This document shows, piece after piece, positions 1-64,000 of a stretch of 64,000 bases of DNA. A model generated the notes under the pieces. The model was given only the letters and a program-made list of their open reading frames with translations. It had not been told where the DNA came from and ran no database searches. Each line of letters opens with the position of its first letter. Position 1 is the first letter of the stretch. The position numbers and the translations under genes were made by a program. The stretch comes from Eunapius fragilis. Taxonomy: Eukaryota > Porifera > Demospongiae > Spongillida > Spongillidae. The stretch covers positions 3,634,352 through 3,698,351 of the forward strand of contig OY811977.1 in assembly GCA_963681505.1 (NCBI GenBank), given 5' to 3'.

Positions 1-145
1 CCGATCAGTCTTCGCCCACTGTAGGATAACTCTGAATTCCATGAATTTATTCCCCTTATAAGAGGAGGTAGACAATAGCATTCGTTCCTTCCCACTCCCA
101 TTGAAATCTCTATTCAGTGATGTGTCAATGTGTATTCTGGCACAT

Positions 146-186
146 CCCCCCCCCCCTCCCCCCCCCACCCCCCCCCCCCCCACCCC
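146..186. repeat. poly-C tract
   Basis: Almost pure cytosine for about 40 bases, with single T and A interruptions. It is one of many long G:C homopolymers in the window. Nothing else is recognised between the left edge and the first MITE. Confidence 0.9.
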
Positions 187-263
187 GCTGTGGAGGAGCA
201 TTCGCCTACTCCTCCGTTTTAGCTATTGCATGTGTATGGCTGTTTAGTACTAAATTTAGTATC

Positions 264-554
264 ACAAGTAAATAAAAACATTCTCTAACGAGAGAGTTGT
301 TGGTAGATGTAGGAGTGACCAATGGTGGTGTAAAAAGCACGGAAACAAGAGTGACAGAAAAATTGAAATAGGCTTATATTTAGCCCATTACTCAGGCATG
401 CGCTGTTATATTGTGAGTATGCTAAATATAGGCCTATTAGTAAAATCTCTGTCACTCTTGTTTCCGTGCTTTTTACACCACCATTGGTCAATCCTATTTA
501 CAAACAAGTCTCTCGTTAGAGATCTCTCGTTAGAGAATGTTTTTTTTTACTTGT
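264..554. mobile_element. Foldback MITE, family F1, copy 1
   Basis: The sequence is a long imperfect palindrome. The left arm starts acaagtaaataaaaa and the right arm ends ttttttacttgt; both contain the GGTGGTGTAAAAAGC block seen in every F1 copy. The centre carries the TTTAGC/GCTAAA loop-proximal block. There is no coding capacity. Short ORFs on both strands are read-throughs of the palindrome. The other copies are at 14962, 29504, 37981, 47233, 48090 and 61205 (half). Confidence 0.85.
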
Positions 555-742
555 TTCATAAGTTTTTTTCGCCCTATTGCAGTTAATAATCAAATGTCTT
601 TAATAATTATTATTATAATTAGTGGAATGTATGATGATGTATCCTTGCCCACATGCACCCTCTTCTTCTTCTAAGGGGCCGTCCTCCTCCCCATACTTGT
701 TCTGGCCAGGCAGGCCATGGTGGCAATGACGATGCAAGCCAG

Positions 743-841
743 GGGGGGCAGCACTGGTGGTGATGGTGGGGGCAGCACTGGTGGTGGTGGTGGGGGCAGC
801 GCTGGTGGTGGTGGTGGGGGCAGCACTGGCGGTGCCGGCGG
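743..841. repeat. 24-bp GGT/GGGGGCAGCACT minisatellite
   Basis: About four tandem copies of a 24-bp unit (GGGGGCAGCACT followed by GGT triplets). It produces artificial Gly/Ser-, Pro- or His/Cys-rich ORFs in several frames. The flanks, 555-742 and 842-1112, hold nothing else I recognise. Confidence 0.85.
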
Positions 842-1112
842 GAGGGCAGGCAGGGGCAGCACTGCTTCAGGAGGTGGCGGGGTGAAGGGGAGAGGAGTCG
901 GAGGATGAATGTAGTCATCCTCTTCCTCCTCTGACCCCTCGTTAGTGAAAAAACCTCTGGGGTCTTCAGCTGTAATCTACATGTACGTGACAGAGAGTAA
1001 CAAGTACTGCATTCTATTTTATTTTTCATGCAATGGCATAGGAGATTGCTACAGCTACCAACGTGACAATTGCACTTGTTTACTGTGAACAGGGCTTGCA
1101 TTTAGCTACATC

Positions 1113-1612
1113 TCACAAGGTGACACGTATTTCATTTTCCCACAAATCTACTGATATGCTGAAGTCTCCTGAAAATAGCTCAAGGTCCCCAGAATGGTAA
1201 CACATCTGGATGACACCAGCACTACATCTAAGACTATAACACGTACTGTGATTTACCAACAATATCAGCAACTGCACATGCAAATTGCTGTAAGCAGTGC
1301 TTGCTAGGTCTATTCGCAGGGTTGCATAGTCACCTACAGCGATGGTATGGACAGCATGCTGTTTTGAATATTTATTAACCATTTTTGCAGCATTTGTTCC
1401 ATATACAATGTCTGCTTTGTGCCTTAGTGATTGGTGCTTTGGCATTGTTGCTAAAGATGTTACAGAAAATTTCGACTCTTGTACTTTTGAAGGGGAATGA
1501 GAATTGCTATGTAAAGTGTCATTTACACTAACATTATCAAACTCTTGCTCACTCAGAACAGCTTGAGTATCACCAGCATCATTCACCCACTCCTCCCGTG
1601 TCCTCCTCCCTC
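1113..1612 (-). pseudogene. C-terminal part of a Ginger/KRBA2-like integrase-derived protein
   Basis: An open frame of about 165 codons without a convincing ATG; the frame runs upstream past a GTG. The second half contains VGDYATLRI, then YSLRCSAGVI, then CYHSGDLELFSGDF. This order resembles the small beta-barrel region downstream of the DDE integrase core in KRBA2-like and Ginger-type proteins, where a VGD...LRI strand is followed by YRLR...GV and a GDLE block. No integrase catalytic core is seen next to it. It is read as a relic of a cut-and-paste element; a domesticated exon is the alternative. The family match is from memory of the pattern only. Confidence 0.5.
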
Positions 1613-2611
1613 CTCACTCCTCCCACTTCTTTCCCTCCTCCCCTTTCTCCCTCTGGTCATGTGTAGATGCATGCCTGCCAATATCATGGAACAAACTGAG
1701 AGCATCAGGGATAAGGCCACAGAGGTCTCAATTGCAATTGGTGAGACATGTGACATGGACATCAGTGTATTTACCCTGCATGGCTTCAGCAGTTTAGTTA
1801 CCCACGTAGCGTCAGTATAAATGAGGCGCATGTCATATAACCAACCTGAGGTAATCAACACCCATGATCCCCACCTATGCCACTCCCCCAAGTGGTTGTT
1901 TGTGGGTGGACACCTTCACCTTCTCTGTGTGTGACCCCTGTGACCCCACGTGGGCTGCGGAGTGGGGACGGCCCCTCCGCCTAACTGCTTATGAGATGGC
2001 ACTCTTTCACAGCACGTCAAATAATTGATTTCGATTTTTAAAATCTGACTCCCGTTTTACAGCGACAACACTTTATTTTCAGGTGGTCGTAGAAATACAT
2101 GTAACCGCGGCAACCCTGGTCTTCTATGGTGTGTTTTTATTTTATTTTTAGAATTGTATCTAATTAACATGTGACAAAAGAAAGAATGTATGAATGACCA
2201 TGCATGACAAAAATAGAACTAAATGGGCACGGGCGGTTTTTGTTACCAGGCATGGAACGAACGAGTGCATCTGTTTTCCTTTGTCTTGTGATAATTAAAG
2301 CACGCATAACTTTACACGTTCTCTATAAGAACAGGAATGATTAAAACGGGTTTAGAAGTTGCATTGGATGAACGCCTTTATGCATACGCTTCACCTTAGT
2401 AAAAAGTAAGTACAAATCTCATTACTTGCTTGTTTTTTAAAACTTACATCGTTAATGCCATCCCTCTTACATGTACGTGCACGCTATCCTTTTGACACGT
2501 GAGTAGCGCGTTACATTGTGAATTCATTTGTTTTTAATGATTACAGACCGATTAAAGCTTATTCCATCACATCTGATTTCAAGTACGACGGGTGTGGCGA
2601 CGGCTGTGTTT
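1613..2611. other. Intergenic, nothing recognised
   Basis: Pyrimidine-rich stretch at 1590-1660, then unremarkable sequence. The overlapping ORFs on the two strands show no family resemblance. Confidence 0.6.
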
Positions 2612-2766
2612 TGTCGGGCGGCTGTGCCTGGTTTTATGGCTGTGCTTGGGTCCATGGCTGTGCCTGGTATCAAAACTGTGCCTGGTACCATGGCTGTGCC
2701 TGATACCATGGCTGTGCCTGGTACCATGGCTGTGCTTGGTTCCATGGCTGTGCCTGGTACCATGAC
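2612..2766. repeat. 18-bp minisatellite (GGTACCATGGCTGTGCCT)
   Basis: About eight tandem 18-bp units with a few substitutions. Because 18 is a multiple of three, it opens ORFs in several frames (repeated VPGTMA, GTRHSH or WYHGCA); these are not genes. Confidence 0.92.
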
Positions 2767-4512
2767 GCCTTGTTCCACCGCTGTGTCTATAGTGCTCCTG
2801 CCGTGTGTTGCACTGTTCTCCTTGATGTGGATCACGTGAATATTGCCATAGTAACGAGGAGTCACTTCCCAGCAAGACTGCTCGTGAGCGTAGGTAGACG
2901 GATGGTATTTGTCGTATTTCTCCCTTGCTAAATTGTGGTAACTGTCCGAAGAATATACGGTGGCTATGACTAATGCAGAAGTACCACTATCACTTCACGC
3001 CTCATGCATATCTGACCAGGGATTGCAATGATCCAAGAGAGTCGGTGAGCGCTTATGTACTGTTAAATTTTAAATGCGATAACAGTTTGATAATCGCTAT
3101 TGGGGATTTTTGTTTTGTGTAATACCGTCGTAAAACGATATCGTTATTAATTATACGCATCAACACTCGAGATATAGTCATGCGTTTGTCTGCAAAGATA
3201 TTCTGTTTACTTATGTAAGTACGCAACTATTTTTTGGGTTGCATGTCACGTGCATTTCAGTCGTCGGCTTGGGGGAGGGGACAACATACGGTGTCGGGGG
3301 CGGGACGGGGGAACATTATATCGCTGGCTGCTGTGCACGGTGGTGGTTAGTTGGACGTAGCCCGACCTTCGCATTTGGCGGAGGCTAAGGTCGGATATCA
3401 AGTCGATACTATTTTGTATCATGTGGGCTATAGCCCACATCAAATCATTGGCTTGATACCCGACCTTCCATCAAAACGCGAAGGTCTGGCTAGGATGCGG
3501 TGAGGGAAAGGGGGCGGGGGGGGGGGGGGGGAGGGATATTTTCCGGCTGGTCATTAGTCATATTCTCTGACATCGGTATATACGAAACTAGTTATATATA
3601 GAACCAGATGTTTGGAACAAGCGAAAACGGTACTGGTTACCCCCCTAATACTTTTCACGGCTTGCTGCCGGGGGACGAGGTTTACTCATATACGGGAAGC
3701 GGATTTGCTTTACCATAATAGCGCGATTCGAGCGGGAAATGAGCACTTTATTTACGTGCACAATTCCAACTCCGTATAGCGGATAAGGTGAAACCCAAAC
3801 GTATGATCTAATAAATAGCTATAGAAATGTGAAGCGATTGGGACGCTCTGCCAGAAGGATATATATGCAGAATCAGCGGTCGCCAGGAAAGTGATGGTGT
3901 TCAAAAAGACATCCTGTAGCATGTGTTCCGTTGCTAGTACATAGGGGTAGTGTGGTTTGGATTTTTAAGCAGACATGTATCTAATTTTTTCAAAACAAAG
4001 TTACAATTTAAGCTATTTAAATGTTTGTGAGAGCAATAATGGTCCGGACTCTCGTATCTTAATCTATTTTATCTGTCGGTGTATATTCCATGCTCATGTA
4101 TTATTAAATAATCATGTAGTGTATATATTAATATTGAAGATTAAATAAATGTATGAAAAATGGCTACTCTTGAATTTTATTAACTAACCGCATGTTATAA
4201 AAAGTTTTGCCACCTCTTCTTTATATTTAGAAAGGTTATTAGGTGCAAACTGCATATCCTAATTGATCAAAATTACGTTTGTTATGACTAAACTTTCCTT
4301 ACTTCGTATACAATGAAGTCGATACACGTTAATTAAGAAGCCCTCTCTGTCTGTCCAAAGATTAAAACACTGTAACTAATGTCCATACACATGTAACTTT
4401 GAATGCATGTGTCTCAACGAATTAATGTAGATACCGAGCAGATTTCTACATTACACTACAGCATTTTCATCTCTCTGAGATGCTATGAAAGCACCATAAA
4501 AAACTATTAATA
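2767..4512. other. Intergenic, with one hairpin and a G-run
   Basis: No gene is recognised. It contains the palindromic element at 3358-3492 (listed separately) and a G-rich run at about 3508-3533. The rest is AT-rich and featureless. Confidence 0.6.
3358..3492. repeat. Palindromic element with a 20-bp perfect core
   Basis: Outer arms TAGCCCGACCTTCGC and GCGAAGGTCTGGCTA, middle arms GATATCAAG and CTTGATACC, and the perfect palindrome ATGTGGGCTATAGCCCACAT at 3421-3440. The layout is that of a small non-autonomous foldback element. No target-site duplication could be settled. Confidence 0.7.
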
Positions 4513-6052
4513 TCTGGGTTAGGTCTATTTCACGGAAAGAAGCGTTATGAGTTTTTATCATGCACTGCATGGAGCCTTCTCATATCAACCCTTCCACAAA
4601 AGATGAGAAGTGCATATTACGGCGAAAGACAAGTCTTCAAGTTACATTTATGTATTCTTCTATACTTCTTTCATAATTAGCAAACATTCAACACACTGCT
4701 CAACATTCAATCAACAACAGCCACTTTTTAAGAACGGTTAATTGTCTTCATCTCTGGTCCTTGGTGTTCCACATGAACAGTGAACCCTGGTTGATAAGTT
4801 TATCAGAATTTCTGCGTTCTTGGAAATTCTTCCATGTAAGCACTTAGCAAATGACGTCTTATCAAGTCCTGGTGGAAAATGCATGTATTTTTCTGGTCTT
4901 TTCCCATAGCAATTAGTAGCGGCATATGCAACTGCAAACGGGCCACAATCATCAGAACTTTCTGGCACGTAACATCCATGAAGTTCAATTTAATTCTCGG
5001 ATACACGGATGCAAGCTATTGTTTGAATGAATTATTTCGACATTTGCATGAATGATAAACGTACAGCAATAATGATTTCAAAGACTGAAGTAAAGAAAGA
5101 GCTGTTGCTTCAGTGTACACGTATTTCTTTTTCTTTTCTTCCTTGGCTGATGAGAGAATGGCAATTACAACTCGTTGTAAGTATGATGAAGCGTCAGTTG
5201 CTGTGATCATGACAAGTTCATCGAACAACGCCACTGTCACACTCTGATACTTAAATCAACGATTAGGGAGGGTATACCTTCAGCTTCATTTGGCTCTTGC
5301 ACTATCGGTTCTTTTAAAGACTTCCTTGTAAACCATTGATGATAGGTCACCAATAACAACTATAAGTTCCTTAAGATTTGCTGTTTTTTATGTGATGTAG
5401 CAGTGTGAAAGACTGTCATAAACATTTACACTGGTTCATCAATACCATTAGACACAGACGCAACAGCCAGCCAACGATGCAGTACCTCATCGTACAGAAT
5501 CTAAACAAATAATTTAATCCTTTTTCTTTTTATCGAAAAGGTCATGCTGTACGGTACCCGCATGCACCCAACGTCTGAAATCCATCAGAGCGTTTGATGT
5601 GCCATAAGTATATCAATAATTGATGCGTTAAAATCCAGGTGGCACGAGATTCTAAAATCTTCATAGCGATGGAATTCCTTTCACTCTGCTTTTTTTTTCC
5701 TACGAACAGCAACTTCTAGTTTAATCGCCGCTTTATTTCTACTCTTGCCACATTTATCTCTGGTTTCTTCTATGTTATTATATTTCACTGCGTGTTCATG
5801 TCATTGACAAATGCCAAAGACCAAAGATGAAGACATGATTGCATTTTCACATGGCGAAATAGATGTAAATTCGATACACCACTTGTCTTCCGCCGTAAAT
5901 AAGCATTTATCATCTTTTGTGGAAGGGCTGATATGCAGAAGGCTCCATGCAGTGATATATAAACTTATAGCGCTTCGTTCCGTGATATAGTCCTGCGTTC
6001 CGTTCCGTACGCGTTCTGCTCCATTCCGTTCCGTTCCGTGAAATAGACTTAA
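4513..6052. mobile_element. TIR DNA transposon relic carrying a Ulp1-like protease
   Basis: Long terminal inverted repeats bound this segment: the left arm (about 4520-4633) matches the reverse complement of the right arm (about 5881-6050). Shared blocks are TCTATTTCACGGAA, CACTGCATGGAGCCTTCT, CCCTTCCACAAAAGATG and TTACGGCG-AAGACAAG. The right arm has an extra expansion of GTTCC motifs (about 5990-6040). The interior holds a minus-strand Ulp1-like fragment. No transposase is recognisable, so the superfamily is unknown. Short ORFs lying across the right arm are not genes. Confidence 0.72.
4738..4998 (-). pseudogene. Ulp1-like cysteine protease, C-terminal fragment
   Basis: The frame reads ...GCYVPESSDDCGPFAVAYAA, then NCYGKRPEKY. 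This matches the catalytic-cysteine block of C48/Ulp1 peptidases (DCG followed by small and hydrophobic residues), and aligns with the DCGVFSIAFATELC block of the Ginger-like element at 53.9-54.5 kb. The upstream His and Asp blocks are not found in a continuous frame. It lies inside the TIR element at 4513-6052, so it is taken as transposon cargo rather than a host SUMO protease. Confidence 0.62.
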
Positions 6053-7223
6053 TGTATGCCAGTGAACATAATCCACTTATACGGCAATGCCACCCAAATG
6101 CATCAAAAACATACACATGTATAGGGGAACAATGAATTAAATATTTATCGACGGATGTAAGGAAAATGTTAGAGCCCTGTTTTACTATATTGGACACATG
6201 GCATCACTGTAAATCATTTTCAAGTGCAATAAGTATAATTAGTTACTAAATTTTAGTATAGTTGTGCCTATGCATAATGTGTATTGTATATGGTGTCGAA
6301 TTGATATTATACAGGAATACACAAATTAGTGAAACACTGAAGGGTTATGCTGAAGCGATTAGTTCTTTGGCCCACTTCAACACCCTGTCTAGCTCGAGTT
6401 CGTCGTTAGCAGAAGGAAGTAGAAGAAGAACAATAAGAGTTGGACAGAGTACGAGACGTGGGCACGAGCATTTTTGCTCCCTAAAAGCGCAGGGAGATGT
6501 GACACGGAACCAATGCAAAACTGTTCCTGTTTGTGTTATCGTTGGATAGTGACAAAGAGGGAAATGATCAGACTCATGGTTGTATTTCCAGACGCGAGTT
6601 ACGTTGTTTTTTTAAAATGACTTGACTTCATTATTCGACACCAATCCTATATGGAACCTGCTTCTGCAGGTACCGATCGGGCCAGCCATTTCAAAGAAGG
6701 AAATTGTGTAACGAATGGCATCATATACCATTATGTAAACGCATTCGTGGCTCCAGCTGGTGGTCTCTACTTTTGACCCTTGTTTTGTTTATCTTGTTCA
6801 GTAATAATACATTAGATTGCTTTTGCAGTTAAGTTCACTACAAAGGCATAGCACAAAAGTTAATTTTAACAGTCCCTTACTCAAAGTCTTTGGTGTTTCT
6901 TAATTACTCCGTATGTACCCTGGTGCATTTAGCAATAGAGCAGAATGGTATCGAACTGGGTTGTCCATTTACTACAGGTTCTTTTTGACCCACCATGGGA
7001 GTGTGTTCATGCACTTTACTATGTTACTGCGACCATCTGTGCCCCAGTTTCTCCAAAGTTTTCTATGCAGGTAGTTTGGATTTCATCCTGTAATACTCAG
7101 GCAGTTTATAACTGTTAAACTGAATCAATGTAACATTGTGCATCATTATTCAAAATGTATAAAAATTGACACTAATCAGCTATAAAAATAAAAAATTTCA
7201 TTCTCTTATGAGCATTCATGATT
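6053..7223. other. Intergenic 3' of the NWD1-like gene
   Basis: Apart from the F3 element (about 6395-6680) nothing is recognised. The 3' end of the NWD1-like transcript should lie near its right edge, since an AATAAA on the minus strand overlaps the stop codon. Confidence 0.6.
6395..6680 (+). mobile_element. Dispersed GAA-rich element, family F3, copy 1
   Basis: GAA-rich start (AGTAGAAGAAGAA), the middle block GGGCACGAGCATTTTTGCTC shared with the other copies, a T-run, then AATCCTATATG and a terminal hairpin at 6653-6674 (GGAACCTGC, loop TTCT, GCAGGTACC; one mispair). The other copies are at 30868, 39145 and 60550 (inverted), with a split copy at 15548/16818. Confidence 0.65.
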
Positions 7224-10200
7224 TTATTGGACTAAATCTTTTTTCCTAATGTATAAAATGGCAATTGCTCCTGACTTTGTGGTAGATGACAGAATGGCAA
7301 CATGATCAGTGATTCTAGCCATAGATAAGTGCTTAATTTGCGACTGCAAATCAAATGTAGACTGGACTTTTCCAGAACCAATTTTCCAACATTTAATAGT
7401 TCCATCCCTAGAACCAGTTATGATATGGTCATGATCCATTAATAGCATGCACATTACAGCATGTGTGTGCCCAATATAGTCAACTGCACGGTCTCCAGTA
7501 ATGACACTCCAAGCAGTTAATTGACTATCAGCACAGTGGGCACCTGCAATCACCATTTTATCATCCGGAGTGAAGAGAATACACTTTACACTGTCACTGT
7601 ATTTAAATTGATGTATACAAGTGTGATTTTGCATACTCCAAATGCAAACTGTAGTATCATCAGAGCCACTTGCAATAAGTGCATTGTCTCTGCTGATCTG
7701 TACACATCCCACAACTTTGGTATGTCCAGCTAATGTTGCAATGCATTTACCATCCACTAGGTTCCAAACCCGCACAGTGCAATCAGATGAACCACTCACT
7801 GCGATTGCGTCATCATTAGAGATGGTGAGGCATCTGATACCAGCAGTGTGGCCAGAGTAAATGGTGCAATGAAGTAGGCTACATGACCACATCTTTATCA
7901 TGCCATCAGCAGCTCCAGATACCAATGAATAGCTACCTAATCCAAAAAGGCATGCTACTGCTCCAGAATGTCCTTGAATAGTGTGCATCATTTTAAATGT
8001 TGCTAAGCTCCATACTGTTAATGTGCCTTCCTTAGTGCCTGATATGAGAAGGCAATCACTTGCAATAATTGCGAGACAAGATGCAGGAAACAAAATGGTA
8101 TGCAAACATTTGCCATTTGATAAACTCCAAATTTTTATTGAGTCTTGTGCTCCAGATGCCACTAACCCCAGAGCCATAGAAGATGCTATGCACTCTGGCT
8201 GCTTGTGGTGCTGTTCAACTGAAAGCACGCTTTTTGTATCATGCTTCCACACCTTAATGGATTTATCATTTGAGCCAGAAATAATCAGGCCAGCTGAAGC
8301 AGCAATCATGATGCAAGATACCCATGATGAATGCCCTTCCAGTGTCTGCAGACATTTACCTTCTTCAATACTCCACACTTTTAAGTAGTCATCCTTCGAT
8401 CCAGTTACTAAGGTGGTTCCTCCAGGCAGTACAGCTAGGCACCACACATCTGCCAAGTGTCCTTCGAGAATTTTCAAATACAATCCTGAGATAGAATCCC
8501 AGATAATGATTGTACTGTCTAATGAACCAGTCAAAATATTACCATTAGTAGTGGCTATGCATTTAATTCCTTTAGAATGTCCAGACAAAGTATGAATAAG
8601 TTTTCCATTATTTAAGTCCCAGACCTTAGCAGTTTTATCTTCAGAACCAGTGATGATGACTGAACTATTGCCAATATTTTCTAGAAGAAGGCAAGTAATA
8701 TTTTTTGAATGTGCACTAATTATGTGAATTACTTCGTTTGTCTCAAGTTCACAAATTCCAAAACATCCATTTTCTGCAGCAGATATAACTATCTTATTGC
8801 AACAATCAACCGTAATGCAACTAATGGCTTTGTTGTATAAAGATGGTGCTACATTTATATGCTTCAGCTGTGTATTATAGTAGTACAATGAACCATCCTT
8901 TGTTCCAGCAATTAGGTTCTGTCCATCAGAGGTAGCAGCAATGGATGTTAATTCACAAGAAGCAGAGTAATTTAAAAGCTCCTCTCTGCTGTTTAGATTC
9001 CAGGCCATCATCCGATGACTACAAACAGAAAATATGATGTTCCCAGCAGTAAGAAATGCAGGAACTCCATTCGCTGGTATTTTCAAAGTACAAAGGTGTT
9101 GGATGCGTTGGATGGAACTAAAATCCCAAATATTAATAATGCCGCACCCTGCACCCTTTGAACATGAGAACAGTAAAGGAAATGAAATTGACATGCAAAG
9201 AACCACTTGAGGATGTCCATACAAGGTTGTTTTAAGTGGTCCACCTGGGGGTATAAGGCAATTGTTGTGTGGAATAATTTCAATGTCGTTTATTGAAGAA
9301 TTCATTGCCCAGTATTCAGCATCAGTGAGCAATTGATGAAAGCCAAAAGGTTGTTGTAATGAATGTAGTCTACCAATTAATGCTGCAGCAAGGCTGGTGT
9401 CATTTCGTTTAATGCTTGCTGCTGACAGTGATAATGTTTCACATATTGTCTCGATTGTTGCATCTGTGCTTTTAGATATTGCTAGCTCAAAGTCTTCAAT
9501 AACACTGTCAAGGCTCATGGCGATCATTTTAGTGTGAAGCCAGTCAAAATTACAAAGCGATATTGCCTTCAGTTTCTCTATCTGCCTAGAGAAGAGTAGG
9601 TGAAATGGCAATTCATTTAATTTACGCAGATTATAGATTTCATTGGAATATTTGAGAGGTTGCTCAGCTACCTGTCTATTTGCATTATCGATTGTTATGC
9701 CAAGATGGGCAAGCGTTATAGTCTTCCCTCTACCTCCACCCCAGGTACCCTCAAAAAACACGGACAATAATGAATGATATTGTATCATGGCAGATTCGCA
9801 GAGATATCTTTTTTCGGCTGCTTGGTGGAATTGGCGATGATACCAGGCTAAAGTTACCTTTCCACATGTGTTTTGTTCAGCCAGGTAATTGTTTATTTCA
9901 AACCTAATTCGCTTCCACAACAAGGCAGGTAAGCGAACTATTCCCTTTACAGATGGTTCCCAATGCTCATATACATCATTCAAAACCTCATCATCAAGAG
10001 ATAGCACATCTTCAAGTTCCAATTCTGACAAACCGTTTCGAGCTGCTGTTAGGTAACCTAATGATTTCCTCACTGGAGTACTGCCATAGTGATTTTCCAG
10101 AGACTGGAAGAAATTGGTTAGAGCATCATCGATTGAAGTTACTGAGGTAAATTCAGCAGCACTTGTATATGACCTCCACTTCTGTGCTTGATGAAACATT

Positions 10201-13200
10201 AATCTCAAATGCAATGGCTGAGGGGAGACAGAAAAAGCTTTCAGTACAGCACTTGATTGCTCTGAAGTAATTTTTCGCCCTATTCCTTTCAACCATGTAT
10301 TCATGAGGAATAAACCAGTTTCTTGAGGCATAGCAATTACTTCTATGTAGCAGTATTGAAATGGTAATATAGTTTGGAGTGTTTGTAAGCAATTATATTC
10401 TTCTGGAAGAATAGATACAATTATATGAACATTTGGAGGGGGAGACTTAGGAAGCCAGTTGAAGGTGTGTGCACCATCAGAAGGAGACAACTGATCAACA
10501 GCATCAATGAAGATACCAAGGTGTTGATCCTCCTTAAGTGGTATGCCTTCAAGTAATTGGTCCATGAAATATTGTAAAATTTTCAAATAGTTGTACTCTT
10601 CAAAAGCAGGGGCACTGATTTCAAACATGGAACAAAGTTGAGCACAGATGCTAATGAGTACACTTCGTATCGATGAACTAGCTGGTGATGTTCCTAGGAA
10701 GCGGACAAGAGTAAAACTATTATCACCCATCCAAGTTTTAAAATGCAGTGCAGATTTTGCTACCAGAGATGTTTTGCCCGAGCCTGATGGACCATATAAA
10801 ATAAGGGGCTTCTGTTTGTGGGATTTAATGAAGTTATGGATTTGATCAAGAATGCTCTCCCTACCACAAAAAGAGTCACATTTACTGCAACAAAACTTCG
10901 CATGGTGAAAGACGTCCTGATGAAGGGGACTGAAATATGATTGCCTAACAATTAATGCCTTCTCAATTAACAATTGAATATCTAACTGAATGTGATTACA
11001 CAACATTCTTAAATAGTCTTCATGCTCTGCCAAATTTGGATCAATACCAGTACATGACCATGTTACTTCATATTTACGTATGTTTGTTGAGTTTAGAACA
11101 GCTGGAATCCTTTCATTTTTAAGACAATTTAAGAATTCCTGGGCTGTACTGTTAATTTTATTCTGAGAGTCCATATCAATATATTTAGAAGCAGCTTTAT
11201 CACTGGTATTAATCCCCTCAATCTGCCTCATGTAGCTCAGGCAGTGGTCATTTGGGGATCCAAGTGCCAGAATGCCATGTCTGATTTCATCTTCCGTGAC
11301 TAGGTAGAGAGATACATTATTCATACATTACGCATGCATGCATGAATGGATACAAGAATTCAAGGTATTGGGAAAAACAGTTTTACACCACCAATTCATT
11401 ATCTATAAATATAAATGTTGAATGCAAATAGCCTGTAAGATAAAACGTAATTTTCATGTAGCATGTTACAATTTCTCACACAATGGATACTGTAATATCA
11501 GAAATCATGTCTAGAATTATTACTAAGTGCTAGTACCTGCAAAAGAATTAAATTAAGTACATGTCACATGGTACTTAGCATGCAATAGTAGAAGTACTGA
11601 CGAGAATCAGGTATACACACAAAAAAGGCTAATGTTATACTTTGGTTTGTACATATACCCACCGTAATGCATATACAAGTACATGCATGATGTACACACA
11701 GTAGTGTACTGTTTGTAAGTTGCAAATGAAAACTGCAGATGCAAATATACTCACCAGATTGTTTGTACACATGGGACCGCTCTAAAGTAATTCTTTGTTC
11801 TGCAAAGGCGATGTCGGCCAGCTGCCAAATAAGGTCTCGCAGCTTGTCAAATTCATTCCACCACATTGAGCTGTGCTGTCGTCTGAGAGGCATTACATTA
11901 CTTGTAAATTGTGGGAAATATGTTGTGATGGGTTGTAGTTGGTAGACAGGGGGGTCAGCATTGGTGTCTAATGTATACCACATTGTAAGTAGCATAGTTT
12001 CCAAACCATGTGCATTCGAAAGGTTTATGAACAGCTCAAATTCTTCAGTAGGTATCGCTGAAAGGAGTGGTATGTATCCATAGCGATTCCCAAGTAAAGC
12101 CTGAAAAGAAATTGTTTTCCAGACTTATATTGCTGAATGCTTATCTTACACCTTAGCAGAGATATAAGGACGCGACATACCATGTCCACATGTAGATGTA
12201 ATTATCAAGTTGTGTTTACCATACATTTTAATCTTGTATGTATTAAATCCTCTGTCGATGACTTGTAATATCAGTTTTGCAAGGTTTTGATGGAGTTGTG
12301 CAAGGTTTGATGTATGCGAATACTACATCACCACTAATAACACACTGAAGTGTGTAGTATTGGAGATTGAGAGTGACAATACAAATACATGCATATGCTT
12401 TAATATTGAATTAAATATGAGTGAGGTGGACTACCCTGCTGGTAAACTCATAATGTAGTGTAGAAAACATGTATCCACTCACAATGAATGAAGGTCCAAG
12501 TGATAGTCTCTGGCAGTTGAGAATCTCTTGGATACAAACATCACTTGTCAGGTGATGTGAAATATTTTCCTCTCTCACACCCCACCTCATATCTATCACC
12601 TGGAATTCTAGACCTTTGCTTTGACAGTATGCTTGAAGGGCAGGAAACACATCCTGTGCTAGTCTGTTGCGCTCATGGATGAAGTCTAAACAATATGAAA
12701 TTTAAATTTTAAATTACAAAATCCAAAGGGTATGCTCATAATGTGTACAGAAGCACAAAGTTTTACAGATGGCACGTTGAAAACTGCCAAGAAATATGAT
12801 TGCTATTTTGGGTTATGTGAAACTGTTGAGTATGTTGCATGTGCCCACCACATGCATGTTCAAGTGATGTCTGAAAATTGGTGATGACTGCATGTTGATC
12901 AGCAGCTTGGAAACAGAGTAATGACAAAATTTTGGGGCTATGGTATGCTGTTAAGTACAGGATAATAAAGTACAGGTAGGTCAGCCTAAACAATGGATAC
13001 AATGTTATACAAGAAATTGTCTACTGTATTCATCATGCATTATGTAATCAGATTCTCTAATAAGAGTTGATCTTATTACTCCAACCCAAGCATGCACTAG
13101 TCTTATGAAATATTGTTTTAATACATGTACAATACATTTATTTCTACCTTATGGTGAATGCTTAAAGCCTTCCGTTCAGCCTTTATAATTATCTATTTTC

Positions 13201-16200
13201 TCCAAGGTATTTGCGTAACAACCAGAATTCAAAAGTAAGGCTGCGCAGGCTTTAGTGTAAATATCCATTCACCTTCACAGCGTCACTTATGAAACCTGCA
13301 TGCTGCAGTTACAGTTAGTTTTGTCCCTTTCGTAGATGTTTGTGAAATTATGCAATTAGGAAAAAAAGTCTAACTTCTTTCACAGATTCACTTTCGTATA
13401 CTATACGCCAGTCGAGTCTGGGAACATAGATTAATAATTAACCTTTTACAGTACGGGATTGGAAATGCTGTACATTGCATGATTCAATCATTATTCAACA
13501 TTGCATGACGTCATAATTCGTAACGAACCACACAGTGGTTATCAAAGGTGGACGTGGCCAACTGTATCTAACTAATCTCCTTAGGCTCCGCAAGCATTTT
13601 AAAGATAGCAGTAGAAACAGTACTAAATGAGGAGGAGTTTAAAGTCGGGTCTGCTGCACGTGGCAGACATCACTAACCTTAAAAGAGTAAGGTAAGTGAT
13701 GTCTTATCTTTGCAAAAAAAAATGCACAGACAAGTCTAAAACGCCTTTACCTATGGGTTTGTTATAAAACTACGTTTCAAGGACCATGCCATCAGTGGTA
13801 TCGGAATTGACTGATTAAATGGTGAACAATGCGAACAGGAAACTAATAACTGTAACAGTTGTTCTACCACTGCATAATAAATTGGATTTACGTTGCATTT
13901 ACTATTAATCGAATGGGGTGTAAATCTGTATGTAAATATTGTGTATGTGACATTTCCGCTATAGTAAATCAAAGCTTTATATTTACTACGGTGTTGATGT
14001 CACATATAACATATAATTGGAACAGTGTCCAGCAAAATCAAATTTGTGATACAAATTTTCCAGGAAAAGCCAAAGAAAGTAACGTTGGCATTGAAATGTA
14101 TGACTAATTATACATTCAGTGTCTTATAATTTTTAGATGGATAGCCCAATTTTGGATGCGTAAGGACCATTTGATAGAAGCTCTTTGGAAGTTCACAGAA
14201 AATCCAAAAAATTGAAAACTTGAAAAACTATTCAGAAGGGTGATTTTGCTAGAAACTGTCCCGCATTTGTACCAATTTGATTACAATACATTGTAAATCC
14301 AAATTATTATGCAGTGTATGGCAATTAATTACTGCAAATCCCCACCTTTGAAAATTCATTCGCGTAACATACATCACTTTAATAAAATACAGAAGAAAGC
14401 TATCACACTTTGACAATGTTACACTTAAAAACAGAATATGTGATTGCAGTCATTATTACAAAGGATGATTATATATGATTCAGTTCTTTCAATAGCATAA
14501 ATCCGGATCCAACTTACTTTGCTAATTAGAGGAGGGGCATTTTATTTAAACATCCAAAGTGGTAAACTCTGGGACAAACAGGATAGTACAGTGGTCTCTC
14601 ATTCAGTCCGCTTCACCATTCTTTGCCCCCCTACTCCCTAGTCTCGTGCCCAGATCCAATGCATCACAGCTGAGGGTGAATTACATTACCACTACACTTG
14701 CAAGCGCAGCGATGCATTGGGTCTGGGCACGAGACTACCTCCCCCCACAACACACAACCTGGCTACGGGCCTGATTAACTGGCTCTACCGACACATTCGT
14801 CAGGTGTAGCAACCATCTGAACAGCTTTAGGAATCGTACTGTACCTAATTTCAATTTATCTTTCCTGTCCGCATAAAGTTATGTTTCTTATACCCCCCTC
14901 GGAAGTAGTCACGTACTCAGACCTGTTTACGTAAGCATTATCGCATAATGTATAATGCTACACAGGTAAATAAAAAACCTTCTCTATGAGAAAGTTGGTG
15001 GGATATAGGATTTGAAGGCAATGGTGGTGTAAAAAGCAAGGAAACAAGGGTCTGTAATAGTAAGGGAAAATGTCATAGTCCTATATTTAGCCCATCTATA
15101 GCATATACTATGTTCGTGTGCTAAATATAGGACTATGACATTTTCCCTTACTATTACAGACCCTTGTTTCCTTGCATTTTACACCACCATTGCCATCAAA
15201 TCCTATATCCCACCCACTTTCTCATAGAGAAGAATTTTTATTTACTTGTTTCATCCATTTTTTCTTTGTTCGTGCACATTGATCCGTAATGTTCAGCCAC
15301 CTATGTCATATTGTAAACCAAGCTTAGTAAGAGTAGGTAGCTACATTTACATACCTTTGAATAACTTTATCGGTTTACTCTTTCGATGGCCTCGTTTGGT
15401 TTTGCAGGGTACGCTTAGCCTTCCCGTACCGCACTCTCTTCGCCAATCAAGCAGATTCAGGACTCTACCAGTAACGTTGCCTTTTAGCGGACCGTTTCTT
15501 CTCTAGTCGATTGTTTACCAAAATATAACATCGGCTATTTTATATGAAAGCAGCTCTTCCAGCCTATTCTGAAGCTATTGGTGAAATTTCATTGTTTAAA
15601 AGTGTTCCTATCCCGAGTTATGTGTTGCCAAGAAGAAGAAGAAGAGGAGGAGGAGGAGGAGGAGTGAGGAGGAGGAGGAGAAGGAGAAGGAGAAGGAGAA
15701 GAAGGAGAAGGAGAAGAAGAAGAAGAAGAAGAAGAAGAAAAAGAAGAAGAACTATGGTCATTGCGCGTACTTCTTAAAATGGTTTTAATTTTTCACAGCG
15801 TACGCGCGTGCTGAAAGAACGTTTGCTTGTAGCATTAGTTGCAGGCAGGACCAAAATCAGCAAATGGAATACTAATGTGCAAACTTGAGAAACAAGCACA
15901 CTTTGGACGGGTGTGATGTCCCTTAGAATTATCACAACACAATGTAGAGTGTACCTTCCATCGGATTTAGGCAGATTTTGGGACATTATATCTCAACTGA
16001 TCAATGTTCATACCATCACCGTAAAATTCAGTCACAAACTGCAATTCTTTATCAAAATTTTCTTTATTTGCTGCTTTCAAAGCTTACAATAAACCTGATA
16101 TCCAGGCTGGTCAAATAGAGTCTAAATACCACAGATTATCAGGTCTCAGTAGTTCTTCAAAGAAAATACGACGGTATATATCTTGTACATTTCCTGGATG

Positions 16201-17454
16201 ATCTCCTTCACTTGAACCAGAATCATATCGTCTACGTGGCCTTCTTTTGCGTGGTAGTGTGGATATTCCACTTCAAGTTCACTAGCAGTCTGGTGAACTC
16301 TTCCCAAAAATTTTCTTCAGACCTTAATGACTGAAGAGATTTTACTGTCATCTCTGCTACTGATTGGCCTTCTGCTGCAGACATGCTCGGGGATTGGAGT
16401 GCCTAACTTAGATTGTCACTGTGTCGTAGTAGCAATTGACCTATCATCGAACACCAAACAAGAAATCAAACGATTCCATACATGATTTTATGCCTCTGTT
16501 TCTTTAACGTATTGCAGCAATTCCTCCCATTAAAATGATATTGTAAACAACACTTCATGATTTAATTAAGATAAAATCCTTCCAAGGCACTCTGCCAAGG
16601 TGGTCCACCTAGTAGCTTGAAGCCATTTTTTAACACAAATCACGTGGAGAGCAACAGGTATACAGTAGCAGCTGTAAGCTGATCACAGTGTTTGTATACC
16701 TCCTGCTCACCAGCGATTTAACTGCTATGAATAATTAATGAATCATGAATAACTGATCATCGGTACAAAGAGTGGAGCCGCCATGGCGGCTCCGGCGGCG
16801 ACGGTTCCGTCGCCGCTGTTTAGAGACAGGTCGCGTATTTTTAATGAGTTCATAGTCGGGGTCAAATCCTATATGGAAGAAACGACTTTAAATGCTTAAT
16901 TTACGTAAACAGGTCTGGGTACGAGACTATGTCGTAAGAAGAAGAGCGCGCGCAATTTTAATTAGTTCATGCAGTGAATGGGTATGGATATAGCTTTTCC
17001 AATCCGACCCGTACCGTAAGATTATTAATCTATGCTCGGAATGGCTCTACTGCTTATTATACCGCAGCGAAATGCTCCTCCGACGTGTTTGTATACGTAG
17101 ATTTAAAAGCGCACTCTGGGGCGGAGCCGCGGAGCTTCCGGTGTCCCCCATACCCGCAGGAGGGGACACTTCCCATTGCATCCTTGCCTATTATTTCGCC
17201 CCCCAGCCGGATCCGCCATTTGGGATGTAACGATTATGACGTACAGCTACACGCCCTTAGCTGGCTGCGTCACAGGCTAGGCTTGTCAACACACTTGGTC
17301 GCCGACCCACGCCGTTTGCTAACATGCATCGATACTTACCTCCAAAAGTCGAACTTAAAAATATTCGCACAATGTTTTTTTCTTCAGATGGAAGAGTTCT
17401 AAAGTCTCCTGTAAAGATCCGCTTGAATTGCTCTTCTGACATCTTTTTTACCAT
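7224..17454 (-). CDS. NWD1-like: NWD1-like NACHT and WD40 repeat protein (4 exons)
   Basis: Exons on the minus strand: 17454-17340, 12685-12483, 12100-11755 and 11299-7224. All junctions are GT-AG and the phases agree, giving 1579 aa (human NWD1 is of similar length). Residues ~31-150 contain VRIFLSSTFGDF, IDMRWGV and ALLGNRYGY, the DUF4062/TIR-like N-terminus of TEP1/NWD proteins. NACHT follows: Walker A GPSGSGKTS (391-399) and Walker B IFIDAVDQL (484-492). From ~910 to the end are about 15 WD40 repeats, enough for two propellers. Such STAND ATPases are cytosolic oligomerising sensors or scaffolds; the ligand is unknown. The ATG at 17454 follows an in-frame stop. The last exon carries most of the protein. 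Intron 1 (4.65 kb) is full of mobile DNA. The stop codon overlaps an AATAAA. Confidence 0.93.
12701..13980. other. NWD1-like intron 1, unique part
   Basis: No repeat family is recognised except a small hairpin at about 13664-13703, with complementary arms around AGACATCACT and AGTGATGTCT. ORFs here lack family resemblance. Confidence 0.55.
14019..14262. mobile_element. MITE family F2, copy 1
   Basis: Ends GGAACAGTGTCCAGCAAAATC and GATTTTGCTAGAAACTGTCC are inverted repeats. The interior block TGCGTAAGGACCATTTGAT is shared with the copies at 27342 (reverse orientation), 41499 and 51902 (truncated). About 244 bp, non-coding. Confidence 0.85.
14639..14737. mobile_element. Small MITE with TAGTCTCGTGCCCAG ends
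   Basis: A 99-bp element with near-perfect 26-bp inverted ends (AGTCTCGTGCCCAGATCCAA against its complement at 14711-14736). A related single end occurs near 16912-16928. Non-coding. Confidence 0.8.
14962..15249. mobile_element. Foldback MITE, family F1, copy 2
   Basis: Near-perfect hairpin of about 288 bp. The arms share ATAGGACTATGACATTTTCC, GGAAACAAGGGTC and CAATGGTGGTGTAAAA with their complements. The left end ACAGGTAAATAAAAA differs by one base from the other copies. Confidence 0.9.
15548..15775 (+). repeat. Left half of an F3 element with long GAA/GGA tract
   Basis: Begins with the F3 block CTGAAGCTATTGGTG and AAAGTGTTCCTATCCCGAG, identical in part to 39165-39205, then a pure purine AGA/AGG tract at about 15631-15753. 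The matching F3 right half appears at about 16818-16885, beyond a hAT relic. This suggests that one F3 copy was split by an insertion. Confidence 0.6.
15775..16400 (-). pseudogene. hAT-type transposase relic (DUF4371/ZMYM1-like)
   Basis: Three blocks in the right order on the minus strand. (1) About 16390-16150: FWEEFTRLL, then frame-shifted LPRKRRPRRRYDSGSSEGD and IYRRIFFEELL. (2) About 16080-15985: NFDKELQFVTEFYGD. (3) About 15860-15780: VLPATNATSKRSFS, the hAT C-terminal dimerisation motif. At least two frameshifts and a stop lie between them, and the DNA-binding and catalytic N-terminal half is not seen. It is dead and lies in intron 1 of the NWD1-like gene. Confidence 0.75.
16774..16816. 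repeat. Two adjacent GC-rich palindromes
   Basis: GGAGCCGCCATGGCGGCTCC is a perfect 20-bp palindrome. It is followed directly by GGCGGCGACGG, TT and CCGTCGCCGC, a second hairpin. Both stand out from the AT-rich surroundings. They lie just before the F3 right half (about 16818-16885). Confidence 0.8.
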
Positions 17455-17979
17455 AGATAGTATACGAAATATTACTAACTATCCGATAACCGGCCAGATC
17501 TAATTATCCGCAATTACTGCCGTAAAATTTTCTTCGTCATTTTTAACGGGCGAGCGTCGAGTGGCATACAGGAGCAGAAGAAAGCTGCTAGCAAAATGTG
17601 TATTGGCAAGTAACATTCAACCATTAGTATACACTCCCCGGCATATTTTGGTACGCGTGTTTGGTCTCGATCACTGGTTTTGTCTCCGTCGCGTGCGTGT
17701 ACTAAATACGCAATATGGTTCTACTTTAGCAGAGACACAAAAATCCATTTCTCAGTAATATGTGAAGTAAGTGGACCTTTCTAGTGTTTCTTGTAATAAA
17801 AAGTATATGGATTTCTCATGCTAGTGAACGAAAAACGACAACAGCAGCTCGAGGAATGTTCTAATTGATGCGCGCATGCTGTTTCCTGTTTGAATCCGCA
17901 CCCTCGTCGTTGATGAATTGTGGATGGTGTGTATAGTCAGGGAGTGTTGTTGGTTGTGTTCGAGTGCTGCTGACTTGGT

Positions 17980-19215
17980 TGGTACGTGTATGTGAGGTTG
18001 AGTCTATTATTTGGTGAGTGGAAGCTTATGTGTGGTGTGGGATGCTGGAGGCTGGTAGGTAGTGTATGAGTATTGAGGCTTTTTGGAGGAGGGTGTGTGT
18101 GTGGGTATGTGAGTATTGAGGCTTATAGGGTGTCTTGTTGGAGGATTGTTAGGGTTTCTGTGGTGTTGGAGGCTTATAGGGTGTGTGTGGGTGTTAAAGG
18201 TTTGTGTGTGAGGGTGTCGAAGGTTGTGTGTGTGTGTTAAAGGTTGTGTGTGTCAAGGCTTGTAGAGTGCGGGTGTTGATGTTTTTAGGATGTGTGTGGG
18301 TAGGTGTCAAAGGCTTGTAGGGTGTGGGTGGAAGTCAAAGGTTTCAAGGGTGTGGGTGTCGAAGGCTTGTAGGGTGTGGGTGGGAGTCAAAGATTTAAAG
18401 GGTGTAGGTGTCGAAGGCTTGTAGGGTGTGGGTGGGAGTCAAAGGTTTCAAGGGTGTGGGTGTCGAAGGCTTGTAGGGTGTGGGTGGGAGTCAAAGGTTT
18501 CAAGGGTGTGGTTGTTGAAGGCTTGTAGGGTGTGGGTGGTTGGAAGCTTGTAGGGTGTGTGTCTGTTGAAGGCTCGAGGGTTTCAGTGTGTGTAGGTGTT
18601 GAGGGTTGCAGTGTGTGTAGGTGTCGAGAGTTGCAGTGTGTGTAGGTGTCGAGGGTTGCAGTGTGTGTAGGTGTCGAGCGTTGCAGGGTATGGGTCGAAG
18701 GCTTGTAGGGTGTGTGCCGAACGCTTGTAGTGTGTATGTAGGTGTCGAAGGCTTGTAGTGTTTATGTGGGTGTCGACGGTTGCAGTGTGTGTAGGTGTCG
18801 ATTGTGTGTTGGAAGTTTGCAGGGTGTGTGTGTCTAAGGTTGGTAGTGTATGTTGAAGGCTTGTAGTGTGTGTGAGTGTCAAAGGCTTGTAGTGTGTGTG
18901 GGTGTTTGACGCTTGGGTGGTTGGAGGCTTATAGGGTGTGTGTGGGTGTCGAAGGCTTGTAGTGTGTATGGGTGTCGAAGGGTTGCAGTGTGTGTGTGTC
19001 GAAGGGTTGCAGTGTGTCGAAGGGTTGCAGTGTGTGGGTGTCGAAGGGTTGCAGTGTGTGTGTGTGTTGAAGGGTTGCAGTGTGTGTGTCGAAGGGTTGC
19101 AGTGTGTGGGTGTCGAAGGGTTGCAGTGTGTGGGTGTCGAAGGGTTGCAGTGTGTGTGTGTGTGCGGGTGTGTGTTGGAAGCTTGTAGTGTGTGTATGTA
19201 GTGTGTGTGGTCCAT
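17980..19215. repeat. GT-rich minisatellite (about 1.2 kb)
   Basis: Degenerate tandem repeats built on GGGTGTCGAAGGCTTGTAG in the left part and GTCGAAGGGTTGCAGTGTG in the right part, with GTGTGT spacers; unit about 24-30 bp. It creates long His/Thr-rich ORFs on the minus strand and Cys/Val-rich ones on the plus strand that are not genes. It lies between the two divergent genes NWD1-like and MFS. Confidence 0.92.
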
Positions 19216-20980
19216 CCACACACAAGTTTATGAGTTTTAGATCTCACTTTTTTATACATTATGTTTTTTTACTAATCACTTCCAGGTAATGCAGCCTGTA
19301 TCACTACCAGTATCAGCAAAGTTGTTGCGGGGGGTTTACTACATCAAGCGCAATCGCTTTCACCTGTCTAATTTTATTGATTGCGTGCTTATATGTTTTT
19401 GCATGTGGTGTGATACTAAATTGTATGTATCACACGCCTTCCGCGTTGTAGACTTCAAGCGGGGACGCTAACTGGATGACCCGCCCACGAGCTTTTTAAC
19501 AGTAATTTTATATAATTTTTGTAAAGGCAGCAAGCGGCTGTCGTCATTTCTAACAGGTGGGCAACTATGTTACGATATTATATCAAGACTGTTAGCACAG
19601 GACGTACGCGCTGCAAATGGCAAGTTGTAAACACCAATAGAAAGACGCATTTATGCGCCTACGGCCGTTAAACATTAAATATCGTTACGTGCCGCATTTA
19701 TGCTACTATGGTCGGTAATCGGCTACACATGATCCGTCTCTGTACGTTGTATCAGAGCTTGCTATAATATTACCTCTGGCTTACGTACGTCGGAGTGACG
19801 TCGTAATTAGAAAGGACGTTAATATCCGGTGGAAATATCGATTTGATCCATTTCTCGGATGGTTTCTTAAACATATTTCCTCCAACTTTGCTGCATACAG
19901 TGCTCGTGGATGTCATTCTAAAAGCGCACTTTCAAGGCACATAGATACGATAGATTCCAGGAAGCAATAGTAGTGCTCTTCTTACATCAAAAACGACGAC
20001 CGTGTAATAGTGACGAGCTACCAGGTATGTGCATTCGGCATGTAACGTGCATAGCCAATTCAAATGGAGATAACGCAGTCAAGTACTTCATTTATACCTT
20101 GAATCTCTAGCATGTGCAAACTCCAAGACGTTTAAGGAACACAAAAATGAAAATGGTACTTTTATTGGTGCTCAAGACGACGTTATTTTCTGCAATACGA
20201 CAAACATCTGGTATATCAATGTCAACCCGCTCACCACCAGGTACTCAGCAAGGTGGCAGCGATCAAGTGCTTTATACATTATCGATGAATAGGATGGTGA
20301 TGAAAGTGACCATGAAGCCCTAGTATAACAGAGATTCAAGCAGCCCAATTACAGGATGAAAAGTGTTATAACCCCTATTGGTGAAATGTACTTTACTGAT
20401 TACACAGTAATTGAACTACCCAGTGAAGAATCAAGCAATGATACCTCTAGTAATCATACCTTAACAAAGGTGAGGATATCGATGCTGACAGTTAAAGGTA
20501 CACTGCCTTATGCATTTACCCAAAAACATATATAATTGTAGATGCCAGCAAGACATTTATCGAGACTCCAAAAGAGTTGGAGATACAGTCATTAACATGG
20601 TCCATCTACAAGCATAATAATACAGCTAAGTTTTGATTGGGGGCTCAGTCAGCTTTGTATCTCAACATTCTGTTGTATCATTGTCTGATATTAAATTAAC
20701 ATTTCAGCCAAGTTTGATTAACAAGCTTCAATGAAAACCTGTCATGGCAGATTGAGGATGGCTTTTGTGACCACTGGAATGACTCGACTCTTCTCTATGA
20801 TTATACATACAGGACCTTTATGGAAAATTGTTGGGCGTCTCGAAATATAGGTCTAAAAAATGTGGCTGCGCGTTTATAGGAAATTTTATAGGGCCGCGCT
20901 TGCGCATGTGGAATATTGTCAACTGCATGCATAGGGCTAGTAATTAAATCGTAGGTTGGACTTAAAATGAGCAAGGTATG
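19216..20980. other. Intergenic, possible degraded coding traces
   Basis: No gene is recognised. Stretches near 20150-20290 and 20715-20880 read as plausible protein in one frame (for example EDGFCDHWNDSTLLYDY), but they are broken by stops and match no family I know. They are left unassigned. Confidence 0.4.
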
Positions 20981-21139
20981 CAGAGGCGGTTACAGGGGGG
21001 GGGGGGGGGGGGGTGGGGGGGGGGGGGGGGTTTGGGGGTTGCAACCCCCCCCTTTCATATATGGTAACGCCTCCTCTTCTGCTAAACAGCCCCTCCCCCT
21101 TCCCCGCTTTTAGTATCGGGCCTGAAGCGCCGGGACAGC

Positions 21140-21181
<42 letters not shown>

Positions 21182-21410
21182 CTTTTCGTATCGGGCCTGA
21201 AGCGGACAGCACCCCCTCCCCCGGCTTTTTGTATCTGGCCTGAAGCGGGCAGCGCCCCCCCCCGCTTTTCGTATCGGGCCTGAAGCGGACAGCACCCCCT
21301 CCCCCGGCTTTTTGTATCTGGCCTGAAGCGGGCAGCGCCCCCCCCCCCCCCCGCATTTCGTATTGCGGGTCTCAACCCCCCCTTTTGGAAAACCTTGTAT
21401 TCGCCCCTAG
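20981..21410. mobile_element. GC-rich non-autonomous element with internal tandem repeats
   Basis: Ends CAGAGGCGGTTACAGGGGG and (complement) CTAGGGGCGAATACAAGG are imperfect inverted repeats flanked by TATG on both sides. The interior holds poly-G and poly-C runs and about two and a half copies of an 82-bp unit containing TTCGTATCGGGCCTGAAGC. The ends resemble those of 21494-21775. Gly/Pro-rich ORFs are artefacts. Confidence 0.65.
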
Positions 21411-21493
21411 TATGGCTCGATTAGTATACAGTATTTATAATGAGGATTGCACGTATATGTCAAAGCCATTAATTTACGGAATAGTTCTAATTG

Positions 21494-21775
21494 CAGGGGC
21501 GGATACAGGAATTCTAAAAGGGGGGGGTCCGACATGAATAACTAATAAGGGGGAGGGTGCGGGAGGGGTGTGTGCCCCCTCCCGCGCGAAGCGCGGAAGC
21601 TTTTGGGGGTCCGTGACACAGACTGTCTGACGCCTGAAGCTGTTTGTGGCCATGTGCACCTGATATTACGATTAAGGCACGCAATGAGGGTTAACTGTAC
21701 ACGTCACGTGGTATAGGCGGAGGGGGGGGGGGGGGGGTCCGGACCCCCCGGACCCCCCCCCTGCGTCCGCCCTTG
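21494..21775. mobile_element. hAT-like MITE with TAATTG target duplication
   Basis: Ends CAGGGGCGGATACAGGA and TGCGTCCGCCCTTG are inverted repeats. TAATTG occurs directly on both sides (21488-21493 and 21776-21781). The interior has GC palindromes such as CCCGCGCGAAGCGCGG and a G-run. 282 bp, non-coding. The CAGGGGCGGA-type end suggests the hAT superfamily. Confidence 0.7.
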
Positions 21776-22043
21776 TAATTGTAAACTTAATGCCTGGCCG
21801 CAAACGGCTGTGTGCGAAGGATATTTACTTGCAGTGATTACAATTAACTAACTATTGTTGTTATTGCCAATTAACGCGCATCGATTCTGTATTAATAATA
21901 TGGAGGCCGGGCTGACATAAGTGATATGCGTACCTATACCTACCGTACGAGTGCAATTCAGGTGTAAAGTAGTGCGCATTTGATTTCAGGTGATTTGTTT
22001 TGATCCGTAGGATCATTCTCTTTGCAGTACCTTCCTGTCTAGA

Positions 22044-25000
22044 ATGCTACAAATTGTGGTGAAGCTCAAGTCGCTCTTGGCGAAGCTCGAGATCAACAGA
22101 GATCTGGCCAAGATATATGTCGCATGCTTCATCGTGTTTGTAAGTAAGTTTGACGTTCCATCATGATTGATGGACGACTTATAATTTGTATGTATTTAAT
22201 GTACAAAGAAAAGGGCGGGGTTGTGTATACTTGTGTACGCATTGTCTCTATTGTTTCCCCGGCCATGCAGCCATCAAATTCGTACAGCGTGGCAATGCTC
22301 TACCCCTTCCTCTCCGCCATGACAAAATTTTTCCTACCCGATGTGGAAACCGCGCTAGTCAGTGAGTTATTTTACATAGCTCTGTGTGTAATCCAGTTAC
22401 CTTTGACTTTGTGCTCATCCACCACGCATTGCGTTATTCAGACAGGTATGCTGGATTTATTGTCGGAGCCTTCTTTGCTGGACGAATAATAGGAAGGTAA
22501 TTTGACTGTGTTAATATACCGGTGATCATAATGTATCTAGAGACTGAAGGAATATTTTCTCTGTAGAAATTGATTAGGGTTAGAGTACCGCAAAAATTCA
22601 ACTGTTGCTGAATATATATGAAGGGATGGTTAAATAACAAAGGTGCGCAGTACTGTAACATAAATACATCCCTACAATACATAGCTTTGTGTGAATTTTG
22701 GGCAAACTTTATAGTACTTCAATTATTTTCTTTTTTTTTGCAAGTTTATATGAAACCAACGTCATATGGTGCTGCGACAATGCTGTACATGTACTAGCAC
22801 AATGTGAAAGCTATATGTAACACATTTAAATGGCGCTTAATTTGTACATGAAAGCTATACTAGCGGTATGTCAAATATATACTAGTGCTTTATCAAAGCC
22901 ATATACTTGTAATTATGAAAACATTGTAAAGCTAAAACATTTTTTCTGTTGAGGTTATAAATAAGTATTTTGTGCAGCTGGAATGAGGATGGCACCACCA
23001 TTTCTGTTGATCAAAAAGGTGAAATGGTGGCTACAGTACAACTGTCATTATAGTCACCAAGCAATTAAAAATCAAATAACAGCCGACAGATCGTGCACAG
23101 CGGGTTTTAAAATTTCATCAATGCTCTACTAATAGCCTATTGTTTGTGCATGTGAACAGAATATAAATCTTTGCTCTCAGCTATTTGACAGAAAGACAAA
23201 ATCAAAATTGCTACTCATGTCATGTATAAAGCTATCATAATTTCTTTATACATGTATAAGTTAATGCTGAGCCATATCCAGCAAAATTCCCATGAGAGAG
23301 CTTCTTCTGCATTCATAGATGATTAAAAGTCATACACAAGTCCCTGCTGCGTATGAAATTCCTCTGGATTGATTACCTTGTTACATGATGATCTTCTTCA
23401 CTAATGTATCGACATGAAGCAATTTGTAACACTTCAGTTTATTGCTATAGGCTAAAATGCTACATGCACAGGTTGCTGCAAGATCTTGTGTATATGTATT
23501 TAACATGAAGTTAAAACACCTCATTGACCTAGGATTCATTTCGATGAAATTGGCTTAACCAACACTGACACTACCTAGAATATACAGCATGGAGTGATAT
23601 AACCTGTTGACTAATTATATCAGCACCATACTGATTATTTTGCACATGTGTAAGCAATTGCACCTTTCAGCTACCTGTGGGGGTCATTAGCTGACCACTT
23701 TGGACGCAGACCAGTTCTGATTGCAAGTTCAGCGTTAATGGCTATATGCAGTGGGATCCTGGCCTTCAGTGTCAATTATGCCATGACTGTGGTTTTTAGG
23801 GGTGTTCTGGGCTTTTGTAGTGGTAAGTACATGATGTATGTCCAAGTTGGTTCACCATGTTTGCGGTGTGCAATTTTTTGCTGGTATGATATGATAATTA
23901 CATGCATGGGCATTCATGGTTACTACTATTATCCTATGCTAGGTTATTAATCCGTAGTTTCCTTTAATGATTTTTCCCCATGTACTGCTGGCTAACAGAA
24001 AAAGATTCAAAGTCGATTGGTATAACAACTATTGTTGCTACAAGTATTAATTAACCTTAAACTAAATCGGCATATTATAAGCACATCATCTGAGGATTAT
24101 ATAAACTCGACAAGATTAAATTTAGTGATAAGGAGTGTATTGAAAATTTCAATCAAAAAGGCACACATATATTTCATTATAAAAGCTATTGGAAGACAGA
24201 GGTATGAAATCTTGCAGTATCCTCTTAATTTTGTATCTATCCAATTAAAATTATGTTTATTAAAATTAGATATGGCTATGTTTGGATCTTGAATATGTGG
24301 GTGTTGGTTTGAAATTTACAAGGACCCTGTGTAAGTTATGATAGAACAACTTAACAAAACAACTAAAAATATACACTCTGTACTACAAAAGTTACAATGG
24401 CATGGACTATGACTACAGGATATTAAATTGCAAATATTATTATCGTTGAAAGATTGTACATTTACAGTTCAAAATAAAGTTCATTAAGACTTGGCACCAA
24501 AAATAACTTTGAGTAATATATTAACAACCGAATAGTCCAATTATTTAACCAAGTGTTTATTTATGTGTATATATAGGGAAGTCCTATTCCTATCAACAAT
24601 GTCTAATGCACTTCTCCATTTAATACATGTAAGAGAACCGTATATATATAAATTGGTGGCTCTGATGTTGGTGAATACCATCCCATTTTATATTGATTTT
24701 TACTAATTACTTTAGTCTAATGATGCTTTAGATGTTGCAAACATGGCCTTCAAAGTTATGATAAACAATGTTAATGTGATTGAGATTTATTAATTTACTG
24801 TCATGTGCAATCTAACTATACTTTTTCACCTTCAAAGGTGTTTTTGTGGTAACAAGAGCTGTAATATCAGAGTCGTCAAACAACAGCAACCACACATTTG
24901 GATTCTCCGTGTTGACCTGTTCATGGTTAGTGTCTGCTTTGGTCGCTCCTTTGCTATCTGGTCTGAGTGCAGACCCAATTGCCCAGTACAATCTAACTTT

Positions 25001-28000
25001 TTCTGGTAAGTGCAGATATCTCATATGAATTTTCAGTTGAATATCCTCAGTAATCCTTTTTTCACATGTATGTAAAAATTGCTTCATGTAAGGTTTTATA
25101 TAAAATAATTATTTGTGGCACTGTCCTTCAAGTACAGCATAAAATGGCCACCTAGTTTTCATAGGAAAACTGCAGAGAAGTACGTCATTGACGCATACAT
25201 GTACACTGTGTACTGCTTTGCAGTTTGTGCTGTACCCTTATATACATGATACCCAGGTAAGAAATGCAGCAAGAAAGTTGCATATTTATTGACCCTTTTT
25301 TGCTAAATCACACCAAACACGTATAATGTTTAGCCTCCCACAATTCTTATTTTTAAGGGCAACCATGATCAAGTTTACAGCTCATCTGCATCAGTAAATT
25401 ATATACTAGATTCAAGATGAGGCTGATTGACTTATACGTGTTATACATGATGGAACAATTTAGTATTAGTGGGTAAATTCAGTGCACATTTCTGGAAGTA
25501 CACATGTAGGCACTAGAGTGCATTTGAATGGAGAAATAACACAATGCACGTGGTTACAACTAAGGGCCTGCATCTGCATTAGTACACACGAAAGCCCCAA
25601 GTAAAGCCAAAGTAAACAGCCCACTGTCCAGGTCCAACCCATGTAGGTATGTTAAGACAGCTGGCTACACCTGTTTTTGAGTTATAGCAATATCAGTAAT
25701 TTCAACCATTACACGATGCCGCATTTTCTTAAGGATACAGGTTGGAAGCTATTTTCCCTTGTACAATGATCCAGCAAATTAATTCAATTGATAGGTGTTG
25801 TAGCAATCACCACGTGAAAGTTAGGGTGCATTTATTAACGTTTTTTCAAAACTCGGGTGGTCAGATATCATTGGTATGGACAAAAAATGTATATTTGTTT
25901 CTGGTTATAATTAAATGCTGTGATCAATGTCCATGCATTAAAACAAATAGGTAATATTATTTAAGAAACACTTGATTTTATAGTATTTTGATCAAACTTT
26001 ACTCTTAACCTCATGCTCATCCGGTGATAAAATAACTTGTGGTGGTTAACAAGTTAAGCAGATTAATTAACACTTTTAAATGAATACCTCAGTTGTTTAT
26101 ATTCATAGTTATGCACTAAGAGTAAAGCTTGAAAATATACTTCACAATCAAGTGTTTTAGAACTGTTATAGAACTTATGGTCAGTAACGCTAATATTGTG
26201 ATCCTAAAATAAATATTAAACGATGGCATTTTTCTTAAGTATTAAGATTACCTCTTTGTTCAATGCATGGACATTGATCACATCATTTTAAAGGCTATAC
26301 AGTATACAGTTTGCTATAACGTTTATTTAATTTACAGCTACTTGCAATTGACCAACCTTTATCAAGTATTTTACCCTGGAGATTGAACATTAAAGCTTGT
26401 TATCTCCTCCATTATGCATCAAAATCAATCAAATATACACAGAGGTCATGGGTTTATACATAACTGAAGTTCTGTTGAAAAGCCTGGTGAAATAGATATT
26501 GTATTTTATCGTTTTGTATCTTCAGAACTATACGTACATACATACATTGGATACAGCATGTCTTGGAGGCGAGAAAAGGGGGCCATAAGTGTATGCATTT
26601 TTTGCTACATGGCATCAATAGCTCAGCCAATGTTAACATGCCAGGTACACAATTATCTTGTTCTGCTTAGATGTTCACAATGCATGATACCAATTAATAA
26701 TCTTGTAAGCAGAAGGCATATTAAAATGCTATTGTACACCCATTATAGACGGAACTCTGAAATCCTTTCTGACAATCTTTCCTTTTGCCCCTCCATTCTT
26801 GTTGAACACTGTGGTATGCATTGCCGGTGTCGTTGCAGTGATCTTCTTACTACCAGAGACATTAGACAGGTCTGTCCATGTTCAGGTGCAAATTCTAGCA
26901 CATTTATGTGTACCCACATGGTTCTCTAAATTCACATACAGTACATGTAATATTTGCCCTCCAACCATTGTGATTTGTATGGAACAGCTTTCACTATACA
27001 AAATGATTAAAATGCATCACATTATAATCACTATTACTTCAGAATGCTTTGAGCCATTTCTACATTTAAATTATTTTATATTATTTCCCTAAGCATAAGT
27101 GGTCCGGACGATTCTTTAGAGAGATATTTATGTTATGAACCCCTAGGGGTAACAATTAACCATTTTAAACCCCTAGGGGTAACAATTAACATTTTATGTT
27201 CATAAGGTACAGGTCTAAGGGATTTAAATATAACATTGGTTTGGGTGGGATGCCTGCATGGAAATAGGAAGTGGATAGCTCAAATCATTTGTAAGATATA
27301 GGGATTTTAATGTGAAGCATTTAATCACTTGAATTATATATGGGACAGTGTCCAGCATAATCACCCTTCTGGATAGTTTTTCAGGTTTTCAAATTTTTTT
27401 CATTTTCCGTGAATTCCAAAGAGCTACATGGTCCTTACGCATCCTACGTTGGACTATCCGTCATAAAGTTATTGGTACTGAATTTATAATTAGCCAGACA
27501 TTTCAATGCGAGCGTTACTTTCCTTTTGCTTGTCCTGGAAAGTTTGATAAAGTATCATAAGGGTGATTTTGCTGGACATTGTTCAATTTTGTCATAAACT
27601 GTTCCATATGTACTAACTTGTATATCAACAACTGTGTTAACAAAAGCATTTGAGCAAGCAATACAACATGCAAATGATGTGGAGTGAATTGTGTCCTCCT
27701 GATAGTAATATTGATTTGATTACATTGCGACATAATATCATAACAATATATTTCATTGTGCACAAATCATTTCATTAGTTACATGTAATTTATTGTTTTA
27801 CCTTTCTTCTACTAAGAGCTAAGAAAAGAAGATTACAATTACTGAATCAAGCATCATCTATGTCACCTTCTGAGTCAGAATTGTCTACCCATAATACTAC
27901 AGCTGTGTCCTTAAAGACTTTAAATTCATTAGATGACCACAATAATATCGTTTCTCAAACTGTCGTTAAACATGTTGTCCATTTCCAATCTTCTGATCAA

Positions 28001-31000
28001 GAACCAATTGATAACCATAATCAGGCATCACATGCTGCACCTGAATATATCAACTCTCATGGTTTAGTTGAACCAAGTATGACAAAAGAAAAAGAACATG
28101 AAATCGAACTGGAGCAATTTTTGGACAATGTGAGTTACATGTACGCTCAAAGTAACGTTAATATTGTTCAAAGGTGGCTTATTTATTAGCGACCTGTGGA
28201 TTCACGTTCAACTAAATGTCCAGTAAAATGTTGGCATGCTTTTATTGGTGAACATTCTAGTGTGAAACGATGGTTTGCAGATGTGAAGTCCATATTGCTG
28301 TAAGGATTTCAATGTTCATTGTGTAGAAGAGGATTTTTAAACTATCAATTTGTTGTTGCACATTAATTATCACTGTTATGTTCATGTTCTACTACATGTA
28401 TGAAACAGCAACAAAATCACTCTACTGGTGTTTATGGCTCATTGCCTATTTGCTGTTGTTGACACTGGATTTGATGCTACATATTTTCTTTGGTGTGCCA
28501 CACCTCTTTATTTAGGTATGTGTTATAAAATAATGAGAAGTTGTGTTTTTTCATGTTGATCATTCCCATCAGGCGGAATAGCTTTCACTGTCAGAGAAAT
28601 TGGGATAACTAGTACAATAGTTGGAGCACTCTTTCTACCATTCAGCCTTTTTACTTATCCAATGGTACGTTGTTGAATCCCCAGTTGACATTTGTTTTAA
28701 TTTTAACTATTTGGGGCATAACCAGTGAACTTCAGCTTAGATTTTTTTATCAAGCATAATATAATCGCATGATTGCAAACTTAATTTCCATTATTTACCT
28801 AAACTGGTAGTTATCATGCAGTGATTTCACACATCCTATTGAGAATCTGCAGGTAATAGCAGTGTTCAATTTCTCCCCTGCCTACAGTTAGAAAAGAAAT
28901 TTGGTTCTATTCAGTCTTTTCAGATGAGTGCCATATTGAACGTGTTCCTAGCTGTAACAATCCCTAACATACATTTCTTGGCCATGTCTGGACCGTAAGT
29001 AAAAGGTTTTTAATTATTTCATTTATTGTTCTATGCCTGTGTTCTCTAGGACTTCTGTTCTTTGGTTGATCATGATTGCCACCCGCCTGATGTTTGTAAT
29101 TGGTACTCGCATTTGTTTTGCGGCTCAATGTATATTTATTAGCAATTCAGTGACACGGGAAAGGCTGGGAAGAGCAAATGGACTTGCTGTTTTGATATCT
29201 GATGTTTTTAGGTGAGTTCAATTTACATATTCATGTATGTCTGCTAAAGGTGACTTATGGTTAGTTTATGATTTCATATTCTGAATTAATCAGATGCAAT
29301 CCCGTAACATAGTTTTTAAAATTACTCAAAGTAAAAATGTTAGTTAAACATCAATAGAATGTTGGTTCCTCATGTTAATAGTTAATCTCCAGCTCATTCT
29401 TGCCTGGATCCTTAAGTAAGGATGAACCTCCGCCGTATGTTTTCAGATATATATATTTCTCATACTTCATTCTATAATTGATCACACCACAGCACCAATA
29501 ATCACAAGTGATAAAACGTTCTCTATATGAGAAGGCTGGTGGTATAGAGGAATCAAAGGCGATAGTGGTGTTAAAAGCAAGGGAACAAGGCTTCTGCTTG
29601 AAAAGGAAATATGAGATAGACCTATATTAGCACACAAAGTTAAATATGTCAACATGCTGCTAATATAGGTCTATTTCATATTTCATTTTCAATCAGATTT
29701 ACACCACCATCGCCTTTGATTCCTATATACATGTACCACCACCTTCTTGTTTAGAGAATGTTTTTATCACTTGTTTCATTAATTCATTCTCATGCTTCTG
29801 TATGTTTAAAATTACATTTTATTTTCATACCACCATGAAATCTAATTACTGTGGTTAGAATGTTATCATGCCCATAAAGCGGTAGTGATGATAGTTGTAG
29901 GTGGCCATACGGGTGGTCATCGCTCTGATCAGTTAGTGACTATCTGATCAGAACATATCCAGAAGGTGGGTTAGCCTAAGTAATAGTAATACTACAAATC
30001 TCGTTTTAAAAACCGCTCAACATTGTGTGAACCATATGTACTGACTTAAACTGATTGTTTGATTGCCAACTGCTTTAGTTTGGTCCTCTGCATGGACAGG
30101 AGGCAATCAATGCGTAACGAATGTTTCCTTCTGCAGACTGTAGGTGTACAAGTGGCTAGTTGTTGCTGGGTTTTGTTTCTGGGGTGTGGGAGACATTCTA
30201 ATTGGAGCCTTATGCTTTGCGTATATCTGCTGTAGACTGTAAACCGTAGTATCTGATCGCGTATGTTGTTCCACCGATGGAATTCAAAAGTTAATATATG
30301 AAGCTATTGTAGAAATCATGTAGGTCAAAACAAATACATGCCATTGTGCTGGATACTTACATGTATGGTAGTTTTGGTGGGGCCAATTTAAATTGCCTCC
30401 CAAAATATGGAGGCCGTTACTTAGCTTTCATTTCAAGCTGCGTAATGAATGACAGAGTTGAGAGTAACGCACAGGTGTCATGCTTAAAATGGTGCCCTGA
30501 ATTTTCGTCAGAAGGCTTCCTATAACGTTATCGCATATCACTGCTCATTTTGTTTCTCAACCGTTTGGCAAAATGGTTGGAAATGTACACATAGAGCCAT
30601 AGGGACCCTGAAATCATCAAAAGGGCCTCAGATGCTCTTAGATTGCAGTACTTATCTCTTCCACAGCGTGCAGGAATATGAATCATGCCCATGACACATG
30701 GCTATTATTATATTTATTCCATTTGAAAATAGCTAGCTGATGTAATTGGGTATTTTCAACCGAATACCCAAATAGGGTACTATTTGCTTTAGTTAATTGC
30801 CCGAAGATAACCTGAGGCTGCATTGTGAAGCAATTAGTACACTGGCGTGATTTACAAACATTCCTGTCATGAGTTATACTATCCCGAAGAAAGAAGGCTA
30901 CAACGACGACGGAGGAGAAATTTTAGATGGAACTGGATACGGATGGTGGGGACGAGTATTTTTGTTCTCTTAAAGTACACTGTCTGATGACATGGAAACA

Positions 31001-34000
31001 ACGCAGAACTGTGCTCCTATTTGATATTGCTCGATTGCCACTAAGAGTGAAATGACCCGACTCTTGGCTGTCCTGCTAGACTTGAGTAATGTTTTTAATG
31101 ACATTCATCATACTGCAGGATTCCTATATGGGACCTACTCGCGTAGGTGATATCTACATATTAACCATACAATAATGAGATAATGATGTTGATTGCAGAG
31201 ATAAAGGTTATGGCAATGAAAACTTGTGACCTTGATTCGTTTCTTAATAATTTAACTATAGATGTTAATATGCCAGGGTGCAAGTCAAGAGAAGTTGAAC
31301 CACCATTTCTTGGTAAGGCACAACGTCATTTTTGAGCGGGCAAGACTCAATAAAATGGATCAGGGTGAGGACAAGACTGCGGAAAAGTAAATAGCGTCTC
31401 AATATAGCTTAGCACGACACTGCAACTATGGTGAACGGACTGAGGAAATGATTCGGGACTGATTAGTAATGGGATATCTGTGACAAAGCCGTGTCTGAGA
31501 AGCTCCATTTGGAAGCAGACCTGACCCTGGAGAGAGCAAAGGTCATGGTTTGCCAACGCGAGGCGGTGCATGAACAGTAACAAGTACTGAAGGCCGGGAG
31601 CAGTGAGTGCATCAGTTACCACAGACGGTGCCGATGAATGCACACACACAGGTTGCAATCACTACAGATGAAGCGTGAATATGCAGCTCTTAAAACAGAC
31701 AGTCAAAATTTTGCACCAATGTGGCAAAGGACAGAACCAACATGTCCAGCCAAGGATGCCACATGCCATCAGTGTCAATGGATGGGGCACTATAGTTCAC
31801 AGTGCTGTTCAGCAAGAACAGTGACAGAAATACGCACAGATAAAGAAAGCCATGGGCAGGAGTCAGCTTTTCTCGGTGTTCCTGAAAGTAATGATAGTGC
31901 ATGGATGGTGAAGCAGGGAAGACAGTAAAATTCAAACTAGACACAGGAGCTGAAGGAAGCGCAGTATCTGACACCACCTTCAGATCCTACAGAGGGCATA
32001 ACCAAGCAAGACTCCTTATGGTCCAGCAAGTGGTGGTCTTGAAGTTACTGGTCAGTTTGATGGCACGCTCAGTCATGGTAGGAAATCCACAACACAGACA
32101 TTTTTGTGGTCAAAGGCCTTAGGACAAATCTACTAGCTTTTGAGGCTCTAAACCTAGTAGCCCAGGTACATGTAGACATGACTACAACTGCAAGTTCACA
32201 GATTGTAGATAGATTTCCAGTGCTGTTTCAATGTTTAGGAATTCTGGAAGAGCCATATGAGATACAGTTTAACCAGATGCTAAACCATATTCTCTGTTTA
32301 CACCATGTCACATACCACTACCTCTACGTCATTCCTTGGTGTGCAGGGATGGTTGTTGTCCCTAAAAAGAATAAATCCGTCCGCATCTGTGTAGATTTCA
32401 AACCACATTGTTTGGGAGGTGCATCCATTACCAACGGTGGATAAAAATCTTGCACAACTATTGGGTGCAAAGATGTTTAGTAAGCTGGATGCCAACAGTG
32501 GATTTTGGAAAATTCCACTTTCAGAAAATTATAATTATCTAACCACATTTGTCACACCTTATGGACGCTATTATTTTCATGAGCTCCCATTTGGTATTTG
32601 CAGTACTCCTGAACATTTCCAAGAATGGATGAGTACAATCTTGTCTTGGTTTCCATCATTGATTAAGAGGCAAAGGCAACTGGTTTCCAGACGGAGTCAT
32701 TTTCCTTCAATAAGACTGCTCATAGGCCGTATGATGATGCATTGGCAGGTTTTTTTTTTGGTGTAGTAGGCCAGTATGGATCGTTTACTGAGCTCCTCTT
32801 TGACCTGACAGAATGCTTGTGCATGTACTGATGTCCACTGCCACCCCCTGTTCTTGCCAAGCAGTTCTCGAAGAGGTTGAGTAAATTGTGCCAGTTTGCT
32901 TGTAAACTTTCTAACTGGTTGATCATGCCCAGAAAACGTTGCAGTTCTGAGACATTTACTGGTAGGGACATATTCTGGATGGCTGATGTCTTTGCTGGGT
33001 CAGCCTGAACACCGTAATGATTAATTTGATGCCCAAGGAATAGCAATTCCGACTGTCCAAAAACTCACATTTGTCTATATTTAAGGTCGCTTCAGCCTCC
33101 TGGATCCGAAAACAGAGCTGCCTCAAGTCGCATATCATGTTCATCCTTATTTTTGCCATTCACTAGGACATCGTCCATCTGGCATAGTATACCTCCAGGA
33201 AGACCCTGCAAAATTACGTGCAGATCGAGAAGGAAGCATTGGTCACTGCTGGGGCATGCAATAAATTTGCAGACCTCAATGTGGGGCTCAAGATTATTAT
33301 TGAAACAGATCTCACAACTTTGGTGCCACTTTTGAGATTCAAACACTTGGATGACTTACCACCTCAAATCCTCATGCAGGTTTAGGTTAAGGCCAGCAAG
33401 ATTTGAAATACTGCAAGGGAGAATGGCCCGACAAACATCATGTTGAACCAGCTCTCGAGCCATATTGGAAGGTTTGAGGGGATCTAACCCTTCATCAGGA
33501 TCTATTGCTATATGGCTGGCGCATCGTGGTACCCTAGTGCCTCCAGAAAGTAATTACAGAAGATTCATCACGAATATCAGGGTATCCAAAGTTGTAGACT
33601 CAGAGCTCAGTGTTCTATATGGGGGGCCTGGGATTCCACAAAACATCAAAGTCCAGATTGAGTGTAGTCCAGTGTGTATAAAACACTATTCACCACCTCA
33701 TGAACCATTAATATCCCCACCTCTGGCAGATCACCCTTGGCAAAGAGTGGCCACAGATTTATTCACACTGAAAGGGACCTGTTAGTTGGTTGTTGTGGAC
33801 TATTTTTCCAGGTATCCAGTAGTAATTCAACTCAGATCTACACTGTACTACATCGAATGGTGTTGTGAAAGCACTAAAAGCAATATTTGCCAGGCATGCA
33901 TGGTATCCCAGAAATGGTGGTCAATGATCAATGACAATGGCCTTCAATATGTCTCTGAGTTCACCACATTTGCTGTGGAATATAGCTTTACCCATATAGC

Positions 34001-35687
34001 CAGTAGCCCACATTAAAGCAATGGCCTAGTGGAAACCTGCTGGTGAGATCACACGATCCATTCTTCGCAATTCTAATGTACACTACCTTAGTGCAGCTTA
34101 TCTCCAGCTGAACTGCTGATAGGTAGGGACATCTTCGTACAAATTTGCCACTGGTGCTAAAACAACTAAAACCAGACTGGCCTTACCTGAAAACATTCCA
34201 CCCACTGGAACATGCATTAAAACACAGACATAAGTGTGATTTTGACAGACATCATGGGATGTGTTCCCTCACATTGATTTCGGAAGGCTCAGACATGTGG
34301 ATAACAATGAAGGATGGCAATCAAGTGTCTGGAGTAGTGACTGAGCATCCAGATACCCTTTGTTCATATGTTGTTAGCACACAGTAAGGCGGATATATGT
34401 GCCGTAACAGAGTGCATCTAAAAGTCATACCAGCCGACCCTGGAGTAACAACTATAGTTAATACTGATGCCAAGCAAGTAGCACAAACAGCAAATGAACA
34501 AAATCAGGTACAAATGGATTGCACAGGTGATGATGGCACGAACTGGAAAGGGGATATACAGTGGAGCATGACACTCAACAGAAAACAGTTAGTCCACCAC
34601 ACGGTATTATGACAAGGACTAGAACTGGAAATGTTATTCATCCTCCTGATAGATTTTGATTGTCCCTGTAGGAAAGGGGAGATGTAGTATTAGGTAATTG
34701 TGCATGCGCATTGATGATTATTATTATCATATTTGGCGTAATACTACATATACGACAGAGTCCATTTCTGTATTACAGTAATTTAACTCAACACAGGTGA
34801 AGCATAGTAATCATTAGAATGACCATATGAGGGTATGTGTTTTTTGTGTAAATTTTGCCCTCTTCATACCTTCTGATTTTTCTTCAAAAGAACCATTGTT
34901 TTTAGAATTCTATGGTGTCATACACAAGCATCAGCAGTGTCTGTCGTACATGTACCTGTGTGTATGTATATCTTATTCCACTGTATCCTTTGGTCAAGAG
35001 CAATGGTATTATAAAAACGTGCAATGCAACATTGAAACATATGGACATAGCACATTTTTGCTCAAAAACCATCACTCCCACTCTGCAGTGATGATATCAC
35101 ATTTGCATAGATCACAGTACCAGTACATTTAATCTGTACTTGATCATCATCAGCTGAAATAATAGTGAGACCCTTGTGAAAAAATGTTGGCCAAAGGGCA
35201 GCAACCATTAGGAATTTGTAATCAAATTAGTTTGCATATGGTTTCTATCCATATGTCACTGTATGTTATAATTTTTTGCAATGCGTCAGAAATTTTTATC
35301 ATCGCTGTTTATACCAGATTACATTACAGTAGTTATGTATAAATAAATATGTTGGTGTGTTACGTTCTGATTCAATATCACATTCAGCTTGCTTGTGCTA
35401 ATGCAATAATAGAAGTATAGGTGTAATGCTATAATATGGATAGAGTTGTAAGTGCGATAGATTTTTTTCTAAATTTAATTTTTGTTTCACTTCGTAGAGC
35501 GTTCTCCCCTGCTCTTGCTGGTACAATCTATGCTGCTTCCCTTTCACAGCAAACTATGTCATTTGGTTTTCCAGTTGATTACAATTTCATGTTTTTAGTT
35601 TTTGGTGGACTGCTGCTGACAATGGTTTTGCTTACAGCATGTTTGCCTAGCAGCATCAATTACAAGAGAGTTGATGATGTAAAATAG
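22044..35687 (+). CDS. Major facilitator superfamily transporter, ZIFL/TetA-like (13 exons)
   Basis: Exons: 22044-22139, 22271-22361, 22442-22496, 23671-23822, 24838-25005, 26749-26869, 27817-28129, 28190-28299, 28409-28515, 28573-28664, 28888-28994, 29050-29211, 35498-35687. Lengths sum to 1764 nt (587 aa) and every phase agrees, so the gene looks intact. Motif A of MFS proteins, GSLADHFGRRPV (85-96), follows YAGFIVGAFFAGRIIG; LPETLD ends the sixth membrane segment. Order and motifs resemble plant zinc-induced-facilitator-like and bacterial TetA carriers: proton-coupled export of small solutes. The substrate is unknown. The loop between helices 6 and 7 is about 140 residues, Ser/Asn/His-rich, far longer than usual. 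The start is uncertain, as an upstream exon cannot be excluded. The exon 6 donor (GTCTGT) is weak. Introns hold F1, F2, F3 and gypsy relics. Confidence 0.92.
27130..27205. repeat. Tandem repeat around CCCCTAGGGG palindromes
   Basis: Two copies of AACCCCTAGGGGTAACAATT, each with the palindrome ACCCCTAGGGGT, bounded by the inverted pair TTATGAAC/GTTCATAA. It lies in intron 6 of the MFS gene. Confidence 0.75.
27342..27584. mobile_element. MITE family F2, copy 2 (reverse orientation)
   Basis: Begins GGGACAGTGTCCAGCATAATC and ends GATTTTGCTGGACATTGTTC. Interior blocks match the reverse complement of copy 1. It lies in MFS intron 6. Confidence 0.85.
29504..29774. mobile_element. Foldback MITE, family F1, copy 3
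   Basis: Palindromic element of about 271 bp (ACAAGTGATAAAACGTTCTC ... complement). It is the most diverged full copy. It lies in MFS intron 12. Confidence 0.82.
30868..31157 (+). mobile_element. F3 element, copy 2
   Basis: Starts GAGTTATACTATCCCGAAG, contains GGGGACGAGTATTTTTGTTC and the TTTTTAATGACATTCAT block, and ends TTCCTATATG plus a hairpin at 31130-31151 (ACCTAC, loop TCGC, GTAGGT) followed by GATATC. It lies in MFS intron 12. Confidence 0.7.
32745..33346 (-). pseudogene. Inverted reverse-transcriptase/RNase H segment
   Basis: On the minus strand the order is LHVILQGLPGG, CQMDDVLVNGKNKDEHD, then NIDKCEFLDS and FLGHQINHYGVQADPAK with VSELQRFLGMINQL. This is the RT palm (catalytic DD), thumb and connection in the correct order but opposite to the flanking retroelement. 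Frame changes separate the parts. It is either an inversion inside the element or a piece of a second copy inserted backwards. Confidence 0.82.
34683..34748 (+). repeat. Short LTR-like unit with TGTAGTATTA/TAATACTACA ends
   Basis: Preceded by a purine-rich tract (GGAAAGGGGAGA, about 34671-34682), as a 3' LTR should be. It begins TGTAGTATTA and ends TAATACTACA, a perfect 10-bp inverted pair. At 66 bp it is far shorter than a working LTR, so it is probably internally deleted. No matching 5' LTR was found. Confidence 0.6.
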
Positions 35688-37220
35688 GTATTTGTGTGTT
35701 GTGATTTTATGTAAATATGTGCATTAATATGGAATGAACTTTTTAAAATGGGTATTTGGTATAATTGAATTCATTCATGTTCGTCTTGAGTCTTGACCCG
35801 CCCTATGCAGTCAGGTGGGGCAAATGCCCCCTTTACACGCACAGATTTCATCCGTTGAGTGGCGTATACATACCGCACTGGCTACTTCGTACATGGGTAG
35901 ATTCCTTTTATAATCCAATGGATGAGGACCAGTGAGAGATCATCATGTCTGATGACAGAGCATTTGATTATGCTGAGTTTGGTCATGGCATCACATTACA
36001 GTAGCTCTGAAGACTTTGCCAATTCAACATAAACTTCTTTGATTCTGCAAAACCCATCATTATGCTGGACGAATCTTCATATTATAATCAACTTGTATGC
36101 CTGTATTTTGTCTCAATCCAATCATTGCCAATAACGCGCAATTTTTTTTTTTTGGATCTCACTGTTACAAACCTTACAACATATGCATCATCGCTCATTT
36201 CGTGTCTAGTACCGATTTTTTATTAGTACTATAGTAAAGTGCATTACAGTAATGTTACATTCGCGTGAATGCAGTATTCAACTACGCTACTGTAACGTGA
36301 AGATATGAAGCGGGAGAAATATATTGAACGACGTAGAGAAACGTGTAACGCGACCGTTACAGTCAGGTTACTAATGCCAGCCACGTAACGTAGTTCTTAC
36401 CCCCAACGTTACGTTCGCGTCGTCGTGCCCTACATGCGCGTCTCAGGGTTGTATAGAATTGGTTGTGTATGTATACCTGCGCATGCGTGTAAGGGGAGAG
36501 GCACCTTTTGGAATAATCATATTCTACAGGAACCAACGCGTCGGCTCATTCAAAGTGAACTTCGGATAGTGAATGTTACTGTTATTGCGCCTAACTCTGT
36601 CCACAACACATGTGTTGGTTTTGGAAATGGGGGGCTGAGTCCATTCATGCCAAGTTTACACGAGTTGGCTTGGCATACACATGACAAAGTAACTTCATAC
36701 CTTCATAGTCCCACAAGCTGTAGCTGCCATCCCCCCACCACATAAGGGGAAAAGTTTATTTTGTCCTCACTCACATATGTCTTCAAACCCTTGTGCCCTG
36801 TGCCATAATTTATAGAGGTGCCTTCATGCCATGGAGGCAGTCGACATGCAGCTCCAAACCCTTCAGAGAAAAGAAAAGCATGATACATGATATATATAAG
36901 CATAACATTTTAACCTTTCCGTACGACCCTTCTATGCGCGGAATAGCCAACACAAATGACGATTTTAAAAGCGTTTGAAGACCGCTTCAGAAAATTCGGC
37001 AGCACATGCCTTTAGTAGAAACAAATACAACCATCAAGGTACCATACTGATATAGTTGTTTTTTAGCTATCGATGTGCACGAGAGCCGCTTTAGTGTTCA
37101 CAACGTATATAGGTCAGTATGCACTGAAATAAGAACCTCATTTCAAGCAATAACACTGACACCTTTTTGTGCGGTAAGGCCACGTGAATTTATACGCTTT
37201 CTGAAGGTCAGAGGTGTTTC
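35688..37220. other. Intergenic 3' of the MFS gene
   Basis: No gene recognised. Repeated GTAACG/CGTTAC words at about 36240-36420 give local inverted repeats. ORFs here have no family resemblance. Confidence 0.55.
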
Positions 37221-37545
37221 TTAATCATCGTATGGCTTATTGGTGTTTATTGTACTCAGTGTATAGCGCATTCCAAAGGACATCGGTTTTCCGGTTCGTT
37301 GCAATGGGACAGTAAATCCATTCCAAAATTTTTGGGCGGAGGGCCTAATTTCCATGAGAGCAGACAGCCGAGTTCCGCCTTCAGTCACGGAATTTCGTCC
37401 CGTAACCGCGAGTAATGCATGAGGAGGCACACGATCGATAAACCTGAACAAAGCACAGTCGGTTTCCAAAAGAGTGGAAAGTGGATCAGCGAGAACAAAA
37501 CAGGAATCATCGGGACACCAATTAAAGATAAGGCGAATTGTCCAA
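37221..37545 (-). CDS. Unrecognised open frame, possible terminal exon
   Basis: A frame of about 107 codons from just after an in-frame stop to TAA. It reads like real protein: mixed composition, IFNWCPDDSCFVLADPLSTL, then VTGRNSVTEGGTRLSALMEI and FWNGFTVPLQRTGKPMSFGM, with no low-complexity bias. There is no ATG near its start and no obvious splice acceptor, so it may be a pseudogene fragment or an exon missed at its 5' side. I do not recognise the family. Confidence 0.35.
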
Positions 37546-37980
37546 TATTATAATTACTTCATGTCCCGCATTGCCCTGCCTGTACAGGTCTGTACAATAG
37601 ACCGTTTTTATCGTGTGACTGAATAAAATTAGTTCATTGGCAATGATTAACGCATGCATCACGATTTTATGCATGGGACGTATGGGCTACTTTGCTTTTA
37701 TCGGGTTGTTTTTTTAGAACGTTTTCGAGCGATATTAAATAAGAATTAAGCATTACTGTTTCTGATAATCGTGACGTGCCCATGGTTCCCTCACAACATC
37801 CTTATACACGAAGATGGCGGACACATTAAAATATTATTCATTGCGGATGAATCCGATTAAGTCACGCGATGGAAACGCTCACTCGGGTGTAAGTCCTTTT
37901 GATACGCATATAACTAAAACAAGCTTGCTATCTGCGCGAGTGTACTGGATAGTTCCGCCAGCATTGTTACTCGTGTATAT

Positions 37981-38273
37981 ACAAGTAAATAAAAAATATT
38001 CTCTATGAGAAAGTTGGTGGCATATAGGATTTGAAGGCAATGGTGGTGTAAAAAGGAAGGAAACAAGGGTCTAATAATAAGGGAAAATGGAATAGTCCTA
38101 TATTTAGCACACGAACAACATACTATATCCTACATATAGAAATGTGCTAAATATAGGACTATTCCATTTTCCCTTATTATTAGACCCTTGTTTCCTTCCT
38201 TTTTACACCACCATTGCCTTCAAATCCTATATGCCACCAACTTTCTCATAGAGAATATTTTTTATTTACTTGT
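37981..38273. mobile_element. Foldback MITE, family F1, copy 4 (best preserved)
   Basis: A 293-bp element that is almost a perfect hairpin: arms of about 130 nt each with only a few mispairs and a loop of about 30 nt around 38115-38145. Ends ACAAGTAAATAAAAAATATT and AATATTTTTTATTTACTTGT. The near-identity of the arms suggests a recent insertion. Confidence 0.92.
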
Positions 38274-38369
38274 TTCATTGATTTTTATTCATACCCGATT
38301 ATGAGCCGTATAGCATGTTAAGTAATCCATCTTGATATGAGAGGGAGGTTGTAAAGGTACGACATACCT

Positions 38370-38765
38370 TTGAGTGACCTTAACTCTTTCGCCGAGCGAG
38401 ATGCACGTTCAGGACTATGGCAATATCGCTGTCTTTTTTCAGGATCTGCTCGATACCTTGCACGTCGAGAGGTCCGTTCCTTTTCAGGATCTGAGGGGGC
38501 TTTAAGGGGCGGCCGAAATAGAAGAGAGGTTATTAATTGTCGCCCCAGCGCGATCGAACCCACGAACGCATTTTGTATCGGGCCAGACTGAAGCAGACAG
38601 CACCCCCCCCCCCCCCCCCTTCCTACAGTCTACTAATCGCATCTCGATACCTTGCGCGTCGAGAGGTCCGTTTCTTTTCAGGCTCTGCTCGATATTTTTC
38701 ACGTTGAGAGGCCCGCTTCTTTTCAGGATCTGCTTTGTAGTTCCGCTCGGGCTGAACCTAATACG
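38370..38765 (-). pseudogene. Relic of a 15-residue peptide-repeat gene (YRA-x-PEK)
   Basis: Read on the minus strand from about 38765: NYKADPEKKRASQRE, KYRAEPEKKRTSRRA, RYRDA; after a poly-C interruption (about 38606-38620) the motif recurs as RTSRRARYRADPEKRQRY. This is a 45-bp DNA repeat coding a basic, charged 15-residue unit. The interruption and flanking stops mark it as broken. I recall similar arrays in predicted sponge proteins, a memory and not a search. Confidence 0.55.
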
Positions 38766-39144
38766 TCGACTCTAGTTTTGAGGTACTATGCTCGTCGTCT
38801 TTTCCTGACGTGAAGGCATTTTGAAAAAAAAAAAAAAACAACTTCACTAAGTTACAAAGAGCGTCAAACTTACAACGATCGAATAACAAGAACGATTATA
38901 GTACGCACGTGCACGTTGTTAAAAATACATAATCGCCACAGTTAATTACCACTACGTGTAGTGCCCAGACTGTACACATTTGATTACATGATGTATACTG
39001 CTAGTACTTCGTATAAAGAGCGAAGTAGGACCTATCCGAGTAGTGTCAGTGCAGTAAGCTTAACTATACGTGATTTGCTAACACAACCACCGATATATGT
39101 CATGTAGCCTCGAGACGTTTTGACCACAGAAGCGAGAATGCCAA

Positions 39145-39486
39145 CGAATTCTGAAGCCATTGGTGTGATTTTCATTTCTTAAAAGTGTTCCTATCCCGAG
39201 TTATGCGTGGTCAAGAACAAGAACAAGAAGAAGAAGAAGAAGAAGAACGAGAAATACATGGGACTGGGTACGAGTTTCGAAAATTGTTTTGTTCTCTACA
39301 ACCACGCGGTTCTGTGACATCAAACAAACACGAAACTACTTGTTGTTACCTTCTTGTACGACGACGATAACAAGGTAAGCCATCCGCTCGTCGGGAGTCT
39401 TGTTAGAAGCGGGTCGCGTTTTTTTAATGACATTCATAATCGGGGTCAAATCCTATATGAGAGTTACTAACGTAACTCTCGATACC
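39145..39486 (+). mobile_element. F3 element, copy 3 (reference copy)
   Basis: CTGAAGCCATTGGTG, AAAGTGTTCCTATCCCGAG, a GAA tract, GACTGGGTACGAGTTTCG, a T-run, CGGGGTCAAATCCTATATG, then the hairpin 39459-39480 (GAGAGTTAC, loop TAAC, GTAACTCTC) and GATACC. A 60-codon ORF inside has no family match. Confidence 0.72.
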
Positions 39487-40235
39487 GATTTCTAAGTCTT
39501 ATTTTTTTCGGCCCATTTGAAATCCTACAACGTGCCGTATCGTGAAATAAAAATCAGTAGGTCACATAATAGTCCGAAACGGCAAGAACTTTTTTGCTGT
39601 ACACTCGCTGGATGGATGTACAATTGAGACAATATATACAAGAATACATGAACAGATCATTAAGTTTTAAAACCTGCTCCAATTTACCACCCCAAGACAC
39701 ATGCACTGTCTTCGCTTGTCCTTTAAAAGTTATAAAGCATATCCGCACAGTCTATGGGCGATTAATATTGATTTTATGGATCAAATTCATACAAGCGGAT
39801 CTGTTCAATTTGTGGTTGTAAGTGCGTAAACGTACGCGTCTTTGTACGTCGACCGTACTCTTAATGGATCGACTTGTACATGCCTACGCATATATGTACC
39901 TGCATGCACTTAAATGATTTAATTTGTCTACAACGTGAATAAACTACCCAATGCGTGCGATGGAATATATAAACCGTGCAACGTGCAGACATAATCATGC
40001 ATTTGATTTAACCCAGAAGTATATATAGTATCTCTGATAATCTCTCCCATGCATTTGTAAGAAACGGGAGATTGATGACGATAAATGCCGTGCAACGAAT
40101 GGGGTAAGGATAACCTATGTGGGGGGGGGGGGGGGGGGGGGGTTACAAAGTACCTACGCGGAAATATTCAATTGAAGTAATCCCTATAAGTATGGGTCAA
40201 CCCTCCCTCACAGACGACATACAATATATTGTGCA

Positions 40236-40243
40236 TGACGTCA
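40236..40243. promoter_or_regulatory. CRE-like palindrome TGACGTCA upstream of copy A
   Basis: A perfect cAMP-response-element core 163 bp before the copy A start codon. It is repeated at the equivalent place before copy D (53492-53499), while the B remnant has TGACGACA. It lies in a conserved upstream block that also contains CAATATATTG. Confidence 0.5.
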
Positions 40244-40340
40244 TTTAATGAAGAACCCTGCGCGTGAACTTATTTCAGTAAAGCTGTTTTCCCACCATGC
40301 AGACAGAATACTCCCACTCAGTCCCAATACCAAGCAGTTT

Positions 40341-40350
40341 AGGAATAAAA
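40341..40350 (+). promoter_or_regulatory. TATA-like element of copy A
   Basis: AGGAATAAAA about 60 bp before the ATG. It is conserved before copy D and sits where TATAAAAG is found in copies C and E. Confidence 0.4.
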
Positions 40351-40405
40351 GAACGCTGCTATCGCATTAGAATCAGTCAACTTACACTATAGTGCGCTAG
40401 AACTG

Positions 40406-42063
40406 ATGGAGGACACGAGGCATGCGTGTGCTATTGCTGTGCTGGTCATTGCCCTATCTCACAACGGTTGGAGCTTCAAAGCGAGCTGTTTGAATGGTTG
40501 GTATATATATATAGCATAAATGTATGTGTCCATGCGTTTTACAGCGTAACCTTGTATGCATTTCATTTCATTGGTCTGTCGCATGCAGCTGGGTCATCAC
40601 CCAACGACAACCTAACGATCATCCAATGCTCGGAAGACGAAGTGGCCATTCAATGGAACATACATAGCGACCTGCAGTTCGTAGCATTTGAATACAGCTG
40701 CATCCATCCGACCAACAGCACTGTGGTGTGTTCAATTCCCCGTTTATATATTACGTGTGATAAATCCCGCGAAAAATAATGCAAGCGTATGTATCGATTA
40801 ATATGAGAACGCGCAAAGCACGTATATTAATGCCTCTGTATACACTTATGGGTACATATGCGTGCACATACATATATTTATTGATGTAAACTCGGATTTC
40901 ATGTAGGATGTTCGCAACAAATCTCTTCCGTTCTGGAATGACGGCCAAACTGGAGTTACAATGGTGTCACTGCCAGGAGGAGCATTGTGTTTATTCTCGG
41001 CCTGTTACCTTGACAACGATAATACTCGGCACTTTATTGCACCAACAAGTTGTTCTGCAACCCCATCACCCACTTCAGCAGCAGATGGTAAATAACTTGA
41101 ATAAATGCAAGCATGCCGCGGCCGACCGCTTGCATGCATGTATATGTATGGATAGTTTAAACTAATCCGTTAAATGTATAATCACATGTATACGTAAATG
41201 TAAACTCATGTAGTTGTAGTGATATAGTGCGATGCAGGTAAGGAGGATTATTAAATGAATTGGAGTTAGTTTGTGTAAATAATACATACCGGTATTAATA
41301 ATGCATATGTATGTATTTACATGCATGTATAGACTCATCAGGACTGGAGAAAATCATCGTTCAACAAACAAAAACTTCGGACATCGAGGTTATCCTACTT
41401 CTGTCTATAACTCCCGAGTCATCCTCATCAAGAGTAAAAAGGATAAGTCCTTCCCTACCTCAAGGTGAGTTTTTAATTACGTATACATATACATATATGG
41501 AACAGTGCCCAGCAAATTAAAATCACGCTTATGGTACTTTATCAGAACAAGCAAAAGAAAAATAACGCTCGCCATGAAATGTATGGCTAATTATAAATTC
41601 AGTGCCTAATAACTAAATTTATGATGGATAGTCCAATTTTAGGATGTGTAAGGACCATTTGATGAAGCTCTTTTGAGTTCACGGAAAATGAAAAAATTTT
41701 AAAACTTGAAAAACTATCCAGAACGGTGATTTTGCTGGACACTGTCCCATATATGTATAAATTGAATGTTGGGATAAGTACTATTTTATATTCGATGCAG
41801 CGTCCATAGTTTGGGCTTCAGTTGGAGTGGTACTGCTGATATTCATGGTAGCAGTAACGTCAGTTTTTACCGTGATATGTCTCGTAGTTATTAAAAGAAA
41901 CAGTCATCGGAGTCGCTGGTAAGATTAACATGACAGCATTTCCGCTATCACAATCTTTAAAACTGAGTTTATCAATGTTTATAGGAACAAGGAAGTGCAA
42001 TCATCAAGCTCATGTTTATTAGAAGAAGTGCCAATTTTAAGACTGAAGCATGCAGGTGTTTAA
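40406..42063 (+). CDS. Six-cysteine type I membrane protein, array copy A (intact)
   Basis: Family not recognised. Exons: 40406-40496, 40589-40725, 40907-41087, 41333-41464, 41801-41918, 41985-42063; phases agree, 245 aa. Residues 1-23 are a signal peptide (AIAVLVIAL). The mature ectodomain has six cysteines (28, 44, 68, 104, 109, 125), three N-glycosylation sequons (38, 73, 80) and the motifs LTIIQCSEDEVAIQWNI and LPFWNDGQTGVTMVSL. Then follow a Ser/Thr-rich stalk with SSSSRVKR (170-173 = RVKR, a furin-type consensus), a membrane helix (about 183-210) and a 33-residue tail starting KRN. It looks like a cell-surface receptor or adhesion protein whose ectodomain may be cleaved; the function is unknown. 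AATAAA at 42152 fits the 3' end. Intron 1 has a weak donor (GTTGGT). Intron 4 holds an F2 MITE. Confidence 0.8.
41499..41748. mobile_element. MITE family F2, copy 3
   Basis: Inside intron 4 of copy A. Ends GGAACAGTGCCCAGCAAATT and TTTTGCTGGACACTGTCCC, flanked on both sides by ATATAT. The interior matches copy 1 in the same orientation. Confidence 0.87.
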
Positions 42064-42151
42064 TTTAATACGACGCTGCTTTGTTGTTCCTCCGTCCAGA
42101 TAGCCACTTCGAAGGACTGCACATACTCACCTTTGTCAGCTGGTCCTGTTG

Positions 42152-42157
42152 AATAAA
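42152..42157 (+). terminator. Polyadenylation signal of copy A
   Basis: AATAAA 89 bp after the stop codon, within a segment conserved downstream of copy D (about 58418). No other candidate lies nearby. Confidence 0.55.
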
Positions 42158-43092
42158 ATTCCTATAAGTGACTTGCTGATGAAGGACGAACTATGTGTGT
42201 ATCTTCTATACATTGCCTCTCTATTGTGTTTATGAAAAGGCAAATTTATGCATATATTGTGTGAACACCTGCTATGACGCTATGCACATGAGTTAATGCT
42301 CACTATACATCAACCTGTATTATTAAATCAATGGTGATGAACTGTGTAAGGCACATCATCCTTCTGCATGTACAGGAACTACTTAAATTGTTTACAGGAA
42401 GCTTAAAGGGGACAGAAGTAGCAACTAACTACAGAAGTACACTATTGATGGCAATGATGCACGGGATGAACAACAAGACTCGCCTTTTGTCATCAAACCT
42501 TCACCTGTTATTGTTGTATTGATATAGGATATCCATGGCAATTCATGCCTTGCAAGCACTTCAGTTGTAGGCTGTCATCGTGCCAACCGTTCTGCAATGG
42601 TATCACATGAGTTTGGTGGGCGTTTCCACATCTGGTGAGCTGTTTGAAGAACTTTTTGCATAACATTATAGCGTTGTATTGAAACAGCCACTTTTCAGAA
42701 AGGGAAAGCTCGGATTTCAATCCAGAATACTACGATTAACCCGATAACTCTGCTTGTTTGCATTGATTTGTGTAAACCAGCCAAAAATATAGCCGCCAGA
42801 GTTTATTTCAAGCATACTAGTAATCTATGCAAGGGAACCAGTGTATTGGTGCTTGAACAGCTAAAGCATATGGTAGTATCTTAGGACTAAACTCTCTCAT
42901 ATGTATCAGTGTGTCAACAGTATTCATTACAGTGACACTGCGTGTGAAGTGGATTGTATTACACGAGGGCAAGCAGATGTATATACGATTGTTCAGATAT
43001 TTTTAATTGGAGATCAACAAAACAAAATAAAATCATGCATACCTGAACGTGTGGTTTGCAATTTATTTGAAACAAACCACTCATCTGATAAG
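42158..43092. other. Intergenic within the array
   Basis: Up to about 42440 it is homologous to the DNA downstream of copy D (58440-58715). Beyond that nothing is recognised. Confidence 0.6.
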
Positions 43093-43350
43093 GCCACACC
43101 CCTGAGGGTCACATGATCCTTCACAAGGACCATCAATATAGATCCCCAGACCATTGTGAAGCATATCCGACAAGCCATGTGTCACATGCCCCCTATAAAG
43201 TACACATACCGTTAAGTGTGAGCTACACTCACATGATAAGGTGCATGACACCCCTCGGGATCACATGATCTTTCAAGGACCATTAGGGTAGAGCCCCAGA
43301 CCATTGCAAAGCATTTCTGACAAGCCATGTGTCACATGCACCCTATAAAG
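43093..43350. repeat. Direct duplication of about 105 bp
   Basis: The block with CCCCTGAGGGTCACATGATC, AGACCATTGTGAAGCAT and ACAAGCCATGTGTCACATGC is repeated at about 43248-43350 with substitutions. It contains no gene. Confidence 0.8.
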
Positions 43351-43948
43351 GGGGGTATTATAATAAAACATATAGGAGTTAGCTATTTCTAACATGCGCT
43401 CCAGATTATCTTTACAGGAGTTATCAGAAGCGTTAGATGAAGTGTCACTACTAAGAAATGGATCTGCATGTACAAATTCCAAAACAACGATCTGTATGTC
43501 AATAAACACATCACTTATGAATTTTAAAAGAGTTAAATTTCATTTAAAAATTAGGATTTTGGTCAGAATGCTTGGGGAAGCGGCACGATTGCCCCCGCCA
43601 AAGAGACACGCAAGAGAGCGCTAACTATGAAACCATACGTCATGTCCCTCTTTACTACTCGTGCTAGCTATATCTCGAAGGCTACGTATATTGCCATAAA
43701 AAATCGGTGGATGCGTTTGGTAATGCATACCTTCCATGCACAAAAAGCTGCTGTTTAGCTGGAAGAAAGCTATATCAGCTTTGGATGACGATTGTACTAA
43801 AATGAGGAGTTCAAAACATGTAGATGTACAAACGTATTTCTAGCAGTGGTGACAACAGTAACGTCGCTTGCCGCTCAATTTTTGAATTGTGAACGGAGTG
43901 ACTTACACATCCAATGGATATCAAATTTGATCAAACAATGTGCCATAA

Positions 43949-44377
43949 ATGTTAATATACGTACTCATATTTGGCACAAAAAATATAAGTAGCCGATATG
44001 AATCAAATATGGAGTTTCATTCAATGGACGAATTATGTATCGTGTTCGCGCCAAACATGTGGCGCTCAGTCCACACCTCGCATGTGTACCAGGTATGCAT
44101 CAAGTATGAACCCAGCCCCCATGCGTATAGTTATATACTACTAGCATTTCTTTTATCAAAAAAGCATACAACTGTTCAAATACATAGACTGCACGTAGTT
44201 CCATTCAATGCATCATCCATAGCAAATGGAGAAGCGGTTGAAGATAGCATGAGCAAGGTTCCGATTAAATCTACAGTACAAACAATGAATCAAGATATAG
44301 AACAGTGGCAAGAGGCACAGATTCCATTACGAGAGACAAAAGGCACACATGGTAACGTAATGTGTGGCGGCTGTTAA
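43949..44377 (+). CDS. Unrecognised ORF, possible exons of another membrane protein
   Basis: A 142-codon open frame, part of which looks coding (MEFHSMDELCIVFAPNMW; EDSMSKVPIKSTVQTMNQDI). GT-rich junctions inside it suggest that several exons may be read together. At 44793-44879 a separate short frame encodes a hydrophobic helix (MALVISITLLAVAVV) and a basic tail ending in a stop. The two would suit a single-pass membrane protein, but the splice phases I tried do not join, so the link is unproven. Confidence 0.25.
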   Translation: MLIYVLIFGTKNISSRYESNMEFHSMDELCIVFAPNMWRSVHTSHVYQVCIKYEPSPHAYSYILLAFLLSKKHTTVQIHRLHVVPFNASSIANGEAVEDSMSKVPIKSTVQTMNQDIEQWQEAQIPLRETKGTHGNVMCGGC

Positions 44378-44439
44378 TTGTATCCGTGCATAAGCTTCCC
44401 TGTCAAGACATATATACATGTTTAAAACCTTTCAGAGAT

Positions 44440-44790
44440 GGAATGTTATAAATCCTATAGTGTCTATTGCTGTGTGAAACTGGAATCTTATAAGAATTGG
44501 CACTGTACGATTCTTGTAAGAGTCTTGTATTACTAAGAACAAAACAGGAATCTTACAAGAATTGACACTAGGATTCTTATAAGGGTGTTGCAAGATTTCT
44601 AGTAAGAACAAAACTGGGAATAGGCACTGTAGGATTCTAGGATGTTTTCTCATAAGAACAACTTACAAGAATCCTATACAGTTGTCTATTCTTATAAGAT
44701 TTACAAGAATCCTACAGTTTTTATTCTTATAAGATTCCTGTTTGAAACTGGAATCTACACTGCAGGATTATAGACACTGTAGGATTCTTG
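44440..44790. repeat. AGGATTCTTATAAG-rich repeat block
   Basis: The words GGATTCTTATAAG, GAATCTTACAAG and their complements recur about ten times in direct and inverted orientation, with CACTGTAGGATTC between them. Similar words reappear at about 45680-45890. It looks like a scrambled tandem repeat or subterminal repeats of an unknown element. No gene. Confidence 0.65.
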
Positions 44791-44879
44791 TCATGTGGAG
44801 CATGGCACTGGTGATTAGTATCACTCTACTAGCTGTAGCTGTGGTCTGTCACTGTCGGTGGTACTTTAGAAAAATGTAG

Positions 44880-45889
44880 CTTGTGAATGCCCAGCTGCTT
44901 GTTCACTGAAGATAAGTTCAATGTAATGCACCACTTGTTCTTTATAGCTCTTTTATGCAAAATCAAGAATTATAACTTGGCTGAGAACACCCCATTGCTC
45001 GTTCATTGAAGATAAGTGCTATTCTTATTTAACATAGTTTTTATTATTGCAGAAGCAAGATTTATTGACTTGATCGAGCATTTCAATCCATGTGTGAAAA
45101 TAAATATTGATGTCATTGTAAATATTGGTATTGATGATATAAGTGGGTGGTTTAGTTGCGGTTTTTCACTTGTTAGATAGTGTTCTTGTTGCTGTGTGAT
45201 TGTGGTTGGGGATAGATTTATCTGTTCCATTAAAAATGGCACATGAATATTCTTTCACCACAGTCTATGACTCTAGCATGATATGTTTTCCCCTTCAGCC
45301 ATCTCCTTTGTAACAGTTTCTCCAAATTCATCCAATTTTTATGTCGGGAAAGGATGAGGGCAGTAAGGAAATGAATAAGGATGTGGGAAAGAGAATGAGG
45401 AGGGAAGGAAAAGGTTGAAAGGACTAGAGAGGGGGAGGGAAGGGAAAGGAATAGATAAATAAATAGGCTAATTGAACATGATATCAATTTGTACAACACC
45501 TGTTTAAGCAGTGTAATGTTATCATATCTATAGTGTTTAAAACATGGATTGAATTGCTGCAAAAGGAAATGAAATAAAGCGCATGTTGCAGCCAAGAATG
45601 GTTGGACGCTAGAAATGAAAGTAATGACATACATTATTTTCTATTTTTTAATTTGTGATATTTCTGCATGATAACTTGAAGAATTATATAAGATCCTGCA
45701 GAATTCCTAATAAGATCTTGGTCTGATTCTACAATGAACTTATAAAAATTTGCTTGTAAGAACCCATCAATCCTTCAGGATTCCTATTAAGATCTTGGTC
45801 CCAATTTCTTGCATATTATTAGGATTCCTACCGTAAACACATAGGAATTTGTTGTAGAAACTTGTAAGAATCCATCAATCCTTCATGAA
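44880..45889. other. Intergenic, repeat-like, no gene recognised
   Basis: AT-rich, with a purine tract at about 45380-45460. The minus-strand ORF across it is Ser/Leu-rich and has no family match. Confidence 0.5.
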
Positions 45890-46560
45890 GTAATCCCTAT
45901 AAGTGTGGGTCGGATGCCTCTCCACAATATATTGTGCATGACGACATTTAATGAAGACCCTGCGCTTGACAGGAGTTACAATGGTGTCACTGCCAGGAGG
46001 AGCATTGTGTTTATTCTCGGCCTGTTACCTTGACAACCTTAACACTCGGCACTTTATTGCACCAAAAAGTTGTTCTGCGACCCCACCACCCACTGCAGCA
46101 GTAGATCATAGTAAGCAATTGAATAAACGCAAGCATGCCGCGGCCGGCGCGGCCGCCTGCCATACATGTATGCATGTAATGTTTAAATAAATCCGTACAT
46201 TGTTAAATGTGCAATTACATGTATACGTAAATGTAACCTCATGTGGCAGTTGCAGTAGTTTAGTGCGTCGCAGGTGAGGATGATTATTAAATGAATTTGG
46301 AGAGTGTTCGTGCATGTGAATAATGCATACCGGTATAATGCATATATGTGTGTATTCAAGCACGCGTAGACTCATCAGGACTGGAGAACATAATCGTTCA
46401 ACAAACAAAAATGTCGGACATCGACGTTGTCCTATACTTCCATCAATAATTCCCGAGTCATCCTCAGTATGAGTGAAAAGATATGTCATTCCCTATATCT
46501 CAAGGTGATTATTATATTATGCGTGCATAATTATGGGATTTTGGGATAAGTACTACATTT
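45890..46560 (+). pseudogene. Array copy B, truncated pseudogene
   Basis: The upstream block (GAAGTAATCCCTATAAGTGT to GAAGACCCTGCGC) is fused directly to the middle of exon 3 (GGAGTTACAATGGTGTCACT, from about 45970), so exons 1 and 2 are deleted. The exon 3 donor is changed. Exon 4 (from 46370) still reads SSGLENIIVQQTKMSDID but then hits stops before the furin-like site. Exons 5 and 6 are missing. Intron 3 has the GC palindrome CGCGGCCGGCGCGGCCGCC, as in copy D. Confidence 0.75.
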
Positions 46561-47232
46561 TTTCGACGTAGCAATTCGAGCAACAGCGGTGAAAATGATG
46601 TTATTTTTCAACGTTTGCAGCTAGATTCTTTAACCGTTTGGCTTTACGAAACGATGCTCCTAAATCTTTGGACCGCTTTGATGAAATTTGTATGAGGGAC
46701 AATCGATAAAGACTAAGACTTTTCGTTTAGTTATAGTTATGATAGGTATACCGGGCAGGTTTTGCTGGCCTGCTCTAATTCATAACGCTAATTAAATAAA
46801 AACGCTAGTTTACGCGCAAGCGCTATCGCGATACGGTGTAAACTAATTATGGAATGGTTTAAGCCGTCATAATCAGCGCGGCCTTATAAGACGAACGCAC
46901 GCGATTCTCATTTGTACATGTGTGCGTGTGTGTGTGGGGGGGGGGTGGAGGGCGGCGGCAATTTCTTGATAGGGGAGGCATTACTATGGATGGGGGGGGG
47001 GGGCCTTCTCAAGGCTATGGTTGATCCGCCACTGGAGGCCATCGAAACAGTAATACCGATAAAGAGTCATTCAAAGGTATGTAAATGTAGCTACTTACTC
47101 TTACTAAGCTTGGTTTACAATATGACATTGGTGGCTGAACATTACGGATCAATTACGAATCAATTACGATTAATTACGCGTCATTAATTACGCACCGGAA
47201 TAATGTGCACGAAAAAAGAAAAAATGAATGAA

Positions 47233-47490
47233 ACAAGTAAAAAAAAGCCTTCTCTATGAGAAAATTGGTGGGATAGGATTTAAAGGCAATGGTGGTGTAA
47301 AAAGCAAGGAAACAAGGTTCTGTAATAGTATGGGAAAATTTCAGTCCTATTATTTAGCACACGAACACAATATAAGACTATAACATTTTCCCTTACTAAA
47401 GACCCTTGTTTCCTTGCTTTTTACACCACCACTGCCTTCAAATCCTATATCCCGCCAATTTTCTCACTAGAGAAGACTTTTTTATTTACT
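47233..47490. mobile_element. Foldback MITE, family F1, copy 5
   Basis: In tandem unit 1. Arms begin ACAAGTAAAAAAAAGCC; the loop side is shortened compared with copy 4. Confidence 0.82.
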
Positions 47491-48089
47491 TTTTATATTT
47501 GCGAGAATATATAGAATCGAATTCATATAACTGAAGGTGCATACATGGGGGAACGAGGATGGAACAATAATACATGCATGATGTTGCATAGGTTATAGCA
47601 ATTGACCTCGTGGTGACTATTTTTGAGGGAGGATCGAGCGGGGGGGGGGGGGAGGGGGGGGGGGGTGACTCCTACGGCTCATGCAATGCATCATTAAAAC
47701 CGCCCCAAAATGGAGCTTCTATTTGTTCAAAGCAGGATCAAAATACCGATGCAATTCTCGTTTGTACATGTGTGCGTGTGTGTGTGTGGGGGGGGGGGGG
47801 GGGGGTGGAGGGCGGCGGCAATTTCATAATAGAGGAGGCATTAGGATGGGGGGGAGGGGAGGGGGTGGGGGCCTTCTCAAGGCTATTGTAGATCCGCCAC
47901 AGGAGGCCATCGAAACAGTATACCGATAAAGTTATTCAAAGGTATGTAAATGTAGCTACCTACTCTTACTAAGCTTGGTTTACAATATGACATTGGTGGC
48001 TGAACATTACGGATCAATTACAGATCAATTACGATTAATTACGCGTCCGCACCGGAATAATGTGCACGAACAAAGAAAAAATGAATGAA

Positions 48090-48369
48090 ACAAGTAAAAA
48101 AAAGCCTTCTCTATGAGAAAGTTGGTGGGATAGGATTTAAAGGCAATGGTGGTGTAAAAAGCAAGGAAACAAGGTTCTGTAATAGAATGGGAAAATTTCA
48201 TAGTCCTATTATTTAGCACACGAACATTATAGTATATGTTAAATATAAGACTGTGACATTTTCCCTTACTACTAAAGACCCTTGTTTCCTTGCTTTTTAC
48301 ACCACCATTGCCTTCAAATCCTATATCCCGCCAGTTTTCTCACTAGAGAAGACTTTTTTATTTACTTGT
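48090..48369. mobile_element. Foldback MITE, family F1, copy 6
   Basis: In tandem unit 2, at the equivalent position to copy 5. The two were therefore multiplied by the segmental duplication rather than by two insertions. Confidence 0.84.
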
Positions 48370-48749
48370 TATATTTGCGAGAATATTTAGAATCGAATTC
48401 ATATAACTGAAGGTGCATACATGGGGGAACGAGGATGGAACAATAATACATGCATGATGTTGCATAGGTTATAGCAATTGACCCCGTGGTTACAATTTAT
48501 GAGAGAGGGTCGGGGGGAAGGGGGGGGGGGGGGGGGGGGGGACTCCTATGGCCCATGCAATGCATCATAAAAACCGCCCTAAAATGGAGTTTCTATTTGT
48601 TCAAAGCAGGATCAAAATACCGATGCAATATAATATAGCATTATATGAACCAGTGAAATGGCGTGAATTAATGTTCAACGCATATTGATACACCAGTGTT
48701 TGCACACAATAATTCACTCCCATCGCTACGTCCACTGCTTTAGCAAACA

Positions 48750-48757
48750 TATAAAAG
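48750..48757 (+). promoter_or_regulatory. TATA box of copy C
   Basis: TATAAAAG 59 bp before the start codon, in the block AAACATATAAAAGAGCACCA that is conserved before copy E (59814-59821). Confidence 0.6.
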
Positions 48758-48815
48758 AGCACCACTTGCTGTCTAACATCATCTTACATGCACAACCGCG
48801 CGCTGCATGCACATA

Positions 48816-50146
48816 ATGGAATATCACAAGCAAATTCTGCCCCTGCTTCTAGTTACGTTGGTGCAGGGCGCATTATGCTTCAGAGCCAGCTGCTTGAACG
48901 GTTAGCTACGGTGTAAGTATAAACGGATCCTTTTAATTTGTGTGTATTTCATAATGCAAGCAGCTGGGTCGTCACCCAACGACAGCCTAACGATCCTCCA
49001 CTGCTCCGAAGACGACGTTACCATTCAATGGAACATTCACGGCGACCTGCAGTTCGTAGCATTCGAATACAGCTGCATCCATCCGACCAACAGTGTTCTG
49101 GTGCGTGAGTAACTTTACATCTTTACACCCCCCATCAACAGTTTGCACGTACATGTATTATGCATAAGTATGGTATTGAAGTACTGTACTACTGTATTTC
49201 TTTGCCCATAATGCATGCAATCAATGATCCAAACATGCATGAACTGTAATATTTCTGTATCAGCTACCCGGCGAAGCTTATAAAATTGAGGTTGTAGCAT
49301 GACCCGGGAGCGCGCTGTAGTCCAATCTGAATTGGTTCCTATACTTTTGTTACATCCCATTACGCATGTACATATTAGACTGATGTGCACAATAGATGGA
49401 GTGCGACATTGCATATGGGCATTTCATATTGACAGAGTGTTCGCAACCAATCCCTTCCGTTCTGGAATGACGGCCAAACTGGAGTTACAATGGTGTCACC
49501 GCCTGGAGGAGCATTATGTTTATTCTCCGCCTGTTACCTTGACAACGATAACACTCGGCACTTCATCACACCAACAAGTTGCTCTGTGACCTCAACGTCC
49601 ATGCCACCAGACGATGGTAAGCAACGGCAGATGCTTTTAAAGCATGTGTTAGTTTGCAAAAAAGATATAAAATTCATCTTGAACAATACATATATGCTTA
49701 TGTGCATGCTTAAAATGGCGCGGTACTCATTGATAGGCTCATCCTTGATGGAGCAAATCATCGTTCTGCAAACCGCGACTAGTATTTCGGACATTGAGCC
49801 ATTCCCGTCTACAACTCCCGAGTTATCATCTTCTAGAGCGAAAAGGACAGCTTTTACTCCACAACAAGGTGCGTTGGGGACTATAGATCATGTTACCAGT
49901 TGGTATTAAGTGCTCTTTTTTCTCTTCATTCTCATTTCAGTTCCCCCATATTTTCTTTCGGTTGGAGTGGCAATGCTAATTCTTGTGGCTTTGATTTTTG
50001 CTGCTTTGTTGCTTGTGGGCGTCAAGAGACGACAGAGGTAACACAAATGTATAATTTCCCTTAGGAACAGGGAAGTGAGATCAAAATGCATATTGCGACA
50101 TGTACAGAGGCGTAACTGTCATTTGTGTTGCATTCCACCTATTTAG
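48816..50146 (+). CDS. Six-cysteine type I membrane protein, array copy C (intact)
   Basis: Exons: 48816-48900, 48964-49100, 49436-49616, 49737-49868, 49941-50037, 50065-50146; phases agree, 237 aa. The signal peptide (MEYHKQILPLLLVTLVQGAL) is unlike copy A. Exons 2 and 3 are nearly the same as in A, with the same exon lengths: GSSPNDSLTILHCSEDDVTI, LPFWNDGQTGVTMVS and all six ectodomain cysteines. Exon 4 has diverged but keeps its length of 132 nt, and keeps SSSRAKR (168-171 = RAKR) in the same place as RVKR in A. A different membrane helix (SVGVAMLILVALIFAALLLV) is followed by a basic, Cys-containing tail. This is a second subtype of the same unknown surface-protein family. The exon 2 donor (GTGCGT) is non-standard. 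Confidence 0.78.
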
Positions 50147-50700
50147 ACTGACTTTGCAGTCGTTATAATGAACACATCTTCTTGCTCCGCTGCATGGACT
50201 TGCTGTGCAGACTGATCATAACCTTCTTGAATAGAAAATCACTTAGTACAATATTAGTAATATGCATCTGCATATAATGCTCAACTTTTATTTATCTTAT
50301 TACTGTCATCACAAAATTATAATATTTATGTGGCATGCACACATATGGAAATTCAGTGCTACTTAGGATTAGTGGTTCCATCAGTAATGAAGTGCTGACC
50401 ATGTATGTGTACAAGGTTGAGGTCAAACCTCAGGATGGGGAGGTGGCCTAGATGAGGCAGCTGTGCTCATGAAGGAAGGGGGGGGGGGGGGGGGGTGGAA
50501 TGGAGATGAGGGCAGGAAGAAATGTAGGTCTATTAGGTTTGCCATATCGGGAGGGGTGGGTTAACGAATCATTATGGGGGAGGGGTGCATAGCTACATAA
50601 GGGAAGGGTAGGTGGGGTACATAGCAGCATAAGAGAGGGGGTAAGAGCGGTACATAGCTTCATAAGGAAGGGGTACATATATAGCACCCCTAATACCGCT
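50147..50700. other. Intergenic with G-rich tandem words
   Basis: G-run at about 50478-50495 and several loose copies of GGGGTACATAGCTTCATAAG-type sequence at about 50575-50690. No gene. Confidence 0.6.
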
Positions 50701-50704
50701 ATCA

Positions 50705-51437
50705 ATTGTGGAGGAGCCATTCCAGAGAATCGCAATGGACATTGTGGACCCGTTGCCCGGGTGTAGCTCAGAAATCAGTACGTACCAGTAGTCTGTGACT
50801 ACGCCACAAGATACCCGAAGGCAATGCCGATGCGGGCGGTGAACGCGGAAGCAGTGGCAGAGGAACTGGTAAGGATGTGGGTATTCCCCGAGAAATTCCT
50901 ACTGATCATGGGTCCAACTTTACCAGCCAATTACTGGCTGAACTGTACAGGCTGCTGCACATTCGTCCCATTCGTACCAGCCCTTACCATCCGCCGACGG
51001 ATGGGTTGGTTGAACGATTTAATCAGACACTGAAATCCATGCTAAGGAAGGTGACCACACAGGAGGAAGAAGCCTGGGAAAATTTGATTCCGTATGTGCT
51101 TTTCGCATATCGTGAGGTTCCTCAGAGCTCCACAGGTTTCTCTTCTTGTGAGTTACTCTATGGCAGAGAAGTCCGAGGCACTTTAGATGTGCTGCAAGAG
51201 TCCTGGGTGGCTAAGGAAAAGAGCAGCGAAAATGTGGTGTCACACAAAACGTCTATCCGGGAGAAGATGGCGGAGATGACAACGGTAGTTCGAGAGAGCC
51301 TCGAGAAGGTGCAAGCCTCACAGAAGAGCTGGTATGACCAGAATGCGCGGGTAAGGACTCTCAACGAACACTGTGCAAAAAACGTAGTGTACATTTTTGA
51401 GTATATTTCGTGTATACCATCAATATATCAATGGTAG
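50705..51437 (+). pseudogene. Ty3/gypsy integrase fragment
   Basis: Starts at the first catalytic block (FQRIAMDIV), then shifts frame to YATRYPKAMPMRAVNAEAVA and again to GIPREIPTDHGSNFTSQLLA (second Asp) and GLVERFNQTLKSML (Glu), ending with REVPQSSTGFSSCELLYGRE and a helical tail. The region before (protease, RT) is absent, so it is a truncated piece. It is different from the relic in the MFS intron. Confidence 0.85.
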
Positions 51438-52440
51438 TGAATATTCACCTGGTTTAAATATTTTAAAAAACCTCAGGTGACAATAATTCATTGCGCGTAT
51501 TCTCGAAGTATCAAGTTTACGCAAACCGCAATCTATTATGCAACACATGCAATTTGATAGCTTACGTAAAAAAATAACTTTGATATGAATTCAAATATTA
51601 TCTCGATCAAGAATGTACGACTGTATTTCTCCTATATGTGAGTTCGAACGTATATGGATATATGTATATGCCACGTTTACCTATTGAACTATAAGCGTCG
51701 GTACGTATCTATCATATATTTTGATGCCGATAACAAACCTATCCGTGGAAGTCCTATTATCTCGAAGAAGTCGTACCAGTGACATTGATGATTGTTAATT
51801 TCAACCAGTCTTGTGACGGCTGTTTTTGTGTGTCTGCTGTCGTAAAAGACATGAAGGTAATTGTGGCCCTATGTGGTATATAGATGTTATTAGTGCAGCA
51901 TGGAACAGTGTCCAGAAAAATCACCCTTTCGCACGTGTAGTTTTTCACGTTTTCAATTTTTTTTGTGAACTCCAAGATGCATCCTAAATTGGTCTGTCAT
52001 CAGATACTGAACTTAGCCATACATTTCAAAGCAAGCGTTACTTTTCTTTGCTTGTTTGAAAAAGTATCACAACGATGCATGGCTTGGGCTTAACAAGTGA
52101 TCAAGGGTAAAATTTTGAAGCCACTTACCGACGGTAGACGAAAATGATCATCACGCGATTAACGTGGCATCTGTACCCATACGTGCATGCGTTGTACATG
52201 TACTTCAAATAATAGTTGACATGCATTACTTACTATAATTTTTTAAAAATATTACCGATCCGCATGTTCTTAAGTTTAATATGAATCACCTAGTCTGTGC
52301 GCATTCGCTTTATAGCTATAAGGTAGAAGCAAATACAGTGTGTCTGAGGGTGGAATATTGGTGCAGGTTTTAAAACTTAAAAACGTAATGACCTCTTCAT
52401 GCATTCTTATATTGCCTCGACTATACATGTCATCCCGGCC
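51438..52440. other. Intergenic between copies C and D
   Basis: AT-rich, no gene recognised. Contains the truncated F2 element at 51902-52080. Confidence 0.6.
51902..52080. mobile_element. MITE family F2, copy 4 (truncated)
   Basis: Starts GGAACAGTGTCCAGAAAAATC in the same orientation as copy 2 and keeps the TTTCAAAGCAAGCGTTACTT block, but loses its right terminal repeat at about 52080. Confidence 0.75.
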
Positions 52441-52448
52441 CGCGAGTG

Positions 52449-52565
52449 TACAGCAAAAAGTTTTTGCTGTTTCGGACTTTTATGTTTTCTACTGAGTTTC
52501 ATTTCACGATACGTTTTAGGATTGCAATTGGGCCGAAAGAAATAAGACTTAAAAATCGGTATCAT
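52449..52565. repeat. Inverted counterpart of 39478-39607
   Basis: The reverse complement of this stretch matches the DNA about 0.9 kb upstream of copy A (shared: AAGTCTTATTT-TTTCGGCCCA, CGTATCGTGAAAT, AAGTCCGAAAC, TTTTTGCTGTACACTCGC). Upstream of copy D it is flipped, while neighbouring homologous DNA is not. Confidence 0.75.
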
Positions 52566-52852
52566 ATACGATGCTGGCACTATCCATCACACTCGCGCAA
52601 ATACATGTAGCATAGCTTGTTATAATTACATGCATATCAAATTAAGGATTTAAACCGGCTTATATCGGTCAATCCTAAAAGGACTTGTAGTCACGAAAAC
52701 CATTTCTATCTAATCTGTGCACCCAAGTGAGCTTTTCCATACGCGTGACTTAATCAGATTAATGTAAAAGGTTAAACGCCTTTGTACATCGACAGTACTT
52801 TTAAAATGGATCGACATCATAAGCACTTGTATATTCCTAGGCATATATGTAC

Positions 52853-52856
52853 GGGA

Positions 52857-52892
<36 letters not shown>

Positions 52893-53154
52893 CACAACAA
52901 CGGAAAAGTAACATCAGAACAACGTATACTAAAATGACAATCTTTCTTTGGGCCTTAAACTAGCTGTTAACGGTCATATAACATCCCACCATCAATATAA
53001 TTATATATAGAGGGGAAAAGATGGTTTTGATGGTGGGATGTGATATGACCTCTAACAGCTAGTTTAAGGCCCAATGATTCTTATTTATAGTTCGTTGTTC
53101 CGAGTGTTACTTTTCCGTTGTTGTGAAACCCCCCCCCCCCCCCCCCCCCCTCCC
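52853..53154. mobile_element. Foldback MITE with poly-G/poly-C ends and TGTAC target duplication
   Basis: Arms of about 130 nt begin GGGACGGGGG... and end ...CCCCTCCC. Inner blocks TTCACAACAACGGAAAAGTA and GGGCCTTAAACTAGCTGTTA match their complements. TGTAC lies on both sides (52848-52852, 53155-53159). The equivalent DNA upstream of copy A has a single ATATATGTACCTGC, the empty site. 302 bp, non-coding. Confidence 0.88.
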
Positions 53155-53491
53155 TGTACCTGCACTTAAATGAGTTTGGCTACAGCATAAAGAAAATGCG
53201 TGCGACGGAATGTATAAACCCGTGCAAGGCAGGAGAACGTGCAGGCATAATCATGCATTTGACTAGCTTGATCCAGAAGTACTTAATATCTCTCCCATAT
53301 TATTAGTGAGAAACGGGAGTGGGGTGGGCAGTGCGGTTCATTGATCACGAGAAATGCCGTGGAAAGAATGGGTTCAGGGTAGCCAGTGTGGGTGGAAAAA
53401 TACGAAGTACCTTCAATTGAAGTAACCCCTATAAAGATGGGTCGGATGCATTCCAACCCTCCCTCACTGACGACATACAATGTATTGTGCA

Positions 53492-53499
53492 TGACGTCA
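53492..53499. promoter_or_regulatory. CRE-like palindrome upstream of copy D
   Basis: TGACGTCA 161 bp before the copy D start codon, in the upstream block shared with copy A. Confidence 0.45.
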
Positions 53500-53699
53500 T
53501 TTAATGAAGACCTGCGCGTGAACTTATTTCAGTAAAGCTGTTTTCCCACCATGCAGACAGTATACTCCCACTCAGTCCCAATACCAAGCAATTTAGGAAT
53601 AAAAGGACGCTGCTATGGCATTAGAATCAGTCAACTTACACTATAGTTCGCTTGAACTGATGGAGGACACGAGGTGCGTGTATGCGATTGCTGTGCCGG

Positions 53700-56445
53700 T
53701 GTCATAGATTTCATTGACCCCCGTTACGATGACTCCCGGTCATTCATCCCTAGTGATTAATGACTCCCAGTCATTGAACTCTAGCGATCAATGACTTCCC
53801 GAACATTATACCTAGGTATAAATGACTCCTTTAGGTATAAATGACTCCCCAGCCCCTGACCTGGAAGTGAATGATACCTAGGTATTAATAACTCCCATAA
53901 ATAATTAATAGCGCATTCATTAAATGTTTTCAAATAAAGCATGATATAAAACTGGGGGCTTTATGCCAGGCATTTTGAACATGTGCTGCATCTCCAATTT
54001 ACTGAGATGTCCTTTTTGTTTCTGATTTCCATACAACGGTAGTGATACCTGAACCATCCTTCTGTCATAATGATCAGGCATACGACAGATGCAATAAAGT
54101 TCCCTTGTTATGTTCTCTGGTTCGCAACGATGAATAAAAACAGTTTTGACTGCTTGTGGGGAATACTGTGGAAAGCGTTCTAATGTGCCAGTATTGAGAC
54201 ATTTGAAGAGGTGTGGTCTCATATCACTTTGGATGAAAGATGCTTTCCTGGGATCATTGCCACTACATAATTCAGTTGCAAATGCAATGGAAAACACCCC
54301 ACAGTCTTTACATCCATTCTGTTGCTGAACATCAAGAGTTCCGATGATGAGACAAGATTTCACGACAGGGATTTCATAAATCTGTGCAACTTGAAGAACT
54401 AATGTTTCCCTCATAGAAGATGCCAGGCTGTCCATCAATAAAACCACTCCACATTTAGCTCCTATGCTTGTAGTATATACCCAGTGACTAGCTCCTACAT
54501 GTACATAAAAATTTAGCTGGGGTTATGTAAGGGATAAGTATGGTCAATACATGGCTTACCAGTGTGATGGATTTGCACAACTGGATTTGGGGAGTGTTGA
54601 AACTGAAGCACCTTTCCCAAAACAGGGTTATGGAGTCCATTGATATTTGGAGAGCTTTTTATCAATAGCATTTGGGCTGCAATGATAATTGAATCAGAAA
54701 GCTCGTTGCCATTCAACAAATCATGCTCATCAATGTTATAAAGTCTTATATCCCTGATCCATACTTGACATTCTTTTTTTTCAGGTGTACGAGCATGTTC
54801 ATCAGCCAAAATTAACTCACCTTCTGAGAATGTGGAAGAATTAGCTGATTGCAAATGAGATGAAGCTGTGGTGAAGATTTATCTGTAGTATGAAACTCTG
54901 CATGTTAGTCGAGATACATTGACTGCATTCTTCAGAGTTTTTCCTGTCTTTGGATTGTATAAACGATACACACCCTTTCCAAGATCTGCATGTACTAAGT
55001 ATGGACCATTCCACCTTAGTTTCAATTTGTCTCCTTTTTTTGGTTTCTCTAGCACTGTTTTTGAGAAAAACTTGAGTGCCATTACTTAGGATATGTAAAT
55101 CAAATATATATGTCAATATCATGCAAATGAATATAGCAGTTACCTTAGAAATAGCATGCTTCTTGTCGTAGTACGCTTTATCTTTTGCTTGAGCAATCTG
55201 AATATTTGACATTGTCTTTGCATTTATCTTCTCTCACACACATGCCATTGCCTTAGCTTGTGAAATGATATAGTCTGCATCCCAGATATCACTTTCAACT
55301 TCCGAATCATTTGCATCTGTGATATCTGGACATCTTTTTGCATTCATATCAGCAGGTAACACAGCCTTCTATATAAAAATGAATAATATTATATTCAACA
55401 ACAGTATGCAGTATCAAACCATACCGACAGTACATGACTTCAAATGGGGTCATCTTTGTAGCCTTTTGTATAGCAGTTCTGTACCCAAAAAAGTACACCT
55501 GATAAGTGATCATCCCAGTCATTTTGACTTTCATTAATCAATTTGATAAGTGCAGTCTGTAAAGTCTGATTAAAGCGCTCAGTTAACCCATTGCTTTGGG
55601 GATGATAAGCTGAAGTAACACAATGTTCAGTGCCTGTCAGTCTGAATAGCTCTTCCTGAACCTCATTTACAAATTCACGCCCTTGATCTGAAATAAGAAC
55701 TTCACAGCAACCAAATCTGGATGTAAACATTGAATAGGTGAAAGCTATTCGCATATAACCCCACTAATTAGAAGAGTCTATGCTGCTTATTATACAAAGT
55801 GACATACAGCTACTTTTTACTAACCTGCAAAATTCTTCATACAAAAAGTTAGCTACCCCAATGGCAGTCTTATTGGGAAGTGGAGCGGCTTCTGGCCATT
55901 TGCTGAAATAGTCCAATAGCGTGACAATGTACTTGTTTCCCTTTGCAGTTAATGGTTATGGCCCAATGAGGTCAATTCCAACCTGCGAATAGAGATACAT
56001 GAGTGCATCTAAAGTTATAATGTTTATTCATATCATGCATACCCAACTTACTTACTTTATGCCCGACTTGCGCTCGCACAGGTACTGGATGCAACACAGC
56101 ATTGCTCTAAATAATCCTTGGATTCATCTTCTGGCACTTTTCACAGACTTTTACAAATAATTTTATATCTTCATACATGTTGCGCCAATAAAAGCGTGCA
56201 GATATTTTTTTCCAATGTTTCATTTCTACCTAGGTGAGAACCTGTACAAATATTAAAACAAAGCATTCAAGATCTTATTTCTTTATGAATCAAACAAATT
56301 AATGAACGTTAATCATAATGAGATCTTATTCTATTAAACAACACAATCTTCTATATACATGTACAAGAAAAGAACAGACCACAATCAAGCTAGCTATGAT
56401 ATTTACCTCAGCGCGTACACACGCACACATTACGTACACACACGC

Positions 56446-56508
<63 letters not shown>

Positions 56509-56920
56509 TCAGAGATCTGCTCTAACACATACCTTTCCATCATTTCATTACCTGCCAAACCCGCATGGCAGGACTCGAAAATGCGCATTTTATCTTCACA
56601 CGTTCGAACACTTATTCTCCACAACGAATCCTCTTGTTTGTCACCTGTCTCCACATTTTTTCGATAATACAAAACCCCATCTTCTGTCTTGAAGTTATTG
56701 CGGCATTTTCTTCTCAGATTTGCTTTGTCTGCTTTTGTCATTCAAACAGGATACTCTCCGCGCAACAAATATTTCTCTACGATAGCTAGCTCTTTGCTAA
56801 AATCTTCCCATTTTTCTATTGTAGCACATGGCAATTGCGTCAGGGGGGAGTCACGTGAGCCTAATGTATCAATGACCGGGGAGTCATTCATCCCAGGGAG
56901 TCACGCACCGCTCCGACACA
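53700..56920 (-). mobile_element. Ginger1-like DNA transposon (3.2 kb)
   Basis: The left end TGTCATAGATT follows CCGG (53696-53699), the target sequence reported for Ginger1. The right end is ...GACACA. Subterminal DNA on both sides has ATGACTCCC/GGGAGTCAT words (about six on the left, four on the right) and the inverted pair ATGACTCCCGGTCATT. The interior encodes, on the minus strand, an integrase-type transposase with a Ulp1 and a PHD module. The right junction is eroded: the second CCGG and some host DNA are gone. A (CA)n microsatellite sits at 56440-56505. Confidence 0.78.
53920..56741 (-). pseudogene. Ginger1-type transposase: integrase, GPY/F, Ulp1 and PHD modules
   Basis: Minus-strand order. 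Zinc-binding H2C2 region about 56580-56080 (HAGLAGN; later FVKVCEKCQKMNP, after a one-base shift in an A-run). DDE core: VGIDLIGP about 55980, ISDQGREFVNEV about 55685, GLTERFNQTL about 55580. GPY/F domain about 55030-54900 (NGPYLVHADLGKGVYRL). Ulp1 protease 54500-54160: His in ASHWVYTTS, Asp in LLMDSL, Gln and Cys in QQQNGCKDCGVF. PHD-finger remnant 54090-53950: LYCICRMP, then out of frame YHYRC and WRCSTC. Some gaps look like introns (GT-AG); others are stops and shifts. All four catalytic Ulp1 positions are present. Dead as it stands. Ginger1 proteins with C-terminal Ulp1 or OTU domains are published; I do not recall a PHD. Confidence 0.82.
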
Positions 56921-57149
56921 ATGCTCGGAAGACGAAGTGACCATTCAATGGAACACGCAAAGCGAGCTGCAGTTCGGAGCATTTGAATATAGCTGCATCC
57001 ATCCGACTAACAGTGCTGTGATGTGTTCCCGGCCCGTTATATGTGACAAATCAATAATGCAAGCGTATTGTAATGCATGAGAACGAGCGAAACACGTATA
57101 TATTAATACCCGCTCTAGTCTGTATTACAATTATGAGCTCTGCGCAACA

Positions 57150-57309
57150 GCATTTAGTATGCAGAGTTGTGCAGAGTCTGCATACCAACCATATGCAGAT
57201 GAGTATTGTTGAAGTGTTCATATGCAGACGTCTGCAAATGAACACTTCAATGATACCCGTCTGCATATTGTTGATATGCAGACTCTGCACAGCTCTGCAT
57301 ACTAAATGC
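57150..57309. mobile_element. 160-bp hairpin MITE in copy D intron 2
   Basis: Ends GCATTTAGTATGCAGAG and CTCTGCATACTAAATGC. Arms of about 75 nt pair along their whole length, with repeated TATGCAGA words. It is absent from intron 2 of copy A, which is otherwise alignable. Confidence 0.85.
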
Positions 57310-58439
57310 CATTGCACAGTGGCGGTATGTATGCGTGCACATACAAATATTTATTGATGTAAACTCATGTAGGATGATATGTTCGCAACCAATCGCTTCC
57401 GTTCTGGAATGACGGCCAAACTGGAGTTACAATGGTGTCAGTGCCAGTAGGGGCATTGTGTTTATTCTCGGCCTGTTACCTTGACAACGATAACACTCGG
57501 CACTTTATTGCACCAACAAGTTGTTCTGCGACCCCATCACCCACCGTCAGCAGTAGATGGTAAGCAATTGAATAAACGCAAGATGCCGCGGCCGGCGCGG
57601 CCGCCTGCCATGCATGTATGTCATATCTAAACAAACCCGTACATTTTTGAATCATGTATACGTAAATGTAACCTCATGTGGTAATTGTAGTAATTTAGTG
57701 CGTCGCAGGTGAGGATGATTATTAAATGAATTTGGAGAGTGTTCGTGTGAATAATGCATACCGGTATAATGCATGTGTATTTATTGTGTGTATTTATACA
57801 CGCACGTATAGACTCATCGAGAAAATCATCGTTCAACAAACAATAACGCCGGACATCGAGGTTGTCCTATTTCCATCTATAATTCCCGAATCATCCTCAT
57901 TATGAGTGAAAAGGATATATCGTAGTTATTAGGCAAATAAGTCATCGGAGACCCAGGCACGCACGCATTCGCGCAATCACGATCTTTAAAACTGAGTTTA
58001 CCAATGTTTATAGGAACAAGGAAGTGCAGGCAGGAATGTTGTGATAAGTACTGCGTTATATTCGATGCAGCGTCCACAGTTTGGGCTTCAGTTGGAGTGG
58101 TACTGCTGATATTCATGGTAGCAGTAACTTTGGTTGTTACGTACCGCGATGTGTATCGTAGTTATTAGACAAAAGAGTCATCGGAGACCCAGGTAAGAAT
58201 TGCACCCACGCATCTACGCAATCATGATCTTTAAAACTGAGTTTACCAATGTTTATAGGAACAAGGAAGTGCAATCATCAAGCTCATGTTCATTAGACGA
58301 AGTGCCCATTGTAAGACTGAAGCATTCATGGGTACAATGTAACGTTGCTTGTTGTTCATCCGTGCAGATAGCCATAGCAAAGGACTGCACATACTCGCCT
58401 AAGTCAGCTGGTCCTGTTGAATAAAATTACTATAAGAGA

Positions 58440-59440
58440 CTGGCTGATTAAATAAGAGCTATGTGTGTATCTTTCTATACATTGCCTCTGAGTGTATGCA
58501 TTTGAAAAATTACTGCTTGCATGTATTTATGCGTTGGCATGCATATACTGTGTGAGCACCTGCGGTGCACGCGGTGCACAATGTTAATGCTCACTATACG
58601 TCAGCCTGTATTATTAATGGTGATGAACTGTAAGACACATCGTCCCTCAGCAAAACACGTTATACGCCATGTACAGAAACAATTCAACTTAAATTGTTTA
58701 CAGGAAGCTTAGAGGGGACAGAGACGTTTAAACCTAGTTGCCTATGTCATAGACTTGCGAAATATATAACATGCATTGGAAGGGGCAAACCCATATGAAG
58801 CAAAACCCTTTGCGTACATGCATGCATGCAGCTAGGTCCGGGATAATCAGGTGGTTGGCCCGCGCTGGTACAGAGCTAAATTATTACACATGTACATCAT
58901 CTGCCAACAAGGACCACCGGAGGGAAAGGTGTGGTTTATGGAATATCTGGGTTCCGTGGAGGATCTTATTATGTGCACAGGGTCCCTGTGCAGACAATTG
59001 CATCCTCCACATGAGGGGGCATGCCATCGAATAGCGTTCTGAGGCACCGACTAATTCATCAAGAAACATCAGACTGTCCTATACTTAGCATTTTTGCAAT
59101 CATAACAATACTTTATGCTCTTTCAACCCTCAAAACCTAATATTAACTTAACGTATTTATAGACAAACCTTTTGAATTTTGCAGCGAATTTATAATGTGT
59201 ATATCAAAAAAACATTGTATTGCATGCATGCATGCTTAAATGTACCTTAAATGCCGGTTCATTGCCTTATTTGAGCAGTTGCATATTGGCGTACTTTAAT
59301 TCTTTATCCCCACTGCTTTTGCATGAGCATCCATGCAGAGCGTTTCTGAAATTAGAATATTAAACCGTCCCCGCCTTATAATCCTACAAATGCTTACACT
59401 CACACCAATTAATGTACCTCATACGTGCGCTCAGTATACT
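58440..59440. other. Intergenic between copies D and E
   Basis: The first 280 bp are homologous to the DNA 3' of copy A. The remainder shows no recognised feature; overlapping ORFs near 58770-59070 have no family match. Confidence 0.6.
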
Positions 59441-59813
59441 TGCATATTATATTTGCGAGAGTATGTAGAATTCAATTCAAATAACTGAAGGTGCATGCAT
59501 GAAGGAACGGGGGTGGAACAAAATTACATGCATGATGTTGCAGGAATTGATCTAGCGGTTACTATTTAAAGAAGGAGGGAGGGGTGGGGGGGGGGGGGGG
59601 GTGGGGGAGGACTCCCACGGCTCATGAAACCGCCCCAAGATGGAGCGTCTTCTATGCGTTAATTCAGGATCAAAATACCGATGCAATATAATATATCATT
59701 ATACGAACCAGTGTAATGGTGTGAATTAACATTCCACGCATATTGATACCACCACTGTTTGCACACAACAATTAACACCCACCGCTTTACATCCACTAGT
59801 GCTTTAGCAAACA

Positions 59814-59821
59814 TATAAAAG
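59814..59821 (+). promoter_or_regulatory. TATA box of copy E
   Basis: TATAAAAG in the same sequence block as copy C. Confidence 0.55.
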
Positions 59822-59876
59822 AGCACCACTTGCTGTCTAACATCCTACATGCACAACCGCGCGCTGCATGCACATA

Positions 59877-60201
59877 ATGGAATGCCACAAGTAAATACTG
59901 CGCATGCGCATTATGCTTCAGAGCCCCTGCTTCTAGTTACGTTGGTGCAGGGCGCATTATGCTTCAGAGCCAGTTGCTTGAATGGTTAGTATGCCCGTCG
60001 CTGCGGTGTAAATATAAACAGATCCTTTTAATTTGTGTGTATTTCATAATGCAAGCAGCTGGGTCGTCACCCAACGACAGCCTAACGATCCTCCACTGCT
60101 CCGAAGACGACGTTGCCATTCAATGGAACATACATGTACATGGCGACCTGCAGTTCGTAGCATTTGAATACAGCTGCATCCATCCGACCAACAGTGTTCT
60201 G
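59877..60201 (+). pseudogene. Array copy E, only exons 1 and 2 remain
   Basis: Copy C subtype. The ancestral ATG (59877) now meets a stop after five codons, because a stretch ending GCGCATTATGCTTCAGAGCC is partly duplicated. An ATG five bases later (59882-59984) restores the frame into LLLVTLVQGALCFRASCLN. Exon 2 (60059-60201) is open, with a 6-bp insertion giving NIHVHGDL. Intron 2 continues to about 60550, where an F3 element replaces the position of exon 3; no later exon is found up to 64000. Truncated, probably by that insertion. Confidence 0.72.
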
Positions 60202-60549
60202 GTGCGTGAGTAACTTTACATCTTTACATCCCCTCACGTATTATGCATAAGTATGGATTTTATGCATATAAAGAATGAACTACATGTACTGTATATAGTA
60301 TCTATGATATTGAAGTACTGTACCACTGTATTTCTTTGCCCCTAATGCATTCTTATGCATGCAATCAATGATCCTAACATGCATGAACTGTACTATTTCT
60401 GTATAGCTTATAAAATTGAGGTTGTAACATGACCGGAGGAGTGCGCGGTAGTCCGATCTGATTTGGGTCCTATACGTCCCATTACGCACGTACGCTGTAC
60501 ACATATTAGACTGATGTGCACATCAGAAGGAGTGCAAATGATGGCATTA

Positions 60550-60838
60550 CATATCAGGAACTACGATAGTAGTTCCTATATAGGAATTGACCCGGGTCGC
60601 GAATATCATTAAGAAAACGCGACCAGCGTATAACTCGCGCAGTAAGAAACGGATAGTTTAGCTCTTTGGTCCTATCGATCCAGAAGGCAAAGGCGGTCAT
60701 TTTAATGTTTCGTTCCAGTCTTCAAACTGTTTGCTTTAAGAAAACAAAAAGTTCGTGTTTTATCTCGTCTCCAGGCCAATTCTTCTCCGTCGTCGTCGTC
60801 GTCTTTTCTTCTTCTAATTCTCGGGTGAGTATAACTCC
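60550..60838 (-). mobile_element. F3 element, copy 4 (inverted)
   Basis: Read on the minus strand: GAGTTATACTCACCCGAGAA, a GAA/GAC tract, GAGACGAGATAAAACACGAA, TTTTCTTAATGATATTC, GGGTCAATTCCTATAT and the hairpin 60556-60577 (AGGAACTAC, loop TATC, GTAGTTCCT) followed by GATATG. Confidence 0.72.
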
Positions 60839-61106
60839 GATAGGAATGGTTTTAAAGAGCGCCAATTATATCAATCGCTTTAGAATCTCCTGGAAGGACA
60901 TCCTCAAGTATCAGATGCATAAAACTGACATACGTAACCATTACGTAATGCGTAGTGTTAAATAGAAGCGTTCCCATGGCGACATTTACGTATATTTAGA
61001 ATTGTGCAAACAAAAGAGGAGAGCAGACGACGTGTTAGAATTCTCCCGCATTCCTTACAGTGATCCCAAACAAAAGCGGGCGTCTGCTCGTGACAGTAAT
61101 TGAAGA

Positions 61107-61151
61107 CGGGGGGGAGGGGGGGGGGGGGGGCGGGGGGGGAGGGCGGGGGCA
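61107..61151. repeat. G-rich run
   Basis: About 45 bases, mostly G with A and C interruptions. Pro-rich minus-strand ORFs over it are artefacts. Confidence 0.85.
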
Positions 61152-61204
61152 CTTGCCAGTATTAATAATCGATTTAAAAAAATGACAATTAAAAAATACA
61201 GGAA

Positions 61205-61350
61205 ACAAGTAAAGAAAAACATTCTCTAACAAGAAAGTTGGTGGGATATAGGAATTGAAGGCAATGGTGGTGTTAAAAGGAAGGGAACAAGGTTTTGAGA
61301 AAAGGGTAATGAGACAAAAATCCTATATTTAGCACGTGTAAATTATCACA
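61205..61350. mobile_element. Half of an F1 foldback MITE, copy 7
   Basis: The left arm only: ACAAGTAAAGAAAAACATTC, GGCAATGGTGGTG, GGAACAAGG and CCTATATTTAGCAC. A weak echo of the loop region (GTATTTAGCACCTGTAAATG) occurs at about 62532, but no complementary right arm follows. Confidence 0.72.
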
Positions 61351-62698
61351 TCAGAGTCAGGAATTTCCTTTTAGGATCTTGCCAATGGACTAGACTGGGT
61401 CTTCTGTTGAATTAGAAATTGATATGGGGTTTGAAGGACATCAAACACAGCTATTCTCCTTGTGGTTTGCCCGCACACCCTTTAAAAGTAATATCCCACA
61501 CAAGAAAATAAGAGGTACAATGATTCACCATTGCATGTGATTTCTTGTTTTGAAAAATAGAACTCAACAAATGTAGTATCACACAGCACAGGTGGTATTA
61601 AAATTGTTTATACAAAGTCATAGCCATGGGGTCCCAGGGTCGAACAACACCCCTCCCCCCACCCACAGATACTTAAAGAAAAAATATTATTGTCTAAACC
61701 TGTGATTTGATAAATAAACAGACTATCATACATGATCATTCATGGGAAGATATATAAAAGCACTTCATTCATTGTACACATATCCTGATTTGTGAATATT
61801 GAAATGGAATTGCCATGAAAAATGTTGTGTTACACCGTTCAATCATGGTGTTTGTTATGGTTGCCTGCCTCTTAATACCTATCTGGTATGCATTCTACGT
61901 GATGTGTTAGAATATTATTTATCCAGCTTAAAGCATTCATTATATCTGGTCGACTATATTGCACCATAATGCAGGGTGTTCCACATCAGCAAAAAATGTA
62001 TAGTAATTATAAAAACATTCTGTACTTTTCATATAAAACTAATCACTTTCAGGAAGAAAGTATAATGCAATTAAGTGATTAAAGTTAACTAACATTAATA
62101 TTGGCAACAAGTTGATTTTCATAAACCAGAACTGATGGGAATTCAAGTAACAATTTTTTCCTCCTGTGGGGTTGATCAAAAGCACTTATTCTTTCTGGAT
62201 ATACAGGGTGATCGGAAAGTCGTGCAAAATCTTTGAATAAGTAGAACTGATATAGCTCCAAAACTGAGCATTGAAAAATTATGCTATTGAAACCAAAATC
62301 ATGCCAGTGATTAATGTAAAGTTAGTATTTAGTAGTTATTATTAGTTACTGCTCAATTGTACTTGATGTGATCTGGGCAGGAGGAGGTGGATAATAATCT
62401 GCATGGCCGTCATGGAGGAGGAGGAACGGCAGAATATTTAAGTTTAACCAATGTTAGGTAGTAGAATTGTGGTTTCAATAATATGTGAACATGAGTGACT
62501 TTAAATTGACCAAAATCAGACAAAAATTCTGTATTTAGCACCTGTAAATGTACAAAGAAGTGCTAAGCTATGAATATAAGCTTTAACTTATGGGTTCGTG
62601 TACAGAGGTCTTTTCGGGATGGGCCCAGATAAATCTAACAGTGAGGTATTGGGATGGGGTGTGCACTGAGAGTGTCAGGATGGTGTGTACGTAGCTAT

Positions 62699-62741
<43 letters not shown>

Positions 62742-64000
62742 AGTTTTCAACCTTGTCTATGCATCTGATTTTCAGGGTGAGGACAGGCCTGTCCCCTCTC
62801 CCACCCCCCACCCCCCCACCCCACCCCATGTAAGCACACTAGTTGCAGAGGTCAGCATTATAAAAACCAGCTCAGGCTTTTGGTCTGGTTTCATTGTAAC
62901 TAGTCCTATTTTGAAACATCATTTTATCACTACTAGGTCAATACTTTTGGACCACATTAATTTCCCATAATACTTCAGACAACTCTTTATTTCTAGAAGC
63001 AAATTGTCGTACTCTCAGGGTGTTTTATAAGGAAGTTCTGACTCCCCCCTGAATGAGCTTTGCTTGTGAAAATTTCTGAGGGAGCCGAACGTCTAATTTT
63101 TCCTGAATAGCCAAGTATGAATTACATTTAATATTTTGGTAATAACAATGCAGCTTCTAGAACGTCATGCATCTTAACTCTGATAGGTTATTTGGGTCTG
63201 GATTAAGATATACAGTATGCAGGAGTTTAGTGTTGATATGAACATTAGCATGATAGGTTTTTGCAACTATTTTATAAAGGCAAGTAAGATACCTTGGAAA
63301 AAAAATGCTGTTTTCAGTACTAATAGTATATGGCTGTATGTTCTCTCCAATTAAAACGAAGGCAGGTCTTTTGGGTTTATATAGTACTATTCAAGCTGGA
63401 AATGACTTCACTTAGCCCCCATCATGCATCAGTTACCACCCCCCACCCCCAAAATAAATAATCTACCAGTGTATTTTGTTAAGTGGGTCCCTGCAAACAT
63501 CAACTTGAGAAGGTTGATGTCTCTCGCGCAGTCCTCCACACAGTACAGGAGCTAGCTGCAAGTGCAGACAGTATGATGGAGTATGCTTTCATGTACAACT
63601 GAATCCTCCATGAATGACCTGATGAAAGATGCATTGATGGATTCATGGACATGAGAGACTTAACTGAGACTTTTTAATTGCTAATCCAACTCCAGATACA
63701 CCAGGTAAAAAAAATTGCAGGCTAACTTCCCGGGCCCAGATTAACCATAGGACTGATTAGACTAAAATCTGGGGCTCTAAGCTACAGGCTATAGTCTAGG
63801 GCCCCTGGAATAATGTGGGCCCTCCATGGCCAGGAATACTATGCTAGATGACACAATAACTGATCTAACGATTCTAATCCAATTTATGCTATAGAATCTT
63901 TATTTAAAATCAGATTGATCAAATATATTGATGGGTGGAGATGGGGCCCCATGCATACATGTTTGTAGTCTAGTGCCCACAAGTACCTTAATTGGGCACT
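61351..64000. other. Right-end intergenic region
   Basis: No gene recognised. A poly-C tract fills 62702-62741, with more C-rich sequence at about 62800-62825. Near 63725-64000 the words GGGCCCAGATTAACC, TAGTCTAGGGCCCC and GTAGTCTAGTGCCCAC suggest part of another repeat that continues beyond the window. Confidence 0.55.
62702..62741. repeat. Poly-C tract of about 40 bases
   Basis: Uninterrupted cytosine run, the longest pure homopolymer in the window. Confidence 0.93.

Follow-up and report, generated by a model that had tools for sequence, protein, structure and literature searches.

Origin and layout of the array

What kind of protein is encoded by a clustered sponge gene family that escapes Pfam, and is the cleavage motif carried by its intact members a property of the family or of a few copies? 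The question arises from a 64,000-nucleotide stretch of chromosome 7 of Eunapius fragilis (positions 3634352-3698351; hereafter, the window), in which a first-pass annotation made from the sequence alone had described two intact six-exon genes, A and C, and three broken relatives, B, D, and E, within 20 kb. Both gene models were confirmed. Gene A lies on the plus strand, with exons at 40406-40496 (presumed signal peptide and first cysteine), 40589-40725 and 40907-41087 (N-terminal and C-terminal halves of an FN3-like domain, the fold being taken from paralog H), 41333-41464 (stalk with RVKR), 41801-41918 (membrane helix), and 41985-42063 (short tail; 3' end uncertain). Gene C, on the same strand, has exons at 48816-48900 (presumed signal peptide and first cysteine), 48964-49100, 49436-49616, 49737-49868 (stalk with RAKR), 49941-50037 (membrane helix), and 50065-50146 (short tail). 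Translation of the exon models yields products of 245 aa for A and 237 aa for C; GT/AG is found at every internal junction, and the intron phases 1,0,1,1,2 are common to both genes. For gene A, a last intron of 44 nt is also possible when judged by eye and would change the C-terminus. A 42-base string from exon 3 occurs three times in the window at up to 3 mismatches, versus an expectation of 0.00, indicating that the array is not a product of chance.

The six-cysteine, single-pass layout reported earlier was likewise borne out in A and C. Seven cysteines lie N-terminal of the helix; because one of them falls within the signal peptide, which is presumed from the hydrophobic N-terminus alone, the mature ectodomain has six. 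It is followed by a stalk with 31-32% serine plus threonine that carries the motif (RVKR, residues 170-173 in A; RAKR, residues 168-171 in C), a single hydrophobic helix (residues 191-211 in A and 186-206 in C), and a short, basic tail.

The broken copies are all on the plus strand. Copy B (45969-46500) is a fragment without exons 1 and 2, reduced to a portion of exon 3 together with exon 4, where TGA stands in frame in place of the codon for the first Arg of RxKR. The same codon is TGA in exon 4 of copy D, whose exon 5 (helix) is damaged and whose exon 1 is interrupted after its start (53660-53703), the remains of exons 2-6 lying at 56919-58340. The interrupting element (53704-56918, minus strand; ends approximate) contains an Ulp1-type protease piece recognised by Pfam (PF02902, E 2.2e-5) and an integrase-like stretch recognised by eye. 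By eye, both of its ends begin with TGTC, inverted relative to each other, an arrangement also known from Ginger-type DNA transposons. Copy E is represented in the window by exons 1 and 2 (59877-60201), with an early stop codon seen by eye in exon 1. It is interrupted by about 6 kb of extra sequence, and its exon 3, in which a stop replaces a Trp codon, is found 6.7 kb further on. B, D, and E are indeed broken, but E is not confined to the 20 kb and runs on past the window.

Some other features of the window were recorded. Two direct repeats, 90% alike (46901-47755 and 47751-48629), stand just upstream of gene C, each enclosing an inverted repeat of roughly 260-290 bases. An open frame of 1367 aa (7224-11327, minus strand) contains, besides a Walker A-like motif recognised by eye, many WD40 repeats by Pfam (PF25173, E 2.5e-93; PF25047, TEP-1 propeller, E 4e-39). 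Two retroelement pieces were noted on the plus strand, a reverse transcriptase (RVT_1, E 5.1e-10) at 32395-32766 and an integrase core at 50799-51437 (rve_3, E 7.6e-5, below the rve_3 cut-off).

Distribution of the family in the genome

The genome searched comprised 218,937,333 bases in 24 contigs; the odEunFrag1.1 assembly is reported to have 23 scaffolds totalling 218.91 Mb, together with a mitochondrial genome of 28.5 kb (PMC12616128). With the second domain exon as the unit of counting, there are 11 copies on chromosome 7: J, K, H, I, A, B, C, D, E, F, and G. Copies H and I are situated on the minus strand at 3.625 and 3.634 Mb (9 and 0.4 kb from the left end of the window), F and G at 3.847-3.849 Mb (about 150 kb to the right), and the distant copies J and K at 3.22-3.23 Mb (0.4 Mb to the left). 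With K, one chromosome 1 member, and one chromosome 2 member as queries, six copies were found on chromosome 1 (5.07-5.30 Mb), seven on chromosome 2 (14.66-14.76 Mb), and two on chromosome 5. A divergent copy, Z, lies at 6.79 Mb of chromosome 2, its later exons being recognised by eye. The total is thus at least 27 copies, where the domain exons of some chromosome 1 and 2 copies are kilobases apart and were assumed to belong together. The five clustered copies that had been reported as a 20-kb array do stand together, but they are only part of a family that continues along chromosome 7 and onto chromosomes 1, 2, and 5.

Damage is found elsewhere in the family as well. The domain of C2.4 contains a stop, and frame breaks occur in exon a of C5.1 and in the helix of C1.2; copy F is missing its start codon and, by eye, has lost 11 nt from its second domain exon. 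A search for the membrane exon of copy G found none. By eye, G (L012 5340-5400) departs from C at the codon for the first Arg of RAKR, and its product would be secreted unless further splicing takes place. The pairs D-E and F-G are duplicates of each other, with 1.5 kb of spacer and flank aligning at 89%. In a tree of 20 rows, which leaves out B, D, E, F, C1.3, C2.4, and C5.1, the seven chromosome 7 rows fell on one side of a branch with support of 98/98; support for the chromosome 1 group was weak (61/91), no branch set the chromosome 2 rows apart from the others, and the rows of Z, J, and K were long. Position and tree together fit local duplication. The copies in the window form one branch, partly in decay, of a family also present on other chromosomes. 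The chromosome 1 cluster also includes an I-set Ig domain (5282499-5282747).

No relatives were confirmed in the viral contig and genome contig collections. No listed title or abstract opening described this family in literature covering the family, sponge FN3, FNDC5, and genomes, with subscription journals mostly outside this coverage. The word "fibronectin" has 0 occurrences in the main text of the Spongilla structure annotation (PMC10176882).

Predicted fold of the ectodomain

The family had been called unrecognised, and at the level of sequence this held. With E values of up to 10 admitted, none of 10 sequences representing 9 copies matched Pfam fn3 (PF00041), under filters that drop most weak matches; we therefore name the domain FN3-like rather than a member of fn3. 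Otherwise, Pfam returned weak unrelated matches only for A, C, and K (E 0.068 to 1.9), and the best PDB sequences for two profiles were a viral spike (E 0.76) and CO dehydrogenase (E 0.28), both of which we attribute to chance. A clear match to a known domain family was thus found in neither resource. The structure prediction that the first-pass annotation had proposed altered the picture for the fold: the model of paralog H, the only copy modelled, has an FN3 sandwich topology and matches many tied FN3 structures, irisin among the best, so that the predicted fold is of a known kind. The family profile was also aligned by hhalign to 20 FN3 and 20 I-set domains, hand-picked from 150 listed matches each in this genome; P was 0.07 over 25 columns versus FN3 and 0.26 versus Ig, with P 0.053 for the FN3-versus-Ig control. 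Taken from the model, the ectodomain is predicted to be a single FN3-like domain, rich in disulfides and split over two exons.

Selection on the domain and the stalk

In the A/C pair, the ectodomain had a dN of 0.101 and a dS of 0.306 (dN/dS 0.33, Fisher p 0.0012), and the stalk a dN of 0.466 and a dS of 0.603 (p 0.41); replacement changes were denser in the stalk than in the ectodomain (p 1.5e-7). Hence, the domain of the window pair is conserved, and the A/C ectodomain is under purifying selection. The birth and death of copies suggested earlier is seen as gain and loss, but diversifying recognition is not supported for A and C. For the chromosome 2 cluster (L040, L046-L049), dN/dS was 1.0-1.6 in exon b in all four overlapping pairs, none significantly different from 1 (Fisher 0.6-1.0), and 0.14-0.27 in exon a. 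Both computable chromosome 1 pairs had exon b values below 1 (0.46 and 0.47).

Candidate cleavage site and cytoplasmic tail

R-x-K-R was present in 2 of 19 scanned copies, A and C only. The scan left out B, D, E, F, G, C1.3, C2.4, and C5.1 (8 of 27) and, for the chromosome 1, chromosome 2 (including Z), and chromosome 5 copies, started at exon b. H and I have RDER where A and C have RxKR, and 15 of the 19 have no R-x-x-R in the scanned part. The motif indeed occupies the same position in A and C, but it is a feature of these two genes and not, as had been thought, of the family. Both match the furin-type convertase pattern R-x-K/R-R in an exposed stalk. Their stalks share 49% of residues, from which we infer a chance of about 0.12 for the joint survival of R, K, and R. 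A demosponge has prohormone convertases, according to the title of PMC6850559.

The clustered copies of chromosomes 1, 2, and 5 possess a different conserved element, a cytoplasmic tail that starts with variants of KIDPDFKPTLTSHHAVFFSVESQLDSL in 13 of 15, while ectodomain sharing between C1.5 and C2.6 is just 48%. For C1.6, the chosen start missed the first residues of the tail; C2.4 has a tail fragment, and a tail was looked for in C2.5 and none was found. Searched with tail queries, the window and the H, I, F, and G loci gave a best E of 0.69. The long tails of J and K are of a separate kind and 36% alike.

Candidate functions of the family

Considering the shared plan of signal peptide, one disulfide-rich FN3-like domain, Ser/Thr-rich stalk, and one membrane helix, we lean towards lineage-specific type I proteins whose clustered members on chromosomes 1, 2, and 5 are probably receptors or adhesion receptors. 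The FN3-like domain would bind a ligand outside, and the conserved tail might recruit a partner inside and so signal. This tail is lacking in the window branch (A, C) and in the copies closest to it (H, I). In A and C, the furin-type site between domain and membrane makes release of the domain plausible, and the soluble form may act as ligand or decoy.

The release step could also be the whole story. If the proteins were precursors of secreted ligands, as with FNDC5/irisin, the shed domain would be the signal and the membrane form no more than a precursor; the same layout and fold class, irisin among the best structure matches, RxKR in A and C, and the frames of G, B, and D ending at or beside the RxKR place speak for this, which we nonetheless consider unlikely. 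Allorecognition or immune receptors diversified by birth and death appear improbable: the clusters do contain broken copies, chromosome 1 has its Ig domain, and chromosome 2 has exon b values at or above 1 versus low exon a values, but those exon b values do not depart significantly from 1, chromosome 1 exon b falls below 1, A and C are under purifying selection, and the comparison rests on one haplotype. A decaying array with no current function would account for the breaks in B, D, E, and F, the membrane exon not found in G, the element within D, and the extra sequence in E; we regard it as very improbable, since A and C retain their frames, splice junctions, six cysteines, and a constrained ectodomain.

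Returning to the receptor reading, a bolder form, which we hold to be quite improbable, is that one family supplies both signalling sides, with tail-bearing receptors on chromosomes 1, 2, and 5 and tail-less sheddable ligands or decoys in the window branch, as a single-FN3 receptor class with an origin separate from that of cytokine receptors and FNDC proteins. In either form, a fold prediction, a census, and a conserved tail are now available for a sponge surface family invisible to Pfam, and the most striking motif of the A/C pair belongs to one branch. If the tail signals, this would be an unexplored receptor family in freshwater sponges, and a single genome would allow its membrane and soluble forms to be compared.

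Comparison with known systems

Class I cytokine receptors have paired FN3 domains with WSxWS. Unlike the FN3 ectodomains of gp130 and IL-2R beta, the sponge protein has one domain only, and WSxWS is absent from A, C, H, I, J, and K (C scanned without its last ten residues). Fibronectin FN3-11 (5dft) is 7% identical to the sponge H model, and the family differs from fibronectin type III in its six cysteines and in having no Pfam fn3 match. FNDC5/irisin (4lsd), one of the many tied FN3 matches, shows 6-8% identity, the sponge family having extra cysteines; Pfam and PDB-sequence searches found no sequence relation to FNDC4 or FNDC5. The sponge family shares the FNDC4/FNDC5 layout, with a signal peptide (judged by hydrophobicity only), a single predicted FN3 domain, a stalk, and one helix.
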